From: Bradyrhizobium sp. Ash2021
GTDB lineage: Bacteria > Pseudomonadota > Alphaproteobacteria > Rhizobiales > Xanthobacteraceae
Direction of reading: 5' to 3'
NCBI RefSeq assembly: GCF_031202265.1
Contig: NZ_CP100604.1
Location: 3,206,501 to 3,270,500 of the forward strand
Length of the DNA: 64,000 bases
Made by a program: the position numbers and the translations under genes. Below, in pieces: positions 1 to 64,000 of the stretch; position 1 is the stretch's first letter; each line of letters starts with the position of its first letter. The notes under the pieces were generated by a model, which saw nothing but the letters and a program-made list of their open reading frames with translations, searched no databases and was not told where the DNA came from.

Positions 1-897
1 ACCGTGCGGCTGTGCCACGAGGCGGATGCGATCCTGCTCGGCGCCTGCGGCCTGCCGTCGGTGCGCTACCCCGATAACACCGAGATCATGCCGCAGGTCG
101 AGCTGCGCTTTCATTTCGATCTCTATGCCGGCGTGCGCCCGGCGCGGCTGATTCCGGGCGTGCCGAGCCCGATCGTCGGCGCCGACCAGCGCGGCATCGA
201 TCTCGTCGTTATTAGGGAATCCACCGAAGGCCTGTTCGCTTCGATGGGCAAGGGCGTCGTCACCGGCACCGAGGCGCGCGAGACGCTGGTGATCACGCGA
301 AAGACTTCGGAGCGGCTGTTCGAATTCTCGTTTCGCCTCGCCGAACGCCGCAAGGCGCGGGGCCGCGCCAATGGCGGGCTGACCTGCGTCGACAAGGCCA
401 ATGTGTTCAAGGCGTTTGCGTTCTTCCGCGAGATGTTCGATGACGCCGCCAAACGCCACCCCGACGTCAAGGCCGACCGGCTCTATGTCGACGCCTGCGC
501 GGCGCTCCTGGTCAAGCGTCCCTGGGATTTCGACGTGATGGTGATGGAGAACATGTTCGGCGACATCCTCTCCGACATGACCGCCGGCCTGATCGGCGGC
601 ATGGGCATGGCGCCCTCGGCCGACATCGGCGACCGCCACGCCGTGTTCCAGCCCTGCCACGGCACCGCGCCCGATATTATGGGGCAGGGCAAGGCCAATC
701 CCACCGGAATGATCCTCTCCGCCGCCATGATGCTGGACTGGCTCGCCGACAAGCACGGCCTCGAGGCCGCCGCCGAAGCCGGCGAACGAATCGAGCGCGC
801 GGTCGACAAGGTTTACGCGGATGGTATCAAGCCGATGGAGTTCGGCGGCAGCAACGGCACCGCGGATATCGCGAAAGCGCTGCTGGCGGCGCTGTAG
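1..897 (+). CDS. Isocitrate/isopropylmalate dehydrogenase family protein (5' end missing)
   Basis: This is the C-terminal 298 codons of a beta-decarboxylating dehydrogenase of the isopropylmalate/tartrate/isocitrate family; the frame is open to base 1, so the start lies outside the window. Visible family signatures are PDNTEIMPQVELRFHFDLYA and RESTEGLF (substrate loop), a lysine in CVDKANVFK, the metal-binding aspartates in ENMFGDILSDMTAGLIGG, and the NAD-site stretch CHGTAPDIMGQGKANP. Such enzymes oxidise a 2-hydroxy acid with NAD(P) and Mg/Mn and then decarboxylate it. The substrate cannot be fixed from the sequence; the N-terminal context that separates LeuB from tartrate dehydrogenase is cut off. 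It stops with TAG just before a palindromic repeat. Confidence 0.85.
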   Translation, partial: TVRLCHEADAILLGACGLPSVRYPDNTEIMPQVELRFHFDLYAGVRPARLIPGVPSPIVGADQRGIDLVVIRESTEGLFASMGKGVVTGTEARETLVITRKTSERLFEFSFRLAERRKARGRANGGLTCVDKANVFKAFAFFREMFDDAAKRHPDVKADRLYVDACAALLVKRPWDFDVMVMENMFGDILSDMTAGLIGGMGMAPSADIGDRHAVFQPCHGTAPDIMGQGKANPTGMILSAAMMLDWLADKHGLEAAAEAGERIERAVDKVYADGIKPMEFGGSNGTADIAKALLAAL

Positions 898-927
898 GCG
901 AGGCGAATGGCGGCAGTCGCGCAACAT

Positions 928-1006
928 CGTCATTGCGAGCGAAGCGAAGCAATCCATTCTTTCTTGGCGTGGTGACATGGATTGCTTCGCTTCGCTCGCA
1001 ATGACG
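928..1006. repeat. Palindromic repeat, family A (GTCATTGCGAG type)
   Basis: The arms at 928-957 and 977-1006 are perfect 30-base inverted repeats beginning CGTCATTGCGAG, with a 19-base loop. Related copies lie at 9868-9988, 29754-29876 and 52875-52959. It sits between convergent gene ends and could fold into a strong transcript-terminating hairpin. Confidence 0.9.
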
Positions 1007-1081
1007 GATGTGGGTGTGTTGGCATCGCACTTCCAAACGTAACCTGGCGATGGGCGATTGCCCGACGGGGCGTTTCGGCCG

Positions 1082-1421
1082 TCACCGAGGCCGCCGCCAA
1101 CCAGGCGGCTCGTCGCCGATGGGAGTAGATGGCTGCAACCGCTCCAGCAGCCGTCTCAAGGCGCTGATTGTCGCGCCGACCCAATAGACGACGACGAGAG
1201 AAGCCGGATAGAAAAAAGAACACGGTGTTGATCCAGGAGTCTGGCCTGACCTTCTGAATGAGACCCAGCCAGCAGAATGGCAAAAGGGCCGGCAGATAAG
1301 CCAAGCCGTTGAAATACAGCCGACCCTTGAAATCGGTGACCGAGTAACCAAGCGCGATCAGCGCAAAGCAATATACCGTGTAAACGGCGCAGAGCTTCAG
1401 CGCGCCTTTATTCAGTTTCAT
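1082..1421 (-). pseudogene. Small membrane protein, frameshifted at a homopolymer
   Basis: An ATG at 1421 with a clear ribosome site (GGGAGG, 5-6 bases upstream) opens a small membrane protein, MKLNKGALKLCAVYTVYC..., with hydrophobic segments around residues 9-22 and 33-50. The reading frame breaks in a run of six A on the plus strand (1212-1217). Removing one base there joins it to the other frame, giving FFFYPASLVVVYWVGATISAL and an end at 1082, total about 113 residues with a third hydrophobic segment. As written, the first frame instead runs on into arginine-rich sequence. This is either a real frameshift mutation or a sequencing slip. Function unknown; no family recognised. Confidence 0.6.
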
Positions 1422-1547
1422 GTTTGCCTCCCGGTTGTGTGAGGAAGACCAGCCCCGTCTGCGGACTCGTCGCTGCTTGAAAGCAACGGGATCAGAACAG
1501 CACCGATCCGCCACCAAATCGATGGCACGTTAGTGCTATGCGCCCGA

Positions 1548-2327
1548 CTACTTCAGCAGGGCGATGAGCTGGCTGCGCTTGGTGACGCCGAGCCGCTCGT
1601 GGATGGCGCGGAAATGATTTCCGACGGTGTTGTCGGAAATCGAGAGGCGCCGAGCAATTTCCTTGTCGGACAATCCCGTCAAGACGAGGTCGACCAATTC
1701 CCGTTGCCTATCCGTCAAGACGGTTAAATCGATCGCCGGTTTCGCGGCCTGTTTTGTCAGCAGGAACAGTGTGTGCAGTACCGGCGCGATCAGGTCGAGC
1801 GCAGCCAGCGTTCGCTTCGGCCGGGTTTCCGGCACGCCAGAAAAGCTCAGATAGGTCCCGGCATTGACGAAGGGATCGATGACGCCGTGGGCGGCGACGA
1901 CGCCGAGCGAAAACCGGTCGATCTCTTCGAGTTCGCGTTTTGTGGCGACAATCGGCACACCGGATTCGTCCAGCGCACCTGACTTGTCCAGGATGAACGC
2001 CTTCCGATTGGACACCCACCACGCAAAGCAGCCGCGCGCTTTCAGGTCGAACCGGCCTTCGAGACCGCTAAGGAATTCCGGCGAATGCCCGCTCGATACC
2101 AGCGAGCGCATCTGGATGCGGCCACCGGACAGATTGCCGTAGGCGGGGAGAAATTTCTGGAAGTGAAAGAATTTTCGCAAAGGCCCGTCGACCCAGGCGA
2201 CAACGTCGGCTTCGGTTACCGGCGCGACCGGAAGTGCGCGCAACGCACCGATCCACGCGTCGAGATCGAGACCGGGAGCGACTTCGGTCTTCGCGGCCTT
2301 TCCAGGCGCAACGTGGTCTTTGTGCAT
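1548..2327 (-). CDS. LuxR family transcriptional regulator
   Basis: A 259-residue protein with a C-terminal LuxR/GerE helix-turn-helix at about residues 197-259: LTDRQRELVDLVLTGLSDKEIARRLSISDNTVGNHFRAIHERLGV is the classic four-helix pattern. The first 190 residues form no domain I can name with certainty; they lack a response-regulator aspartate pocket and do not look like a clear autoinducer domain, though this layout occurs in EpsA-type LuxR regulators. It is transcribed convergently with the first gene and lies downstream of the CoA-transferase operon on the same strand, 117 bases after it, so it may or may not be co-transcribed. No strong ribosome site precedes the ATG. Confidence 0.85.
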   Translation of the reverse strand: MHKDHVAPGKAAKTEVAPGLDLDAWIGALRALPVAPVTEADVVAWVDGPLRKFFHFQKFLPAYGNLSGGRIQMRSLVSSGHSPEFLSGLEGRFDLKARGCFAWWVSNRKAFILDKSGALDESGVPIVATKRELEEIDRFSLGVVAAHGVIDPFVNAGTYLSFSGVPETRPKRTLAALDLIAPVLHTLFLLTKQAAKPAIDLTVLTDRQRELVDLVLTGLSDKEIARRLSISDNTVGNHFRAIHERLGVTKRSQLIALLK

Positions 2328-2444
2328 AGGACGGCGCAGTGGACACCCCGTTTATTCGCTCAAACGCCGTCGTTGAAATGGTGGGTTACGCCCATCGCGC
2401 CGCGCTTTGCGTGGACCCGTTGGGCTAACCCACCCGAAGAATTT

Positions 2445-3674
2445 TCATATCGCCCGCGCCGCCTTCAGCTTTGCGATCGCGTCCGCGTCATAGCCTAGCG
2501 ACTGCAAGATTTCGTCATTATGCTCGCCGAGATCCGGCGTCGCCGTTCTGATCTCGCGATCGAATCCCGTGATCTCGCAGGGCTGTGCGATCAGGTCGAG
2601 TTCGCCGAGCCGGGGATGCGTGACCGGGCGCTTGATGCGCAGCGCCTCGACCTGCGGGTCGGAAAAGACGTCCCGGATGCTGTAGACCGGGCCGCAGGGA
2701 ATGCCGGCCTCGACCATCATCTCGAACCACTCGCGGCTGGTCTTTGCGCGCAAGGCTGTGGCGATCAGTTCGTTGAGCGCTTCCTTGTTGCGGCGGCGCA
2801 GCACCGAGGAGGCGAAGCGCGGATCGGTCGCCATTTTTTCGCGGCCGATCAGCTTGCAGAAAAGCTGAAAGTTCTTGTTGCTGGTGGCGGCGAGGTTGAG
2901 AAAACTGTCGGCGGTCGGATAAAGCCCCATCGGCACGTTGGTCGGATGGTAATTGCCTTCCTGCGGCGGCACCTTTTTGTCCATGGTCCAGCGCGTCGCC
3001 TGGAAGTCGAGCAGCGTGATGCCGGCTTCGATCAGCGAGGTCTGCACCCAGCGGCCAACGCCTGAAACTTCGCGGTCGAGCAGGGCGATCAGGATTCCCT
3101 GTGCCAGAAACGCACCGGCCATGATATCGGTGACGGCGACGCCGGCGCGGACCGGGCCCTGGCCGGGAAGCCCGGTCACCGACATGATGCCGCTCATGCC
3201 CTGCGCGATCTGGTCGATCGAGGGCCGCGCGGTGTAGGGGCCGTACTGGCCGAAGCCGGAAATGCTGCCATAGACGATGCGCGGATTGCGCGCCTTCACG
3301 GCTTCGAAATCGACGCCGAGCCGTTTGGTGACGCCGGGCCGCATGTTCTCGACGATGACGTCGGCCTGTTCGGCGAGCCGCATCAGGATCTCGCGGCCTT
3401 CGTCGGTTTTCAGGTTCAACGTGATCGCGCGCTTGTTGCGATGCAAGTTCTGGAAGTCCGAGCCGTCGCGCCGTCCGACCAGTTCGCCGGCGTCGCCATC
3501 TTCCGGCGGCGGCTCGACCCGGATCACGTCGGCGCCCCAATCCGCCAGCGTGCGCACGCAGGACGGGCCGGCGCGTGCCAGCGTCAGGTCGATGACCTTG
3601 AAACGCGACAGCGGCAGCCGCGGTTTTTCGGTTTGCGCATTGGCTGAGCCGAACCCTTCGACGGGCTTGTGCAT
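2445..3674 (-). CDS. CaiB/BaiF family (class III) CoA-transferase
   Basis: A 409-residue class III CoA-transferase, an enzyme that moves CoA between carboxylic acids through an aspartyl-CoA anhydride. The conserved front end (PLSRFKVIDLTLARAGPSCVRTLADWGADVIRVEPP) and the expected nucleophile Asp183 in AVTDIMAGAFLAQGI are present, and the length is typical. I place the start at ATG 3674, preceded by CGGGGA; the frame stays open further upstream but would then overlap the crotonase gene. It is last in a minus-strand operon GST-crotonase-CoA transferase with a 44-base gap to the crotonase, suggesting activation of an acid to its CoA thioester for catabolism. The acid is unknown. Confidence 0.88.
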   Translation of the reverse strand: MHKPVEGFGSANAQTEKPRLPLSRFKVIDLTLARAGPSCVRTLADWGADVIRVEPPPEDGDAGELVGRRDGSDFQNLHRNKRAITLNLKTDEGREILMRLAEQADVIVENMRPGVTKRLGVDFEAVKARNPRIVYGSISGFGQYGPYTARPSIDQIAQGMSGIMSVTGLPGQGPVRAGVAVTDIMAGAFLAQGILIALLDREVSGVGRWVQTSLIEAGITLLDFQATRWTMDKKVPPQEGNYHPTNVPMGLYPTADSFLNLAATSNKNFQLFCKLIGREKMATDPRFASSVLRRRNKEALNELIATALRAKTSREWFEMMVEAGIPCGPVYSIRDVFSDPQVEALRIKRPVTHPRLGELDLIAQPCEITGFDREIRTATPDLGEHNDEILQSLGYDADAIAKLKAARAI

Positions 3675-3718
3675 GCTGATCCCCGGGATGATGTGCGACG
3701 GGTGGTTTTGAGCGTCGG

Positions 3719-4540
3719 CTATTTGCCAGTGAATCGCGGCTTGCGCTTTTCCATGAACGCGGTGCGGCCCTCGCGAAAATCCTCCGAGTCCATGCAGGCG
3801 GAGCCGATCTGCTTGATCGCGTCCATGTCGCGACGGCTTTCGTCCTTCAGCACCTGGGCGATGGTGATTTTGGCGGCCTTGATCGCCAGCGGCGCATTGC
3901 CGGAGATGGTGCGCGCGATTTCCATCGTCGCGTCCCACAGCTCGGTGCCGGGCAGGGCGCGGTCGACCAGCCCGATCCGCAACGCTTCCGCGGAGTCGAT
4001 CTTCATGCCGGTGTACATGATGAGCCGCGCCCAGGACGGCCCGACCAGCGAGACCAGATGTTTCAGGCCGTCATAGCCATAGGCGATGCCGAGCTTGGCG
4101 GCGGGAATTCCGAACTGGCTGTTCTCGGCGGCGAAGCGGATGTCCGACATCATCGCGACCTGCATGCCGCCGCCGAGGCAGAAGCCGCGGATGCAGGCGA
4201 TCGTCGGCTTCGGGTAGCTCGCGAGCAAAGCGCGCTGCGCCTCGCTGCGTCTGGAATATTCCTCCGAGGCTGCCGCGTTATGGCGGGTCTTTTCGAACTG
4301 GCTGATATCGGCGCCCGACACGAACGCCTTGTCGCCGGCGCCGGTCAGGATCACGACGCGCACGTCGGGATTGTCGCGCAATTCGACCAGCGCATTGCCG
4401 AACCCCTCCCACATCTCCAGCGACATCGCGTTGCGCTTGTCGGGATTATTGAAGGTGATGATTCCGACGCCGTCAGCGACGCTCTGCAGGATCTTGCCGT
4501 CGGCGTAGGATTTTTCGGCGTTTTTGGGAGTGTCGAGCAT
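3719..4540 (-). CDS. Enoyl-CoA hydratase/isomerase (crotonase) family protein, atypical active site
   Basis: A 273-residue crotonase-fold protein. The oxyanion-hole motifs are intact: FVSGADISQF and CIRGFCLGGGMQVAMMSDIRFA. In classical enoyl-CoA hydratases the two catalytic glutamates fall in GGGCELAMMCD and in FGQPEILLG; here the matching stretches read GGGMQVAMMSD and FGIPAAKLG, so both glutamates are replaced (Gln and Ala). The protein should still bind and polarise an acyl-CoA thioester but probably does not hydrate by the classical route; another crotonase chemistry (isomerase, decarboxylase, hydrolase or C-C lyase) is possible. It is the middle gene of the GST/crotonase/CoA-transferase operon, 22 bases after the GST gene. 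Confidence 0.88.
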   Translation of the reverse strand: MLDTPKNAEKSYADGKILQSVADGVGIITFNNPDKRNAMSLEMWEGFGNALVELRDNPDVRVVILTGAGDKAFVSGADISQFEKTRHNAAASEEYSRRSEAQRALLASYPKPTIACIRGFCLGGGMQVAMMSDIRFAAENSQFGIPAAKLGIAYGYDGLKHLVSLVGPSWARLIMYTGMKIDSAEALRIGLVDRALPGTELWDATMEIARTISGNAPLAIKAAKITIAQVLKDESRRDMDAIKQIGSACMDSEDFREGRTAFMEKRKPRFTGK

Positions 4541-4562
4541 GGGTCAGGATCCGGTTCGGGTT

Positions 4563-5270
4563 TTAGGAGGTGAGGAAGGGGCCGAAATTCGCGCGCTGAT
4601 AGGCCGGCCGTGCCTGCAGTTTAGTCCACCAGTCGTGGACGCGGGGATGTTTCTTCGCCGTCATTTCATCCGGCGCAATTTCCTCGTCGATCCGCTTCAC
4701 AAAGGGCGCCGCGGCGATATCCGCGATTGAATAGGTTTTGCTGACCAGCCAGCCCGCGGGTTTCAAGGCCTCTTCCATCTTGTCGAGCAGCACCACCAGT
4801 TTTCCGCGCGCGGCGTCGCGCTCTTCCTCGGTGTAGGGTTTGCGCGCTGCCCGGATCCAGGCTTCCTGGCGCTCCTTGCTCGGGATATTCTTGAGTTTTT
4901 CGGCGAGCTCCTCGTCGGTCCATTGCGACGCGGTTTTCGCCAGATGGTGCCGCCAGTTGAAGATGATGAGATTGCCGATCAGGGCGTCGATATGCCGGAT
5001 CCAGTTCCGCATCAGGGCGCGCTGATACGGCGCGTCCGGGCGCAGTGGTGGGTCGGGAAACGTCTCGTCGAGATATTCGCAGATCGTGCCGCTCTCGTGC
5101 AGCGGCCGGGGGATCACCCCCAGCGGATTGATCTTCAAATATTCCGGCGAATGATGCTCCATCGCCGTCATGTCGACGACGTGGCCCTCGTAGGCAAGGC
5201 CCTTTTCCTCAAGGCACAGCCGCACCCGGCGCGACGCGCTGGAACGCCAGCCGTGGTGCAGGATCATCAT
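4563..5270 (-). CDS. Glutathione S-transferase family protein
   Basis: A 235-residue GST: an N-terminal thioredoxin-like domain (about 1-75; MILHHGWRSSASRRVRLCLEEKGL with a candidate activating serine near residue 10-12) and an all-alpha C-terminal domain with the folding motif SIADIAAAPFVKRI. The glutathione-binding loop reads NPLGVIPRPLHESGTICEYLDE; relative to usual GSTs (GVVP-x-L-x-H-D-G-...-ES) about six residues of the beta3-beta4 hairpin seem to be missing in frame. First gene of the operon with the crotonase and CoA transferase, so a role in thiol handling of the same substrate, or a GST-like isomerase, is plausible. Confidence 0.87.
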   Translation of the reverse strand: MMILHHGWRSSASRRVRLCLEEKGLAYEGHVVDMTAMEHHSPEYLKINPLGVIPRPLHESGTICEYLDETFPDPPLRPDAPYQRALMRNWIRHIDALIGNLIIFNWRHHLAKTASQWTDEELAEKLKNIPSKERQEAWIRAARKPYTEEERDAARGKLVVLLDKMEEALKPAGWLVSKTYSIADIAAAPFVKRIDEEIAPDEMTAKKHPRVHDWWTKLQARPAYQRANFGPFLTS

Positions 5271-5390
5271 GGTCGCCTCCCGAAGCCGATCAACCGGTCT
5301 TTTTGTTGGGAATGTGGTGCCACGTTTCGGTGATCGCGGGCAAGGTCCGGCGCCGGGACCGATCCATGCGCGGGTGTGGTGGCTTCTTCA

Positions 5391-5516
5391 CCTCGCCCCG
5401 CTTGCGGGGAGAGGTCGCTGCGCTCTTGCGCGGCGGGTGAGGGGGACTATCCGCGAGTCCGGGTGCGTGGAGAGAGCCCCTCACCCCAACCCTCTCCCCG
5501 CAAGGGCGGGGCGAGG
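5391..5516. repeat. Palindromic repeat, family C (CCTCGCCCCGC/CCTCACCC type)
   Basis: Outer arms CCTCGCCCCGC and GCGGGGCGAGG enclose further inverted blocks (GGTGAGGGGGA against CCCCTCACC). It lies between the divergent-side start of the GST gene and the 3' end of the transpeptidase gene. Similar elements are at 38663-38844 and, reduced to a bare hairpin, at 23437-23461. Confidence 0.8.
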
Positions 5517-5530
5517 GGGAAGCAAGAGCC

Positions 5531-6886
5531 CTACTGCGCCAGATGGGCGGTCAGCGGATGATCCGCGGCCTTGTTGAAGAACGCGGCTTCCTCGGCGGTC
5601 GCTTCCAGGAGCTGCTCGTCCTGGTCGTAGATGTCGTTGCGGAACTGGACGGTCTGGTCCCTGGTCATCCAGGCCGTCAGATAGATCCACGCCACCGGCA
5701 CCTTCCTCGTCACCGCAATGTCGTGGCGCTGGCCGGTCGCGATCGCGGCGTCGATCGCGGCTCTGTTCCATTGCGGCTGGTCCTTCAACAGCCAGGCGGC
5801 GAGATCGCGCACATTGTCGACGCGCGAGCAGCCGTGGGAGTCGAAGCGGTAGTCGTCGTTGAACAGGTTGCGCTGGTTGGTGTCGTGCATATAGACCGAA
5901 TAGGAATTCGGCATGTCGATCTTGACCGCGCCGAGCGCGTTCCAGGTGCCGGATTGCTGGCGCACCGTAAAATTCGGCGTATGCGCGCCGGACCAGTCCA
6001 CCGAATGCGGATCAATCGGCGCGTCATTGGCGCCGAGCACTTCCATGTGCATGCGGGAGAGATAGCCGGGATCCTTGCGCATATGCGCCGAAATCTCGGT
6101 CTTGGCGATCGAGGACGGCACGGTCCAGGTCGGGTTGAGATTGACGCTGGTGATTTGGGCGGTCAGCGTCGGCGACGGCTTTTCGGTCTTGCCGACGATG
6201 ACGCGATAGCGCCGCACCACCTTGTCGTCCTCGACGGCTTCCGCGAATGTCGCGGGAATGTTCACGACCACGTAGCGCTGGCCGAACGAGAAATTCATGT
6301 TGCCGAGGCGTTCCAGCGAGGCCTCGAGCTGCCTGATCCGCTTCTGGACTGGCACGTTGAGCGCGGCCAGCGTGCGCGGCGTCACCGTCCCCGTCAGCGC
6401 GAGGCCATGGCGGGCCTGGAAGCGCTTGACGGCTTCTGCGAGCGCATCGTCGTAAGCGCCGGTCGCCTTGTCGGCGGCGAGGTCGCCGGTGATGATCAGG
6501 CGCTTGCGCAGCAGATCGTCGTTGGGGCCCGGCGTGCCATTCGCGAATTTGGCGTCCGCCGGAATCATGGGCCACCCGCCGCGCACCGCCAGATCAGAGT
6601 AACTGAGCGCGGCCTCGCGGATGCGTTGCGCGCTGCCTTCGTCAAAAGTCGGTTCGTGCGAGAGCGCCAGCGCTGCCGCCGAGCGCTGTTCCGGCGTGGA
6701 GGCGGCCGCCGCCGGCTTTGCCGGCGCGGCGTGCGCGGAAGGAGGAGCACCCGCCGGCGCGATCGCTGCCGGTTTGGCCTGGGCGAGCGTCGTGCCGGCG
6801 TCGGATGCGCCCGAACCCGTTCCTTCAGCAAACGCCGGCGCGGCTGCGAGCATCGCGGCTATGGCAACGATTGTCATTCTTTGCAT
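5531..6886 (-). CDS. Periplasmic L,D-transpeptidase with peptidoglycan-binding domain (YcbB/LdtD-like)
   Basis: A 451-residue exported murein-modifying enzyme that should form 3-3 cross-links or attach proteins to peptidoglycan. Layout: Sec signal peptide with likely cleavage after AAAPAFA (residue 20), an Ala/Pro-rich linker to about residue 65, a peptidoglycan-binding domain at about 120-178 (DDALAEAVKRFQARHGLALTGTVTPRTLAALNV), then the YkuD catalytic domain at about 203-375 with the signature SHGCSRVDN, in which Cys353 is the nucleophile and His351 part of the motif. The start at ATG 6886 is preferred because it has an AGGAAG site and begins the signal peptide; the open frame upstream lacks either. 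Family identity is secure, cross-linking specificity is inferred. Confidence 0.92.
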   Translation of the reverse strand: MQRMTIVAIAAMLAAAPAFAEGTGSGASDAGTTLAQAKPAAIAPAGAPPSAHAAPAKPAAAASTPEQRSAAALALSHEPTFDEGSAQRIREAALSYSDLAVRGGWPMIPADAKFANGTPGPNDDLLRKRLIITGDLAADKATGAYDDALAEAVKRFQARHGLALTGTVTPRTLAALNVPVQKRIRQLEASLERLGNMNFSFGQRYVVVNIPATFAEAVEDDKVVRRYRVIVGKTEKPSPTLTAQITSVNLNPTWTVPSSIAKTEISAHMRKDPGYLSRMHMEVLGANDAPIDPHSVDWSGAHTPNFTVRQQSGTWNALGAVKIDMPNSYSVYMHDTNQRNLFNDDYRFDSHGCSRVDNVRDLAAWLLKDQPQWNRAAIDAAIATGQRHDIAVTRKVPVAWIYLTAWMTRDQTVQFRNDIYDQDEQLLEATAEEAAFFNKAADHPLTAHLAQ

Positions 6887-7177
6887 GTCAGACTTCCTTG
6901 GCAGACTTCTTTGCGATGCGCGCGAGGCGCCGATATCAACATGAAATGCCGGGCCATTCGGGCCGAACGGGCCGGGCAAAGCTGCTCCACAACACTCTTC
7001 GGCCAGATTACCCCGCGACCGTTGCGTTCTGATTAAGTTGTTGTTGAGGCTGTTGCACTGCCGCAAATGCCCCGGCCGACCCATTGCCGCGATTGGACTT
7101 TCGCCCCCTTTGCTATGTCGCCGCGCACGCTATGGTGGTTCGCAACAGATCAAGAAAACAACCCTTGGGAGAACGGC

Positions 7178-8158
7178 ATGCCGTTGACGCGCCGGGAAGT
7201 GATTGCGGGAGGCGGTGGGCTGGTCTGGCTCGCGGGCGTTCCGGCGCGGGCCGAGACGGCCTATCCCAGCCGGACCATCAAGATGATCGTGCCCTATCCG
7301 GCCGGGGGAACTACCGATCTGCTTGGCCGGCTGATCGCCGACCAGTTCAAGAACGGTCTTTCCGCAACCGTGATTGTCGAGAACAAGCCCGGCGCCGGCA
7401 CGACGTTGGGCGCGGACCAGGTCGCAAAATCCGAGCCCGACGGCTACACGCTATTGATGGCGACCTCGACCACGCTTGCCATCAACAAGACGCTCTACAA
7501 AAAGCTGCCCTATGACCCCGTGAAGGACTTTGCGCCGATCGGCCTCGTCGCCGGCGTGCCCTTTGCGCTGATCATCAATCCGACGATCCCGGCAAAAACG
7601 CTGCCCCAGTTCATTGCCTACGCCAAATCGAAACCGGGACTGGCCTATGGCTCGGCCGGCAATGGCAGCCCGCAGCATCTCGGCGCCGAAATGTTGAAGA
7701 CCGCCGCGGGCATCGACATCCGCCACGTGCCCTATCGCGGCAGCGTGCCGGCGATGCTCGATGTGATCGCGGGCCATATCCCTTTCATGGTGGTGGACCT
7801 GCAGCCGGCCCTGCAACAGATTCGCGAAGGCAAGGTCAGGGTGCTCGGTGTGACCACGCCGAAGCGGGTCGCGGCCGCGCCGGAGATTCCGACCCTCGCC
7901 GAAGCCGGGTTGCCCGGGTTCGAACTGGTCGCCTGGCAGGGCGTGGTGGCGCCGGCCGGCACGCCGCGGCCGATCGTCGATCAACTGGCCGCACAGCTGA
8001 ACAAGCTGCTGGCCGATCCCGCGACGCGCGAGAAACTCAACGCGATCTCGCTGGAGCCGTTACCGCCATCGACACCGGACAGTTTTGCGGCTTACATCAA
8101 AGCCGAAGTCGATCGCTGTGCCGTGATCGTCAGGAATTCCGGCGCCGAACCCGAATAA
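7178..8158 (+). CDS. Tripartite tricarboxylate transporter (Bug/TctC) substrate-binding protein
   Basis: A 326-residue periplasmic solute-binding protein of the Bug family. The N-terminus MPLTRREVIAGGGGLVWLAG carries a twin-arginine-like export signal ending near ARA-E. Bug signatures follow: YPSRTIKMIVPYPAGGTTDLLGRL, VENKPGAGTTLGADQVAKSEPDGYTLL and APIGLVAGVPFALIINP. These proteins bind small carboxylates, usually feeding a TctAB permease; no permease gene is adjacent, as is common for this expanded family. The ATG at 7178 follows TTGGGAGAACGGC. It is followed 59 bases later by the FAD monooxygenase gene, suggesting uptake and oxidation of the same aromatic acid. Confidence 0.9.
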   Translation: MPLTRREVIAGGGGLVWLAGVPARAETAYPSRTIKMIVPYPAGGTTDLLGRLIADQFKNGLSATVIVENKPGAGTTLGADQVAKSEPDGYTLLMATSTTLAINKTLYKKLPYDPVKDFAPIGLVAGVPFALIINPTIPAKTLPQFIAYAKSKPGLAYGSAGNGSPQHLGAEMLKTAAGIDIRHVPYRGSVPAMLDVIAGHIPFMVVDLQPALQQIREGKVRVLGVTTPKRVAAAPEIPTLAEAGLPGFELVAWQGVVAPAGTPRPIVDQLAAQLNKLLADPATREKLNAISLEPLPPSTPDSFAAYIKAEVDRCAVIVRNSGAEPE

Positions 8159-8217
8159 CAAGAACAACAACATGTCATCGGTCATATTCCCTTCGCAACG
8201 CATCTTCCGTGCCCGCA

Positions 8218-9864
8218 ATGTCTGAGTCCGAGGTCCTGATCGTCGGCGCCGGACCGGTCGGGCTCACGCTCGCGATCGATCTGGCGTGGCGCGGCATCGG
8301 TGTGACTGTCGTGGAGACGCGCGCGCCGGCCGCCCCGCCGGAGCCGAAATGCAACCACGTCGCCGCCCGCACCATGGAAATTTTCCGGCGGCTCGGTATC
8401 GTCGAAAAAATCCGCAATGCCGGATTGCCGGCGGATTATCCGCACGACATCAGCTACCGCACCTCCTTCACCGGGCAGGAGCTGACGCGGATCAAAATTC
8501 CCTGCCGGCGCGATCGCTTTACGGCCACCGATGGTCCGGACTGCAACTGGCCGACGCCGGAGCCGCCGCACCGCATCAACCAGATCTTTCTCGAGCCGAT
8601 CCTGTTCGAGCATGCCGCAGCCCAATCGCGGATCCGCATCATCAGCCGGACCGCGGTCGAAGACGTCGTGGTGGAGGATAGTTCCGCCCGCGTGAATCTC
8701 CGCGATCTCGACTCCGGCGCGGTCAGGCGCCAAAACTGCCGCTACCTGATCGGCTGTGACGGCGCGCGTTCGGTCGTGCGCAAGGCGATCGGCGCCGAGC
8801 TTTCGGGCGACGCCATCGTCCAGCGTGTGCAGTCGACCTATATCCGCGCCCCCGGGCTGATCGATCTCCAGCAGAGCGCGCGCGCCTGGGGGACCGGGGC
8901 GATCAATCCGCGGCGCGCGGGCATGGTGTATGCGATCGACGGCAGCGAGCGCTGGCTGGTGCATAACTACATGAAGCCCGGCGAGGGCGATTTCGATTCC
9001 GTGGATCGCGACTACTGTCTGCGCACCATCCTCGGCGTCGACGCCGGCTTCGACTACGAGATCATCTCGAAGGAGGATTGGTACGGCCGCCGCCTGATCG
9101 CCAACAAGTTTCGCGACCGCAGCGCCTTCATCGCCGGCGATGCCGCGCATATCTGGGTGCCCTATGCCGGTTATGGCATGAATGCCGGCATCGCCGACGC
9201 CATGAACCTGTCCTGGCTGCTGGCGGCCCATCTCAACGGCTGGGCGCCGCCCGCCATCCTCGACGCCTATGAGGCGGAGCGCTGGCCGATCACCAGCCAG
9301 GTTTCGAAATTTGCGATGTCGCACGCGGAAGCCGAAATCCGCCGCCGCGGCGCCGTGCCGGACGAAATCGAGGATCCGGGACCGCAAGGCGAGCGGGCGC
9401 GGGAGGAAGTCGGCCGTCTCACCTATGAGATCAACGTCCAGCAATATGCCTGCGCCGGGCTGAACTTCGGCACCTATTACGATCGCTCGCCGATCATTGC
9501 CTATGATGGCGCCGAACATCCGGCCTATACGATGGACCATTACACGCCGTCGACGGTCCCGGGCTGCCGCACGCCGCATCTCTGGCGCGAAGACGGCTCC
9601 TCGCTTTACGACGCGATGGGCGCTGGCTTCACGCTGCTGCGGTTCGATCCGACAATCGATGTTGCAGCGCTGGAAGCGGCAGCCCGCGCGCGAGCCGTTC
9701 CGTTCAGGATTCTCGATATCGAAAAAAGCCGCGCGGCCATCTTCGATGGCAACGCGCTGGTGTTGTCGCGGCCCGACCAGCACGTCGCCTGGCGCGGCAA
9801 CCGGTTGCCGGCCGATCCGGCCCGGTTGATCGATCGTGTTCGTGGGGCTGCGGGCGCGCTGTGA
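8218..9864 (+). CDS. FAD-dependent aromatic monooxygenase (MhpA/PheA class A flavoprotein)
   Basis: About 548 residues with the three fingerprints of single-component flavin hydroxylases: the FAD dinucleotide fold VLIVGAGPVGLTLAIDLAWRG at the N-terminus, the CDGARSVVRKAIG (DG) motif in the middle and the GDAAHIWVPYAGYGMNAGIADAMNLSWLL motif that contacts the FAD ribityl chain. Such enzymes hydroxylate phenolic or aryl acids with NAD(P)H and oxygen. A GTG at 8209 (adding three residues) is an equally possible start; no ribosome site decides. Downstream of the Bug protein gene on the same strand; it ends three bases before a palindromic repeat. The ring substrate is unknown. Confidence 0.88.
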   Translation: MSESEVLIVGAGPVGLTLAIDLAWRGIGVTVVETRAPAAPPEPKCNHVAARTMEIFRRLGIVEKIRNAGLPADYPHDISYRTSFTGQELTRIKIPCRRDRFTATDGPDCNWPTPEPPHRINQIFLEPILFEHAAAQSRIRIISRTAVEDVVVEDSSARVNLRDLDSGAVRRQNCRYLIGCDGARSVVRKAIGAELSGDAIVQRVQSTYIRAPGLIDLQQSARAWGTGAINPRRAGMVYAIDGSERWLVHNYMKPGEGDFDSVDRDYCLRTILGVDAGFDYEIISKEDWYGRRLIANKFRDRSAFIAGDAAHIWVPYAGYGMNAGIADAMNLSWLLAAHLNGWAPPAILDAYEAERWPITSQVSKFAMSHAEAEIRRRGAVPDEIEDPGPQGERAREEVGRLTYEINVQQYACAGLNFGTYYDRSPIIAYDGAEHPAYTMDHYTPSTVPGCRTPHLWREDGSSLYDAMGAGFTLLRFDPTIDVAALEAAARARAVPFRILDIEKSRAAIFDGNALVLSRPDQHVAWRGNRLPADPARLIDRVRGAAGAL

Positions 9865-9867
9865 GCC

Positions 9868-9988
9868 CGTCATTGCGAGCCAACGGGTCGCGCGAATGCG
9901 CGCCCGATGACTGGCTCCGCGAAGCAATCCATCTCGCCGCGCAAGCAAAGTATGGATTGCTTCGTCGCTTACGCTCCTCGCAATGACG
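9868..9988. repeat. Palindromic repeat, family A, long form
   Basis: Outer arms begin CGTCATTGCGAG and end CTCGCAATGACG, as in the element at 928, but the left arm carries an extra block (CAACGGGTCGCGCG...CGCCCGATGA) that is itself palindromic. The copy at 29754 has a related insert. It lies between the convergent monooxygenase and XRE genes. Confidence 0.85.
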
Positions 9989-10050
9989 GCTTCCCAATTC
10001 TGAATATGAGCACGTAGGTTCGCGAACAGCTCTACCCATCCTGCCTGTTC

Positions 10051-10091
10051 GATAAGAAAAGAGCGCTGCCATTTTCCGATGGCAACGCTCT
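10051..10091 (-). terminator. Rho-independent terminator of the XRE gene
   Basis: On the minus strand AGAGCGTTGCCAT pairs with ATGGCAGCGCTCT around a six-base loop (hairpin 10060-10091), followed by TTTTCTTATC. It lies 115 bases beyond the stop of the XRE regulator. Confidence 0.7.
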
Positions 10092-10206
10092 CATCTTGTC
10101 TCAGCCGACCAGACTGTAGCCTGACGCGGCAATCGGCGGCCCGCCGATCCGGTTCGATTGAGTGACCGCTTCCGCCGGGCTCGCGACCTGGAGCAGCAGG
10201 AACTGC

Positions 10207-10602
10207 TCAGGCTTCGTTCGCGGCGATCGATTCCATCAAGGACACCAGCTGACGCTGGACGGTCTGGTCCTTGATCTTGCTGTAGGCCCGCAGCAACCGG
10301 AGGCTGAATGCGCTGTCGAGGAACAAGAGGCTCTCGACTTCGCGTGCCTTGCCGTCGCCGTCATAGAAGAACGTAACGGGCACGTCGAGCGCGGTGGCGA
10401 TCGCTTGCAGACGAGCTGCGCCGACGCGGTTGACACCCTTCTCGTACTTCTGGACCTGCTGGAAGCTGACGCCGAGCTTGTCGCCGAGCTCCGCTTGCGA
10501 GATCTTCTGCTCTACGCGCCGCAGGCGAATCCGCTTGCCCAATTCAATGTCGGGTTTGCCGGCACTGCGCTGCTTCATCTTCTTTGCTGCTGATCTGATC
10601 AT
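10207..10602 (-). CDS. XRE family helix-turn-helix regulator (PraR-like)
   Basis: A 131-residue DNA-binding protein with a Cro/CI-type helix-turn-helix at about residues 20-75 (LGKRIRLRRVEQKISQAELGDKLGVSFQQVQKYEKGVNRVGAARLQAIATALDVPVTFFYD) and a short alpha-helical C-terminal tail. The sequence pattern, especially SFQQVQKYEKGVNRVGAARL, is that of the small rhizobial regulators around PraR, which control surface and biofilm traits; that link is by family only. It stands alone, with a terminator behind it and about 600 bases of non-coding DNA in front. A second ATG at 10578 is possible as start. Confidence 0.85.
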   Translation of the reverse strand: MIRSAAKKMKQRSAGKPDIELGKRIRLRRVEQKISQAELGDKLGVSFQQVQKYEKGVNRVGAARLQAIATALDVPVTFFYDGDGKAREVESLLFLDSAFSLRLLRAYSKIKDQTVQRQLVSLMESIAANEA

Positions 10603-11204
10603 TCTGATTTTACCGTCCTTCGATCGGGAAGCCCTCGACGGATTGGTCAGGGCTTCATCCGTATTTTCCGCGTTAAGTTCGTTCTCGATCGTGGTCTTAG
10701 AACCACAGGAAGCCTGAGAGATTGCGGGATGGTAGCCAAACGCATTTGCGGTTTGGAAGCACCCTGATACCGGCGCTGTCGGCTACTTAAAGTCGTTGGC
10801 GCCCGGGGCGTCTTTTATCAAAACCCCGCACTCTACATTTGGCAAAATATTCGACAAACCACAACCACTGCGGGACGAATGGCCACAGATTTTGATTGCA
10901 TACTTACCGCCTGGGCCAGATATCCGGGTACTTCTACGGAGCCATGGGCCGGTTTGACGCCGGTTGAAACCATCCGGCCAGGCAACCCGGGAGGGTTTTC
11001 GGCAGGGCGCCGGCCGGGCGAGCGCGCCAACTGTCATATTTCTGGACAGCGACATATCCCCGCAGCCCCGGGCGCGATCCGATTTCCGGATCAATCGCGC
11101 GCTGGACAATTTCGAAAAATTTCTGGATCATCACAGCCAGGCTCACGCACTCGACCACGTGCCGGCGGATCAAAATCCAGCGCGCCCTTCCGTGGAGAGA
11201 TCTG
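10603..11204. other. Non-coding stretch upstream of the XRE regulator
   Basis: I see no convincing gene on either strand. It holds a perfect-looking short hairpin at 10736-10756 (arms CCAAACGCA and TGCGGTTTGG) and an A/T-richer patch around 10800-10865 that could hold promoters for the XRE gene on the minus strand. No tRNA fold recognised. Confidence 0.5.
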
Positions 11205-11528
11205 ATGAAACGACGAACCGGATCGCCTCGAATCTATCTCGCAAGCTCGGGACCTGTAAAAATGCCGGTGGCCAATTCAGAACAACGTCTGCGGTCGCTT
11301 CTCGAAACGCTTGAGGAGTGTCGGGCGATCCTGATGGACAAGGCCAGCCTGGAACCGGCGAGATTGCTGTCATTGGCCATTCTCGAGCTTCGCATGGAAC
11401 TCCATAAGGTGACGGACTCCGAACTGAAGGCGCTTTGCGACCTGATGGTGCCGGAAGACGAACCGCCGCCGCCGGACCGGAAAGAGGCGCGGCTGCGGCT
11501 GCCGCCCTATCTGAAGCTCATCAAGTAA
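11205..11528 (+). CDS. Small hypothetical protein
   Basis: A 107-residue, soluble, mostly helical protein. The ATG at 11205 has a GGAGAGA site four bases upstream, which supports this start; an internal ATG at 11262 (MPVANSEQRLRSLLETLEEC) is an alternative and would drop a basic N-terminus. The middle (residues 25-80) is a leucine-rich amphipathic region; the end is Pro/Lys/Arg rich (EDEPPPPDRKEARLRLPPYLKLIK). No family recognised. It is followed by a palindromic repeat interrupted by an insertion sequence. Confidence 0.6.
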   Translation: MKRRTGSPRIYLASSGPVKMPVANSEQRLRSLLETLEECRAILMDKASLEPARLLSLAILELRMELHKVTDSELKALCDLMVPEDEPPPPDRKEARLRLPPYLKLIK

Positions 11529-11550
11529 ATCAGCAAACTTGCCGGTGGCG

Positions 11551-11657
11551 TCATGGTTCGAGACGCGCGGCTTTGCCGCGCTCCTCACCATGAGGGTCCG
11601 AGACCTCGTCCCCGAGGAGCCGGGTGCCGCGCGACGTCTCGAAGACCTCATCCTGAG
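11551..11657. repeat. Palindromic repeat, family E, left part (interrupted by IS)
   Basis: GGTTCGAGACGCGCGG...CTCACCATGAGGGTC...CTCATCCTGAG is a dispersed-repeat type with CATCCTGAGGAGC at its heart. The sequence resumes after the IS at 13213-13258 with CTGAGGAGCGCTGCGTGAGC...GAAGGATGA, so the element was split by the insertion. Confidence 0.7.
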
Positions 11658-13212
11658 AGGCTGAGAATGTATCCTGCGGGGAGCCGTTGGTAAGCATCTT
11701 CGGGTCCGCCGGCTCGGCTGGTTCGAGCCGGCGGCTCGATTGTGAGTTGACTGGGAGTGCGGCTTTTCTGCCCTTTGTCTCCCGTTGTTATGCCGGAACC
11801 TGGGCTGCGGCACGTAATCTGAAGCTGCACATCATGTTGTGGGCCAGCGCGAACCAGAGCAGGACCGTGCGTGCCTTGTCTTTGCCGCGGACCGTGATCT
11901 GCTGGAGCCCCATGCGCCGGGCATAGGCATTGATGCACTCGTGCTCAGCTCTGCGTCGATAGATGTTTTTGCCGAGATCGCTCCCCATGCGCTTGCGCCA
12001 ATCGGCCACCGCTACACTGTCGCCCGGCTTCGGCGCATACGGATCGGTGCCGTGCTTGGTATGCCCAGGCGGACACCACAACGTCGTACCGGTTGCATGC
12101 GTCCACTCGATATCGTCGTTTTTGGTGAACCCGCCGTCGACCAGATAGTCGGAAGGCCTGCAGTCGCGGGCGCGCAAGCCCTCGATTGCCGGGCGCGCCA
12201 AGCCGCGATCCGAGCCGCTGGTGTCGATATCGACAGCGACAATCAGCTGGCTGGTCGGCTCAGCCACAATTTGCATGTTGTAGGCGGGACGGAAGCCGCC
12301 ATCGGCCATCTTCATCACCCGGGCCTCGGCGTCCGTCGTCGAAGCCCGCGGCTCCTTCTGCTTGGCCACTTCCTGCTTGTTGGTATTCTTCCGGCGGGCC
12401 CGTTCGGCCTCCAGCTCCTGCATGCGCTCCTGAGCCGCCACGATGCGGGCCTCGCGTTCGCGCGCCGCCCGTTCTTGCGCCGCGCGCCGCACCTTGTCGC
12501 CTGAGCCGGGGTCAGCTTCGAGTTCGGCGCGCAGCCGAGCCACCCGTGCCTGCGCCGCCGTCCGCAGTTCCTCCAGCCGTTTGCGCCGGCGGAACGAGCC
12601 CGTTCCGGTAGATGCGCGCACCCGCAATCCGTCCTGCGCCAGGATATCCAGCGACACCAATCCGGCTTCCACCAGCGAGGCGACACCGCGCGCCAGCAGC
12701 TGATCCAGGACCGCCCGATGCGCGATCCGGAAGTCGGACAGGCTGTGATAGTTCATGGAGACGCCGCCGCACAGCCAGCGGTAAACCAGATGATCCCGAC
12801 ACAATTGATCCAGCCGGCGGGCGCTGCCGACGCCATCGACCGTGGCCCATAGCCAGAGCGCCATCAGCAACTCCGGCGCAGCCGGCGGATGGCCCGGCTG
12901 CCCTTCGCGGGCTTTGATCGCTTCGTGGAGCGCCGACAGATCAAGTCCTTGAACAAAGGACCAGACCGCCCGTACCGGATGGTCATCCGGTATCAGATCG
13001 TCCAGCGACGCCCAATGCGTATCGATCTGGCTGCGCTCCGGAACCCGCAGCCGCGGCGTACCGCGGCCCTCCGGTTGCGGTCTCTTCTGTTCGGGCAATT
13101 CCTCGAACAAACCTTCGTCGGCCATCGCAAGCTCACCGATTCAGCTACCACATCGATGGAATCATACAGCGTCAGCCGTTGCAAATGCCTGGAATCAAAA
13201 CATTCACACGCT
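11658..13212. mobile_element. IS1182-type insertion sequence
   Basis: About 1555 bases with one transposase gene. Proposed ends AGGCTGAGAATGT (left) and, read inward from the right, AGCGTGTGAATGT match at 10 of 13 positions. A CTGAG at 11653-11657 recurs at 13213-13217 and fits a short target duplication. Removing the element restores CATCCTGAGGAGCGC, the core of the surrounding palindromic repeat. Confidence 0.65.
11788..13125 (-). CDS. IS1182 family transposase
   Basis: A 445-residue DDE transposase. The N-terminal part (PERSQIDTHWASLDDLIPDDHPVRAVWSFVQGLDL...LLMALWLWATVDGVGSARRLDQLC) is the DUF772-type domain of IS5/IS1182 elements. Candidate catalytic residues are the Asp in LAQDGLRV, the Asp in YLVDGGFTKNDDIEW and the Glu in RRRAEHECINAYARRMG. 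A charged coiled-coil-like insert (about residues 175-265) separates the first two blocks. The frame is full length and unbroken, so the element may be active. Confidence 0.88.
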   Translation of the reverse strand: MADEGLFEELPEQKRPQPEGRGTPRLRVPERSQIDTHWASLDDLIPDDHPVRAVWSFVQGLDLSALHEAIKAREGQPGHPPAAPELLMALWLWATVDGVGSARRLDQLCRDHLVYRWLCGGVSMNYHSLSDFRIAHRAVLDQLLARGVASLVEAGLVSLDILAQDGLRVRASTGTGSFRRRKRLEELRTAAQARVARLRAELEADPGSGDKVRRAAQERAAREREARIVAAQERMQELEAERARRKNTNKQEVAKQKEPRASTTDAEARVMKMADGGFRPAYNMQIVAEPTSQLIVAVDIDTSGSDRGLARPAIEGLRARDCRPSDYLVDGGFTKNDDIEWTHATGTTLWCPPGHTKHGTDPYAPKPGDSVAVADWRKRMGSDLGKNIYRRRAEHECINAYARRMGLQQITVRGKDKARTVLLWFALAHNMMCSFRLRAAAQVPA

Positions 13213-13275
13213 CTGAGGAGCGCTGCGTGAGCAGCGCGTCTCGAAGGATGAAGTCCTGACCTGGAAAACGCGCTG

Positions 13276-14601
13276 CTACCCCGCGGTGACGTCGACCAGT
13301 TCGGCGCCATCGAGCACGCGCCGCGCCTTGTCGCGGTCGAGATCGCCTTCCCAGGCCGCGACCACCACGGTCGCGATGCAGTTGCCGATCAGGTTGCCGA
13401 GCGCGCGCGCCATGCCGATGAACCAGTCGACCGACAGCACCAGCACGAGGCCGATCGCCGGGATGCTCGGCACCGCGTTCAGCGTCGCCGCCAGGATGAC
13501 GATCGCCGAGCCCGGCACGCCATGCGCGCCCTTCGAGGTGATCAGCGAGACGCCGAGCACCAGCAGGAGGTCGCCGATCGACAGCGGCGTGTTGGTCGCC
13601 TGCGCGATGAACACCACCGCCAGCGTCAGATAGATCGAGAAGGCGTCAAGGTTGAAGGAATAGCCGGTGGGAATCACGAGGCCCACCACCGACTTCTTGA
13701 CGCCGAGCGCTTCCAGCTTGCGCATGATCTGCGGCAGCACGGCGTCGGAAGAGGCGGTGGCCAGAACGATGGTCAGCTCCTCGCGCAGATAGGCGAGGAA
13801 TTTGAGGATATTCAGTCCGGCCAGCGCCATCACGCCGCCGAGCACACCGAGAACGAAGATCGTCAGCGAGACATAGAACAAGGCGACCAGCGACAGCAAC
13901 TGCTTGAGCGATCCGACGCCGTACTGACCGACCGTATAGGCCACCGCGCCGAGCACGCCGAGCGGCGCCACGCGCACGATCAGTCCCATCGCGCGGAACA
14001 GCACGGTCGAAACCGCGTCGATGAACGAGGTGATCTTTTCGCCCTTTTCGCCGCCGACCAAGGCCAGGCTGACGCCGAAGACGATCGCGAAGAACAGGAC
14101 CTGCAGCACGTCGTTGCGCGACAGCGCGTCGAACGAGGTGGTCGGGATGATGTTGACGAGGAACGAGCCGATGCCGCCGCCCTTCAGCTTGTGGGCGTTG
14201 TCGGCATAGGTGTTGAGCGCCTTGGCGTCCAGCGTCGACGGATCGATGTTCATGCCGTGGCCGGGGCCGAACAGATAGGCGAGCAAAAGACCCACGACCA
14301 GCGCGATCGTGGTCATCACTTCGAAATAGACCAGCGCCTTGACGCCGACGCGGCCGACCTTCTTGAGATCGCCGGCACCGGCAATGCCGTGCACGACGAC
14401 GCAGAACACGACCGGCGCCACGATCATCGAGATCAGTTTCAGGAACGCGTCGCTGAAGATCTTGAGCCCGACAGCGAACTCGGGTGCCGCCATCCCGAGT
14501 ACAATGCCGAGCAACAGCGCCGCCAGCACCTGGACGAAAAGCGAGGTGTAAAGCGGCTTGCGCGTGTCCGGTGCAGCCGCTGCGGCGGTGATGGTCGACA
14601 T
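13276..14601 (-). CDS. dctA: C4-dicarboxylate:cation symporter DctA
   Basis: A 441-residue DAACS-family symporter importing succinate, fumarate and malate with Na+ or H+. It has the family hallmarks: the serine-rich hairpin LATASSDAVLPQIMRKLE, the substrate-site stretch VIPTGYSFNLDAFSIYLTLA and the second hairpin ITSKGAHGVPGSAIVILAATL, plus about eight membrane spans. Usual DctA has DGTSIY where this has DAFSIY, a small deviation at the binding site. ATG 14601 has GGAG seven bases upstream. A near-perfect sigma-54 promoter lies about 40 bases upstream (14643-14659), as known for rhizobial dctA under DctB/DctD, although dctBD are not in the window. Confidence 0.93.
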   Translation of the reverse strand: MSTITAAAAAPDTRKPLYTSLFVQVLAALLLGIVLGMAAPEFAVGLKIFSDAFLKLISMIVAPVVFCVVVHGIAGAGDLKKVGRVGVKALVYFEVMTTIALVVGLLLAYLFGPGHGMNIDPSTLDAKALNTYADNAHKLKGGGIGSFLVNIIPTTSFDALSRNDVLQVLFFAIVFGVSLALVGGEKGEKITSFIDAVSTVLFRAMGLIVRVAPLGVLGAVAYTVGQYGVGSLKQLLSLVALFYVSLTIFVLGVLGGVMALAGLNILKFLAYLREELTIVLATASSDAVLPQIMRKLEALGVKKSVVGLVIPTGYSFNLDAFSIYLTLAVVFIAQATNTPLSIGDLLLVLGVSLITSKGAHGVPGSAIVILAATLNAVPSIPAIGLVLVLSVDWFIGMARALGNLIGNCIATVVVAAWEGDLDRDKARRVLDGAELVDVTAG

Positions 14602-14642
14602 AACGTGCTCCCCATTGGTCCAGGCTCGGTTCGATCGCACCT

Positions 14643-14659
14643 AGCAACTTGCATGCCAA
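14643..14659 (-). promoter_or_regulatory. Sigma-54 (-24/-12) promoter of dctA
   Basis: The minus strand reads TTGGCATGCAAGTTGCT: GG and GC are ten bases apart as required, and only one base departs from TGGCACG-N4-TTGC. Transcription would start near 14632, about 30 bases before the dctA ATG. Confidence 0.75.
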
Positions 14660-14757
14660 AAAAGCACGCGATTTGCGTTGGCAAATATCCGGCCCGAACC
14701 GGATCGAGCATCGCCGCAGGGCCGCAAGGTGTTCGCAGCATTGCATTATTTCGACGG

Positions 14758-16266
14758 TCAGCCTTCGCCATCAAGCGCGCAGGACAGCGTGTAGACGACA
14801 CCGCGAGGCAGAAAATCGATGGTCGCCTCGCCGCCGAGCTGGTCGCGGGCGCTGCGTTCGATCAGCCGCGACCCAAATCCGCGCTGCACCGGGGCCGTGA
14901 CCGGCGGGCCACCGGCCTCGGTCCAGATCAGCCTCAATTGGCGCCCGGTGTTGTCCTCGATGATTTCCCAATCCAGCGCGACGGTGCCGGTGTCGTTCGA
15001 CAGCGCGCCGTACTTGGTGGCATTGGTCGCGATCTCGTGCACGATCATCGACAGCACCACGGCAAGCCGCGGCGACAGCGGCACCTTCGGTCCGAACATC
15101 CGGACCCGTTCCGGGTTGTTGAGCAGGTAGGGCTGCAGCACCCGCGCGATCAGGTCCTGCAGGTCGGAGCCCTGCCATTTCTCCTCGCTGAGCAGATTAT
15201 GCGCTTCCGCCAATGCGCCGAGCCGGCCTTCGAATTTCTCGCGCTCGGTGCGGCTGGCGCTGCGAAAGGTCTGGGTGGCGAACGACTGCAGGATCGCGAG
15301 CGTATTCTTGACGCGGTGGTTGAGCTCTTCGATCAGCAAATTATGCAGCATCTCGCCGCGAGCGATGGCCGCCGCCATCCGCACCGCGAAGCCGAGGCCG
15401 ACCAGCAGCAGAAAGCCTCCGATCACGCTGGTGATCGCAAGGCTGCGCCACAACGGCGCGACCAGCGAGCTTTCCGCAATGCCGGCGGCCACGGTCCAGC
15501 CGGTCAGCGAGGAGCGCGCAAAGCTCGTGATCTGCGGCGTGCCTTCGAGCGAGACCGCCGGCAGGGTCGCCTCCGGCTGGTGAGACATTTCGGCATACAG
15601 CGAGGGCGAAGCACGCTTGCCGATGGTCTGTTGCGGGTTGGGGACGTGCGCGAAATTGACGCCGTCGCCGTCGAAGATCGAGATCGTCCAGTCCGCGCCC
15701 GGACGCTGTTGTTCGATGATGGCCTGGAAGATTTCGAGCGGCGGGCTGAAGGAGATGTCGAAGAGGACTTCGTCGTCGCGAATGACCGGCACTTCGACGG
15801 TCACGATCGGCCGTTTCTTGATCGCGCCGGTGAACAGGTTCGAGTAATACGGGCGCTTGGTCGCGAACACCTTTTCGACGATATCGCGGTTGTTGCGCGG
15901 CGGAAGGCTCGCGACATCCGGCGTGATCGAGGAAAACAGCAGGCGGCCCTCGCGGTCCGCGACCAGCACGACGCCTTCCTTGCCGTATTGATCGAGAAAT
16001 CCCGCGGCAATGCGCCGAAAACTGTTGAAGTCGCCGCTGCGCAGCGAATCGGTGAGCGCCAGGACCTGCAGCCCGCCGGCCATGCGTTGCATTTCGGCGT
16101 CCAGCACCAGGCGGATGCTGCGCACGGTCTCGAGCACGCGCTGCGTCGCGTCCCTGCGGTCCTGCTCGTAGTTGCTGAAAACAATACCGGCCGCGAAAAC
16201 GATCAGCGGCAGCATGGTTCCCGCGACCAGAAGGGCGAGACGCACTGGCAGTGAAAGTTTTGGCAC
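14758..16266 (-). CDS. HWE-family sensor histidine kinase with periplasmic sensor domain
   Basis: A 502-residue membrane sensor kinase. Two membrane spans (about 9-30 and 276-298) flank a periplasmic double-Cache-like region (about 31-275). The kinase core is of the HWE type: H-box EELNHRVKNTLAILQSFA with phospho-acceptor His317, then MIVHEIATNATKYGALS and the LIWTEAGGPP block with a GFGSRLIE glycine box. I choose GTG 16266, which has GGGA five bases upstream; a TTG at 16290 would add eight residues without a ribosome site. No response regulator is adjacent. HWE kinases in alphaproteobacteria often feed the PhyR general stress pathway or light/redox signalling, which remains inference here. 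Confidence 0.87.
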   Translation of the reverse strand: MPKLSLPVRLALLVAGTMLPLIVFAAGIVFSNYEQDRRDATQRVLETVRSIRLVLDAEMQRMAGGLQVLALTDSLRSGDFNSFRRIAAGFLDQYGKEGVVLVADREGRLLFSSITPDVASLPPRNNRDIVEKVFATKRPYYSNLFTGAIKKRPIVTVEVPVIRDDEVLFDISFSPPLEIFQAIIEQQRPGADWTISIFDGDGVNFAHVPNPQQTIGKRASPSLYAEMSHQPEATLPAVSLEGTPQITSFARSSLTGWTVAAGIAESSLVAPLWRSLAITSVIGGFLLLVGLGFAVRMAAAIARGEMLHNLLIEELNHRVKNTLAILQSFATQTFRSASRTEREKFEGRLGALAEAHNLLSEEKWQGSDLQDLIARVLQPYLLNNPERVRMFGPKVPLSPRLAVVLSMIVHEIATNATKYGALSNDTGTVALDWEIIEDNTGRQLRLIWTEAGGPPVTAPVQRGFGSRLIERSARDQLGGEATIDFLPRGVVYTLSCALDGEG

Positions 16267-16389
16267 AATGGTCCCGGGATCGGCGCCCAACTGCCGGGAG
16301 CATAGGAGAATGGGCGGAAATCCGCCAAGGATTTTACCCTTGCGGGTTCCACGGCGCGCGAGTGCGCCGCGGAATCCAAACCGTTGCCT

Positions 16390-17664
16390 TTACAGATTGC
16401 TGTCGGTGATCGCGGCGTACACCATGCTGCGCAGCTCGCGCCGCAGCGGATAGGCGCTCGACGGCAGCACCTGGGTCATGAAAATGGTGATCAACTCCTC
16501 GGCGGGGTCGATGAAGAACGACGTCGTCGCTGCACCGCCCCAGGCATATTCCCCGGCGCTGCCGGCAATCAGGGTCTGCGCCGGGTTCATCGTCACCGAG
16601 AAGCCGAGACCGAAGCCGATGCCGTTATAGGTCGCCTCGGAGAACAGCGAGCGCGACAGCCCCGGCAGATCCATTCCGCCGGGCAGGTGGTTGGCCGTCA
16701 TCAAGGCCAGCGTCTTCGGGCCCAGCAGCCTGACGCCGCCGAGTTCGCCGCCGTTGAGCAGCGCCCGGCAGAAGGTGAGATAGTCGGCCGCGGTCGAACA
16801 CAACCCGCCGCCGCCCGAAATCAGCGATGGCGGCGACAGGAACGAGCTCGTGGCGGGATCATCCTGCAATGTCAGGGTGCCCTTGCGGTCGGTGGCGTGG
16901 AAAATCATGCCGCCCTTCGGGTCGGCCGAATAGCACGCGGCGAAACGATGGGCCTTGTCGGCGGGTACGAAAAAGTCGGTGTCGCTCATGCCAAGCGGAT
17001 TGAAGATCCGTTCCTTCAGGAATTGCTCGAACGGCATGCCGCTGATCAGGCCTACGAGATAGCCGATCACGTCGGTGGAGACCGAATAGTTCCAGGCTTC
17101 GCCCGGCGAAAATTCCAGCGGAATTTTTGCGAGGTCCTCGATCATGCCCTGCAGCGTGCCGGCCTTGATGACCTCGCCGATCTTGTTTTCGCGATAGGCG
17201 GCATCGACGTTGGAGCGCTGCTGGAAGCCATAGGTGAGGCCGGAGGTGTGCCGCAGCAGGTCCACGATCAGCATCGGCCGCGACGGTGGCTTGGTCAGGA
17301 AGGCGGGGTGCGTCCCGGCCTGGAATACGCCGAGGTTCTTCCACTCCGGAATGTATTTATGAACGGGCTCGTCGATCGCGACGCGGCCTTCCTCGACCAG
17401 CATCATGAAGGCGACGCTTGTGATCGGCTTGGTCATCGAATAGATGCGGAAAATGGTATCGTCCTTGACCGGCGCCTTGCGCTCGAGATCGGCAAAACCC
17501 TGCACGGTCGAGTGGACGATCTTGCCGCGGCGGTAGACCAGAAGCTGGGTCCCGGGAAAGCGGCCGGCATCGACGTAATTCCGCTTCAGATGATTTTCGA
17601 GGCGATCCAGGGCCTGTTTGGACATTCCGGCGGATTCGGGCGAGGCGGGGGTAGGGGCTAACAT
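16390..17664 (-). CDS. Serine hydrolase of the beta-lactamase/esterase family VIII type
   Basis: A 424-residue class C beta-lactamase-fold protein. The nucleophile motif is YSMTKPITS (S-x-x-K), the second motif is the tyrosine in WNYSVSTDVIGYL, and a WGGAATTSFF stretch stands where the third (KTG/HTG-like) motif is expected. Such proteins are usually esterases or D-aminopeptidase-like hydrolases rather than antibiotic-resistance enzymes. No signal peptide is visible from ATG 17664 (GGAG 9 bases upstream), so a cytoplasmic enzyme is likely. It faces the dioxygenase gene across a short divergent gap of 137 bases; hydrolysis of an aromatic ester upstream of ring cleavage would fit. Confidence 0.88.
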   Translation of the reverse strand: MLAPTPASPESAGMSKQALDRLENHLKRNYVDAGRFPGTQLLVYRRGKIVHSTVQGFADLERKAPVKDDTIFRIYSMTKPITSVAFMMLVEEGRVAIDEPVHKYIPEWKNLGVFQAGTHPAFLTKPPSRPMLIVDLLRHTSGLTYGFQQRSNVDAAYRENKIGEVIKAGTLQGMIEDLAKIPLEFSPGEAWNYSVSTDVIGYLVGLISGMPFEQFLKERIFNPLGMSDTDFFVPADKAHRFAACYSADPKGGMIFHATDRKGTLTLQDDPATSSFLSPPSLISGGGGLCSTAADYLTFCRALLNGGELGGVRLLGPKTLALMTANHLPGGMDLPGLSRSLFSEATYNGIGFGLGFSVTMNPAQTLIAGSAGEYAWGGAATTSFFIDPAEELITIFMTQVLPSSAYPLRRELRSMVYAAITDSNL

Positions 17665-17801
17665 CGGGGCGGTCTCCGGCTGGCAAGGGAGGCCTTGATA
17701 GCCGAAAAGTGTGGCCTGTTCCAATCGCCGGCCGCTTACCCCGGCGGGAACGGTGGTGTAGGCTCAGCCGCGCCATCGCATATTCCGCAGGACAGCAAAA
17801 A

Positions 17802-18716
17802 ATGCCCCAATTCAACGAAACCGAACTGACCGCCGCCGTCGTCCGCAGCTTTGAGGATACGCCGAACCCGCGAGCAAAATTCCTGCTGCAGGAACTGGTG
17901 AAGTCGCTGCACGACTACGTCCGCAAAACCGATCTCAGCTTCGAGGAATGGGAATATGCGATCGATTTCCTGACCCGCACCGGCCAGAAGTGCACGCCGA
18001 TCCGCCAGGAATTCATCCTGCTCTCCGACGTGCTCGGCGTCTCGATGCTGGTCGACGCCGTGAACCACCGGGAGCGCGAGGGCGCTACCGAGACCACCGT
18101 GCTCGGCCCGTTCTATGTCGGCGAGCACAAACAGATGCCCCATGGCACCGATGTCTCGGCCAATCTGCCGGGCGAGCGGATGTTCGTGCAGAGCCGCGTC
18201 ACCGACCTCAAGGGCAAGCCGCTGGCCGGGGTTCCGGTCGACATCTGGCACGCCGACGACGAAGGCTATTACGATTCACAGCGGCCGACCTACGCGACCG
18301 AGGGCCCGTCGTCGCGGGCGCGGTTCGTCACCGACAAGGACGGCCGGTTCTTCTTCCGCACCATTCTGCCGTGCAGCTATCCGATCCCGACCGACGGCCC
18401 GGTCGGCGAAATGATCATCGGCGTGCGCCGTCATGCGATGCGGCCGGCGCACGTGCACTTCCTGGTCAATGCGCCCGGTTACGAGCCGTTGATCACGCAT
18501 GTGTTCATCGAGGGCGACAAATATATCGATTCCGATGTCGTGTTCGGGGTCAAGGACGAACTGATTGCGAAAATCGAGAAGCGCACCGATGCGACGATGC
18601 CGGACGGCAAGCCCGCGGGCGGGCCGTGGCATCTGATGACCTACGAGTTCCGCATGAAGCCGGGCGGCGGTGCTGCGCCGAAGGCGATGGCGGCGAAGAC
18701 GACCGAGGACGCCTGA
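17802..18716 (+). CDS. Intradiol ring-cleavage dioxygenase (hydroxyquinol/catechol 1,2-dioxygenase)
   Basis: A 304-residue non-haem Fe(III) dioxygenase that opens a catechol-type ring between the two hydroxyls. The N-terminal helical dimerisation domain (about 1-95, with NPRAKFLLQELVKSLHDYVRKTDLSFEEWE) is the kind seen in catechol and hydroxyquinol 1,2-dioxygenases. The four iron ligands are visible: Tyr157 in WHADDEGYYDSQ, Tyr193 in CSYPIP, His217 and His219 in RPAHVHFLV. The ATG follows AGGA by eight bases. The sequence resembles hydroxyquinol enzymes slightly more than catechol ones, but a maleylacetate reductase gene, which would confirm it, is not nearby. Confidence 0.9.
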   Translation: MPQFNETELTAAVVRSFEDTPNPRAKFLLQELVKSLHDYVRKTDLSFEEWEYAIDFLTRTGQKCTPIRQEFILLSDVLGVSMLVDAVNHREREGATETTVLGPFYVGEHKQMPHGTDVSANLPGERMFVQSRVTDLKGKPLAGVPVDIWHADDEGYYDSQRPTYATEGPSSRARFVTDKDGRFFFRTILPCSYPIPTDGPVGEMIIGVRRHAMRPAHVHFLVNAPGYEPLITHVFIEGDKYIDSDVVFGVKDELIAKIEKRTDATMPDGKPAGGPWHLMTYEFRMKPGGGAAPKAMAAKTTEDA

Positions 18717-18737
18717 AATCGCGGTCAGGCCGAGCTC

Positions 18738-20474
18738 TCACCGCGCACCATGATGAATGGCGAGCAGCACGACGATGATGCACGCCAGTATCGCCGTCGT
18801 GCATTTCCAGAACAACAGGGGGTTGCGCTCGATCAGGGGCGTGAGCGAGGGATTGAGATAGCTGGCGTTGGGCTGTCGCAGGTCGAACACAAATTCCGAC
18901 AGACTCTCGTAGCGCTTGTAGGGATCGGGATGCACCGCCCTCCGCAGCGCCCCGTCAACCCAGACCGGAATCTCGCGATCCTCGTCGAGCGCGGAGTTGT
19001 ATCTCAACTTGCGGACCTGTGATTTCGTTCTCGCCCTGGCCGCGTCGGCGCCATAAGGCAGTTTCCCGGTCAGCATCTGGTAGGTGATGATCCCCAGCGA
19101 GAACATGTCGGAGCGCGGCGAGCCGCCTTCGCCGAGAAAGTACTCGGGCGCCGTGTACTGAACGGTGCCCAGCACGTCGTGCTGGCCGGTAGGCGGCGAC
19201 GCCTCGGCGACACCGGCGACCTTTGTCGAGCCAAAGTCGATGATCTTCACGGTTCGGGTTTTGTCGATGATGATGTTGTCCGGCCGCAGGTCCTGATGCA
19301 GCATTTCCATCCGGTGAAAGGCGCGCAGACCCCTGGCGATTTGCTCGACAATGCCGCGTACGGCCTCCAGATCGGGTCTTGGATTGTCGATCATCCATTG
19401 CGTGAGCGTCTGCCCCTCGATGAATTCCATGACGACATAGAGGTAATTGCGCTTTCGGAGCTGCGGGCGGGGCTTCAAAACGTGGGGACTGTCGATGCGC
19501 CGGGCGATCCACTCCTCCATCAGGAACCGCTTCAAATAGGCGGCGTCGTCGCGCAAATCGATCGACGGTATCTTGATGGCGACCGGCGTGTCGCTTTCGA
19601 CATCGACGCCGAGATAGATGTGACTTCGGCTGCTGCTGTGGATTTCTCGCACGATCCGGTATCCGTCGAACACCATCCTCGGCTCCAGTAGCGGAGGCAG
19701 CGGCAGTTCGGCCGCCTGCGGGAAGATCCCGCCGGCTGCATTGTCCGGTATCCCGTCGATGCGGACGATCTGGACGGTGATGTTGTCGGTGCTGCCTTGC
19801 TCATAGGCTTTGCCGGCGATAACGGACGCGGCTTGGTCCAGATTGCCGGCGTGATCCCTGAGCGAAGCGGCGATGAACCGGTCGCTGACGTGCTCATAGG
19901 CGCCATCCGTCGCCAGCAGGAAGACATCGCCGTTTTCGACCTGAAGCGTCTGATAGTCGATTTCGATCTGCGGGTTTATTCCCAGCGCACGGCCAAGGTA
20001 GGTCTGTTCCTCCGAGACAATGATCCGGTGATCGTCGGTGAGTTGCTCGAGCGAATGGCCGGCGAGGCGGTAGATCCGGCAGTCGCCGACGTGGAAGATA
20101 TGCGCCGTCGTCGACTTGATGACCATGGCGGTCAGCGTGCAGACATAGCCCCTGTCCTTGTCGTAGGCGTACTGGCTGCGCCGGGTCTGGGAATGCAGCC
20201 AGGAATTGGTCGCGGCGATGACGCGCTGGGCCGATGTCTTCACCGACCAGGATTCCGACGTGCAGTAGTAGTCGGTCAGGAAACTCTTGACGGCGGATTC
20301 GCTGGCGATGTGGCTGACGCTGCTGCTGCTGATGCCGTCGGCCAGAACGATGGCGATGCCCTTCGAACTCAGCAGCGGCTCGTCCGGAATCAGAATCCCG
20401 TGAAAGTCCTGATTGGCCGGTTTGCGGCCTTGGTCGGAATACTGCCCGACCGAGATTTGCAGTCTTCGCGACAT
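18738..20474 (-). CDS. Membrane-anchored PP2C phosphatase - Ser/Thr kinase fusion
   Basis: A 578-residue bifunctional signalling protein. Residues 1-240 are a PP2C phosphatase (NQDFHG, IVLADGIS with Asp46, LATDGAYEHVSD with Asp190, GSTDNITV with Asp230). Residues 272-535 are a Hanks-type kinase: Lys301 in VAIKIP, catalytic loop HQDLRPDN with Asp395, DFG at 413-415 and APEYFLGEG. A single membrane span at about 554-573 anchors it with both domains in the cytoplasm. It lies 68 bases behind the nitrite/formate channel gene on the same strand, with a terminator-like hairpin between, and is divergent from narK. Kinase-phosphatase fusions of this layout recur beside nitrate/nitrite transporters in alphaproteobacteria; the targets are unknown. 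Confidence 0.9.
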   Translation of the reverse strand: MSRRLQISVGQYSDQGRKPANQDFHGILIPDEPLLSSKGIAIVLADGISSSSVSHIASESAVKSFLTDYYCTSESWSVKTSAQRVIAATNSWLHSQTRRSQYAYDKDRGYVCTLTAMVIKSTTAHIFHVGDCRIYRLAGHSLEQLTDDHRIIVSEEQTYLGRALGINPQIEIDYQTLQVENGDVFLLATDGAYEHVSDRFIAASLRDHAGNLDQAASVIAGKAYEQGSTDNITVQIVRIDGIPDNAAGGIFPQAAELPLPPLLEPRMVFDGYRIVREIHSSSRSHIYLGVDVESDTPVAIKIPSIDLRDDAAYLKRFLMEEWIARRIDSPHVLKPRPQLRKRNYLYVVMEFIEGQTLTQWMIDNPRPDLEAVRGIVEQIARGLRAFHRMEMLHQDLRPDNIIIDKTRTVKIIDFGSTKVAGVAEASPPTGQHDVLGTVQYTAPEYFLGEGGSPRSDMFSLGIITYQMLTGKLPYGADAARARTKSQVRKLRYNSALDEDREIPVWVDGALRRAVHPDPYKRYESLSEFVFDLRQPNASYLNPSLTPLIERNPLLFWKCTTAILACIIVVLLAIHHGAR

Positions 20475-20491
20475 TCCCGGCACCAAAAGTT

Positions 20492-20526
20492 AAAGGGGCC
20501 TCACCCTATCGGGCGCGGCCCCCTTT
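20492..20526 (-). terminator. Intercistronic hairpin between the channel and the phosphatase-kinase gene
   Basis: Minus strand AAAGGGGGCC pairs with GGCCCCTTT around an inner CCC/GGG stem, then AACTTTT. It would end or attenuate transcripts after the channel gene, lowering expression of the downstream fusion kinase. Confidence 0.5.
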
Positions 20527-20542
20527 GTTGAGGCGCAATCGA

Positions 20543-21382
20543 TCAGGCGGCAACGCGGGTCGGAGCCGGCTTGGAGGCCTCGCGCTTCGGCTGTGTCAGA
20601 ACGTGGGTCGCATAGAGGGTCAATCCGGTGAAGGCGAGGCCGCCGACCAAATTGCCCAGCACGGTCGGAATCTCGTTCCAGATGAGGTAGTCCATGATCG
20701 AAAACTTCGCATGGAGCATCAATCCCGACGGGAACAGGAACATGTTCACCACGGAATGTTCGAACACCATGTAGAAGAACACCAGGATCGGCATCCACAT
20801 CGCGATGACCTTGCCGGGGACCGTCGTCGAGATCATGGCGCCGACGACGCCGGTGGAAACCATCCAGTTGCACAGCATCCCGCGGATGAACAGCGTTGCC
20901 ATGCCGGCCGCGCCATGCGCGGCGTAGCCCAGCGTTCGGCCCTCGCCGATGCTTCCGATCGTCATGCCGACCTTGTCGGGGTCCTGCGTGAAGCCGAACG
21001 TTGTCACGAAGGCCATCATGAAAGCGACGGTCAGAGCGCCGGCAAAGTTGCCGATGAACACGAGGCCCCAATTTCGCAACACGCCGCCGAGCGTGACGCC
21101 GGGGCGTTTGTCGAGCAGTGCCAGCGGCGAGAGGACGAACACGCCGGTCAGCAGATCGAAGCCCAAAAGATAAAGCATGCAAAATCCGACCGGAAACAGA
21201 AGTGCCCCGACGATCGGCTGGCCGGTGTTGACGTTGATCGTCACGGCGAACCAGGCCGCCAGTGCGAGGATGGCGCCGGCCATATAGGCCCGGATCACCG
21301 TGTCGCGGGTAGACATGAAGATTTTGGACTCGCCTGCGTCCACCATTTTTGTGACGAATTCTGAAGGCGCCAGATATGACAT
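20543..21382 (-). CDS. Formate/nitrite transporter family channel (NirC-like)
   Basis: A 279-residue inner-membrane channel of the FNT family with six predicted spans. Conserved parts include YLAPSEFVTKMVDAGESK at the N-terminus, LLFPVGFCMLYLLGFDLLTGVF, NWGLVFIGNFAGAL and IRGMLCNWMVSTGV. FNT proteins pass formate, nitrite or hydrosulfide as pentamers. Its place opposite narK and nasC argues for nitrite. ATG 21382 has AGGA eight bases upstream. A perfect-spacing sigma-54 promoter 230 bases upstream (21611-21628) implies nitrogen control, with a long leader of about 220 bases that contains several short hairpins. Confidence 0.9.
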   Translation of the reverse strand: MSYLAPSEFVTKMVDAGESKIFMSTRDTVIRAYMAGAILALAAWFAVTINVNTGQPIVGALLFPVGFCMLYLLGFDLLTGVFVLSPLALLDKRPGVTLGGVLRNWGLVFIGNFAGALTVAFMMAFVTTFGFTQDPDKVGMTIGSIGEGRTLGYAAHGAAGMATLFIRGMLCNWMVSTGVVGAMISTTVPGKVIAMWMPILVFFYMVFEHSVVNMFLFPSGLMLHAKFSIMDYLIWNEIPTVLGNLVGGLAFTGLTLYATHVLTQPKREASKPAPTRVAA

Positions 21383-21610
21383 CGTAATTCCTCTTGCTTC
21401 TGATGAATGAAAACACCCGGTTTGACTGCGCAAGTGAGCGCGGTGGACGACCGCGGAAGAGGTGCAATGGCGCGAATGCCTTGTGGGATGGCGTCACGAC
21501 GACTGCGCCGAGCTACCTCGGTGGAGCGGCATTAGGACCGCCGGCAGCTTCGGCCAGTGCTGGCCTCGGCGGTTCGGCGAACCGTAGTCCTCGTTGACTG
21601 ACAAGATTCG

Positions 21611-21628
21611 AAGCAATGGTTGTGCCAA
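21611..21628 (-). promoter_or_regulatory. Sigma-54 promoter of the nitrite channel gene
   Basis: The minus strand reads TTGGCACAACCATTGCTT. GG and GC are exactly ten bases apart and match TGGCAC-N5-TTGC. Start of transcription expected near 21601. Confidence 0.75.
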
Positions 21629-21749
21629 CTCGCACGAGACAGAACGCTCGAAATCGCGTGCCATTTCCAGGAATTGGTCGACCGAATCAGATGCGAGTCG
21701 AGCGCGGTAACTACGGGCCTGCTTAGTTCCTGGGCGGCATGCTCGCTAA

Positions 21750-21764
21750 TTGTGCGACGCACAA
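21750..21764. promoter_or_regulatory. Palindromic candidate enhancer site between two sigma-54 promoters
   Basis: TTGTGCGACGCACAA is a perfect palindrome around a central A. It lies about 110-140 bases upstream of both promoters, the usual distance for an enhancer-binding protein such as NtrC. The core TGTGC-N3-GCACA recurs at 34325-34337 before the amide operon. Confidence 0.5.
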
Positions 21765-21867
21765 CAAATGAGCGAATCGCAAGTTTTCAATGCGGATTTT
21801 CGACTGCAAAACCTTCAGGCAGTCCTGATAACATATTAAAATATTTACATTTTTTGTGAAATTCCGG

Positions 21868-21884
21868 TTTGGCACGAAGTTTGA
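21868..21884 (+). promoter_or_regulatory. Sigma-54-like promoter of the narK operon
   Basis: TTTGGCACGAAGTTTGA has a perfect -24 box (TGGCACG) and correct spacing, but the -12 dinucleotide is GA instead of GC, so strength is uncertain. It would give a leader of about 120 bases before narK. Confidence 0.55.
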
Positions 21885-22016
21885 ATTGCTCAGGCCTGAC
21901 GCCATCGACGCCGTCCTTCGAAACCAATCATCCGAATTGCGACACCGCCGACGCTGGGGCCTCCCCAGAGCGCGCCTTCGTGTCTGCAAGCGACAGCGCT
22001 AGAAAGGATAACTTCA

Positions 22017-23399
22017 ATGAGCACGCCGAATCCGACCTGGATTTCAGAATGGAACCCGGAGGACGAGACGTTCTGGAATACCACGGGTAAGACGGTCGCC
22101 CGACGCAATCTGATCTGGTCGATCGTGGCCGAGCACATCGGATTTTCGGTCTGGCTGATCTGGAGCATCGTCGCGACCAAGTTGCCGGCAGCTGGTTTCC
22201 ACTACACCACCGACCAGCTGTTTCAACTCGTAGCCATCCCCGGGCTGATCGGCTCGCTGATGCGCTTCCCCTACACCTTTGCCGTGACGATGTTCGGCGG
22301 TCGCAACTGGACCATCTTCAGTGCGTCGGTGCTCTTCATCCCGACCTTTGGGCTCGCTTATTTCGTAAGCCAGCCCGATACGCCGTTCTGGCTGATGTTG
22401 CTGGTCGCTGCCACCGCGGGCCTCGGCGGCGGTAACTTTGCATCGAGCATGGCCAATATCTCTTTCTTCTATCCCGACCGCATGAAGGGCTGGGCGCTGG
22501 GCCTCAATGCAGCCGGCGGCAATATCGGCGTCAGCAGCGTGCAGTTGCTCACGCCCATTCTGATGGGCGTCGGCATTATCAACCTCTACCAGGCGACGCC
22601 GGTCACGGGAGTCTACCTGCAGAATGCCGGACTGATGTGGGTGCTGCCGCTGTGCATCGCCATATTCGGTGCCGTGTTCTTCATGAACAACCTGACCTCG
22701 GCCAAGTCCTCGTTCAAGGACCAGCTCGCAATCGTCGGTCGCAAGCATACCTGGATCATGGCGTTCATCTATATCGGCACGTTCGGTTCATTCATCGGTT
22801 ATTCGGCAGCGTTCCCGCTGCTGATCAAGACCCAATTCCCGGCGGTCACGATCGCCATCGCGTTCCTTGGACCGCTGGTGGGCTCACTGTCGCGCCCGCT
22901 CGGCGGTCTGCTCGCCGACAAGGTCGGCGGCGCGATCGTGACGTTCTGGAACTTCATCGCGATGGGGGCGGCGACGGTCGGCGTCCTGTATTTCGTGGGG
23001 ATCAAGGACTTCACCGGCTTCCTGGTGATGTTCCTCATCCTGTTCGTCACGACCGGGGTCGGCAACGGATCGACCTACCGGATGATTCCGTCGATTTTCC
23101 GCGAGGAAAATCTGCAAAAGGCCAGGGGCAAGGGCGAAGCCGGCAAGGCGCTGGCGCTGAAGGCGGCCAGCATCGAGAGCGGTGCCGCACTCGGCTTCAT
23201 TGGCGCCATCGGAGCGTGCGGCGGATATTTGATCCCAAGCGGCTTCGGCAAGTCGATCGCCATGACCGGCGGCCCGCAGCTCGCGCTGGAAATCTACCTG
23301 GCGTTCTACGCGGTCTGCCTCGCGCTGACCTGGTGGAACTACTTGCGCCGGAGTCCTTCGGCATCGACCGTGCCGAGCCTCGCCGAAGCGCGGATTTGA
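22017..23399 (+). CDS. narK: Nitrate/nitrite MFS transporter NarK
   Basis: A 460-residue, twelve-span major-facilitator transporter for nitrate uptake and/or nitrite export. Both nitrate-signature regions are present: AGLGGGNFASSMANISFFYPDRMKG and TGVGNGSTYRMIP, as are the substrate arginines expected in LMRFPYTF and in STYRMIP. The ATG at 22017 follows AGAAAGGATAACTTCA. It heads the run narK-globin-flavoprotein-nasC, the order known for the nitrate-assimilation and NO-detoxification operon of Bradyrhizobium diazoefficiens. In that organism NarK is credited with nitrite export; the direction here is inferred. Confidence 0.93.
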   Translation: MSTPNPTWISEWNPEDETFWNTTGKTVARRNLIWSIVAEHIGFSVWLIWSIVATKLPAAGFHYTTDQLFQLVAIPGLIGSLMRFPYTFAVTMFGGRNWTIFSASVLFIPTFGLAYFVSQPDTPFWLMLLVAATAGLGGGNFASSMANISFFYPDRMKGWALGLNAAGGNIGVSSVQLLTPILMGVGIINLYQATPVTGVYLQNAGLMWVLPLCIAIFGAVFFMNNLTSAKSSFKDQLAIVGRKHTWIMAFIYIGTFGSFIGYSAAFPLLIKTQFPAVTIAIAFLGPLVGSLSRPLGGLLADKVGGAIVTFWNFIAMGAATVGVLYFVGIKDFTGFLVMFLILFVTTGVGNGSTYRMIPSIFREENLQKARGKGEAGKALALKAASIESGAALGFIGAIGACGGYLIPSGFGKSIAMTGGPQLALEIYLAFYAVCLALTWWNYLRRSPSASTVPSLAEARI

Positions 23400-23436
23400 T
23401 GACGTGAAGAGCGCCTGAAACCGCAGATGCCATTTA

Positions 23437-23461
23437 CCTCTCCCCGTTCCCCGGGGAGAGG
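23437..23461. repeat. Short hairpin related to family C repeats
   Basis: CCTCTCCCCG and CGGGGAGAGG form a perfect ten-base stem with a TTCCC loop between narK and the globin gene. It could protect mRNA ends or reduce read-through within the operon. Confidence 0.7.
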
Positions 23462-23485
23462 GATTGGAAAAGGCAGGAGAAAAAA

Positions 23486-23911
23486 ATGACACCCGAACAA
23501 GTCACGCTCGTGCAGCAGAGTTTTTCGAAGGTTGCGCCGATCTCCGAGCAGGCCGCGGTGATCTTCTACGATCGCCTGTTCGAGGTCGCGCCGACCGTGC
23601 GGGCGATGTTTCCCAATGAGATGACCGAGCAGCGCAAGAAATTGATGGCGGCGCTCGCCGTCGTCGTCAACGGACTTTCCAATCTCGAAGCCATCCTCCC
23701 GGCTGCAAGCGCGCTGGCAAAACGTCACGTCAACTATGGCGCCAAGCCCGAGCACTATCCCGTCGTCGGCGGCGCGTTGCTGTGGACCCTCGAAAAGGGC
23801 CTCGGCGAAGCCTGGACAACTGACGTCGCGGCGGCCTGGACCGCGGCCTATGGCACGCTGTCGGGTTACATGATCTCGGAAGCCTACGGCCGCGCTCAAG
23901 CCGCCGAGTAA
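23486..23911 (+). CDS. bjgb: Single-domain haemoglobin (Bjgb-like)
   Basis: A 141-residue single-domain globin without a reductase domain. The proximal haem ligand is His81 in LAKRHVNYGAKPEHYPVVGGALLWTLEKGLG, and the front end MTPEQVTLVQQSFSKVAPISEQAAVIFYDRLFE is that of flavohaemoglobin globin domains. With the neighbouring flavoprotein as electron donor it is expected to turn NO, made by the nitrate reductase side reaction, into nitrate; this role is established for the B. diazoefficiens homologue. Strong ribosome site AGGAGA. The next gene starts nine bases after its stop. Confidence 0.92.
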   Translation: MTPEQVTLVQQSFSKVAPISEQAAVIFYDRLFEVAPTVRAMFPNEMTEQRKKLMAALAVVVNGLSNLEAILPAASALAKRHVNYGAKPEHYPVVGGALLWTLEKGLGEAWTTDVAAAWTAAYGTLSGYMISEAYGRAQAAE

Positions 23912-23920
23912 GGAAATGCC

Positions 23921-25138
23921 GTGAGCGAACCGCTGGTCATTGTCGGCAACGGAATGGCGGCCGCCCGTCTGGTCGACGAGTTGGCGAAGGTAGCGCTCGG
24001 GCGCTACGCCATCGCCGTGATCGGCGACGAGCCGCGGCTGGCCTATAACCGCGTGCTGCTGTCGTCGGTTCTGGCCGGCGAGACCGCGTCACACGACATC
24101 GAGCTCAGGCCCGCGACCTGGTGGCGCGACCGCGGCGTGACCTTGAAATATGGCTGCCGCGCCACCGAGATCGATGTCGGCCGCCGCGAGCTCAAGATCG
24201 CGGGTGAGGAGAGCATCGCTTTCTCGAGGCTGATCCTGACCACCGGCTCGTCGGCATTGCGGCTGAGTGTGCCCGGCGCTGAACTTGCCAGCGTGCACAC
24301 TTTTCGCGACACCAGGGACGTCGATCTCCTGCTGACGCTGGCCGCGCAGAAAAAGCGCGTGGTCGTGGTCGGTGGCGGCCTGTTGGGACTGGAAGCGGCC
24401 TACGGGCTCGCCAAGGCCGGCGCCACGGTGATGCTGGTTCATCTGATGGACCGGCTGATGGAGCGCCAGCTCGATGTGCCCGCGGCCGAGCTTTTGAAAT
24501 CCCTCGTCGAGCGCAAGGGCATCGAGATCCTGCTCAATGCCAACACCGCGCGCATCCATGGCGAGACCCGCGTCGAAGGCGTTGAACTCGTGGATGGCCG
24601 CCTGATCGATGCGGATGCGGTGATCTTCGCGGCCGGCATCCGGCCGAATGTCGCGCTGGCCAAGGAGGCCGGCATCACAGTCAATCGCGGCATCGTCGTC
24701 GACGACCATCTGCAGACCAGCGCTGCGGGCGTGTTTGCGATCGGCGAATGCGCCGAACACCACGGCACCTGCTATGGCCTGGTCGAACCGGCCTATGAGC
24801 AGGCGCGGGTGCTGGCGCAACACCTCGCTGGCGCCGCCGCGTCCTATGGCGGCAGCGTGGTCGCGACCAATCTGAAGGTTTCCGGCGTCAGCGTGTTTTC
24901 GGCCGGCGATTTCATCGGTGCCGAGGGCTCCGAGACCATCGTACTCACCGACATCAATCACGGCACCTACAAGAAGCTGGTGATCGCGGAGGGAAAATTG
25001 ACCGGCGCGGTGCTGATCGGCGATGTCGCCGACGCGCTCTGGTATCTCGAATTGATCCGCAACCGGCAGCCGACCGCGCGAATCCGCGCCGACATGATGT
25101 TCGGCCGCTCGCTCGCCACCCGTTCGGAGGCGGCATGA
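23921..25138 (+). CDS. flp: FAD-dependent NAD(P)H oxidoreductase Flp
   Basis: A 405-residue flavoprotein with an FAD fold at the start (LVIVGNGMAAARLVDELAK), an NAD(P)H fold in the middle (KRVVVVGGGLLGLEAAYGLAKAGATV) and the second FAD block TSAAGVFAIGECAEHHGTCYGLV. It resembles the N-terminal half of assimilatory nitrite reductase NirB but lacks its sirohaem part. It should carry electrons from NAD(P)H to the nitrate reductase NasC and to the haemoglobin. GTG start with AAGGAA upstream; this start overlaps nothing and gives the complete FAD motif. The nasC start follows 13 bases after its stop. Confidence 0.92.
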   Translation: MSEPLVIVGNGMAAARLVDELAKVALGRYAIAVIGDEPRLAYNRVLLSSVLAGETASHDIELRPATWWRDRGVTLKYGCRATEIDVGRRELKIAGEESIAFSRLILTTGSSALRLSVPGAELASVHTFRDTRDVDLLLTLAAQKKRVVVVGGGLLGLEAAYGLAKAGATVMLVHLMDRLMERQLDVPAAELLKSLVERKGIEILLNANTARIHGETRVEGVELVDGRLIDADAVIFAAGIRPNVALAKEAGITVNRGIVVDDHLQTSAAGVFAIGECAEHHGTCYGLVEPAYEQARVLAQHLAGAAASYGGSVVATNLKVSGVSVFSAGDFIGAEGSETIVLTDINHGTYKKLVIAEGKLTGAVLIGDVADALWYLELIRNRQPTARIRADMMFGRSLATRSEAA

Positions 25139-25151
25139 CCGAAGCGTTCAC

Positions 25152-27857
25152 ATGACCGCGGTCGATCCGCAACTGCGGGCCACCCGCACCACCTGCGCCT
25201 ATTGCGGCGTCGGCTGCGGCGTGCTGGCGACGCCCGACGGCAGGGGCGGGGCGGCGATATCGGGCGACCCCGAGCATCCAGCCAATTTCGGCCGGCTGTG
25301 CTCGAAAGGCTCGGCGCTCGGCGAAACGCTCGGCCTTGAGGACCGGCTGCTTTATCCGATGATCCGCTGCGACAAGGGGACCCTGGAGCGGGTGGCCTGG
25401 AGCGACGCGCTCGATCATGTCGCGCACCGCTTTCAGCATATCATCGCCCGTGACGGTCCCGGCGCGGTTGCGTTCTATTTGTCCGGCCAATTGCTGACCG
25501 AAGATTATTACGTCGCCAACAAGTTGATGAAGGGTTTTATCGGCAGCGCCAATGTCGACACCAATTCGCGGCTCTGCATGGCGTCGTCGGTCGCGGGCCA
25601 TCGCCGCGCGTTCGGCGCGGACACCGTGCCCGGCTGCTATGAGGATCTCGACGAGGCGGATCTTTTGGTGTTGGTCGGCTCCAACGCGGCATGGTGCCAT
25701 CCGGTGCTGTTCCAGCGCATGCTCGCGAACAAGCAGGCGCGCGGCGCCCGCATCGTGGTGATCGACCCGCGGCGGACCGATACCGCCGGCGATGCCGACC
25801 TGTTCCTCGGATTGAAGCCCGGCACCGATACCGCGTTGTTCTCCGGCTTGCTGGCGCACCTTGCCGACCATGGCGCGCTCGACCGCGACTATATCGACCG
25901 CTACACGGCCGGTTTCGACGAAGCGATTGCGCGCGCCCGAAGCATGGCCGGCAGCGTGCGCGCGACCGCGCTGGCGACCGGCCTGTCGGAAAGCGACGTC
26001 GCGGCGTTCTTCCAGATGTTTGCCAATACGCCGCGCGTGGTCACGCTGTATTCGCAAGGCGTCAACCAGTCGGCGCAGGGTACCGACAAAGTCAATGCCA
26101 TCGTCAATTGCCACCTCGCGACGGGCCGGATCGGCAAAGTCGGCGCGTCGCCGTTCTCGCTGACCGGACAGCCCAATGCGATGGGCGGGCGCGAGGTCGG
26201 CGGGCTCGCCAACCAGCTCGCCGCCCACATGGCGTTCACGCCGCCGGACATCGACCGCGTGCGTCGGTTCTGGAAGGCGCCGCGCATCGCCACCCATGAG
26301 GGGCTGAAGGCGGTGCAGATGTTCGAGGGCGTAGCGCGCGGCGAGATCAAGGCGTTGTGGGTGATGGGCACCAATCCGGCGGTGTCGCTGCCGGACGCCG
26401 ACGCGGCCCGCGCCGCGCTGAAGAAGCTCGAACTGTTCGTGGTCTCCGAGAATGTGCGCTCCAATGACACCGTCGACGCCGGCGCGCATGTGCTGCTGCC
26501 GGCGGAGGCTTGGGGCGAGAAATCGGGCACGGTGACCAATTCGGAACGGCGCATCTCGCGCCAGCGCGCGTTTCTCAACGCCCCGGGCGAGGCCAAGCCC
26601 GATTGGTGGATTGTCGGCGAAATCGCAAAGCGGCTCGGCTTTGGCGCGGCATTCGATTTCAACTCCGCGGCGGACGTATTCCGCGAGCACGCAGCACTTT
26701 CGGCATTCGAGAATGACGGCGCCCGCGATTTCGATATCGGCGCATTGAAAGCGGTATCGGACGAAGGCTTCGACGCCATGGCGCCGGTACAATGGCCGAT
26801 CCGCCTTAATGAACAGCCGCAGGCGCGCTTCTTTGGCGAAGGCGGATTTTTCTCCAACGACAGCAGAGCACGCTTCATCGCGCCGGAAATTCCGGCGTTG
26901 CGGACCGAGACCACGGCCGCGCGGCCGTTGCGGCTGAACACCGGCCGCATCCGGGATCAGTGGCACACCATGACCCGCACCGGAAGCAGCCCGCGGCTGG
27001 GCCAGCATCTGCCGGAGCCGTTCGTCGAAGTTCATCCCGACGATGCCGCACGGCACGGCGTGGCCGACGGCGACTTTGCGCGGGTGACGACCGATTACGG
27101 ACAATGCACGCTAAAAGTCGTCGTGAGCGAGCGGCAGCAGCGCGGCATGCTGTTCGCACCGATCCACTGGAGCGAGGCCAACGCCACCGGTGCCCGCGTC
27201 GGCGCGCTGGTGGCGCCGCACACCGATCCATACTCGGGCCAGCCCGAGAACAAGGCGACGCCGGCCTCGATCGCGCCGTATGAATACGTGTTCCGGGGCT
27301 TTGCGCTGTCACGCAAGCCACTCAACTTGCCGGCGCATGCGTGGGTTGTGCGCGTCGCCGTCAATGGCGGCTACGGCTATCTGTTCGCCGACAATGCCGA
27401 TCTCACCGGCTGGCAATCCTGGCTGAAGTCCCGCGCCGGGCATGACTTTGCCGAATACAAGGATTTTGGCGGCGGCGTCTATCGTGCGGCGTCCTTTGCC
27501 GGCGACCGTATCGAAACCTGCCTGTTCATCGGGCCCGCGCGCGATGCCGGCGACTGGAACGTGGTCAAGGGGCTGTTTGCGGCCGACACGCTCAGCAACG
27601 TGCAGCGCCGCATGCTGCTCTCGGGCAAATCGGCGGATGGCCTCGCCAGCGCCGGTCCGATCGTCTGTGCCTGCTTCGGGGTCGGCCGCAGCACGATCTG
27701 CGACACCATTGCGGCCGGTGCGCGCTCCGCCGCCGAGATCGGGGCGAAGCTTAAAGCCGGCACCAATTGCGGCTCGTGCATTCCGGAACTGAAGCGGCTG
27801 ATCGCGCAGACAGGTGTGAATTCCCCGCCGCAGCAATTGGCGGCCACGGCTCATTAG
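25152..27857 (+). CDS. nasC: Assimilatory nitrate reductase catalytic subunit NasC
   Basis: A 901-residue cytoplasmic molybdopterin (bis-MGD) enzyme reducing nitrate to nitrite. An N-terminal [4Fe-4S] motif, CAYCGVGCGV...C, uses Cys15, Cys18, Cys22 and Cys50. The MGD-binding body includes NTNSRLCMASSVAGHRRAFG (written here in part), GSNAAWCHPV and MGTNPAVSLPD. The C-terminus has an added BFD-like [2Fe-2S] domain (CACFGVGRSTICDTIAAG ... TNCGSC), which takes electrons from the flavoprotein. This two-cluster layout is the NasC/NasA type. Nitrite reductase NirA is not in the window. Last gene of the narK operon; it converges with the monooxygenase gene 13 bases on. Confidence 0.94.
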   Translation: MTAVDPQLRATRTTCAYCGVGCGVLATPDGRGGAAISGDPEHPANFGRLCSKGSALGETLGLEDRLLYPMIRCDKGTLERVAWSDALDHVAHRFQHIIARDGPGAVAFYLSGQLLTEDYYVANKLMKGFIGSANVDTNSRLCMASSVAGHRRAFGADTVPGCYEDLDEADLLVLVGSNAAWCHPVLFQRMLANKQARGARIVVIDPRRTDTAGDADLFLGLKPGTDTALFSGLLAHLADHGALDRDYIDRYTAGFDEAIARARSMAGSVRATALATGLSESDVAAFFQMFANTPRVVTLYSQGVNQSAQGTDKVNAIVNCHLATGRIGKVGASPFSLTGQPNAMGGREVGGLANQLAAHMAFTPPDIDRVRRFWKAPRIATHEGLKAVQMFEGVARGEIKALWVMGTNPAVSLPDADAARAALKKLELFVVSENVRSNDTVDAGAHVLLPAEAWGEKSGTVTNSERRISRQRAFLNAPGEAKPDWWIVGEIAKRLGFGAAFDFNSAADVFREHAALSAFENDGARDFDIGALKAVSDEGFDAMAPVQWPIRLNEQPQARFFGEGGFFSNDSRARFIAPEIPALRTETTAARPLRLNTGRIRDQWHTMTRTGSSPRLGQHLPEPFVEVHPDDAARHGVADGDFARVTTDYGQCTLKVVVSERQQRGMLFAPIHWSEANATGARVGALVAPHTDPYSGQPENKATPASIAPYEYVFRGFALSRKPLNLPAHAWVVRVAVNGGYGYLFADNADLTGWQSWLKSRAGHDFAEYKDFGGGVYRAASFAGDRIETCLFIGPARDAGDWNVVKGLFAADTLSNVQRRMLLSGKSADGLASAGPIVCACFGVGRSTICDTIAAGARSAAEIGAKLKAGTNCGSCIPELKRLIAQTGVNSPPQQLAATAH

Positions 27858-27870
27858 CGCGCTGGAAATC

Positions 27871-28242
27871 TCAGGCGACGCAAAGACCGTCGACCGCCAT
27901 CTTGCGAAACAGATGTGGCGAGCCGGTCGAACCGTCCGGGTAGTGCTGCAGCTTCGATTGAAAGTCGGGGTTGGTGAACGCGGCCCTGAACGCGCCGACG
28001 CTCTCCCAGACCGCGTAGTTCAGATAGGTCGCGCTTCCGGCGATGCCGCGATGCAGTTGGGTCGAGATAAAGCCCGGTTGCGCCCTGAAGTAGTTCGCAT
28101 CGTCGGTCCATGCGGCAATCAAGGCATCGGCCTGTTCGGGCGCGACATGGAAGACATTGACCAGCACGACCGGCTCCTTGCTCTGGTCCTGTATCTGGTC
28201 GCGGATCGAGACGCGTTCATCCAGTTCCCTTAGCTGAAGCAT
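27871..28242 (-). CDS. Antibiotic biosynthesis monooxygenase (ABM) domain protein
   Basis: A 123-residue protein of the ABM/dimeric alpha-beta barrel superfamily (about residues 24-110; VVLVNVFHVAPEQADALIAAWTDDANYFRAQPGFISTQLHRG...YLNYAVWESVGAFRAAF). Members oxidise quinol-like or haem substrates, or bind small molecules. It is translationally linked to the upstream MarR gene: the ATG lies three bases past the MarR stop and its AGGAG site lies inside the MarR coding end. Probably the enzyme controlled by that regulator; a quinone-stress role is inference. Confidence 0.85.
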   Translation of the reverse strand: MLQLRELDERVSIRDQIQDQSKEPVVLVNVFHVAPEQADALIAAWTDDANYFRAQPGFISTQLHRGIAGSATYLNYAVWESVGAFRAAFTNPDFQSKLQHYPDGSTGSPHLFRKMAVDGLCVA

Positions 28243-28244
28243 GG

Positions 28245-28724
28245 TTACTTCTCCTCTGCTGCGAGATATTCATCCGCCTCGCCGGCGGCCTGCGCCAAAT
28301 TGCTGTTCATATGCGTGAGCACGTCGAGCGCCGTGGAGATGCGCTCCAGCGACAATCCCGCCATCAGGTCGCGCGCCCAGGGTCGTTGACGCTTTTCGGC
28401 GTCCTTCACCGCGGCGCGCCCCTGCGCCGTCAACACCACCAGTTTTGCGCGTTGATGATGCGGATTGGCCGCGAAACGCACCAGATCCTTCTCCGCCAGG
28501 AGATCGGCGACCCGCTGAACCGCCTGCCGCGACAGGCCCATGTTGCGGGCGATATGCGCGACCGGGAGCGGCACCGGCGACAAATCAAGCGCGCCGAGCA
28601 CCTGCCACCACGCGGAGGTCAGGCCGATATCGGCGACCAGGCGATTGCCGGTGTCGATCAGCGCTCCGTTCAGCCGGAACACCGACACGATGAGGTCGGC
28701 AACGGTTTCGTCTCGCTTTGACAT
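28245..28724 (-). CDS. MarR family transcriptional regulator
   Basis: A 159-residue winged-helix repressor. The DNA-binding core is PLPVAHIARNMGLSRQAVQRVADLLAEKDLVRFAANPHHQRAKLVVLTAQGRAAV (about residues 52-108), flanked by the helices of the MarR dimer interface. No ribosome site precedes the ATG at 28724; the start codon lies inside an 18-base palindrome (28723-28740), a likely autorepression operator, and the transcript might be leaderless. It forms an operon with the ABM gene and is divergent from an SMP-30 gene. Confidence 0.88.
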   Translation of the reverse strand: MSKRDETVADLIVSVFRLNGALIDTGNRLVADIGLTSAWWQVLGALDLSPVPLPVAHIARNMGLSRQAVQRVADLLAEKDLVRFAANPHHQRAKLVVLTAQGRAAVKDAEKRQRPWARDLMAGLSLERISTALDVLTHMNSNLAQAAGEADEYLAAEEK

Positions 28725-28740
28725 GACAATATATTGTCAT
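28723..28740. promoter_or_regulatory. Candidate MarR operator overlapping the marR start codon
   Basis: ATGACAATATATTGTCAT is a perfect 18-base palindrome, A/T rich in a GC-rich genome. A further TTGTCA half site follows at 28753-28758. Binding here would shut the MarR/ABM operon and could affect the divergent SMP-30 gene. Confidence 0.65.
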
Positions 28741-28848
28741 ATCGGTATGTAGTTGTCAATGCGGAATACCCGCCTTGCGGCCAATCGACGGTACGGAAGA
28801 CGTCCTCTATGGTGCGCCTGCTTTTGCAATACGGGTGAGACCCAAGAA

Positions 28849-29751
28849 ATGATGTATCTGGAAACGCCGCCGCGACTGATCGAAACCCAAATCTTCTCGG
28901 CGATGCCCGCCGAGTTCCGCCGCAAGGAGCGCACCGACTGGGCCGACGCCAACCGGCCGGGCGCGGCGACCGATTGCTTCATCGAGGGCCCGTCGTTCGA
29001 CGCTGACGGCAATCTCTACGTCGTCGACATTCCGTTCGGGCGCATCTTCAAGATCACGCCAGACCGGAAATGGTCGCTGGTGGTCGAATATGACGGCTGG
29101 CCCAACGGCCTCAAGATCAGCCGCGACGGCCGCATTTTTGTCGCCGACTACATGCACGGCATCATGGAACTCGATGCGCGGGCAGGGCGGATGCAGAAGG
29201 TTCTGACATCGCGCAATTCGGAATCGTTCCGCGGCTGCAACGACCTGCATCTTGCCTCCAATGGCGACATCTATTTCACCGATCAGGGCCAGACCGGCCT
29301 GCACGACCCGACAGGGCGGGTATACCGGCTGAAAACCGACGGCCGGCTCGACTGCCTGATCGATACCGGCATCAGCCCCAACGGGCTGGTGCTCGATCCC
29401 GATGAGGCGGTGCTGTTTGTCGCAATGACCCGCGACAATGCGGTCTGGCGCATGCCGTTCATGAAGGACGGCAGCGTTTCAAAAGTCGGCCGCTTCTGTT
29501 CCATGTTTGGACCGAGCGGCCCTGACGGCATGACCATGGACCAGGCCGGCCGGCTGTTCGTGGCGCATGCCTCGCTCGGGCATGTCTTCGTGTTCGCTCC
29601 GAACGGCGAATTGATCGCCCGCATCAAATCCTGCGCCGGGCAAAGCTGCACCAATGTCGCGATCGGCGGCGAGAAGCGCGACCGTCTCTATATTACGGAG
29701 TCGGTAACCGGCTCGGTGCTGGTGGCGGATATCGGCGTGCTGGATGGTTAG
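28849..29751 (+). CDS. SMP-30/gluconolactonase family hydrolase
   Basis: A 300-residue six-bladed beta-propeller of the SMP-30 group, which hydrolyses sugar lactones or similar esters with a divalent metal. Expected metal-site positions are the Glu in CFIEGPSFDADGNLYVVD, the Asn in CNDLHLASNGDIYFTD and the Asp in GPDGMTMDQAGRLFVAH. I start at ATG 28849 (tandem ATGs, GTGAGA upstream); a longer frame from 28753 would run through the MarR promoter. Substrate unknown; other members here act on the sugar-acid route at 59-64 kb, but this copy lies apart. Confidence 0.87.
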   Translation: MMYLETPPRLIETQIFSAMPAEFRRKERTDWADANRPGAATDCFIEGPSFDADGNLYVVDIPFGRIFKITPDRKWSLVVEYDGWPNGLKISRDGRIFVADYMHGIMELDARAGRMQKVLTSRNSESFRGCNDLHLASNGDIYFTDQGQTGLHDPTGRVYRLKTDGRLDCLIDTGISPNGLVLDPDEAVLFVAMTRDNAVWRMPFMKDGSVSKVGRFCSMFGPSGPDGMTMDQAGRLFVAHASLGHVFVFAPNGELIARIKSCAGQSCTNVAIGGEKRDRLYITESVTGSVLVADIGVLDG

Positions 29752-29753
29752 CC

Positions 29754-29876
29754 CGTCATTGCGAGGAGCCAACGGGTCCGGCCTTCGGCCGGCCCGATGA
29801 TAAACTCCGCGACGAAGCAATCCATTCTTTCTTTTCCACGTTAGGTATGGATTGCTTCGCTTCGCTCGCAGTGACG
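29754..29876. repeat. Palindromic repeat, family A, long form
   Basis: Begins CGTCATTGCGAGGAGCC three bases after the SMP-30 stop and ends CTCGCAGTGACG. It contains the inserted palindrome GGTCCGGCCTTCGGCCGGCC. It separates convergent genes. Confidence 0.85.
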
Positions 29877-29892
29877 GCTTTTGTAGCCACCC

Positions 29893-30822
29893 TCACGACT
29901 TCCGATGCTTTGCATTGACCGCAATCGCGGCCGCCGCGGTGCGGTTCTCGACGCCGAGTTTGGAATAGATCTGCTCGAGGTGCTTGTCGACGGTGCGCGG
30001 GCTCAAGCCCAGGATTTGCGCGATGTCGCGGTTGGTCTTGCCCTTGGACAGCCACGACAGCACCTCGCCCTCGCGCGTCGTCAGGCCAAGTTCGCTGGAG
30101 AATTCCGCCGGCGTGTCGGCGCCGGTGTCCTTGGCCAGCCGAAGCAGGAATTCGTTGGGGCCGAGCTTGCCCATATATTGCAAGCGCAACTGCTCGTGAC
30201 CTGCAAAAGACGCCATCGCCGCGGCCTTCGATCCGGCCTTGCCCTGCTGGGCCTGATTGAGCCAGTGCGGGATCGGATCCGGCAGCACGAATTCTTCCTC
30301 GGTATCGGCGGCGAGCGTGGCCGACAACAGTTTTTGCGCCTGTGGGGTCGCCCACATGATCTTGCCCTGGCCGTTGACCGCGAGAAGATAGCGGCCGGAG
30401 ACGTCGAGCGCGGCACGGGCGCTCTGCGTCAGCCGCGCGTTGGCGAGGTGGACCCGAATCCGCGCGATCATCTCCTCGACCACGATTGGCTTGGTGACGT
30501 AATCGACGCCGCCGGCCTCGAGGCCGCGGACGATATGTTCGGTTTCCGCCAGCCCCGTCATGAAGATGATCGGGACGTTGCCAAGGCCGGCGTCGCGCTT
30601 CAGCCGTTTGCAGGTCTCAAAACCGTCCATGCCAGGCATCACGGCGTCGAGCAGCACGATGTCGGGCGTAATCTGGTCGACGATCCGCATCGCCGAAGCG
30701 CCGTCGAGCGCGACCATCACGGTCATGCCCGCGCCGTCGAGCGCGTCGGTGAGCAGCCGCAGCGTCTCCGGGGAATCATCGACGACGAGCGCGACATCGC
30801 GCTTTTTGGATTCAGTGATCAT
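29893..30822 (-). CDS. Response regulator with LuxR-type output domain
   Basis: A 309-residue two-component regulator. Residues 10-130 are a receiver domain with Asp59 in PDIVLLDAVMPGMDG and the Thr/Lys of IIFMTG and VTKPI. A middle section (about 140-235) contains a PAS-like stretch (SGRYLLAVNGQGKIMWATPQAQKLL). Residues 245-305 are a LuxR/GerE helix-turn-helix (LTTREGEVLSWLSKGKTNRDIAQILGLSPRTVDKHLEQIYSKLGV). Its start overlaps the end of the transporter-kinase gene by 11 bases, so the two are a translationally coupled pair. It probably activates the divergent amide operon. Confidence 0.92.
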   Translation of the reverse strand: MITESKKRDVALVVDDSPETLRLLTDALDGAGMTVMVALDGASAMRIVDQITPDIVLLDAVMPGMDGFETCKRLKRDAGLGNVPIIFMTGLAETEHIVRGLEAGGVDYVTKPIVVEEMIARIRVHLANARLTQSARAALDVSGRYLLAVNGQGKIMWATPQAQKLLSATLAADTEEEFVLPDPIPHWLNQAQQGKAGSKAAAMASFAGHEQLRLQYMGKLGPNEFLLRLAKDTGADTPAEFSSELGLTTREGEVLSWLSKGKTNRDIAQILGLSPRTVDKHLEQIYSKLGVENRTAAAAIAVNAKHRKS

Positions 30823-33800
30823 AGCTGTGCAGGGTCTTCAAGGTCGCCATGTACTGGTCGAGGTCGAAACGGTCGATCAGTGCGCGCATTTGCGTGACGA
30901 AATCGGCATGCTCGGGGTAATCGTTGCCGATCTCGTCGAGCTTGACCTGGATGGCGCGGATATAACCCAATTGTCCGAGGCCGATCAGTTCCTCGACATA
31001 TCTCACCGGCGGCCGCGAGCCGGTATCGGGCTTCCAGTGCGGCACGGGGATTTCTTCATCGGCCTCATACTGCCATTCGAGCTTGAGCAACTGCCGGATC
31101 GATTCCAGCAGGCGGGGAATGTCGATCGGCTTCATCAGATAGCCGTCATGGAACGGCTGCGCCAGCGGCGTGCCGTGTGCCTCGAGGGCGCTGGCCGACA
31201 CCATCAGGATACGGGCCTGATGATGGCCGTTCGAACGCAATGTTTCCGCCACCGTCCATCCGTCCATTCCGGCCATCGAGATATCAAGCAGGAAAAGATC
31301 GGGCCGGCAATGCTGGGCCAGCGCAAGGCAGGCGGGTCCGTCCGGCGCGCTCAGGAGGATAAAGCCGAGCGGCGCCAGCACCTCGCGCAGCAGATCGCGG
31401 TGGGTCGGATCGTCGTCGGTGACCAGGATGGTCTTGCGCGGCCCGTGATAGCCATAGATCGGGGCCTCGACCGGGGCGATCCGCGTCGGGTTGGTGACTT
31501 CCGACAGCAGGATCTTGACGCGAAAATTGCTGCCGGTTCCGACCGTACTGGTGACCCTTATGTCGCCCCCCATGACGCCCGCCAAGAGCCGGCTGATCGT
31601 CAGGCCAAGGCCGGTGCCGGTTTGCGGCTGCGACACGCCGAGCGCGCCGCGCTCGAAGGGGGCGAAGATACGTTCGAGATCGCCGGCCTGGATGCCCGGA
31701 CCGGTGTCGATCACCTCGAATTCCGCAACGGGGCTGCGGTAATGCACGACGAACCGCACGCTGCCGGCTTGCGTGAATTTGATGGCGTTCGACAGCAAAT
31801 TGATCAGGATCTGGCGCAGCCGCTTTTCATCGGCATACACCACGACCGGCAACAGCGTCGGCCGCTTGAAGACGAAGTCGACGCCCTTGGCGGCGGCCTG
31901 CAGGCGGAACATGCCGACGAGCTGATCGAGGAAATCGCTGAGGCGCACCTCGTCGCGCGACAGATAGAGCCGGCCGGCCTCGATTTTCGAGATATCCAGA
32001 ATGCCGTCGATCAGCCCGGACAGATGGTCGGCGCTGCGGCGCACCACGCGCACCTGGTCGCGCGGTTTTGTCTGCAGGCTGGAATCCTGCTCCAGCAATT
32101 GGGCGTAGCCGCTGATCGCGTTCAGCGGCGAGCGCAGTTCATGGCTGATGCCCACAACATAGCGGCTCTTGGCGAGATTGGCGGACTCGGCGACTTCCTT
32201 GGCGCGCTGCAGTTCGGCGTCGGTGCGCTTATGCGCGTCGATTTCCTGGATCAGGAGCGTGGTCTGCCGCCGCGTTTCCGCTTCCGCCGCGCGCCGGCTT
32301 TGTTGCGCCAGCACGAACAGCCACGCCACCACGCCGATGATGATGGTCAGCGCAAAGAATACTTTCCAGAGCACGTCCGACAACAGTCCGGCGGCATGCA
32401 CCGTCGCTGACGTCTGCAGGTAGATCAGCGCCAGCGTCAGCCCGACCATACCGGCGGATATCGCGAACACGCCGAGATAATGCCCGAGCTGGGAGTTGAT
32501 CCGGGTATAGATCGGCTCCGGCAGCATTTTTCCTAGCGTTTCCGAGACCTGCGCCTGGATCCGCGCATGCGGCTTGCAGAGATCGTGGCAGCGCGCGTCG
32601 AGCGAACAACATAGCGAGCAGATCGGGCCGGCATAGGCGGGGCAGGAGGCCATATCCTCCGGCTCGAACGCGTGTTCGCAGATACAGCACTGGATCGATT
32701 CGAGGTTCTGCCAGCTCCGCTTCGGCTTGCGCGCGATGTAATATTTGCCGTCGGTCGCCCACGCGATCAGCGGTGCCGCGATGAAGGCAACGGCCAGTGC
32801 GACAAAAGCCGACAGCGCCTTCGCGGTCGGACCGAACAGGCCGTAGAAGGCGCTGATCGAGACGATGGTCGCAATCAACATCGCGCCGACGCCGACCGGG
32901 TTGATGTCGTAGAGATGCGCGCGCTTGAACTCGATGTGCTGCGGGCGCAGGCCAAGCGGCTTGTTGATCACGAGATCGGCAACCAGCGCGCCGACCCAGG
33001 CGATCGCGACGTTGGAGTAGAGCGCCAGCGTCTGCTCCAGCGCCTTGTAGACGCCGATCTCCATCAACAAGAGCGCGACCATGACGTTGAACACCAGCCA
33101 GACCACGCGGCCGGGATGGCTGTGGGTGAGGCGGGAGAAGAAGTTCGACCAGGCGATCGAACCGGCATAGGCGTTGGTGACGTTGATCTTGACCTGCGAC
33201 AGGATCACGAAGGTGCCGGTCAATGCCAGCGCCAGATTGGGCTGCGACAGCACATAGCGAAACGCTTCGAGATACATATGCGCGGGCTCGGCGGCGTGCT
33301 CGTTGGAGACGCCGTGGCTCAGCGCGAAGAAGGCGAGGAACGATCCCGCCAAGAGCTTGAGCGAACCGAGAACGATCCAGCCGGGACCGGCGCTCAGCAG
33401 CGCGATCCACCACGATTTTCGCGAGGTTCGCCGGTCGCGCGGCAGGAAGCGCAGGAAGTCGACCTGTTCGCCGATCTGCGCCACCAGCGAAAACACCACC
33501 GAGGCGGCGGTGCCGAACAGCAAGAGATCGAGATGGCCGCCGGCATCGCCATGCTCGCCGGCAAATTTTCGCCATTCGGTAAAGGAGTACGGATTGGCAT
33601 AGGCGATCGCCGCGAACGGCATGATGTGAAGCACGATCCACAGCGGCTGCGTCCACAACTGGAAGCGGCTGATCAGCGTGATGCCGTACGCCACCAGCGG
33701 GATGATGACGACGGCGCTGATGAGATAGCCGATCGGCCGCGGGATTCCGAAGCACATCTCGAGCGCGCTGGCGAGGATGACGGCTTCGATCGCAAAGAAG

Positions 33801-34183
33801 ATGAAGGTGAACGACGCGTAGATCAGCGAGGTGATGGTCGAGCCGATATAACCGAAGCCGGCGCCCCGGGTCAGAAGATCGATGTCGATGCCGCATTTGG
33901 CGGCGTGATAGGCGATCGGCAAACCGCACAGGAAAATGATGACGCTGACCACAAGAATGGCGGCGGTCGCGTTCATTGCACCGTAATTGAGCGTGATCGT
34001 GCCGCCGATCGCCTCCATCGCCAGGAACGAGATCGCGCCGAGCGCGGTGTTGGCGACGCGGGCGGCCGACCATCGCCGCGCGCTCTTGGCGGTGAAGCGG
34101 AGCGCGTAGTCTTCCAGGGTCTGGTTCGCAACCCATTGATTGTACTGGCGTCTGACGCGGTCGATCCGCTGCCGCCCTGCCAC
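30812..34183 (-). CDS. NCS1 permease-like hybrid sensor histidine kinase/response regulator
   Basis: About 1123 residues. Residues 10-480 are a multi-span membrane part of NCS1 type (cytosine/purine/allantoin permeases; TLEDYALRFTAKSARRW, ISFLAMEAIGGTITLNYGA, GAGFGYIGSTITSLIYASFT). Then comes a cysteine-rich block at 499-536 (CCxC, C, CxxCC, C, C; zinc-finger-like), two more spans (about 570-630), a HisKA/HATPase kinase (SHELRSPLNAISGYAQLL, His681; N-box near 795; TGTGLGLTISRLLAG) and a receiver domain with Asp967 in FLLDISMAGMDG. I start it at GTG 34183 because AGGAG lies ten bases upstream; a TTG at 34276 has no such site. The natural reading is a transporter-derived receptor sensing a urea-, amide- or purine-like compound, divergent from the amide operon. 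Confidence 0.9.
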   Translation of the reverse strand: MAGRQRIDRVRRQYNQWVANQTLEDYALRFTAKSARRWSAARVANTALGAISFLAMEAIGGTITLNYGAMNATAAILVVSVIIFLCGLPIAYHAAKCGIDIDLLTRGAGFGYIGSTITSLIYASFTFIFFAIEAVILASALEMCFGIPRPIGYLISAVVIIPLVAYGITLISRFQLWTQPLWIVLHIMPFAAIAYANPYSFTEWRKFAGEHGDAGGHLDLLLFGTAASVVFSLVAQIGEQVDFLRFLPRDRRTSRKSWWIALLSAGPGWIVLGSLKLLAGSFLAFFALSHGVSNEHAAEPAHMYLEAFRYVLSQPNLALALTGTFVILSQVKINVTNAYAGSIAWSNFFSRLTHSHPGRVVWLVFNVMVALLLMEIGVYKALEQTLALYSNVAIAWVGALVADLVINKPLGLRPQHIEFKRAHLYDINPVGVGAMLIATIVSISAFYGLFGPTAKALSAFVALAVAFIAAPLIAWATDGKYYIARKPKRSWQNLESIQCCICEHAFEPEDMASCPAYAGPICSLCCSLDARCHDLCKPHARIQAQVSETLGKMLPEPIYTRINSQLGHYLGVFAISAGMVGLTLALIYLQTSATVHAAGLLSDVLWKVFFALTIIIGVVAWLFVLAQQSRRAAEAETRRQTTLLIQEIDAHKRTDAELQRAKEVAESANLAKSRYVVGISHELRSPLNAISGYAQLLEQDSSLQTKPRDQVRVVRRSADHLSGLIDGILDISKIEAGRLYLSRDEVRLSDFLDQLVGMFRLQAAAKGVDFVFKRPTLLPVVVYADEKRLRQILINLLSNAIKFTQAGSVRFVVHYRSPVAEFEVIDTGPGIQAGDLERIFAPFERGALGVSQPQTGTGLGLTISRLLAGVMGGDIRVTSTVGTGSNFRVKILLSEVTNPTRIAPVEAPIYGYHGPRKTILVTDDDPTHRDLLREVLAPLGFILLSAPDGPACLALAQHCRPDLFLLDISMAGMDGWTVAETLRSNGHHQARILMVSASALEAHGTPLAQPFHDGYLMKPIDIPRLLESIRQLLKLEWQYEADEEIPVPHWKPDTGSRPPVRYVEELIGLGQLGYIRAIQVKLDEIGNDYPEHADFVTQMRALIDRFDLDQYMATLKTLHSYDH

Positions 34184-34226
34184 TTCGATTAACTCCTCAA
34201 GCCCGACTGCACGCGAAACCGACCGC

Positions 34227-34262
34227 GATTGCGTTCGCGATTGCGTTCGTGATTCCGCTCGC
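34227..34262. repeat. Three 12-base tandem repeats upstream of the sensor kinase
   Basis: GATTGCGTTCGC, GATTGCGTTCGT and GATTCCGCTCGC follow one another without gaps, with a decayed fourth unit after. They lie in the divergent region 44-80 bases ahead of the kinase start and could be regulator-binding iterons or a slippage product. Confidence 0.8.
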
Positions 34263-34324
34263 AATTCCCGTACCAAAAACCTACGTCGCTATTTTGCGGT
34301 GCAATATACGCGATCTCACGTATC

Positions 34325-34337
34325 TGTGCAGTGCACA
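34325..34337. promoter_or_regulatory. Palindrome TGTGC-N3-GCACA before the amide operon
   Basis: TGTGCAGTGCACA is a perfect palindrome 57 bases upstream of the binding-protein start. It shares its half sites and spacing with the element at 21750-21764 in the nitrate locus. Confidence 0.5.
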
Positions 34338-34394
34338 AATGTGAGCAATCCTTGCCTGACCAATAAGCGTGTTCTCGAACCAAACGGGGTGCTC

Positions 34395-35654
34395 ATGTCA
34401 GACGAAACCAATAAGGGCCTGCAGTCGGCATTTCGCCGCAAACTGCTGATGGGAATGGCCGCAATTCCCGCTCTAACCATGCTTCCTCGCCCATCTTTTG
34501 CGCAAGCGCCGGCAACCTCCGCGATCAACACCACGGGCCTCGCGGTTACCGATACTGAAGTGACGGTCGGCATCCTGCATTCGGCCACCGGCACGATGGC
34601 GATTTCGGAAACCGGTTCGATCGAAGCCGAGAAGCTCGCCATCGACCAGATCAACGCCGCCGGCGGCGTGCTCGGCCGCAAGATCAAGTTCATCCAGGAA
34701 GACGGCGCCAGCGACTGGCCGACCTTCGCCGAGAAGGCCAAGAAGCTGCTCGTCAACGACAAGGTCGCGGCGATCATGGGCTGCTGGACCTCGGCTTCCC
34801 GCAAGGCGGTGTTGCCGGTGGTCGAGCAATATAACGGCATGCTCTATTATCCGACCTTCTACGAAGGCCTCGAGCAGTCCAAGAACGTGATCTATACCGG
34901 CCAGGAAGCCACCCAGCAGATCCTCGCCGGCCTGAACTGGATCGCCAAGGAGAAGGGCGCAAAATCCTTCTTCTTCGTCGGCTCGGACTACATCTGGCCG
35001 CGCACCTCGAACAAGATCGCACGCAAGCACGTCGAAAACGTGCTGAAGGGCAAGGTCGTCGGCGAGGAATATTACCCGCTCGGCAATACCCAGTTCAACT
35101 CGGTGATCAACAAGATCAAGCTGACCAAGCCCGACGTGATCTTCACCGACGTCGTCGGCGGATCCAACGTCGCGTTCTACAAGCAGCTCAAGGCGGCCGG
35201 CATCGACCTGTCGAAGCAGGCGCTGCTGACGATCTCGGTGACCGAAGACGAAATCGACGGTATCGGCGGCGAGAACATCGCGGGCGCCTATGCCTGCATG
35301 AAATACTTCGAGTCGCTCGATAATCCGAACAACAAGGCCTTCGTGCCGGCATTCCAGAAGATGTGGGGCGCCAAGACCGTGATCGGCGACGTCACGCAGG
35401 CCGCCTATCTCGGCCCGTGGCTGTGGAAGTTAACGGTCGAGAAGGCCGGAAGCTTCGACGTCGACAAGATCGCGGCAGCTTCGCCCGGCGTGGAATTCAA
35501 GGGGGCGCCGGAAGGCTACGTGCGCATTCATGAAAACCATCATCTCTGGTCGAAGACCCGGGTCGGGCGCGCCAAGCTCGATGGCCAGTTCGAACTGATC
35601 TACGAGACCGCCGATCTGGTCGAGCCGGATCCGTTCCCGAAGGGCTACCAGTAA
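34395..35654 (+). CDS. urtA: Urea/short-chain amide ABC transporter, substrate-binding protein
   Basis: A 419-residue periplasmic binding protein of the UrtA/FmdD branch of the branched-chain amino-acid type family. The N-terminus FRRKLLMGMAAIPALTMLPRPSFAQA is an export signal with twin-arginine flavour. VGILHSATGTMAISETGSIEAEKLAIDQINAAGGVLGR, GCWTSASRKAVLPVVE and LYYPTFYEGLEQSKNVIYTG are typical of UrtA. ATG 34395 is preceded by CGGGGTGCTC. First gene of a co-directional cluster with transporter, formamidase and amidase genes, so ligands may include formamide, acetamide and urea. A stable hairpin after it may raise its mRNA level over the membrane genes. Confidence 0.92.
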   Translation: MSDETNKGLQSAFRRKLLMGMAAIPALTMLPRPSFAQAPATSAINTTGLAVTDTEVTVGILHSATGTMAISETGSIEAEKLAIDQINAAGGVLGRKIKFIQEDGASDWPTFAEKAKKLLVNDKVAAIMGCWTSASRKAVLPVVEQYNGMLYYPTFYEGLEQSKNVIYTGQEATQQILAGLNWIAKEKGAKSFFFVGSDYIWPRTSNKIARKHVENVLKGKVVGEEYYPLGNTQFNSVINKIKLTKPDVIFTDVVGGSNVAFYKQLKAAGIDLSKQALLTISVTEDEIDGIGGENIAGAYACMKYFESLDNPNNKAFVPAFQKMWGAKTVIGDVTQAAYLGPWLWKLTVEKAGSFDVDKIAAASPGVEFKGAPEGYVRIHENHHLWSKTRVGRAKLDGQFELIYETADLVEPDPFPKGYQ

Positions 35655-35722
35655 GGCCCACCGTCGTCTTCCCCGCAATCAAGCCGCTCCCTGGCGTGGA
35701 TCGCAAGTCCACGCTGCACACC

Positions 35723-35753
35723 CCCGCGTCGCTAACTTAGCTCGCGACGCGGG
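35723..35753 (+). other. Intercistronic stem-loop between urtA and urtB
   Basis: CCCGCGTCGC and GCGACGCGGG form a perfect ten-base stem around an 11-base loop, with no T run. Such hairpins behind binding-protein genes protect the upstream message or partly terminate it. Confidence 0.7.
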
Positions 35754-35776
35754 ACTTCCCCCGACGGAGAACATCG

Positions 35777-36703
35777 ATGTTCGGCGATTATTCGATTGGC
35801 GATCTGGGCTCCATCTTTGTCATGCAGGGTTTTGCGGGCCTGATCCTGTTTTCCGTCTACGTGCTGATGGCGCTCGGACTTGCGATCATCTTCGGGCAGA
35901 TGGGCGTCATCAACATGGCCCATGGCGAGTTCATGATCCTCGGCGCTTACGTGACCTGGATGACGTCGAACCTGTTCCAGGCCTACCTGCCGGGTTTGTT
36001 CGGCGGCTACTTCTTCCTCGCGATGATCCTGGCGTTCTTCGCGTCCGGAGCGCTCGGCATGCTGGTCGAATGGGCGCTGATCCGGCATCTCTACAAACGT
36101 CCGCTGGATACGCTGCTCGCCACCTGGGGTTTGAGCCTTATCCTGCAGCAGGCCTACCGCTCGATCTTCGGCGCCCGTGAGGTCGGCGTCGAACTGCCGC
36201 AGTGGATGCTGGGCTCGCTGCATGTCACCGAAAGCATCGAGGTTCCGATCAACGGCGTCTTCGTGATGGCCCTGACGCTGCTGATCACGATGGCAGTGGC
36301 CTACATCATGTACAAATCGCGCTGGGGCCGCCAGGTCCGCGCCGTCGTGCAGAACCGGATCATGGCCGGCGCCGTCGGCATCAACACCGAGAAAGTCGAT
36401 CGTTACACCTTCGGCCTCGGTTGCGGCATCGCCGGCGTCGCCGGGAGCGCGTTCACCATGATCGGCTCCACCGGGCCGACTTCCGGCCAGCTCTATATCG
36501 TCGATACCTTCCTGGTGGTCGTGTTCGGCGGCGCAGCCAGCCTGATCGGCACCATCGCATCGGCATTCAGCATCTCGCAGACGCAATCGACGCTCGAGTT
36601 CTTCATGTCGGGGTCGATGGCAAAGGTCCTCACGCTGCTCGCGGTCGTCGGAATCTTGATGCTGCGGCCGCAGGGTCTGTTCGCCCTCAAGGTCCGCAAA
36701 TAA
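35777..36703 (+). CDS. urtB: Urea/amide ABC transporter permease UrtB
   Basis: A 308-residue LivH-type membrane permease. It shows the usual spans and the conserved stretch GLAIIFGQMGVINMAHGEFMILGAY near the N-terminus, RHLYKRPLDTLLATWGLSLILQQ in the middle, and the UrtB-like loop SIFGAREVGVELPQWMLGSL. It pairs with UrtC to make the channel. ATG 35777 follows GGAGA by six bases. Usual UrtB proteins of cyanobacterial type are longer; this short form matches amide/urea transporters without the periplasmic extension. Confidence 0.92.
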   Translation: MFGDYSIGDLGSIFVMQGFAGLILFSVYVLMALGLAIIFGQMGVINMAHGEFMILGAYVTWMTSNLFQAYLPGLFGGYFFLAMILAFFASGALGMLVEWALIRHLYKRPLDTLLATWGLSLILQQAYRSIFGAREVGVELPQWMLGSLHVTESIEVPINGVFVMALTLLITMAVAYIMYKSRWGRQVRAVVQNRIMAGAVGINTEKVDRYTFGLGCGIAGVAGSAFTMIGSTGPTSGQLYIVDTFLVVVFGGAASLIGTIASAFSISQTQSTLEFFMSGSMAKVLTLLAVVGILMLRPQGLFALKVRK

Positions 36704-36718
36704 CAGAGGGCTGAAGCC

Positions 36719-37864
36719 ATGACCGACAATCGCTTTGTCAATCGATCGGAGCTGATCGGAATTCTGCTGCTCGCCGTTTTCCTGGTGGTGATCCTGCCGC
36801 TCTGCCTCGATGTCTTCAGGCTCAATCTGGTCGCGAAATACCTGACCTACGCCTTCGTGGCGCTGGGGCTGGTGATCTGCTGGGGATATGGCGGCATCTT
36901 AAGCCTCGGGCAGGGCGTGTTCTTCGGTCTCGGCGGCTACTGCATGGCGATGTTTCTCAAGCTTGAAGCGTCAAGCGTCGAGAACACCAAGATCCAGTCG
37001 ACGCCCGGCATTCCCGATTTCATGGACTGGAACCAGATCACCTCGCTGCCGCTGTTCTGGAAGCCGTTTCACAGTCTCACCTTCACCATTGCCGCCGTCA
37101 TCCTGGTACCCGGCATCTTTGCCCTGATCATCGGTGCCGCGATGTTCAAGCGCCGGGTCGGCGGCACCTATTTCGCCATTATCACCCAGGCGGTCGCCGC
37201 GATCCTGACCATCCTGATCGTGGGACAGCAGGGCTATACCGGCGGCATCAACGGCATGACCGACCTGCGCACCCTGAAGGGATGGGACATCCGGCCGGAC
37301 CACGCCAAGATCGTGCTCTACTTCTTCGAGGTCGGCTGCCTGTTCGTCTGCATCTTCATCGCCCAGTTCATCCGTCACTCGAAGCTCGGCCGCATCCTGG
37401 TCGCGATGCGTGACAAGGAGGATCGGGTTCGCTTCTCCGGCTACAGCGTCGCCAATTTCAAGATCTTCGCCTTCTGCGTCGCGGCCATATTCGCCGCGAT
37501 CGGCGGCGCCATGTTCGCGCTCAATGTCGGTTTCATGTCGCCGTCCTTTGTCGGCATCGTGCCGTCGATCGAGATGGTGATTTACACGGCGGTCGGCGGC
37601 CGGCTCTCGATCCTGGGTGCGGTGTACGGCACGCTGCTGGTCAACTTCGCCAAGACCAGCCTGTCGGAATCCTTCCCCGAATTGTGGCTGTTCGGGCTCG
37701 GCGGATTGTTCATCGCGGTGGTGCTCGCCTTCCCCAACGGTCTCGCCGGGATCTGGGGCGATTACGTGCAGCCGCGCATCGACCGGCTGGTCAATTCGCG
37801 CAAGCCGAAATCCGGCGACGGCTGGACCGACGGTTCGGTTGCCGACGGCGCCCCGGCGGAATGA
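36719..37864 (+). CDS. urtC: Urea/amide ABC transporter permease UrtC
   Basis: A 381-residue LivM-type permease with about nine spans. GYGGILSLGQGVFFGLGGYCMAMFLKLEA, VGGTYFAIITQAVAAILTIL and GQQGYTGGINGMTDLRTLKGW are family hallmarks, and RDKEDRVRFSGYSVANFKIFAF is the cytoplasmic loop that docks onto the ATPase. It begins 15 bases after urtB and is followed 11 bases later by urtD. Its C-terminus is a short polar tail. Confidence 0.92.
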   Translation: MTDNRFVNRSELIGILLLAVFLVVILPLCLDVFRLNLVAKYLTYAFVALGLVICWGYGGILSLGQGVFFGLGGYCMAMFLKLEASSVENTKIQSTPGIPDFMDWNQITSLPLFWKPFHSLTFTIAAVILVPGIFALIIGAAMFKRRVGGTYFAIITQAVAAILTILIVGQQGYTGGINGMTDLRTLKGWDIRPDHAKIVLYFFEVGCLFVCIFIAQFIRHSKLGRILVAMRDKEDRVRFSGYSVANFKIFAFCVAAIFAAIGGAMFALNVGFMSPSFVGIVPSIEMVIYTAVGGRLSILGAVYGTLLVNFAKTSLSESFPELWLFGLGGLFIAVVLAFPNGLAGIWGDYVQPRIDRLVNSRKPKSGDGWTDGSVADGAPAE

Positions 37865-37875
37865 GGAGATAGACC

Positions 37876-38631
37876 ATGCTCATAGGCCACCAGTCCAAGG
37901 AGTTTCTGCTCGCGGTCGAGGCGCTCACGGTTTCCTTCGATGGATTCAAGGCGGTCAACGATCTCTCCTTCTACGTCGAGGAGAACGAAATCCGCGTCAT
38001 CATCGGCCCCAATGGCGCCGGCAAGACCACCGTGCTCGACCTGATCTGCGGAAAAACCAAGGCGACCTCCGGCTCGATTCAATTCCGTGGGCAGGAACTC
38101 ACGAAGTTGAAGGAGAACCAGATCGTGCAGGCCGGGGTGGGACGAAAATTCCAGACCCCCTCGATCTACGACGACCTCACCGTGTTCGAGAATCTCGAGA
38201 TCTCGTTTCCGCGCGGACGTACCGTGTTCGGCGCGCTGACCTTCACGCGCGACACGATCGTGCGCGACCGCGTTCACGAGGTCGCCGAAATGATCTTTTT
38301 GAAGGACCGGCTCAATATGAGCGCCGAACTGCTTAGCCACGGCCAGAAGCAATGGCTCGAGATCGGCATGCTGCTGATCCAGGATCCCGAATTGCTGATG
38401 CTGGACGAACCGGTCGCCGGCATGAGCGTCAGCGAGCGCGTCAAGACCGCCGAGCTGCTCAACCGCATCATCAGGGATCGTTCGGTGCTGGTGATCGAGC
38501 ACGACATGAAATTCGTCGAGGACATCGCGCACAAGGTCACGGTCCTGCATCAGGGCCAGATCCTGTCGGAAGGCACGATGGATCACGTCAAGAACGATCC
38601 CAAGGTTATCGAAGTCTATCTGGGTCACTGA
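37876..38631 (+). CDS. urtD: Urea/amide ABC transporter ATP-binding protein UrtD
   Basis: A 251-residue LivG-type ATPase. Walker A is GPNGAGKTT, the signature motif is LLSHGQKQWLEIGM, and Walker B is ELLMLDEPVAGMS, followed by the switch His in VIEHDMKFVEDIA. The signature HGQKQWLEIGM is specific for UrtD-type proteins rather than LivG (LSYGQQRRLEIA). ATG with GGAGA eight bases upstream. A palindromic repeat of about 180 bases separates it from urtE. Confidence 0.93.
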   Translation: MLIGHQSKEFLLAVEALTVSFDGFKAVNDLSFYVEENEIRVIIGPNGAGKTTVLDLICGKTKATSGSIQFRGQELTKLKENQIVQAGVGRKFQTPSIYDDLTVFENLEISFPRGRTVFGALTFTRDTIVRDRVHEVAEMIFLKDRLNMSAELLSHGQKQWLEIGMLLIQDPELLMLDEPVAGMSVSERVKTAELLNRIIRDRSVLVIEHDMKFVEDIAHKVTVLHQGQILSEGTMDHVKNDPKVIEVYLGH

Positions 38632-38662
38632 GCAGATGAAGTTCAATCGAAGCGAATGCGGT

Positions 38663-38844
38663 GCCTCGTCTCCCTCTCCCCGCATGCGAGGAGAGGGTTG
38701 GGGTGAGGGGGAGTCTCCACGAGCGGTATGCTTGGAGAGTCCCCCTCACCCGGCGCTGCGCGATAGCCGAAGCTTTGCTTCGGCGTTCTTCTACAAGAAC
38801 GGCCGCCGGAGGCGGCCTTTGCTCTCCCCGCAAGCGGGGCGAGG
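38663..38844. repeat. Palindromic repeat, family C, inside the amide operon
   Basis: CTCTCCCCGC...GGGTGAGGGGGAGTC is mirrored by GACTCCCCCTCACCC..., followed by AGCCGAAGC-TTT-GCTTCGGC and an end block CTCCCCGCAAGCGGGGCGAGG. It lies between urtD and urtE, leaving the urtE ribosome site (AAGGAA) intact. Confidence 0.8.
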
Positions 38845-38876
38845 TAATTCGGTGCTTAACGGATAAGGAACGCGTG

Positions 38877-39566
38877 ATGCTGGCAATCTCCGATCTTCAC
38901 GTCGCTTACGGCCAGAGCGAGGTGCTGCATGGCCTGAACATATCCGTCGCGCCCAACGAGATCGTGGCGATCATGGGGCGCAACGGCATGGGCAAGACCA
39001 CGCTGATGAAGTCGCTGATGGGCATCGTGCCGACCAGGAGCGGTTCGGTGAACATGGAGGGTACCGAACTGTCGGCCCTCAAGAGCTACGAGCGCGTCGT
39101 CAAGGGGCTCGCCTACGTGCCGCAGGGCCGCATGATCTTCTCGGCGATGACCGTCAAGGAGAATATCGAGACCGGCCTTGTCGCATCAGGCGAAAAGGAA
39201 GTCCCTGGCGACCTCTATGAGCTGTTCCCGGTGCTGCTCGAGATGAAGGATCGCCGCGGCGGCAATCTGTCCGGCGGCCAGCAGCAGCAGCTCGCGATCG
39301 CGCGTGCGCTCGCCACCAAGCCAAAGGTGCTGCTGCTGGACGAGCCGACCGAAGGCATCCAGCCCTCGATCATCAAGGAGATGGCGCGCACGTTGAAGCG
39401 CATTCGTGACGAGCGCGGGCTGTCGATCGTGGTCTCCGAGCAGGTGCTGAGCTTTGCGCTCGACATCGCCGACCGCGTGCTCGTGATCGAGAACGGCGAG
39501 ATCGTGCGCGACGATCCGCGCGACAACGTCGATGCCGCGCAGATCTCGAAATATTTGTCCGTCTGA
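38877..39566 (+). CDS. urtE: Urea/amide ABC transporter ATP-binding protein UrtE
   Basis: A 229-residue LivF-type ATPase: Walker A GRNGMGKTT, signature NLSGGQQQQLAIARAL, Walker B VLLLDEPTEGIQPSII. The string LDEPTEGIQPSII is typical of UrtE. I start at ATG 38877 after AAGGAA; a frame open further upstream only reads through the palindromic repeat. The formamidase gene follows 34 bases downstream, so the operon continues into the hydrolases. Confidence 0.93.
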   Translation: MLAISDLHVAYGQSEVLHGLNISVAPNEIVAIMGRNGMGKTTLMKSLMGIVPTRSGSVNMEGTELSALKSYERVVKGLAYVPQGRMIFSAMTVKENIETGLVASGEKEVPGDLYELFPVLLEMKDRRGGNLSGGQQQQLAIARALATKPKVLLLDEPTEGIQPSIIKEMARTLKRIRDERGLSIVVSEQVLSFALDIADRVLVIENGEIVRDDPRDNVDAAQISKYLSV

Positions 39567-39600
39567 ACTGTAACATGGCCAGTAAAAAGGGGAGCATCCG

Positions 39601-40830
39601 ATGCCAGAGACACTGATCAAGGTCGATCTTTCGAAGTCGGCCTACGACAACGACATGATTCACAACCGCTGGCACCCCGACATCCCGATCGTGGCGTGGG
39701 TCAAGCCGGGCGACGACTTCATCATCGAGACCGTCGACTGGACCGGCGGCTTCATCAAGAACAACGATTCCGCCGACGACGTGCGCGACATCGATCTATC
39801 GATCGTGCACTTCCTGTCCGGCCCGATCGGCGTCAAGGGCGCCGAGCCCGGCGATCTTCTCGTTGTCGATCTGCTCGATGTAGGGCCGCTGAAGGAAAGC
39901 CTGTGGGGCTTTAATGGCTTCTTCTCCAAGCAGAATGGCGGCGGCTTCCTGACCGATCATTTCCCGCTGGCGCAGAAATCGATCTGGGACATCAAGGGCC
40001 TCTATACGTCCTCGCGCCATATTCCCGGCGTGAACTTCGCGGGGCTGATCCATCCCGGCCTGATCGGCTGTCTGCCCGACCCGAAAATGCTGGCGACCTG
40101 GAACGAGCGCGAGGCCGCGCTGATCGCGACCAACCCGACGCGCATCCCCGGCCTCGCCAATCCGCCGTTCGCGCCGACCGCGCACGCCGGCCAGGCGAAA
40201 GGCGACGTCAAGGCCAAGATCGGCGCCGAGGGCGCCCGCACGGTGCCGCCGCGCGAGCATGGCGGCAATTGCGACATCAAGGATCTGTCGCGCGGCTCGA
40301 AAATCTACTTCCCGGTCTACGTGCCCGGCGGCGGGCTCTCGATGGGCGATCTGCATTTCAGCCAGGGCGACGGCGAGATCACCTTCTGCGGCGCGATCGA
40401 GATGGCCGGCTGGCTGCATCTGAAGGTCGACGTGATCAAGGACGGCGTCGCCAAATACGGCATCAAGAATCCCGTGTTCAAGCCGTCGCCGATCACGCCG
40501 AACTACAAGGACTACCTGATCTTCGAGGGCATCTCGGTCGACGAGCAAGGCAAGCAGCACTATCTCGACGTCCACATCGCCTACCGCCAGGCCTGCCTGA
40601 ACGCGATCGAGTATCTGAAGAAGTTCGGTTACTCCGGCGCGCAGGCCTATTCGATCCTCGGCACCGCGCCGTGCCAGGGCCACATCTCCGGCGTGGTCGA
40701 CGTGCCGAACGCCTGCGCCACGCTGTGGCTGCCGACGGAGATCTTCGACTTCGACATCATGCCGTCGTCGGTCGGTCCCATCAAACACATCAAGGGCGAC
40801 ATCCAGATGCCGCTCTCGCCGGACAAATGA
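39601..40830 (+). CDS. fmdA: Formamidase FmdA
   Basis: A 409-residue cytoplasmic formamidase of the acetamidase/formamidase (FmdA_AmdA) family, which hydrolyses formamide to formate and ammonia. Length and sequence (IHNRWHPDIPIVAWVKPGDDFIIETVDWTGGFI, LYTSSRHIPGVNFAGLIHPGLIGCLP, REHGGNCDIKDLSRGSKIYFPVYVPGGGLSMGDLHFSQGDGE) match Methylophilus and mycobacterial formamidases well. AAGGGG lies seven bases before the ATG. In Methylophilus methylotrophus fmdA likewise sits with fmdB and an amide ABC transporter. Confidence 0.94.
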   Translation: MPETLIKVDLSKSAYDNDMIHNRWHPDIPIVAWVKPGDDFIIETVDWTGGFIKNNDSADDVRDIDLSIVHFLSGPIGVKGAEPGDLLVVDLLDVGPLKESLWGFNGFFSKQNGGGFLTDHFPLAQKSIWDIKGLYTSSRHIPGVNFAGLIHPGLIGCLPDPKMLATWNEREAALIATNPTRIPGLANPPFAPTAHAGQAKGDVKAKIGAEGARTVPPREHGGNCDIKDLSRGSKIYFPVYVPGGGLSMGDLHFSQGDGEITFCGAIEMAGWLHLKVDVIKDGVAKYGIKNPVFKPSPITPNYKDYLIFEGISVDEQGKQHYLDVHIAYRQACLNAIEYLKKFGYSGAQAYSILGTAPCQGHISGVVDVPNACATLWLPTEIFDFDIMPSSVGPIKHIKGDIQMPLSPDK

Positions 40831-40919
40831 TCCCTGCGCGACGGGATGCGGGACGGCTTGAGTATCGGCCGCCCCGCATCCGCCGCCGCCTAACAATTCA
40901 ATCGCGCAAGGGAAACCAA

Positions 40920-41261
40920 ATGCCCGTCTATGAATATCTCTGCAATGATTGCGGCCCGTTCACGGATATGCGGCCGATGGCCGAATGTGATCTGCCGCAG
41001 GACTGTCCGCAATGCGACATTGAAGCGCCGCGCGTGATCCTGACCGCGCCGGCTTTCTTCTGCATGCCCTCCGACAAGCGCAAGGCCCATGCCACCAACG
41101 AGCGCAGCGCCAACGCGCCCAAAACCGTCGGCGAATATAAGGCGTCGCATGCACCCGGCTGCGGCTGCTGTTCCGGCAAGAAGCCGGCGCGGCTGGTGAC
41201 AAAAACGAAGGGCGGCGCCAAGGGCTTTCCGACCGCGCGGCCCTGGATGATCAGCCACTGA
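40920..41261 (+). CDS. fmdB: FmdB family zinc-ribbon protein
   Basis: A 113-residue protein with an N-terminal FmdB zinc ribbon: MPVYEYLCNDCGPF with Cys8 and Cys11, and CPQCDIEAP with Cys29 and Cys32. The C-terminal half is basic with a CGCCSGKK cluster. FmdB proteins were named as regulators of formamidase expression in Methylophilus; DNA binding is not proven for this type. It sits between formamidase and amidase genes as the third part of the hydrolase module. Confidence 0.9.
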   Translation: MPVYEYLCNDCGPFTDMRPMAECDLPQDCPQCDIEAPRVILTAPAFFCMPSDKRKAHATNERSANAPKTVGEYKASHAPGCGCCSGKKPARLVTKTKGGAKGFPTARPWMISH

Positions 41262-41317
41262 TGCCCCACGACGTCTGATCGACAGCAAACTCAAACCAAA
41301 AACAGAAGGCGATCCCC

Positions 41318-42358
41318 ATGCTTCATGGCGACATTTCCTCAAGCAACGACACCGTCGGCGTAGCCGTCGTCAACTACAAAATGCCGCGGCTGCACAGCAG
41401 GGCCGAGGTGCTCGACAACGCCCGCAAGATCGCCGACATGGTGGTGGGCATGAAGACCGGCCTGCCGGGCATGGATCTGGTGATCTTTCCGGAATACTCC
41501 ACCCACGGCATCATGTACGACTCGAAAGAGATGTACGAGACGGCTTCGCAGGTCCCTGGTCCCGAGACCGACATCTTCGCCGAAGCCTGCCGCAAGGCCA
41601 AGGTCTGGGGCGTGTTCTCGCTCACCGGCGAGCGCCACGAGGAACACCCGCACAAGGCGCCGTACAACACCTTGATCCTGATGAACGACAAGGGCGAGAT
41701 CGTCCAGAAATACCGCAAGATCATGCCGTGGGTGCCGATCGAAGGCTGGTATCCCGGCAATTGCACTTATGTTTCCGACGGTCCGAAAGGCCTCAAGGTC
41801 AGCCTGATCATCTGCGACGACGGCAACTTTCCGGAAATCTGGCGTGACTGTGCCATGAAGGGCGCCGAGCTGATCGTGCGCTGCCAGGGCTACATGTATC
41901 CGGCCAAGGAACAGCAGATCCTGATTTCCAAGGCGATGGCCTGGGCCAACAATGTCTATGTCGCGGTCGCCAATGCCGCCGGCTTCGACGGCGTCTACTC
42001 CTACTTCGGTCACTCGGCGATCATCGGTTTCGACGGCCGCACCCTGGGCGAGACCGGCGAGGAGGAATACGGCATCCAGTATGCAGCTCTGTCGAAGAAC
42101 CTGATCCGCGATTTCCGCCGCAACGGCCAGTCGCAGAACCACCTCTACAAGCTGGTCCATCGCGGTTATACCGGCATGATCAATTCCGGCGAAAGCGCGC
42201 GCGGCCTCGCGGCCTGTCCCTACGATTTCTACACGAAGTGGATATCCGATCCGGAAGGCACGCGCGAAATGGTCGAGGCGATGACCCGCCCGACCGCTGG
42301 CACCGACGAATGCCCGATCGACGGCATCCCGAACGAGAAGTCCGCGACCAATTACTAG
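41318..42358 (+). CDS. amiE: Aliphatic amidase AmiE
   Basis: A 346-residue nitrilase-superfamily amidase that releases ammonia from short aliphatic amides such as acetamide and propionamide. The catalytic triad falls exactly at the numbering of Pseudomonas AmiE: Glu59 ([10 protein letters not shown]), Lys134 (KYRKIMPW) and Cys166 ([11 protein letters not shown]). Overall length is also the same. Last gene of the operon; its stop lies 23 bases before a palindromic repeat into which an IS4-family element has inserted. Confidence 0.95.
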
Positions 42359-42411
42359 GGGTGCGCGTCATTAAATCAGCCGTCGTCCCGGCGAAAGCCC
42401 ATATGCGTTAA

Positions 42412-43729
42412 GATAGTGGGGATAGTGGGAACATTGTTTGATACTGACGTTTTCTTGGCGGCTCGCGGAGATGGCGTTGGAGGACCGATTTTGCTCGGCG
42501 CAGGCGGTCGATCGTGGGCTGTGGAATCACCGCTTGGAGCAGCGAGGCGATGAGATGCTGGAGCAGACGCCAGGCACCAGGCGGTGTCAGGCGGCTTCGA
42601 CCAAGCGGGGAGAGTCCTCAAGTTCGTCGATGAGCGGCTCGAGCAGTAGAATAGTCAATAGATGAGCCAGCACATGAGGTCTGGCGGAGCGTTCGTCGAT
42701 TCCTGGTGGTCCCTTGAGACCGATCAGGCTCTTTAGCCGTTTGAAGCCGAGTTCAATCCGCCATCGCAGGCGATAGAGTGCGAGAACATCCGCGGTCGCG
42801 AACTCTGTCGGCTTCAGTGAGGTCACCAGGATCACCCAATCTGCCGCGTCGAGCGTTTGCTTGGATATCTGATGGCCTCCGCGCTGGGCGGCCCGACGCG
42901 CCTTGCGTCGCGCCTCGGCAGCAGCATGCGCCGGCTTCTTGACCGCGACCAGACGCAAGGCGAGAGGCTCGCCGCTTTTGCGTTTTATCCAAATCGGCCG
43001 ATCGATCAGCCCACGGGCCGCCGCCTTGCGCAACTCGGCGACGAGATCGAGCACATTGCCTTTACCATCGAGCCAGCACGCGCTCTTCCAACCAGCCCGG
43101 ATCACGAAATCTCCGCCGGCTTCGATCACGCTCGCCATGCGATCCGGTTGCAAATAGGCACGGTCGCCAAGGCGAATCTCGCCCGCCACCACCGGTATCC
43201 GGTCGAGCGTCTCGCCCGCCTGCTGATCGGTCAGTTCGAAGTGGCCAAAGCGCTCCTGCGGAAGATCGAAGGCGCTGTGAATCCGCCACAACTCGTTCTT
43301 CTTTCTGGCGTCAGCTCCGTTCTTCGGCACTGTAGTGGCATCAACGATGCGGATGATCCGACCGCGGCTCGCTTGCGGGGCGGCGGCCGCAAGCATCTGA
43401 CCCACCAGCAACGCGAGCCAGTCTCCGCACTGACGCAAGCGATACAGCAGCGCCACGCTCGAAATATCGACAAGGCCCACCGATGTCGCCCAGGCCGCAG
43501 TCGACCGCAACCCCCGCTCGCCCAGACAATAGGCCAGGATCACGCGCAGCAAATCCACCGCGTTGGTGATCTCTCGCGGACGCAAAAACGCTTTCGTCTC
43601 GCGCGCCGTCACCTTGAGCGTTTCCACCCCGCCAAGCCGGGCGACAACATTCTTCCAGTCTTCGTTCACAAGCGATTCGTGTCTCATGACACTTTGGAAT
43701 CACAGACGATTCCGCGCCGCAAGACTATT
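42412..43729. mobile_element. IS4-family insertion sequence, copy 1 (1318 bp)
   Basis: Bounded by TTAA at 42408-42411 and 43730-43733. The ends read GATAGT and, from the other side inward, AATAGT, so only a short imperfect terminal repeat is visible. Flanks CGTCGTCCCGGCGAA...GCG and CGC...TTCGCCGGGACC show that it sits at the centre of a family D palindromic repeat (42381-43897). Copy 2, in inverse orientation and of identical length, is at 57791-59108. Confidence 0.88.
42587..43687 (-). CDS. IS4 family transposase (copy 1)
   Basis: A 366-residue DDE transposase, identical in translated sequence to that at 57833. Catalytic blocks: IIRIVDATTV (first Asp), EIRLGDRAYL (second Asp) and the Y-R-E signature in LYRLRWRIELGFKRLKSLIG (Glu). 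After its stop, sequence resembling the usual C-terminal tail (PPGAWRLLQHLIASLLQAVI...LQRHLREPPRKRQYQTMF) continues in the -1 frame to the element end, suggesting a conserved truncation or frameshift. Confidence 0.92.
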   Translation of the reverse strand: MRHESLVNEDWKNVVARLGGVETLKVTARETKAFLRPREITNAVDLLRVILAYCLGERGLRSTAAWATSVGLVDISSVALLYRLRQCGDWLALLVGQMLAAAAPQASRGRIIRIVDATTVPKNGADARKKNELWRIHSAFDLPQERFGHFELTDQQAGETLDRIPVVAGEIRLGDRAYLQPDRMASVIEAGGDFVIRAGWKSACWLDGKGNVLDLVAELRKAAARGLIDRPIWIKRKSGEPLALRLVAVKKPAHAAAEARRKARRAAQRGGHQISKQTLDAADWVILVTSLKPTEFATADVLALYRLRWRIELGFKRLKSLIGLKGPPGIDERSARPHVLAHLLTILLLEPLIDELEDSPRLVEAA

Positions 43730-43897
43730 TTAACGCCTATGGGCGTTCGCCGGGACCCATACGCCGCGGCCTCTCGTTTCGGCAGTGAATTAGAGACTTC
43801 GCAAAATTACTACCGCCGCGGCGTATGGATCCCGGGTCGCGCGGAGCCTGTCATCGGGCGCGCATTCGCGCGACCCGTTGGCTTGCCCGGGACGACG
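43730..43897. repeat. Palindromic repeat, family D, right part
   Basis: TTAACGCCTATGGGCG...GGGACCCATACGCCGCGG ... CCGCGGCGTATGGATCCC ... GGGACGACG. Its missing left arm (CGTCGTCCCGGCG...) lies at 42381-42411 beyond the inserted IS. A shorter relative frames copy 2. Confidence 0.8.
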
Positions 43898-43942
43898 TTG
43901 TGGGAGGACAGCGCTATCCGTTTCGTCTATGTTCCGCCGCGC

Positions 43943-44809
43943 GTGGTTTCATGGACGAACGAGGCGACTTTGCGAAAACAGCAATTCGGCAATAGCGGTC
44001 CCGACGTGTCCGTGATCGGGCAGGGCACCTGGTATCTCGATCGCGGCGATCGCAAGTCGGCGGTCGCGGCGCTCCGGCGCGGCATCGAAACAGGCATGAC
44101 CCATATCGATACCGCCGAGATGTATGGCGATGCCGAGCTCGTGATCGCCGACGCGATCGCAGGTCTGCGCGACGAGCTCTTCCTGGTTTCAAAGGTGCTG
44201 CCGAGCAATGCCTCGCGGCGCGGCACGATCACGGCGTGCGAGCGATCCCTCAAGCGGCTGAAGACCGATCATCTCGATTGCTATCTGCTGCATTGGCGCG
44301 GGTCCTTTTCCCTGGACGACACCGTCGCGGCATTCGATGAATTGATCGCAGCGGGAAAAATCCGCTCATGGGGCGTCAGCAATTTCGATACCGACGATCT
44401 CAACGAACTGCTGGCGGTCGCCGGCAAGGGCAGGATCGCCTGCAACCAGGTGCTCTATCATCTGCAGGAACGCGCGATCGAGCATGCGGTGATCCCGTGG
44501 TGCGAGAAACATGGCGTTGCCGTCGTCGCCTATTCGCCGTTCGGCCACGATGATTTTCCGTCGCCACGCAGCAAGCAAGGCCAGATGTTGCAGAGCATCG
44601 CCGACGCGCACAAGGCGACGGCTCGTCAGGTCGCGCTCGGCTTTCTGACGCGCCGGCCTTCGGTGTTTGCGATTCCAAAAGCCTCGAGCGCGGATCACGC
44701 CGCCGACAATGCCGCCGCGGGCAGACTGAAGTTGAGCGACAGCGAGCTTGCCGGACTCGACAGCGCTTTTCCGCGTGGCCCCAAGCCGCGCGGTTTGCCG
44801 ATGCTCTAG
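43943..44809 (+). CDS. Aldo/keto reductase family oxidoreductase
   Basis: About 288 residues, an NADPH-dependent aldo/keto reductase barrel. The catalytic tetrad is visible: Asp and Tyr in MTHIDTAEMYGDAE, Lys in LVSKVLPSN, His in LLHWRGS. The phosphate-binding end FAIPKASSADHAADN is also typical. The start is uncertain: GTG 43943 is used here, but TTG 43970 has a GAGG five bases upstream and gives the usual LRKQQFG beginning. It is the first gene inside the IS-bounded segment. Confidence 0.87.
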   Translation: MVSWTNEATLRKQQFGNSGPDVSVIGQGTWYLDRGDRKSAVAALRRGIETGMTHIDTAEMYGDAELVIADAIAGLRDELFLVSKVLPSNASRRGTITACERSLKRLKTDHLDCYLLHWRGSFSLDDTVAAFDELIAAGKIRSWGVSNFDTDDLNELLAVAGKGRIACNQVLYHLQERAIEHAVIPWCEKHGVAVVAYSPFGHDDFPSPRSKQGQMLQSIADAHKATARQVALGFLTRRPSVFAIPKASSADHAADNAAAGRLKLSDSELAGLDSAFPRGPKPRGLPML

Positions 44810-45021
44810 CGAGCACACTTGTTAACAAAGTGTTGCAATGGCGACGGCAAGCGCCGCGCCGGCTACGGCAACAGCCGCGCGGGCTACGGCAAGCTGCCGC
44901 GGCGGGCGGCCGCGCCCGCTCGCGCATATCGGAGTCCCGTTTTCGGAGCTTGTTGTTCCCCCGCAAATGGCGTTTTTTGGAGCTTCGCCCGATTCAACGA
45001 TTGCTGCCTTTCGAGATTGCC

Positions 45022-46011
45022 GTGACACCGCCCCCCGCCGCAGCCGCCAGGCTGGACCGCGCTCCATTGCCGTTGCCCGAGAAGAAGTCCGCCGCCCGCA
45101 AAGCGCCCGCGCGCGCCGATCGTCCCTTCAAGGGCATCGCGCTGATCCTTGCGTCGACGATATTTTTGGGTGCCTCCGACGTCACGGCGAAATATCTGTC
45201 GGCGACGTTGCCGTCGATCGAGATCACCTGGATCAGGTTTCTGACCTTCGCGCTGATCATGTCGCCGGCGATGCTGCCGGGCTCGCCGCTGTTCGCCCTG
45301 CAGACCGGACGGCCCGGCCTGCAATTGCTGCGCGGCGCGGCGCTGCTCGGTTCATCGCTGTTCTTCATTTCCGGCCTGCGGTTTCTCCCGATCGCCGAAG
45401 CGTCCGCCACCGGCTTCGTTTCGCCGCTGTTCGTCACCGCGCTGTCGATCTTTTTCCTCGGCGAGAAGGTCGGCCTGCGCCGCTGGATCGCGACCGCGGT
45501 CGGTCTCGTCGGCGTGATCATCATCCTGCGGCCGGGCTCCGGCGCGTTTCATCCCGCCGCGTTCTTCCCGATCGTCTCGGCGCTGGCCTGGGCCTGCACC
45601 CTGATCATGACGCGGATGATGAGCGGCAGCGAGCGCGCCGTCACCATCATGAGCTATTCGTCGATCGCCGGCGTCTGCATCCTTTCGGCGCTGGTGCCGT
45701 TCGTCTGGGTCGCGCCGACCTGGCACGACATCATGTTCGGCATTTTCATCGGCGTCGCATCGACGGTGGGGCAATGGATCGTGGTGCTCGCGTTCCGCTA
45801 CGCCGATGCCTCGGTGCTCGCGCCGTTTTCCTACACGCAGCTGTTGTGGGTCAGCATCCTCGGCTTCCTGATCTTCGGCGAATTGCCCGACGTCTGGACC
45901 GTGACCGGCGCGTCTTTCATCGTCGCCAGCGGCCTCTACACCGCGCATCGCGAGCGGGTGCGGCACTCGCAGCTTCTGGTGGTGCCGGCGGAGCCGTCGC
46001 CGAACGCCTGA
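45022..46011 (+). CDS. DMT superfamily (EamA) exporter
   Basis: A 329-residue membrane protein with ten predicted spans in two EamA repeats (FKGIALILASTIFLGASDVTAKYLSA..., FFPIVSALAWACTLIMTRMMSG...). It carries the typical end of the second repeat (APFSYTQLLWVSILGFLIFGELPD). Such proteins usually export amino acids or metabolites. The start is chosen at GTG 45022, leaving a Pro/Ala-rich cytoplasmic lead of about 30 residues; the frame is open further up through an Arg-rich, repetitive stretch (GGCTACGGCAA repeats at 44860-44900) that is unlikely to be coding. Confidence 0.85.
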   Translation: MTPPPAAAARLDRAPLPLPEKKSAARKAPARADRPFKGIALILASTIFLGASDVTAKYLSATLPSIEITWIRFLTFALIMSPAMLPGSPLFALQTGRPGLQLLRGAALLGSSLFFISGLRFLPIAEASATGFVSPLFVTALSIFFLGEKVGLRRWIATAVGLVGVIIILRPGSGAFHPAAFFPIVSALAWACTLIMTRMMSGSERAVTIMSYSSIAGVCILSALVPFVWVAPTWHDIMFGIFIGVASTVGQWIVVLAFRYADASVLAPFSYTQLLWVSILGFLIFGELPDVWTVTGASFIVASGLYTAHRERVRHSQLLVVPAEPSPNA

Positions 46012-46177
46012 GCCTTCCGGCCGAAATCGTGCGTTGGGTGAGGGTGAGAATTGTTGCAGCACAGGCGTTGCGTGTGGGCAACAGTTGGGTCGGAAAACGA
46101 CTGTTTTTCGTTTCAAATCAAAGGATTCCGTGGTGATCCTGCATGCTATGAGTGGGAAAACCCACGCGGGAGGAACC

Positions 46178-47260
46178 ATGCGCGCAGCCATCTTCAGGAA
46201 CGGCGAGATCGTCGTCGATCACATGCCCGAGCCGAAGCCGGGAATCGGCCAGGTGCTGGTCAAATCGCTGGCCTGCGGCATCTGCGGATCCGACCTGCAC
46301 GCGCGCAAGCACGCCCACCGCATGGTCGAACTATCCCGGCATTTTCCCGGCCGCAAGCCGATGGATTTGGCGCGCGACGTCGTGTTCGGCCACGAATTCT
46401 GCTGCGAGATTCTGGATTATGGTCCGGGCACCACGCGCAAGCTCAAGACCGGCACCAAAGTATGCTCGCTGCCGGCGCTGCTGACGCCGGAAGGCGTGCA
46501 GGGCATCGGCTATTCCAATGACAATGTCGGCGCCTATGCCGAGCGCATGCTGCTCAGCGAGGCGCTGCTGCTGGAAGTACCGAACGGGCTTTCGGCCGAA
46601 CATGCGGCGCTGACCGAGCCGCTTGCGGTGGGCGTGCATGCGGTCGCCAAAGCCAATATTCAGGGCGTCGAGGTGCCGCTGGTGATCGGCTGCGGGCCGG
46701 TCGGGCTCGCGGTCATCGCCGCACTCAAGATCAGTGGATTGCACCCGATCATAGCGGCAGATTATTCGCCGGCGCGCCGCGCGCTCGCCGAGAAACTCGG
46801 CGCCGATATCGTGGTGGATCCTGCGCGCTCGCAGCCCTATGCCACCTGGGCCGAGCATGCCCAGATGTCACCGGAGGAAAAAGCCGCGCGGCCGCCGCTG
46901 CAGGCGATGCTGCCGGCGCTCAAGCCGGCGCTGATTTTCGAATGCGTCGGCATCCCCGGATTGATCCAGCAGGTGTTCGAGGGCGCGCCGCGCGATGCCC
47001 GCATCGTCGTGGTCGGCGTCTGCATGGAGAACGATCGCTCCGAGCCGATGCTCGGCATCATGAAGGAGCTCAACGTCCAGTACGTGCTGGGCTATACGCC
47101 CGACGAATTCGCCGCTTCGCTGCGCCTGATCGCGGAAGGGCAGGTCGACGCCGCCTCGATGGTGACCGCAAGCGTCAGCATCGACGGCGTCGCAAAAGCG
47201 TTCGCCGATCTCGCCAATCCGGAAGCGCACACCAAGATCATCGTCGAGCCGTGGCGGTAG
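46178..47260 (+). CDS. Zinc-binding alcohol dehydrogenase family protein
   Basis: A 360-residue medium-chain dehydrogenase. Zinc-site residues are the Cys in ACGICGSDLHARK and the His/Glu of FGHEFCCEI; the NAD fold is VPLVIGCGPVGLAVIAALKISG. The structural-zinc loop (four Cys) appears to be absent. ATG 46178 has GGGAGGA right in front, which decides the start. The substrate is not evident; proteins of this type act on secondary alcohols or polyols. It converges with the pepsin-like gene 29 bases downstream. Confidence 0.88.
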   Translation: MRAAIFRNGEIVVDHMPEPKPGIGQVLVKSLACGICGSDLHARKHAHRMVELSRHFPGRKPMDLARDVVFGHEFCCEILDYGPGTTRKLKTGTKVCSLPALLTPEGVQGIGYSNDNVGAYAERMLLSEALLLEVPNGLSAEHAALTEPLAVGVHAVAKANIQGVEVPLVIGCGPVGLAVIAALKISGLHPIIAADYSPARRALAEKLGADIVVDPARSQPYATWAEHAQMSPEEKAARPPLQAMLPALKPALIFECVGIPGLIQQVFEGAPRDARIVVVGVCMENDRSEPMLGIMKELNVQYVLGYTPDEFAASLRLIAEGQVDAASMVTASVSIDGVAKAFADLANPEAHTKIIVEPWR

Positions 47261-47289
47261 GCCGGTGATGGCTTCTCCGGCACCGGACG

Positions 47290-48468
47290 TCAGACGAGCG
47301 CCGCCGCCTTCGCCTTGAAGCCTACTTTACCGGAAGAAAAATCGATCAGGATGTAGTTGAACAGGGCGGAAATACCGCCGAGATTCATACCTTGATTTTG
47401 TCTCATGTATTCGCACGATCTGCACATGACCAGCGTCAGTCCCTGAACCGGCGGCGGCAGCGTCGAGGTATCGATCCGATACGTGAATGAGCTGCCGGTG
47501 TCGCCGACATCAATCGTGATATCCTGCTTGGTGGACTCGCAGGGCAGCGATCCCGGCGACGTCCATGATGGCGAAGGAACGATGTTGGGCCAGTTGGCGG
47601 TGTAGATGTCGGCATTGGGATCGCTCAGAAAAACGGGACCGCCGCCGGTATCCACCATGGCGATGGGCGGCAGGGTGAGTAGACCAGGCCAGGCAGTCTT
47701 GACGGCACCAATACTCAGGGACCGCGGGATGAGCGACATCCACATCAGATTCTTGATGATGTTGAACATCTGATAGCCTGTCGGCGTCGTTCGATACAAG
47801 GTCAGCGACGATCCCTGCGCAAGGTTCACCTGACTTGTTGCCGAGAAAATCCTGCTGGCCGAAACATAGTTGAATTCGGCAAAGGGGTAGGCCGGGTCGA
47901 AGGAGAGCGGGGACTGAATCGTGACATTCCCTTCCCGTCCCCAAGGTGAAATGCAGCCGGCGCCAAAATTCGCGGTGCGCTGTTTGGTGCTGGGGCTCGT
48001 CCCGGTACACGCATAGAACACGCAACCCGGAATTTCGTAAATGCTGCCGTCTTGCGTCGGGATCCTGATGGGCCCTTTCAGGATTTTGGCCGGGCAGCCC
48101 CAGGGCTCGGTCACGTTGTCGGCAAGGATGGCGTAGTCCGTCCCGAAATTTGGCAGTGCTGCGATCTTTTCATATTCCGGAACGATGAGCGAGAAGTTGC
48201 CGGAATCGACCATCAGCGGCACGGAAAGGGTTGCCGGCGCGTCACGGTAAGTGATGTGAATGTAGGCGTCAAAATTCCCATTGAGTGACACCGTCGTCAG
48301 GGGGATATTGAGCGAGGCCGCCGCCACGGCGGTGCGCGAGACCGTGGTCACGCGGGCTGCCAATTCTGCAGAGATGGGTGACAACTGGCTCGCGAGCGAA
48401 TCCCGGTCGGATTGCATCATCACCACGGGAGGGTGCAAGGAGGGGTTCGAAATATGCATCTTCGTCAT
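47290..48468 (-). CDS. Pepsin-like (family A1 type) aspartic protease homologue
   Basis: About 392 residues with the pattern of bilobal pepsins. The first catalytic block is PLMVDSGNFSLIVP (Asp88; compare FDTGSSNLWVP), the second AMVDTGGGPVFLSD (Asp273; compare AIVDTGTSLL), 185 residues apart, close to the pepsin spacing. The C-terminal MNLGGISALFNYILIDFSSGKVGF matches the pepsin end LG-x2-F-x-Y-x4-D-x5-VGF. Several cysteines (e.g. in WGCPAK, GCVFYACTG, FGAGCISPW, CRSCEY) could form disulfides, yet no signal peptide is visible from ATG 48468. Start and export are therefore unsure. Catalytic activity is inferred, not shown. Confidence 0.7.
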   Translation of the reverse strand: MTKMHISNPSLHPPVVMMQSDRDSLASQLSPISAELAARVTTVSRTAVAAASLNIPLTTVSLNGNFDAYIHITYRDAPATLSVPLMVDSGNFSLIVPEYEKIAALPNFGTDYAILADNVTEPWGCPAKILKGPIRIPTQDGSIYEIPGCVFYACTGTSPSTKQRTANFGAGCISPWGREGNVTIQSPLSFDPAYPFAEFNYVSASRIFSATSQVNLAQGSSLTLYRTTPTGYQMFNIIKNLMWMSLIPRSLSIGAVKTAWPGLLTLPPIAMVDTGGGPVFLSDPNADIYTANWPNIVPSPSWTSPGSLPCESTKQDITIDVGDTGSSFTYRIDTSTLPPPVQGLTLVMCRSCEYMRQNQGMNLGGISALFNYILIDFSSGKVGFKAKAAALV

Positions 48469-48667
48469 ACAATCAAAGGAGGAATATCGCGATATGCTCT
48501 CGTTAAGATCGACGCTTGTCAAGCCGGTTGATTGTCGGGGATCGAATTGTGCTTCTGGTGTTGAGCGCGACAAGGTGGCACTGCGGTTGGGTCCTGGCGC
48601 CCGTGCGCAATTGCGCACTAGGCCGGGACGACGACCGGAGGACCAGTCGAATGAAATCGGAGCAGCC

Positions 48668-49840
48668 ATGATCACACTGACAACAAAAGACCTCCTGCCC
48701 GACGACGGCACGCGCGGCACGCTGGTCGGGCGGGCGTGGTTGCCGCGGCTGAACGGGCCCGCGGTGATTGCGGTTCGCGGCGATGGCGTCTTCGATGTCA
48801 CGGCGAGCTTTGCTACCGTGAGCGCGCTATGCGAGCAGGAAGATCCGGCGGCTGCGTTGCGCGCGTTCAAAGGCGAGCGCATCGGCGATCTCGAAAACCT
48901 TGCCGCCAACACGCCGCCCGACCGGCGCGATCGCGAAAAACCCTGGCTGCTCGCGCCGCTCGATCTGCAGGTGCTGAAGGCTGCGGGTGTGACGTTTGCC
49001 GTCTCGATGTTGGAGCGGGTGATCGAAGAACGGGCGCGCGGCAATCCTGCTTCCGCGGACGCCATTCGCAAGGAAGTGGTGCGGCTGGTCGGCGACGATT
49101 TCTCCAAGCTCAAGCCCGGCTCGGCCGAGGCGATCCGGCTGAAGCAGGTGCTGATCGAGCAAAACGCCTGGAGCCAGTATCTGGAAGTCGGCATCGGTCC
49201 CGACGCCGAGGTATTTACAAAAGCGCCGGTACTGTCCTCGGTCGGGTCAGGCATGGACGCCGGCCTGCATCCGAAATCGACCTGGAATAACCCGGAGCCG
49301 GAAGTCGTGCTGGCGGTGTCGAGCCGCGGCAACATTGTCGGCGCGGCGCTCGGCAACGACGTCAATTTGCGCGACTTCGAGGGACGCTCGGCGCTCCTAT
49401 TGTCCAAGGCCAAGGACAACAACGCCTCCTGCGCGATCGGCCCGTTGCTCAGGCTGTTCGACCAGACCTTTTCGCTCCACGACGTCAGAAGGATGGACGT
49501 CGGATTGACCGTGCAGGGCGCGGACGGCTTCGTCCTCGAGGGCCATTCCTCGATCAGCAAGATCAGCCGCGATCCGACCGATCTCGTGGCCCAGACCATC
49601 GGGCCGGTGCATCAATATCCCGACGGCTTTGCGCTGTTCCTCGGCACCATGTTCGCGCCCGTTAGGGATCGCGACGCGCCGGGCCAGGGCTTCACCCACA
49701 AGCGCGACGATGTTGTCACCATCGCAGCGCCTCAGCTCGGCAAGCTCGTCAACCGCATGCGCAACAGCGATGAATGCGAGCCGTGGACGTTCGGTATATC
49801 GGCGCTGATGCGGAATCTGGCGAAGCGGAAGGTCCTGTAG
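48668..49840 (+). CDS. FAH-family 2-keto-3-deoxy sugar-acid dehydratase (XylX-like)
   Basis: A 390-residue fumarylacetoacetate-hydrolase-fold protein. The C-terminal domain has the metal site and substrate loop of 2-keto-3-deoxy-pentonate dehydratases: STWNNPEPEVVLAVSSRGNIVGAALGNDVNLRDFEGRSALLLSKAKDNNASCAIGPL. Length and pattern fit Caulobacter XylX, which makes 2-oxoglutarate semialdehyde in the Weimberg pathway. ATG 48668 has GGAG five bases upstream; the open frame further upstream has an AGGAGG at 48478 but gives a non-conserved extension. An aldehyde dehydrogenase (56 kb) and IlvD-type dehydratase (62.7 kb) could complete the route. Confidence 0.87.
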   Translation: MITLTTKDLLPDDGTRGTLVGRAWLPRLNGPAVIAVRGDGVFDVTASFATVSALCEQEDPAAALRAFKGERIGDLENLAANTPPDRRDREKPWLLAPLDLQVLKAAGVTFAVSMLERVIEERARGNPASADAIRKEVVRLVGDDFSKLKPGSAEAIRLKQVLIEQNAWSQYLEVGIGPDAEVFTKAPVLSSVGSGMDAGLHPKSTWNNPEPEVVLAVSSRGNIVGAALGNDVNLRDFEGRSALLLSKAKDNNASCAIGPLLRLFDQTFSLHDVRRMDVGLTVQGADGFVLEGHSSISKISRDPTDLVAQTIGPVHQYPDGFALFLGTMFAPVRDRDAPGQGFTHKRDDVVTIAAPQLGKLVNRMRNSDECEPWTFGISALMRNLAKRKVL

Positions 49841-49945
49841 GGCGCGGGTCCTGGCGGTATGATTACCAGCTCGTATTTATTTAGACGCCTGTTCCACCGG
49901 CAGATCGGCTGGTTTGGTGGCCAGTTCGTACGGCTCACGCGAGCA

Positions 49946-50329
49946 TTATATCGGAAAGCACGCTTGCGCCGTCAGCGTTAGTGGGTCGAGGGGGATGATG
50001 CCGGGAAATTGGAACGAATAGCTCGCGTTCACCTGGTTTCCGCAAGTCGGCCTGCTGTAGGTGAAGGTCGAGGCAGGCAGACCTAAACCGAACGCCTGTT
50101 GGGTGGCATAGCCGGTAATGGCATTCGGATTACTGATGGGACAAAGTGCAGCGTTGATGCTGGCGCATCGCGCGGCCATTTCGGCGCCATGCTGCAGACC
50201 GATCTGGGTCCAGAACAGCAATCCGACTTCGATCACGCCGAAAATAAACAAAAAGAACACCGGGGCCGTCAACCCGAATTCAAGCGCCGACGTACCGCTC
50301 TGATCTCTCAACATTTTCGCGAACTTCAC
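49946..50329 (-). CDS. TadE-like pilus assembly protein (second)
   Basis: A 127-residue pseudopilin-like protein. A short basic lead (MKFAKMLRDQSGTSALEFGLTAPVFFLFIFGVIEVGLLFW) with one membrane span and the TadE-type E in ALEFGL precedes a periplasmic domain with three to four cysteines. TadE/F proteins are minor pseudopilins of tight-adherence (Flp) pili. Its ATG overlaps the stop of the preceding gene by four bases, so the pair is translationally coupled. The main tad/cpa operon is not in the window. Confidence 0.85.
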   Translation of the reverse strand: MKFAKMLRDQSGTSALEFGLTAPVFFLFIFGVIEVGLLFWTQIGLQHGAEMAARCASINAALCPISNPNAITGYATQQAFGLGLPASTFTYSRPTCGNQVNASYSFQFPGIIPLDPLTLTAQACFPI

Positions 50330-50826
50330 TGCAACCTCGCCGTCGATTGCGCGCTGAAATTATAGTTTTGGGGAACGATCTGATAGTTCAGAAGCGAGCT
50401 GTACCTGGCCTGCGCCGAAACCGTGGTGTACGTTCCGGCCAGCGCTCCTCCCGGACATGTCGTACCGCAGCTTACAGTATTGATGCCGGAACCCGTCGCG
50501 CAGCCACAAAACTTGACCGGCGCGGGCGACGCAGCGATCGACGAAAAATTCGTCGCGCTGACCACGGCGTTGGAGATCAGGTCGGCGTCAAAGGGATTTC
50601 TCATGGCGTATTGGACGCCGACCTGGGCGGCGTCCTCGACCTGCATCTTACGGTAGACGCCCAGGCCGATATCGATCATGGAGACCATCATGAGCGTCAA
50701 CACCGGGGCAAGCAGGCCCAACTCGATGGCTGCCGCACCGGTTTGATCGCCCGCCACGCGGGCAAAAAAGCGGCGGAGCGTGCTGGCTCCTCGGCGAACG
50801 CGATATACGGGGGAGATGTGCGTCAT
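50326..50826 (-). CDS. TadE-like pilus assembly protein (first)
   Basis: A 166-residue protein with basic N-terminus, the TadE signature GAAAIELGLLAPVLTLMMVSMIDIGLGVYRKMQ and a cysteine-containing periplasmic part (KFCGCATGSG...CGTTCPGG). It is the middle gene of a minus-strand operon, 15 bases after the TadG-like gene and overlapping the next by ATGA. Probable minor pseudopilin of a Flp-type pilus or a secretion-linked surface protein. Confidence 0.85.
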   Translation of the reverse strand: MTHISPVYRVRRGASTLRRFFARVAGDQTGAAAIELGLLAPVLTLMMVSMIDIGLGVYRKMQVEDAAQVGVQYAMRNPFDADLISNAVVSATNFSSIAASPAPVKFCGCATGSGINTVSCGTTCPGGALAGTYTTVSAQARYSSLLNYQIVPQNYNFSAQSTARLQ

Positions 50827-50841
50827 TTCGAATCACCTCAT

Positions 50842-52161
50842 CTATTCGACGAGCTGCGCGGTGCTGATGCCGATCGCGGCGACGCCAAGCGCGGCGCAAT
50901 TAACCTTGAGATTCGAACTGCCGGTGAAGGTGAGCGTGTCCGCGATGACTTTGGTGCACGAGGTGGTCGTGCCGTTGCCGCCGCTGAAGCTCAGGTTCGC
51001 CTTTGGCAGGTAGATGGCGCCGCCGAAATTCTGCGTGCCGCCGCCGGTCAGATTGAAAGTCGTACCCGCCGGCATGTTGCGGTCGCCGTAGATCACGATG
51101 CCCTGCGTCGATCCGGAGCTTGGCGCCGTCAAGTTGATGTTGGCATTGCTGCCGATTGAGGCCGTGCCCCAATTGCCGCCAGATCCGGTAAACACGAGAG
51201 TTACGCCGGTTCCGGTGATCGTGGCATTGCCTGCCACGCTCAAGTTCGCGCCATCCAGGTAATAGATACCGGGATTCAGGTTCAGCGTCGCTCCGGCATT
51301 GACGGTGATGCTACCTGTATAGCAGCCCGGGTCGAGCGAGTTGGTTTTCCCGTTGCTGTTCACCGTGATCTTGGCGCTGCTGCAGCTCGGCTCCGGGGGC
51401 GGAGAAACGCTGGCATAGGGGTCGACGACTGGCCGCATGCCGGTCCGAATGCCGTTCGTCGCTGTAATATTGCTTGCGCCGGAGACGTTGCCGACTACCC
51501 CGACTTGATTGGCGGACACCGCTGCGCTGCCGCCGACGTTCAGCGACGGGCTGGCGCTGGAGTTGCTGTAGAGATTGCAATTAACCAGATTGAGCTGGTT
51601 ACTGCCGCCCACTGTCACGGCGGGGCTGGCTGTCGAGTTGAGCGCGAGCACACAACCCGTTCCGGCGTTTGGGACCGCCACGGCGCGCGCCGTGATGAGA
51701 ACCGGGGCGGAGCCGAACAGCGCCGAGAACAGCCGCGGTTGCGGCTGGCCGATGATAACTTCGACGGCCTGCGGGTCCGAGGTATGATTGCCGGTGGACG
51801 GCGGCTGGTTGACGGTGACCGTAACGTTGTTCAACCCATTCGCGTAACCATAGGTCGCTGTTACTGCGTTGGCTTCGGTGTTCAGGTTACTGCCTGCGGT
51901 CGCCGCACTCGCAGCCCCGGAGTCTGCCGCGCTCTGCATGTTTTTGTGCTTGTAGGACCACCACCCGGCCTCAGTGCCGAGGCCGGCGGCTCCAACCAGA
52001 ACAGGCATGATGAGCGCGAAGATAATCACGTTGCTGCCGGACTTATCGGCAGCAAATCGTCGTAGTAAGCGTTTGCCGTTCGGCTCGGAAATCATAGGAG
52101 CATGCGCCATAGCGCACGAAATGTTCCTGAAACGAGTACGGCAGTTGCCCGTGGAGTTCAT
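50842..52161 (-). CDS. TadG-like pilus-associated protein with Asn/Gly-rich beta repeats
   Basis: A 439-residue protein. Residues 40-62 (NVIIFALIMPVLVGAAGLGTEAGWW) are the TadG-type membrane anchor followed by the helix KHKNMQSAADSGAASAA. The rest is rich in Gly, Asn, Ser, Thr and Val, with repeated VGG/GNxT units resembling a parallel beta-helix. It lacks an evident von Willebrand A domain of classical TadG. The start has a strong GGGGGGAG site. First of three co-directional tad-like genes; probably exposed in the periplasm or surface. Confidence 0.83.
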   Translation of the reverse strand: MNSTGNCRTRFRNISCAMAHAPMISEPNGKRLLRRFAADKSGSNVIIFALIMPVLVGAAGLGTEAGWWSYKHKNMQSAADSGAASAATAGSNLNTEANAVTATYGYANGLNNVTVTVNQPPSTGNHTSDPQAVEVIIGQPQPRLFSALFGSAPVLITARAVAVPNAGTGCVLALNSTASPAVTVGGSNQLNLVNCNLYSNSSASPSLNVGGSAAVSANQVGVVGNVSGASNITATNGIRTGMRPVVDPYASVSPPPEPSCSSAKITVNSNGKTNSLDPGCYTGSITVNAGATLNLNPGIYYLDGANLSVAGNATITGTGVTLVFTGSGGNWGTASIGSNANINLTAPSSGSTQGIVIYGDRNMPAGTTFNLTGGGTQNFGGAIYLPKANLSFSGGNGTTTSCTKVIADTLTFTGSSNLKVNCAALGVAAIGISTAQLVE

Positions 52162-52874
52162 GACTCCCCCCTGCGTTTGCCTGATTCCGCCACATATTCC
52201 CGCCTAGGTATTTAAGTTCTCTATAGGCGATCGAGGAAAATCCGACCTGCCGAGTAACCTTTGATTAAGCCATGATCTCCGTTCCGTGCTTGGGCCGGTT
52301 ACACATCAAGTCGCTTTGTGAGTACGCGCTCTGGCCGTTTTTGCCCGACGGGCAAATCAAGGATTCCTGTCAAGCCCCTCTTAAGAAAATATTCCCCTTG
52401 TCGCGTCGGGCAAATCAGTGATTTGACTCCGCCCGTCTCACCCGAATGAGGGGCGGCTCGCGATCGTCACGAACGTGCGGTGAGATGCGGTGGACGCGGA
52501 TGTGCCATTGACGAACGGCACTGAGGCGGACGGCGAAATCGTGTGGTCCTGACGCCGCGACGCTGGCGTCAAGTTGCGCGGAATGCCTGCGCAGCGACGG
52601 TGGCAACAAAGCCCGTTCACCGGGGAGAGCGCGCTATAAGCCGTAAAACCATTGCGCAGGGAAGGCCGGATGCTCTCCGCTGAACCTGTATGCTCGTGTG
52701 CGCATTTCTTTGTGCATCTTGCACACGAGACCGCGGGTGCAGCGCGCACCCGGCTTTCCCTGCGCCCTCTGTTGTTAAGAGGGTGAAACCGAAGCAAACC
52801 TCGGGCATTTCGTGCCGCGAGAAGGCGGAGTCATATTCTTCAGGTGTTCGAATGTTGAATCCGATGTCTCAACG
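52162..52874. other. Non-coding region with a probable dispersed repeat
   Basis: The part next to the TadG-like gene should hold its promoter. From about 52415 to 52810 runs a block (starting near GACTCCGCCCGTCTCACCC, ending near GCCCTCTGTTGTTAAGAGG) that I recognise from memory as a repeat common in Bradyrhizobium genomes and often mis-called as small arginine-rich proteins. It includes the near palindrome GTGCAGCGCGCAC. No gene is supported. Confidence 0.5.
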
Positions 52875-52959
52875 CGTCATTGCGAGGAGCGATAGCGACG
52901 AAGCAATCCATGCCTCAGCAAGTGGAGATATGGATTGCTTCGCTTCGCTCGCAATGACG
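52875..52959. repeat. Palindromic repeat, family A
   Basis: Arms beginning CGTCATTGCGAG and ending CTCGCAATGACG, the right arm matching the element at 928 closely and the left slightly diverged (GAGCGATAGCGACGAAGC). It lies just downstream of the Lrp gene's stop. Confidence 0.88.
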
Positions 52960-52986
52960 GCTCCAAGATCATCCGCTGCACCGATA

Positions 52987-53448
52987 TCACACCGGCAGCG
53001 CAATCGAATATTTCACCTGGCTCAATGCAAAGCTCGACTCGATCGAGGCGATGCCGTCGAGCCGGGTCAGCTTGTTCTTCAGGAATGCTTCATAGGACGA
53101 CAGGTCGGCGGCGACGACGCGCAGCAAATAGTCGCGGTTGCCGGTCATCAGATAGCATTCCAGCACCTCGTCCCATTTCGAGATCGCCTTGGCAAAGCGA
53201 TTCAGGTCCTCCTCCTTCTGCCGCGCCAGCTTGATCGAGATGAAGACGCTGACATGCAGGCCGAGCGATTTCTGGTCGACGGTTGCGATATAGCGCGTGA
53301 TCACGCCGCGCTGCTCCAGCAGTTTCACCCGGCGATGGCACGGCGATACCGACAGGCCGACCTTGTCGGCCAGTTCCTGCATGGTCATGCGGCTGTCGGA
53401 TTGCAGCAGGCTGAGGATTTTTCGGTCGATGGCATCGAGGGCAGGCAT
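52987..53448 (-). CDS. Lrp/AsnC family transcriptional regulator
   Basis: A 153-residue leucine-responsive type regulator: N-terminal helix-turn-helix (LDAIDRKILSLLQSDSRMTMQELADKVGLSVSPCHRRVKLLEQRGVI) and a C-terminal RAM ligand domain (VFISIKLARQKEEDLNRFAKAISKWDEVLECYLMTGNRDYLLRVVAADLSSYEAFLKNKLTRLDGI). ATG 53448 is chosen as the normal family start; the frame stays open upstream. It is divergent from the 2-oxoacid dehydrogenase gene, with an A/T-rich palindrome between. In Pseudomonas putida an Lrp-type MdeR likewise stands opposite mdeAB; by analogy it may respond to an amino acid. Confidence 0.9.
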   Translation of the reverse strand: MPALDAIDRKILSLLQSDSRMTMQELADKVGLSVSPCHRRVKLLEQRGVITRYIATVDQKSLGLHVSVFISIKLARQKEEDLNRFAKAISKWDEVLECYLMTGNRDYLLRVVAADLSSYEAFLKNKLTRLDGIASIESSFALSQVKYSIALPV

Positions 53449-53490
53449 TGGGACAAACTCGGGCTTTTGGGAGTGGGAGTGGTAATTTAT

Positions 53491-53503
53491 CCCAATATTT
53501 GGG
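53491..53503. promoter_or_regulatory. Candidate Lrp-type operator
   Basis: CCCAATATTTGGG is an almost perfect A/T-cored palindrome in the gap between the Lrp gene (start 53448) and the dehydrogenase (start 53586). Confidence 0.45.
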
Positions 53504-53585
53504 GGTATGTCGCGAGGATTTGAGAATTTCGGCGGCGGCAGAACCGCTAAAATCGGCGCATACTGGATGTCTCCGGAGCTTTGCC

Positions 53586-55952
53586 ATGGGAATCGAACCC
53601 GCACGCCTCGAATTGCTGTCCGCGCTGGCACGCAAAGTTCTCTGGCTGTCGTCGTGGACGATCCATCATGCCAACCACATAAGGCCCAATACCGACGGCC
53701 TGAAGGTCGGCGGCCATCAGGCCTCCTCGGCCTCACTCGCCAACATCATGTCGGCTTTGTATTTCTCGGTGCTGCGGCCGCAGGACCGCGTCGCGGTGAA
53801 GCCGCATGCGAGCCCGGTGTTCCACGCCATCCAGTATCTGTTCGGGCACCAGACCCGCGAGAAGCTGGAAAACTTTCGCGGCTACAAGGGCGCGCAATCC
53901 TATCCGTCGCGTACCAAGGATGCCGACGACGTCGACTTCTCCACCGGCTCGGTCGGCCTTGGCGTGGCGCAAACGCTGTTCGCCTCGCTGGTGCAGGACT
54001 ACGTCAAGTCGCATGGCTGGATGAAGGACCGGCCCGAGGGCCGCATGATCGCGCTGGTCGGCGACGCCGAGATGGACGAGGGCAATATTTTTGAGGCGCT
54101 GCTGGAGGGCTGGAAGCACGGGCTGCGCAACACCTGGTGGGTAGTCGACTACAACCGCCAGAGCCTCGATGCGGTGGTCCGCGAAGGGTTGTGGGCGAAA
54201 TTCGAATCCATGTTCCGCAATTTCGGCTGGGACGTGGTGATCGTGAAATACGGCACGCTGATGCAGGCGGCGTTTGCGGAAGCAGGCGGCGAGGCGCTGA
54301 GGCGCTGGATCGATAATTGTCCGAATCAGATGTATGCCGCGCTGTGTTTCCAGGGTGGCGCGGCGTTCCGCAAGCATCTGCAGGACGACATCGGCGATCA
54401 GGGCCCGGTCACGCAATTGATCGACCGCCGCAGTGACGAGGAGTTGCTGGCGCTGATGTCCAATCTCGGCGGACACGACATGACCAGCATGATCGATGCG
54501 TTCGAGTCGATCGATCACGACCGTCCGGTCTGCTTCATCGCCTACACCATCAAGGGCGTCGGCCTGCCGTTCCAGGGCCACAAGGACAACCATGCGGGGC
54601 TGATGACGCCGACGCAGATGGAGAAGTGGCGCGCGACGCAGAACATCCGTCCCGGCCATGAATGGGAGAAGTTCGAGGGACTGTCGCAGGAGCCCGCGAC
54701 GCTGGAGGCATTTTTGGCGGAGGCGCCGTTCAACCGCGAAGGTCGTCGCCGTCTGGATGCGCCCGTCATCGAGGTGCCGCCGCAACTGGCGTTCAAGCCG
54801 GCGGCGCAGATGTCGACACAGCAGGGCTTTGGGCTCGTGCTAAACGAAATCGCGCGCGGCGATACCGAGCTCGCCTCGCGCATCGTCACCGCGTCGCCTG
54901 ACGTCACCGTGTCGACCAATCTCGGCGCCTGGGTCAACCGCCGCGGGCTGTTTGCGAAGGCGGAAAACCACGATCTGTTCCGGCAGGAGAAGATACCCTC
55001 GACCTTCAACTGGGATTTTTCGCCGAAGGGCCAGCACCTCGAACTCGGCATCGCCGAGATGAACCTTTTCATCATGCTCTCCGCGTTGGGGTTGTCGCAT
55101 CAGATCAACGGCGAACGGCTGCTGCCGATCGGGACGCTGTATGACCCCTTCATCGAGCGCGGCCTCGATGCGCTGAACTACGCCTGCTACCAGGACGCCC
55201 GCTTCATGGTGGTGGCGACGCCGTCCGGCATCACGCTGGCGCCGGAGGGCGGCGCGCACCAGTCGATCGCGACGCCCCTGATCGGCATGGCGCAGGACGG
55301 CCTGGCCTCGTTCGAGCCGGCGTTTGTCGATGAACTTGCCGTGATCATGGGCTGGGGGTTCCGGCATATGCAGCGCGAAGGCGGCGAGGGCGGGTCGGTC
55401 TATTTGCGGCTGTCGACGCGCACGCTCGAGCAGCCGCAGCGGATCATGACGCCTGACCTGCAGCGGGACATCACCGACGGTGCCTATTGGCTGCGCAAGC
55501 CGGGCCCGAACTGTGAAATCGTGGTCGCCTATACCGGCGCGCTGGCGCCCGAGGCGATCGAGGCCACAGGCTTCATCGGCGAAAGCCGCAGGGACGTCGG
55601 ACTGCTGGCGGTAACTTCGGCGGACCGCCTGCATGGTGGATGGACCGCCGCACGGAATTTGCGGCGCGACCGCCGCGGCGTGCAGCACCTCAGCCACATC
55701 GAACGGCTGCTGGCGCCATTGCCGCGCGACTGCGGCATCGTCACCGTGATCGACGGCCATCCGGCGACGCTCGGCTGGCTCGGCAGCGTGCGCGGCCACC
55801 GCGTCGAGGCGCTCGGCGTCGAGCAGTTTGGCCAGACCGGCACCATCTCGGACCTCTATCGCCACCACGGCATCGACGCCAACGCCATCATCGACGCAGC
55901 GGAAGCCCTTACCGCCGGCGCCCCGGTGCGGCACCGCAAGATGGCGGTGTAG
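53586..55952 (+). CDS. Homodimeric 2-oxoacid (pyruvate/2-oxobutyrate) dehydrogenase E1-like protein
   Basis: A 788-residue thiamine-diphosphate enzyme of the AceE/MdeB kind. The ThDP site is LVGDAEMDEGNIFEALLEGWKHGLRNTWWVVDYNRQSLD; the N-terminal WTIHHANHIRPNTDGLKVGGHQASSASLANIMSALYF and central LGIAEMNLFIMLSALGLSHQ are typical of homodimeric E1. It is about 100 residues shorter than E. coli AceE. No E2/E3 genes are adjacent, and the divergent Lrp regulator suggests amino-acid-derived 2-oxoacids, as for MdeB (2-oxobutyrate from methionine). ATG 53586 with GGAG seven bases before. Confidence 0.87.
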   Translation: MGIEPARLELLSALARKVLWLSSWTIHHANHIRPNTDGLKVGGHQASSASLANIMSALYFSVLRPQDRVAVKPHASPVFHAIQYLFGHQTREKLENFRGYKGAQSYPSRTKDADDVDFSTGSVGLGVAQTLFASLVQDYVKSHGWMKDRPEGRMIALVGDAEMDEGNIFEALLEGWKHGLRNTWWVVDYNRQSLDAVVREGLWAKFESMFRNFGWDVVIVKYGTLMQAAFAEAGGEALRRWIDNCPNQMYAALCFQGGAAFRKHLQDDIGDQGPVTQLIDRRSDEELLALMSNLGGHDMTSMIDAFESIDHDRPVCFIAYTIKGVGLPFQGHKDNHAGLMTPTQMEKWRATQNIRPGHEWEKFEGLSQEPATLEAFLAEAPFNREGRRRLDAPVIEVPPQLAFKPAAQMSTQQGFGLVLNEIARGDTELASRIVTASPDVTVSTNLGAWVNRRGLFAKAENHDLFRQEKIPSTFNWDFSPKGQHLELGIAEMNLFIMLSALGLSHQINGERLLPIGTLYDPFIERGLDALNYACYQDARFMVVATPSGITLAPEGGAHQSIATPLIGMAQDGLASFEPAFVDELAVIMGWGFRHMQREGGEGGSVYLRLSTRTLEQPQRIMTPDLQRDITDGAYWLRKPGPNCEIVVAYTGALAPEAIEATGFIGESRRDVGLLAVTSADRLHGGWTAARNLRRDRRGVQHLSHIERLLAPLPRDCGIVTVIDGHPATLGWLGSVRGHRVEALGVEQFGQTGTISDLYRHHGIDANAIIDAAEALTAGAPVRHRKMAV

Positions 55953-55963
55953 GCTATTGAAGT

Positions 55964-56083
55964 CGTCATTCCGGGATGCGCCACTTGGCGCAGGCCCGGA
56001 ATCCATACTCACGATGGTGGTTATGGATTCTCTGACGTGCAATTGCACGTCAAAGCTCGCGCTTCGCGCGCCCCGGAATGACG
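55964..56083. repeat. Palindromic repeat, family B (GTCATTCCGGG type)
   Basis: Begins CGTCATTCCGGG 11 bases after the dehydrogenase stop and ends CCCCGGAATGACG, with inner palindromes (GACGTGCAATTGCACGTC). A second copy is at 61124-61203. Likely acts as a 3' hairpin. Confidence 0.85.
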
Positions 56084-56244
56084 GCAAAGTCTTGCTTCCT
56101 CCACCCCCCTGACCTTATATCCGGTGTCTGCCGCAACGCGGCGTCCCGCATATGGCGGGTTCAATTTGCCCGGCTTTCGTGCAAGGATGCCTGCCGAACG
56201 CTTCCGTTCCCTTATCAATTCGCCCCGAAATAAAGAGGTTTCCG

Positions 56245-57675
56245 ATGGTCAATCGCATGCAATTCTACATCGACGGCGCCTGGGTCGATCCCGCCGTCAA
56301 GAAGTCCACGCCCGTCGTCAATCCGGCGACCGAAGAGGCGATGTATGAGGTTGCGCTCGGCTCCAAGGCCGATGTCGACAAGGCGGTCACTGCTGCCAAG
56401 CGCGCCTTCGTGACGTTTTCGCAGACCAGCCGCGAGGAGCGGGTGGCGCTGCTCGAAAAGATCATCGAGGTCTACAAGACCCGCATGAAGGATATCGGCG
56501 CCGCCGTTTCCGACGAGATGGGCGCGCCGCTGCCGATGGCCGAGCGGCTGCAGGCCGGCGCCGGCCTCGGCCATATCGCCTCCACCCTGGAAGTGCTGAA
56601 GAATTATCATTTCGAGGAAAACGTCGGCACTGCGGTTGTGGTGCGCGAGCCGGTCGGCGTCATCGGCATGATCACGCCCTGGAACTGGCCGCTGAACCAG
56701 ATCGCCTGCAAGGTCGCGCCGGCACTGGCCGCCGGCTGCACCATGATCCTGAAGCCGTCGGAATTCACGCCGTCGTCGGCGTTGATCTTCGCGGAAATCC
56801 TGCATGCAGCCGGCGTGCCGAAAGGCGTGTTCAACCTGATCAACGGCCTCGGCCCCGAAGTCGGCGCCGCCATGAGCGAGCACCCGGATATCGACATGAT
56901 CTCGTTCACCGGCTCGACCCGCGCCGGCGTCGATGTCGCCAAGCGCGCGGCCCCGACCGTGAAGCGCGTCAGCCAGGAACTCGGCGGCAAGTCGCCGAAC
57001 GTGATCCTCGAAGGCGCCGACCTCACCAAGGCCGTCACCGGTGGCGTGATGCACATGTTCAATAATTCGGGACAGTCCTGCAACGCACCGTCGCGGATGA
57101 TCGTACCGCTGTCGAAGATGAAGGAAGTCGCCGCCATCGCCAAGGGCGTCGCCGACAAGACCAAGGCCGGCGATCCCCGCGCGGAAGGCACCACCATCGG
57201 TCCGGTGGTGTCGCGCATCCAGTGGGACAAGATCCAGGCCCTGATCCACAAGGGCATCGAGGAAGGTGCGACGCTGGTTGCCGGCGGCCCGGGCCTGCCG
57301 GAAGGCGTCAACAAGGGCTTCTACGTGCGTCCGACCATCTTCGCCGACGTCACCAACGACATGACCATCGCGCGCGAGGAAATCTTCGGGCCGGTGCTCA
57401 CGATCCTGGGTGCCAAGGATGAAGCCGATGCGGTGAAGATCGCCAACGACACGCCCTACGGCCTCGCCGGTTACGTCTCCGGCGATACCGTTGAAAGCGC
57501 GCGCCGGGTCGGCCGCCAGATACGTGCCGGCAACGTCAACCTACAGGGCGTGCCGAACGACCGCTCCGCGCCGTTCGGCGGCTACAAGCAGTCCGGCAAC
57601 GGCCGCGAATGGGGCAAGTACGGCCTGGAAGAATATCTCGAAGTGAAGGCGGTCGCCGGCTACAACGCGGCGTAA
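56245..57675 (+). CDS. Aldehyde dehydrogenase family protein
   Basis: A 476-residue NAD(P)-dependent aldehyde dehydrogenase. The general base is Glu245 in SQELGGKSPN and the nucleophile Cys279 in NNSGQSCNAPSR; cofactor-site stretches TPWNWPLNQ, KPSEFTPSSA and FTGSTRAG are present. ATG 56245 has AGG seven bases ahead; a longer frame from 56152 lacks support. The aldehyde is not fixed by sequence; 2-oxoglutarate semialdehyde would link it with the FAH-family dehydratase. A clear terminator follows. Confidence 0.9.
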   Translation: MVNRMQFYIDGAWVDPAVKKSTPVVNPATEEAMYEVALGSKADVDKAVTAAKRAFVTFSQTSREERVALLEKIIEVYKTRMKDIGAAVSDEMGAPLPMAERLQAGAGLGHIASTLEVLKNYHFEENVGTAVVVREPVGVIGMITPWNWPLNQIACKVAPALAAGCTMILKPSEFTPSSALIFAEILHAAGVPKGVFNLINGLGPEVGAAMSEHPDIDMISFTGSTRAGVDVAKRAAPTVKRVSQELGGKSPNVILEGADLTKAVTGGVMHMFNNSGQSCNAPSRMIVPLSKMKEVAAIAKGVADKTKAGDPRAEGTTIGPVVSRIQWDKIQALIHKGIEEGATLVAGGPGLPEGVNKGFYVRPTIFADVTNDMTIAREEIFGPVLTILGAKDEADAVKIANDTPYGLAGYVSGDTVESARRVGRQIRAGNVNLQGVPNDRSAPFGGYKQSGNGREWGKYGLEEYLEVKAVAGYNAA

Positions 57676-57698
57676 GTTTTCGAGCGATCAATGCAGAC

Positions 57699-57729
57699 GC
57701 CGGAGCGGGAAACCGCTCCGGCGTTTTTG
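57699..57729 (+). terminator. Rho-independent terminator of the aldehyde dehydrogenase gene
   Basis: GCCGGAGCGG and CCGCTCCGGC form a perfect ten-base stem with a GAAA tetraloop, followed by GTTTTTGC. Confidence 0.92.
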
Positions 57730-57790
57730 CGCTTGTAGAGGAGTGTTGAACAAATTCAGTGTCGTCCCTGCGAACGCACATAGGCGTTAA

Positions 57791-59108
57791 AATAGTCTTG
57801 CGGCGCGGAATCGTCTGTGATTCCAAAGTGTCATGAGACACGAATCGCTTGTGAACGAAGACTGGAAGAATGTTGTCGCCCGGCTTGGCGGGGTGGAAAC
57901 GCTCAAGGTGACGGCGCGCGAGACGAAAGCGTTTTTGCGTCCGCGAGAGATCACCAACGCGGTGGATTTGCTGCGCGTGATCCTGGCCTATTGTCTGGGC
58001 GAGCGGGGGTTGCGGTCGACTGCGGCCTGGGCGACATCGGTGGGCCTTGTCGATATTTCGAGCGTGGCGCTGCTGTATCGCTTGCGTCAGTGCGGAGACT
58101 GGCTCGCGTTGCTGGTGGGTCAGATGCTTGCGGCCGCCGCCCCGCAAGCGAGCCGCGGTCGGATCATCCGCATCGTTGATGCCACTACAGTGCCGAAGAA
58201 CGGAGCTGACGCCAGAAAGAAGAACGAGTTGTGGCGGATTCACAGCGCCTTCGATCTTCCGCAGGAGCGCTTTGGCCACTTCGAACTGACCGATCAGCAG
58301 GCGGGCGAGACGCTCGACCGGATACCGGTGGTGGCGGGCGAGATTCGCCTTGGCGACCGTGCCTATTTGCAACCGGATCGCATGGCGAGCGTGATCGAAG
58401 CCGGCGGAGATTTCGTGATCCGGGCTGGTTGGAAGAGCGCGTGCTGGCTCGATGGTAAAGGCAATGTGCTCGATCTCGTCGCCGAGTTGCGCAAGGCGGC
58501 GGCCCGTGGGCTGATCGATCGGCCGATTTGGATAAAACGCAAAAGCGGCGAGCCTCTCGCCTTGCGTCTGGTCGCGGTCAAGAAGCCGGCGCATGCTGCT
58601 GCCGAGGCGCGACGCAAGGCGCGTCGGGCCGCCCAGCGCGGAGGCCATCAGATATCCAAGCAAACGCTCGACGCGGCAGATTGGGTGATCCTGGTGACCT
58701 CACTGAAGCCGACAGAGTTCGCGACCGCGGATGTTCTCGCACTCTATCGCCTGCGATGGCGGATTGAACTCGGCTTCAAACGGCTAAAGAGCCTGATCGG
58801 TCTCAAGGGACCACCAGGAATCGACGAACGCTCCGCCAGACCTCATGTGCTGGCTCATCTATTGACTATTCTACTGCTCGAGCCGCTCATCGACGAACTT
58901 GAGGACTCTCCCCGCTTGGTCGAAGCCGCCTGACACCGCCTGGTGCCTGGCGTCTGCTCCAGCATCTCATCGCCTCGCTGCTCCAAGCGGTGATTCCACA
59001 GCCCACGATCGACCGCCTGCGCCGAGCAAAATCGGTCCTCCAACGCCATCTCCGCGAGCCGCCAAGAAAACGTCAGTATCAAACAATGTTCCCACTATCC
59101 CCACTATC
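57791..59108. mobile_element. IS4-family insertion sequence, copy 2 (1318 bp, inverted)
   Basis: Bounded by TTAA at 57787-57790 and 59109-59112, same length as copy 1 and in opposite orientation. The outside arms (GTCCCTGCGAACGCACATAGG... and ...CATATGTGCGAACGCAGGGAC) mirror each other, so this copy too sits at the centre of a family D palindrome. Confidence 0.88.
57833..58933 (+). CDS. IS4 family transposase (copy 2)
   Basis: Identical in translated sequence to copy 1 (366 residues) with the same D-D-E blocks. The same downstream -1-frame tail follows its TGA, reaching a TAA at 59110-59112 that is supplied by the flanking TTAA. Identical sequence and length in both copies imply recent transposition. 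Confidence 0.92.
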   Translation: MRHESLVNEDWKNVVARLGGVETLKVTARETKAFLRPREITNAVDLLRVILAYCLGERGLRSTAAWATSVGLVDISSVALLYRLRQCGDWLALLVGQMLAAAAPQASRGRIIRIVDATTVPKNGADARKKNELWRIHSAFDLPQERFGHFELTDQQAGETLDRIPVVAGEIRLGDRAYLQPDRMASVIEAGGDFVIRAGWKSACWLDGKGNVLDLVAELRKAAARGLIDRPIWIKRKSGEPLALRLVAVKKPAHAAAEARRKARRAAQRGGHQISKQTLDAADWVILVTSLKPTEFATADVLALYRLRWRIELGFKRLKSLIGLKGPPGIDERSARPHVLAHLLTILLLEPLIDELEDSPRLVEAA

Positions 59109-59243
59109 TTAACGCATATGTGCGAACGCAGGGACCCATAACCACCGAAGCCCGTTGTTGCAGAAGGTATCTACCAGCGTGCTTGAACACGGCAGCCGCG
59201 GCGTATGGGTCCCTGCGTTCGCATTGCGTTCGCAGGGACGACG
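59109..59243. repeat. Palindromic repeat, family D, right part of copy 2
   Basis: TTAACGCATATGTGCGAACGC...GGGACCCATA ... GGCGTATGGGTCCC ... GCAGGGACGACG, ending six bases before the 3' end of the lactonase gene. The left arm is at 57761-57790. Confidence 0.8.
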
Positions 59244-59248
59244 GAGAA

Positions 59249-60214
59249 TTATCCCCCCAGCGCGCCCTGCGTGTTGACGTACAGCGCGTAGATCGACTGG
59301 CTCGCCGCCATGAACAGGCGATTGCGCTTCAGGCCGCCGAAACAGAGATTGGCGCAGCGTTCGGGCAGCGCGATGCGGCCGATCATGACGCCGTCGGGCG
59401 CAAACACCACCACGCCGTCGAGCTCGGGGTCGCCCATGCCCCAGCCGCACCACAGATTGCCGTCGATGTCGGCGCGCATGCCGTCGGGGGTGCCGGGGCC
59501 GGCGTCGACGAACACGCGCTTGTTGGAAATCGTGGTCCCGCTGGGGGCAACGTCGTAAGCGAGGATTTTGCGGGCCGGTACGCCGCGCGATTCGATGATG
59601 TAGAGAATCTTCTCATCCGGCGAGAAGCACAGCCCGTTGGGCCCGAGGATGCCCTCGGCGACGATGGTGGCTTTCCCGGTGGCCCCGTCGATCCGGTAGA
59701 CATTCATGTCGATCTCGGATTCGGCCTTGTAGCCTTCGTAATTGCCGAGCAGGCCGAACACCGGATCAGTGAACCAGATCGAGCCGTCGGATTTCACGAT
59801 CACGTCGTTGGGTGAGTTCAGCCGCTTGCCCTCGAACGAATCCATCAGCACAGTGATCGAACCGTCATATTCAGTACGGGTGACGCGGCGGCCGCCATGT
59901 TCGCAGGTGACCAGCCGGCCCTGGCAGTCGCGGGTGTTGCCGTTGGCGAAGTTCGAGGGTTTGCGGAAAATGCTGACCGCGCCGGTCTCCTCCTCCCATT
60001 TGAGGATGCGCTGGTTCGGAATATCGCTGCACAATAAATAGCGCCCGTCGCCGAACCACACCGGGCCCTCGGCCCAGCGCAGGCCCGTGGTCAGCCGCTC
60101 CACGGCCGAGAGTTTCAGCCAGTATTTTTCAAAGCGCGGATCGAGTGCGTGGATGGCCGGATCGGGATAATAGGTCGCCGGCTGCCAGCCAGCGCGGGAT
60201 GTTGCCTCGGACAT
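59249..60214 (-). CDS. SMP-30/gluconolactonase family lactonase
   Basis: A 321-residue six-bladed propeller. Metal ligands expected for SMP-30 are Glu in GLRWAEGPVWFGDG, Asn in RLNSPNDVIVKSDGSIWFTD and Asp in GPGTPDGMRADIDGNLWCGW. It should hydrolyse a sugar-acid lactone. It is divergent from the uronate dehydrogenase gene, whose product makes hexaro-lactones, so lactone opening after that step is likely. Its 3' end abuts the IS-split repeat. Confidence 0.9.
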   Translation of the reverse strand: MSEATSRAGWQPATYYPDPAIHALDPRFEKYWLKLSAVERLTTGLRWAEGPVWFGDGRYLLCSDIPNQRILKWEEETGAVSIFRKPSNFANGNTRDCQGRLVTCEHGGRRVTRTEYDGSITVLMDSFEGKRLNSPNDVIVKSDGSIWFTDPVFGLLGNYEGYKAESEIDMNVYRIDGATGKATIVAEGILGPNGLCFSPDEKILYIIESRGVPARKILAYDVAPSGTTISNKRVFVDAGPGTPDGMRADIDGNLWCGWGMGDPELDGVVVFAPDGVMIGRIALPERCANLCFGGLKRNRLFMAASQSIYALYVNTQGALGG

Positions 60215-60309
60215 TTGCTGTTCTCGTTGTTGTTGCGTTTCCTCGCGGTTTGATTTGCTATCATTGTCGGCCTATGACCGCAATTCGGTCGCAAGAAACG
60301 AGGGAAGAA

Positions 60310-61119
60310 ATGCCACGCATATTGATAACCGGCGCCGCCGGGGCCATCGGCACAAGCCTGCGCAAGCTGTTAGCGCCCGTCTATCCGGATCTGCTGCTGA
60401 GCGATCTGAAGGCGCCGGCCGATCTCGGCAGACACGAAAAATTCAAGGCGGCCGATCTCGCCGACCTCGCCCAGGTCGAGGCGATCTGCGAGGGCGTCGA
60501 CGGCATCCTGCATTTCGGCGGCTATTCGGTCGAAGGGCCCTGGGACGGCATCCTGCAGGCCAACATCATCGGCGTCTACAATCTGTTCGAGGCCGCGCGC
60601 CGGCAAGGCGTCAAGCGCGTGGTGTTCGCCTCCTCCAACCATGCGATCGGCTTCTACCCGAGGCATCACCGGATCGGTACCGATGTCACCGCGCGGCCGG
60701 ACAGCCGCTACGGCGTCAGCAAGGTGTTCGGCGAAGCGCTCGGCGCGCTCTATGCCGACAAGCACGGGCTCAAGGTCACCTGCCTTCGCATCGGCAATTT
60801 CGGCGAAAAGCCGCTGGATCACCGGCGGCTGTCGATCTGGCTGAAGCCCGAAGATCTGGCGCAGCTCTGCCGGATCGGGCTCGACCATCCCGACATCCAC
60901 TTCGAGATTTTCTACGGCGCCTCCGACAACGAGCGCGGCTGGTGGGACAATCATCGCGCCCACGATCTCGGCTACCGGCCGACCGGCAGGGCCGAGGATT
61001 TCCGCGAGCACGCGATGGCCGAGCAGGCCAAGCTCAAGCCGGATCCGATCGGCGATTTCTACCAGGGTGGCGGGTTCTGCAGCATCGAGTTCGACGGCGA
61101 CACAAGCCGGATTGTGTAA
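60310..61119 (+). CDS. udh: Uronate dehydrogenase (NAD-dependent epimerase/dehydratase family)
   Basis: A 269-residue short-chain-type dehydrogenase with the fold motif ILITGAAGAIGTSLRKLL, the catalytic YGVSK and the conserved VVFASSNHAIGFYPR. The order and spacing GGYSVEGPWDGILQANIIGVYNLFEAARRQG...RPDSRYGVSKVFGE...GWWDN match Agrobacterium Udh closely. It oxidises D-galacturonate/D-glucuronate to the aldaro-lactone. ATG 60310 follows AGGGAAGAA; an open frame from 60145 overlaps the divergent lactonase and is rejected. Confidence 0.9.
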   Translation: MPRILITGAAGAIGTSLRKLLAPVYPDLLLSDLKAPADLGRHEKFKAADLADLAQVEAICEGVDGILHFGGYSVEGPWDGILQANIIGVYNLFEAARRQGVKRVVFASSNHAIGFYPRHHRIGTDVTARPDSRYGVSKVFGEALGALYADKHGLKVTCLRIGNFGEKPLDHRRLSIWLKPEDLAQLCRIGLDHPDIHFEIFYGASDNERGWWDNHRAHDLGYRPTGRAEDFREHAMAEQAKLKPDPIGDFYQGGGFCSIEFDGDTSRIV

Positions 61120-61123
61120 CCGG

Positions 61124-61203
61124 CGTCATTCCGGGGCGTGCGAAGCACGAACCCGGAATCTCGAGATTCCGGGTCTGGTCCTACGGACCATCCCGGAATG
61201 ACG
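61124..61203. repeat. Palindromic repeat, family B
   Basis: CGTCATTCCGGGGCGTGCGAAGC ... GGAATCTCGAGATTCC ... CCCGGAATGACG; starts four bases after the udh stop and ends just before the convergent IalB-like gene. A natural bidirectional terminator hairpin. Confidence 0.88.
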
Positions 61204-61207
61204 ACCT

Positions 61208-61807
61208 CTACTCCCTACATTCAAACGCCTGCTTCTGCTGCTCCGACTGTTTCGTCAGCTGCTTCATCTTGTCGCCCGTGGCGGTCTCGTCGCGCACCTT
61301 GGGTGGATCGCTTGCAGGCCCATCATAGGCCGCGGCGAAATCGGCAAGGGAAAAGGCAAGGCTGAGCTTTTGGTGGGATGCATCGGTCGCCTCGATGGCG
61401 ATCGTTCGCGAGCGCTTCAGCCGTTCGATGAAGCCGCGGTCGATGTCGATTTTGCCGCGGCAACCGAGCCCGAAGCATTCGGGGTGCGATATCAGGATCG
61501 GAGTGTCCTGATCGATCTGGACGCCGATCCCGCCTTCGAGCGCTCGCTTGGTGCCGAAATTGGCGAGCAGGCTCAGGGTCTTTTCATCCCGAATGGAGAT
61601 CGAGACGCCACCGCCGGAAGGATGACACGCGCCGCGCGCGGCCGCCGAAATGAAACAGTCCGAATTGCCGTCGGCCCGCTTGAAGCACAGTTTTGTCCAC
61701 GGCCCATAGGTGAGCTGCATGGCGCGGGGATCGTCGGCTTTGGCGGCGCTGCCGCCAAACACCGGATACGCCGCAATCAACGCAAGCAGCACAAGCGCGC
61801 GGTTCAT
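61208..61807 (-). CDS. Invasion-associated locus B (IalB) family exported protein
   Basis: A 199-residue secreted protein: signal peptide MNRALVLLALIAAYPVFGGSAAKA, then an IalB-type domain (YGPWTKLCFKRADGNSDCFISAAAR...GVQIDQDTPILISHPECFGLGCRGKIDID...) with paired cysteines. IalB proteins are named after Bartonella invasion but in rhizobia are small periplasmic proteins of unknown role. ATG 61807 has GAGGGA eight bases upstream. The C-terminal tail is charged, Lys/Gln rich. Confidence 0.83.
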   Translation of the reverse strand: MNRALVLLALIAAYPVFGGSAAKADDPRAMQLTYGPWTKLCFKRADGNSDCFISAAARGACHPSGGGVSISIRDEKTLSLLANFGTKRALEGGIGVQIDQDTPILISHPECFGLGCRGKIDIDRGFIERLKRSRTIAIEATDASHQKLSLAFSLADFAAAYDGPASDPPKVRDETATGDKMKQLTKQSEQQKQAFECRE

Positions 61808-61843
61808 GGACGATTCCCTCACGATCGCTCGCAGCTCATCGGG

Positions 61844-62617
61844 TTATTGCGGCCTATCATCCGCCGCGATGCGGCCGAGATAATCCGACTTGCTGTATTG
61901 CATGTGATCGACGCAGAGCTGGGCCAGCGCCCAGCTGTCGCGGCCTTTCAGGAGTTCGATCATCAACTCATGCTGGCGGCGCGATAGCGCGAGGCCCTCC
62001 TTGTCGGCGAGGTTCTTGGCGCGCATCGGCAAGGTCAGGTTCATATAGTCCTGCAGCGAGCGCACCAGATAGGGATTGCCGCAGGCCGAGAACAGCGCGA
62101 CGTGGAAGGCGTCGTTGGCCTCATGGATACCGCGCAGATCCTGCGCGTCGGCCCTGGCGCAATATTGCCGCTGCAACTCGCTCAATTGTTCGATCAGGCC
62201 GGCAGGCGCCGGCAGCGCGATCATCAGCGCCGCCTGCCGCGTCAGCATTTCCCGCACCTCATAGATCTGCCGCACTTCCTCGGCGGAATAGAACCGCACC
62301 GTGGCGCCGATATTCTTCTCGCGCAGCACGATGCCCTGGCGCTCGAGCTGAAACAGGCCCTGGCGCACGAAATGGCGGCTGGCGCCGTAGCGCGACATCA
62401 AGGTGTCTTCGACCAGCCGCGACCCCGGCGCGAAGCGGCCGAAGATGATGTCTTCCTCCAGCCGGCGAATGACTTCCGCCTGCTCCTCCTCGCGCGACAG
62501 CGCGGAAGGTTCGGTTGGGCTGGCAAGCGGTTTCATGGCCATCCGCGTCGGATCATCGCCGGAAATCAGCACGGTACGGCAGCCATTGTCAATAATGATG
62601 GCCGTTTTGGGGTCCAT
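61844..62617 (-). CDS. GntR family (FadR/FCD subfamily) transcriptional regulator
   Basis: A 257-residue regulator: winged helix-turn-helix at about residues 48-105 (IRRLEEDIIFGRFAPGSRLVEDTLMSRYGASRHFVRQGLFQLERQGIV) and an FCD ligand domain (about 120-245). ATG 62617 is backed by GGAAGG five to ten bases upstream. Two ATTGWCAAT sites (62585 and 62648) flank the start, suggesting that it represses itself and the divergent IlvD-type gene, with a sugar acid as inducer. Confidence 0.9.
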   Translation of the reverse strand: MDPKTAIIIDNGCRTVLISGDDPTRMAMKPLASPTEPSALSREEEQAEVIRRLEEDIIFGRFAPGSRLVEDTLMSRYGASRHFVRQGLFQLERQGIVLREKNIGATVRFYSAEEVRQIYEVREMLTRQAALMIALPAPAGLIEQLSELQRQYCARADAQDLRGIHEANDAFHVALFSACGNPYLVRSLQDYMNLTLPMRAKNLADKEGLALSRRQHELMIELLKGRDSWALAQLCVDHMQYSKSDYLGRIAADDRPQ

Positions 62618-62656
62618 TGTCGCCTTCCAGAGGTCGAATAATCAAATATTGACAAT
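62585..62656. promoter_or_regulatory. Paired GntR-type operators between gntR and the dehydratase gene
   Basis: ATTGTCAAT (62585-62593) and ATTGACAAT (62648-62656) are the same nine-base palindrome with a central T/A, 63 bases apart, i.e. six helical turns. The first lies inside the regulator's first codons. The arrangement fits cooperative binding or looping. Confidence 0.6.
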
Positions 62657-62706
62657 AATTCGACGGGCTCGTTTAGTGCCCCACCACCACGACAGGAAAT
62701 GAGAAA

Positions 62707-64000
62707 ATGGCTGAAGGACTTCGCAAGGGACTGGCAAGTTATGGCGATGCCGGGTTTTCGCTGTTCCTGCGCAAGGCCTTCATCAAGGCGATGGGTTATT
62801 CCGACGACGCGCTGAACCGCCCGATCGTCGGCATCACCAACACCTACAGCGACTACAATCCCTGCCACGGCAACGTGCCCCAGATCATCGAGGCGGTGAA
62901 GCGCGGCGTGATGCTGACCGGCGCCATGCCGATGGTGTTTCCGACCATTTCGATCGCCGAAAGCTTTTCGCATCCGACCTCGATGTATCTGCGCAATCTG
63001 ATGGCGATGGATACCGAGGAGATGATCCGCGCCCAGCCGATGGACGCCATTGTCGTGATCGGCGGCTGCGACAAGACCCTGCCGGCGCAGATCATGGCCG
63101 CGGTCTCGGCCGATCTGCCGACCGTCGTTATCCCCGTCGGGCCGATGGTGGTGGGGCATCACAAGGGCGAGGTGCTGGGCGCCTGCACCGATTGCCGGCG
63201 GCTGTGGGGCAAATACCGCGCCGGCGAAATCGACGACGTCGAGATCGAAGCCGTCAATGGCCGTCTCGCGCCGTCGGTCGGCACCTGCATGGTGATGGGC
63301 ACCGCGAGCACGATGGCCTGCATCACCGAGGCGCTCGGTCTGTCGCTGCCGATGAGCGCAACGATTCCGGCGCCCCATGCCGAGCGGTTTCGCTTGGCCG
63401 AAGCAAGCGGCAAGGTAGCGGCGGCGATGGCCAAGGCGAAAAGCCCGCGGCCGAGCGAGTTTCTGACCGCTTCATCGTTCCGCAATGCGCAGGTGGTGCT
63501 GCAGGCGATCGGCGGCTCGACCAATGGTCTCATTCATCTCACCGCGATCGCTAACCGCACCAAGCATCGCATTGATCTCGAAGGTTTCGACAAGCTCGGC
63601 CGCGAGGTGCCGGTGCTGATCGACCTGAAACCGTCGGGCGAGCATTACATGGAGCACTTTCATCATGCCGGCGGCGTGCCGAAGCTGATGGCGCAACTCG
63701 GCGACCTCATCGACCTCGATGCCAAAACCATTACCGGCGCGACGTTGCGCGATGTGGTCGCCGGCGCCGAGGAAGTGCCCGGCCAGGACGCGATCCGCCC
63801 GCGCAAAGATCCGATCAAGCCGGAAGGCGCAATGGCGGTGCTGCACGGCAATCTCGCGCCGCGCGGCGCGGTCATCAAGCATTCCGCGGCGAGCCCAAAG
63901 CTGCTGCAGCACACCGGCCGCGCCGTGGTGTTCGAATCCGTCGAGGACATGACTGAGCGGGTCGACGATCCCGCGCTGGATGTGACCGCCGACGACGTGC
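62707..64000 (+). CDS. IlvD/Edd family sugar-acid dehydratase (3' end missing)
   Basis: The first 431 codons of a dehydratase of the dihydroxy-acid/6-phosphogluconate/L-arabinonate group; the gene runs off the window. Fe-S cysteines are Cys53 (YNPCHGNVP), Cys121 (IGGCDKTLPAQ) and Cys194 (GTCMVMGTASTM), the three expected for the [2Fe-2S] sugar-acid type. The front end (GFSLFLRKAFIKAMGYSDDALNRPIVGITNTYSDYNPCHG) differs from biosynthetic IlvD. AGGAA lies nine bases before the ATG. With the divergent GntR regulator and nearby udh/lactonase genes, a role in aldonate or aldarate dehydration is likely; the exact acid is open. Confidence 0.88.
   Translation, partial: MAEGLRKGLASYGDAGFSLFLRKAFIKAMGYSDDALNRPIVGITNTYSDYNPCHGNVPQIIEAVKRGVMLTGAMPMVFPTISIAESFSHPTSMYLRNLMAMDTEEMIRAQPMDAIVVIGGCDKTLPAQIMAAVSADLPTVVIPVGPMVVGHHKGEVLGACTDCRRLWGKYRAGEIDDVEIEAVNGRLAPSVGTCMVMGTASTMACITEALGLSLPMSATIPAPHAERFRLAEASGKVAAAMAKAKSPRPSEFLTASSFRNAQVVLQAIGGSTNGLIHLTAIANRTKHRIDLEGFDKLGREVPVLIDLKPSGEHYMEHFHHAGGVPKLMAQLGDLIDLDAKTITGATLRDVVAGAEEVPGQDAIRPRKDPIKPEGAMAVLHGNLAPRGAVIKHSAASPKLLQHTGRAVVFESVEDMTERVDDPALDVTADDV

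Follow-up and report, generated by a model that had tools for sequence, protein, structure and literature searches.

A hybrid histidine kinase with an NCS1-like transporter domain, divergent from a urea/amide operon in Bradyrhizobium, as a candidate receptor for urea and short amides

The window, a 64,000-nucleotide stretch of contig NZ_CP100604.1 of Bradyrhizobium sp. Ash2021, carries a hybrid histidine kinase gene that overlaps the gene of a response regulator and is divergent from urtABCDE-fmdA-fmdB-amiE (Table 1). Reading frames together with Pfam and NCBIfam matches confirmed the genes named in a first-pass annotation at their positions, and the overlap of kinase and regulator that it described is real. 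All five NCBIfam models of the Urt urea ABC transporter were matched above cut-off at urtA-E, while the regulator pairs a receiver bearing a phospho-acceptor Asp with a GerE domain, as in NarL/LuxR-type proteins. The record of one relative with a tblastn match at the place of fmdB names a zinc ribbon protein.

Table 1. Genes, domains and predicted sites at the kinase locus (window positions).
Feature	Position	Strand	Remarks
LuxR/NarL-type response regulator	29893..30822	-	Receiver and GerE, Asp59; 11-base overlap with kinase
Hybrid histidine kinase, N-terminal NCS1-like domain	30812..34183	-	Likelier start GTG 34183; GAGGAG precedes
Receiver domain of kinase	31097..31429	-	Residues 950-1060, Asp998
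HATPase_c	31505..31831	-	Residues 816-924
HisKA	31973..32170	-	Residues 703-768, phospho-acceptor His712
Two long helices	32240..32491	-	Model helices 557-584 and 590-640
Cys-rich block, 8 invariant Cys	32576..32689	-	Residues 530-567
NCS1-like transporter domain	32747..34117	-	Kinase residues about 54-510, counted from TTG
Predicted operator TACGCGATCTCACGTA, 16-bp dyad	34307..34322	+	About 72 bases before urtA start
urtA, urea/amide-type substrate-binding protein	34395..35654	+	TIGR03407 over cut-off; open frame from 34140
urtB	35777..36703	+	TIGR03409 over cut-off
urtC	36719..37864	+	TIGR03408 over cut-off
urtD	37876..38631	+	TIGR03411 over cut-off
urtE	38877..39566	+	TIGR03410 over cut-off; ORF from 38661, profile match from residue 74
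fmdA formamidase	39601..40830	+	NF045496, 755 bits, over cut-off
fmdB-type zinc-ribbon protein	40920..41261	+	Reading frame; name from position and tblastn matches in relatives
amiE aliphatic amidase	41318..42358	+	NF009802, 716 bits, over cut-off

The open frame of the kinase (30812-34276, minus strand) extends to a TTG at 34276. We consider the GTG at 34183 the likelier start; GAGGAG lies just 5' of it, and homologue lengths agree with the resulting 1123 amino acids (1122 or 1123 in most of the 120 homologues listed). As described at first reading, one gene joins HisKA with its His, HATPase_c and a receiver with its Asp, the composition of a hybrid histidine kinase. H712, D998 and K1049 are at least 95% conserved over 60 sequences, one of the 61 reading frames, shorter than 900 residues, having been left out. 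No conserved His was found in the kinase tail after residue 1060, and an HPt domain was not seen within the kinase gene. Automated JGI names for homologues read "signal transduction histidine kinase/purine-cytosine permease-like protein".

The Cys-rich block reported earlier held up, with eight of eight Cys invariant among the 61 kinases of alignment A2. This alignment comprises the window kinase and 60 of 80 named loci; L034 (stop codon) and, needlessly, L056 and L068 were omitted, and the remaining omissions are mostly near-copies. A further alignment, A4, holds 52 of these 60 loci plus the window. Judging by its Cys pattern, the block is probably a zinc-binding module; folded alone, it gave no significant structural match in Foldseek (best E 0.41, a RING finger). 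The two long helices in the structural model presumably form a membrane hairpin leading into the linker to HisKA.

The N-terminal half had been assigned to the NCS1 type, whose functionally characterised members transport nucleobases, hydantoins or allantoin. In a structural ranking of the modelled domain, CodB and Mhp1 came first. In the profile check proposed for this half, PF02133 did not match the kinase and neither did any SSS family; the fold is closest to NCS1. In detail, PF02133 matched neither the window kinase at the curated cut-off, nor anything else in the source genome, nor the 9-row alignment A1 at E up to 10; a Pfam search of nine sequences at E up to 10 likewise found neither an SSS nor a STAC domain, and Pfam and NCBIfam returned no transporter match on the kinase N-terminus. 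Among PDB sequences, kinase-only and stand-alone-only profiles found no NCS1 match, and CodB was matched only by a mixed 9-row profile. The link to the family runs through stand-alone relatives, which share with the kinase both the permease portion and the start of the Cys motif (43% identity over 528 columns). PF02133 was matched by 3 of 23 of them, a Klebsiella-type relative scoring 37.7 bits against a cut-off of 23.5, so that PF02133-matching proteins are homologous to the kinase N-terminal half. By computation, the domain thus has an NCS1 (LeuT-like) fold and is kin to an NCS1-type permease branch found beside urea and short-amide genes. The NCS1 assignment was therefore right, by fold and by these relatives.

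Linkage of the kinase to amide genes, noted at the single locus, was found to be conserved in many genera. Among 75 kinases from two genome surveys, 68 were linked: 44 lay in amide-type loci (fmdA present, or a UrtA with 60% or more identity to that of the window), 13 by urease and 11 by canonical urt only, with 7 by none of these. A divergent urtA was present in 77 of the 80 named loci, and in 67 of the 68 of those with a full left flank; these 80 are the best of at least 595 stretches and are biased toward close relatives. Across 398 genomes, a sensor-domain homologue occurred in 39 of 40 with FmdA versus 13 of 358 without it (Fisher p 1e-41, without correction for relatedness); in none of these counts are related species independent. 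The kinase family extends over Alpha-, Beta- and Gammaproteobacteria, and has links not only to amides but also to urea (urease, canonical urt). Four genomes (G520, G584, G605 and G725) each carry two kinases, one at a urease locus and one at an amide locus. No discrete residues separating urease-linked from amide-linked kinases were found.

A palindrome, TACGTCANNTGACGTA, is probably an operator shared across these loci. Matrix work used 66 sequences, window included, with divergent-urtA loci having at least 900 bases between matches left out. A matrix trained on 11 urease-type loci was applied to loci outside that set: 34 of the 35 amide-type ones and all 20 of Bradyrhizobium type had a site scoring over the 99% shuffle level. 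The window operator is the only site of at least 9 bits in the 64 kb, and the exact genus pattern matches once in the 9.7-Mb genome. Sites were found in 95 of 158 scanned loci (a further 10 had no sensor-domain match after filters), 136 in all, 135 of them with distinct 96-base surroundings. Urt, fmd, ami, ure or kinase genes begin within 600 bp downstream of 128 of the 136, compared with 8.2% for random positions; 36 of the 44 sites that do not precede a kinase precede urtA, fmdA, amiE, amiF or ureD. In 38 kinase genomes the exact consensus was located seven times: six copies lie no more than 300 bases from the kinase match, and the seventh immediately precedes urtA in the urt-urease-kinase row of G505. 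It is absent from 21 genomes lacking a sensor-domain match. The shared palindrome adds evidence for a regulatory role of the kinase, and its conservation before urea and amide genes suggests that the kinase switches these genes on.

Computation establishes the fold, homology, linkage and co-occurrence, and the conservation and position of the operator. The best reading, which we consider probable, is that the gene product is a receptor kinase of transporter origin, which binds urea or short amides and controls genes preceded by TACGTCANNTGACGTA; the NCS1 relation and the conserved amide linkage support the earlier interpretation of a transporter-derived sensor of the amide operon. From the gene context, the NCS1-like domain would bind urea or a short amide, formamide for example. 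The ligand-induced change may be relayed via the conserved Cys-rich module and two-helix linker to HisKA (His712), with phosphotransfer passing directly to Asp59 of the co-encoded LuxR-type regulator and the kinase's own receiver acting as a putative brake. The regulator would then bind the palindrome, and control would be by activation. The predicted target here is the divergent urtABCDE-fmdA-fmdB-amiE operon; in relatives, targets would also include fmdA, amiE/amiF, ureD and urtA at separate positions.

A possible though less probable alternative is a true transceptor, in which urea or amides are still taken up through the NCS1 domain and the kinase signals their turnover rather than just their binding, as proposed for CbrA. 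Core polar residues E125, Q228, E231, Q232, D234, Q322, K324, N326 and N329 (add 39 for kinase numbering) show conservation of 98.5% or more in a set of 166 kinases and stand-alone relatives, consistent with transport, and CbrA is described as a histidine transporter in sections of PMC7918813. However, in most surveyed loci a dedicated ABC importer accompanies the kinase, and transport by the sensor would therefore be redundant. We think it unlikely that the domain senses another solute (a purine-breakdown product, hydantoin or ammonium) as a general nitrogen cue, with the amide operon one output. The known NCS1 substrates fit this idea, as do a distant relative in Rhodococcus (28%) with hydantoinase-type genes and a PucR regulator nearby, an Azospirillum kinase (L011) unlinked to urt/fmd/ure and lying by xanthine-dehydrogenase-family genes, and further unlinked kinases in the surveys; the target genes of the operator sites, and the neighbours of close stand-alone relatives described below, argue against it. 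A purine ligand is not favoured, having little support in the gene neighbourhoods read. Passive hitch-hiking, with the neighbouring operon outside kinase control, is very improbable: the locus does occur on plasmids, but urease and amide partners are mutually exclusive in distant genera, and the site also precedes target genes away from the kinase. That the kinase is a member of the SSS/STAC family (CbrA, CrbS/MxtR, RpuS) can be practically discounted with a fold closest to NCS1, despite a similar overall plan of LeuT-fold transporter, linker, HisKA and HATPase (sections of PMC7918813), a receiver in CrbS/MxtR too (PMC5715377), and SSS structures among the Foldseek matches at E about 1e-5.

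The preferred receptor kinase resembles CbrA, CrbS (MxtR) and RpuS in fusing a LeuT-like-fold secondary transporter to a kinase, CrbS also being a hybrid; unlike them, its transporter is NCS1-like rather than SSS (SLC5), a Cys-rich module takes the place of STAC, and urea/amide genes are linked. CodB and Mhp1 are alike in fold and homologous via the stand-alone relatives, but have no kinase and different substrates, and PF02133 does not match the window kinase. Ks-Amt5 also fuses a nitrogen-compound transporter domain to a histidine kinase, but that domain is of the ammonium-transporter type and the protein senses ammonium (PMC5764959). Methylophilus fmdCABDEF similarly pairs formamidase with uptake of short amides and urea at high affinity, and formamide and urea induce the system while ammonia represses it; in excerpts of a review (PMC10781810), a putative positive regulator is the only one named, and "two-component" is absent from the main text. 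The B. japonicum cluster blr0968-blr0973 (urt-fmdA-amiE) has the same operon type in the same genus and was proposed to carry amide rather than urea (excerpts of PMC3098086, in whose main text "histidine kinase" is absent). Under AmiC/AmiR, amidase and transporter genes respond to amides through a ligand sensor (AmiC) and antitermination (AmiR), unlike a membrane kinase (excerpts of PMC13209695). An NCS1-histidine kinase was not found among the titles and abstract openings listed from open-access literature, a scope that does not show absence in print. Few bacterial transporter-kinase fusions are characterised, and those found in print have SSS or Amt domains; the NCS1-like kinase adds a third transporter family. 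Its predicted ligand class, regulator, operator and regulon are testable at once and, if true, would account for the detection of external urea or formamide by the cell.

The stand-alone relatives, now named cytosine or allantoin permeases, lie within rows of urease genes in Klebsiella and Acinetobacter and elsewhere near genes for formamidase or amidase; in the plasmid collection, seven of the eight loci read place them beside genes for one of these three enzymes. A tree of 95 rows built by a quick method separates the kinases from the stand-alone permeases; the one exception is L004, a long branch whose placement is tentative. To our knowledge, urea and amides are not an established substrate class for NCS1; one candidate to consider is UctT, a putative relative of NCS1 connected with urea carboxylase. 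We give an even chance to a broader reading, in which a widespread family of dedicated urea/short-chain amide receptors, with its own operator code, arose from an unrecognised NCS1 branch whose stand-alone members are urea/amide permeases. If true, the naming of permeases in urease gene rows would be corrected. Klebsiella accounts for 342 of 530 matching plasmid records, and many of those listed are clinical isolates.

The first-pass annotation described a kinase gene overlapping that of a LuxR-type regulator and facing a divergent urt-fmd-amiE row. Both features are present, and each gene from urtA to amiE scored above its own NCBIfam cut-off, fmdB aside, which was set without a model. Among the aligned kinases, H712 and D998 are conserved residues. 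The own genome is Bradyrhizobium-like, judged from the nearest named relatives, and encodes two further UrtA proteins above cut-off, at 8.495 Mb (~7 kb from the genome's only urease alpha match, at 8.488 Mb) and 8.80 Mb, so the window locus is not its sole urea-type uptake system. A transposase gene directly follows amiE, and the 3' border of the operon may therefore be recent. Elsewhere in the genome, two binding-protein genes on opposite strands (C1:1728351-1729292 and C1:1856226-1857167) have equal scores and frame lengths, possibly reflecting a recent duplication.

Features of the kinase locus (window positions)
Feature	Position	Strand	Remarks
Regulator	29893-30822		receiver + GerE domain; shares 11 bases with kinase gene
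Kinase open frame	30812-34276	minus	HisKA + HATPase_c + receiver
Predicted kinase start	34183		GTG, GAGGAG ahead of it; likelier start
Predicted operator	34307-34322		sole site of at least 9 bits within the 64-kb window
Divergent gene row	urtA (34395) to amiE (42358)		single row, opposite orientation to kinase
Transposase gene	42587-43687	minus	IS4-type; immediately 3' of amiE

Among 80 named kinase loci, a biased set, being the top 80 from at least 595 stretches, urtA was divergent in 77 (67 of the 68 with a complete left flank), and the regulator came after the kinase in 79; two of the three loci lacking urtA lie at contig ends. UrtA was at least 60% identical to window UrtA in 55 loci, 49 with fmdA and none with urease, and below 60% in 22, of which 15 had urease genes and none had fmdA. 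fmdA and urease are mutually exclusive partner kinds in this set.

Evenly drawn surveys, which carry less bias, matched the sensor domain in 27/385 class genomes and the stand-alone query, a permease without the kinase part, in 52/398 phylum genomes, own genome counted in each. The first-pass annotation had suggested surveying genomes for the kinase next to urt, fmd and amiE genes; with both surveys pooled and the own genome removed, 44 of 75 kinases lay at amide-type loci (fmdA present or UrtA at least 60% identical to window UrtA), 13 had urease genes nearby, 11 had no partner other than canonical urt, and 7 had none of these, two of the 7 lying at contig ends. The 75 exclude three distant matches without this kinase part (L154, L237, L238) and two loci whose kinase part is present but unmatched (L204, L216). 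Four genomes (G520, G584, G605, G725) encode two kinases apiece, one amide-type and one urease-type. Counted at E up to 1e-80, FmdA was encoded by 40 of the 398 genomes of the phylum survey, all of which except G482 had a sensor-domain homologue (39/40 versus 13/358 FmdA-less genomes; Fisher p 1.4e-41, uncorrected for relatedness). In L153, the sensor-domain match covers residues 1-224 only before the kinase part, the result of either a deletion in nature or faulty assembly.

The predicted operator, a conserved dyad in the kinase-urtA intergenic region, was spotted by eye in a Bradyrhizobium alignment and later counted across all groups. A matrix built solely from 11 urease-type loci exceeded the 99% shuffle level in 34/35 amide-type regions and 20/20 Bradyrhizobium-type regions, the latter also taking in Enhydrobacter and one Afipia MAG. 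At 14 bits, a threshold that passes over the weaker Bradyrhizobium form, 45 of 77 survey loci had the operator versus 1/77 when shuffled. With training loci excluded, 95 of 158 scanned loci contained 136 sites: 80 in kinase-urtA and 1 in kinase-fmdA intergenic regions, 11 upstream of just the kinase, 16 upstream of just urtA, 17 upstream of fmdA, a single one upstream of each of amiE, amiF and ureD, and 8 without assignment; 8.2% of random positions met the same gene-position criterion. These positions indicate that the site goes with uptake and hydrolysis genes even away from the kinase (e.g. L007, L097, L101).

Of 38 kinase genomes, 7 contained the exact consensus, at 7 places in all, whereas 21 genomes lacking a sensor-domain match contained no copy. 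Six places were at most 300 bases from the kinase match; the seventh (G505) was ~12 kb off, right before the urtA heading a urt-urease-kinase row. Within the genus, 7 of 10 genomes had the Bradyrhizobium form, always as a single copy adjoining the kinase, and it occurred once in the 9.7 Mb of the own genome; it was missing from G712, where the kinase is absent, and from G560 and G576, where the kinase is present. Five loci (L057, L059, L065, L032, L185) had paired copies spaced by exactly 22 bases (~two helical turns), a geometry that suggests paired regulator dimers. No urt, fmd or urease gene was found near the kinase in L142-L144 (one genus), which retain the operator close to it, or in Azospirillum L011 and L079, L011 being without an operator at 14 bits.

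Relevant genes also adjoined close stand-alone relatives (50-100% identity to the Acinetobacter query) in 7 of 8 plasmid-collection loci: urease in two Acinetobacter loci with near-identical proteins (L005, L098) and in Klebsiella L092, fmdA-fmdB in Moraxella and Tsukamurella, an aliphatic amidase in Arthrobacter, and a kinase, fmdA-fmdB and amiE in Methylovirgula, where urt annotation was absent within the stretch examined. None was found beside the relative in Streptomyces. A distant Rhodococcus relative (28%) neighbours hydantoinase-type genes and a PucR regulator. The L092 permease (7956-9563), named a cytosine permease, is a close relative of the sensor-domain family straight after ureG in the urease row and may be a urea permease; L092 is a 692-kb record labelled plasmid, yet with chromosomal-type genes.

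Beyond anatomy, linkage and site conservation, we infer that urea or a short amide would probably be bound by the NCS1-like domain, with the two-helix linker and the Cys module relaying the change to HisKA; the phosphorylated regulator would then bind the dyad and switch on uptake and hydrolysis. Since conserved polar residues are common to kinases and stand-alone proteins, and alignment comparison found no residue separating urease-type from amide-type kinases, a single ligand class for the whole family would be the simpler reading. In the Cys block, 8 Cys are unchanged across 61 aligned kinases, a pattern from which we guess at a structural zinc module. Modelled alone (mean pLDDT 75, pTM 0.57), the block gave no significant match in a structure search, the best being a RING finger (E 0.41).

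Published studies propose amides, not urea, as cargo of a B. japonicum operon of the same type (PMC3098086), and describe clusters in Pseudomonas veronii (PMC13209695) and urt-amiF on Klebsiella plasmids (PMC5506382, PMC13060141); the term "histidine kinase" is absent from the main text of all four papers. Transporter-fused kinases have been published for the SSS type (PMC7918813, PMC13022988; both lack the term "NCS1") and the Amt type (PMC5764959). No publication on an NCS1 kinase was found in the open-access literature among the matches listed.

In three loci the same sensor domain is joined to another type of kinase part, which is non-hybrid in L004 and lies in short frames (894-899 aa) in L204 and L216; all adjoin fmdA and an AmiS/UreI-type channel, and urtA was not found there. 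Of 530 plasmid records with a sensor-domain match, 342 were from Klebsiella, and on a Klebsiella IncF plasmid a related kinase and regulator (L003, 11977-16240) lie opposite urtABCDE-amiF.
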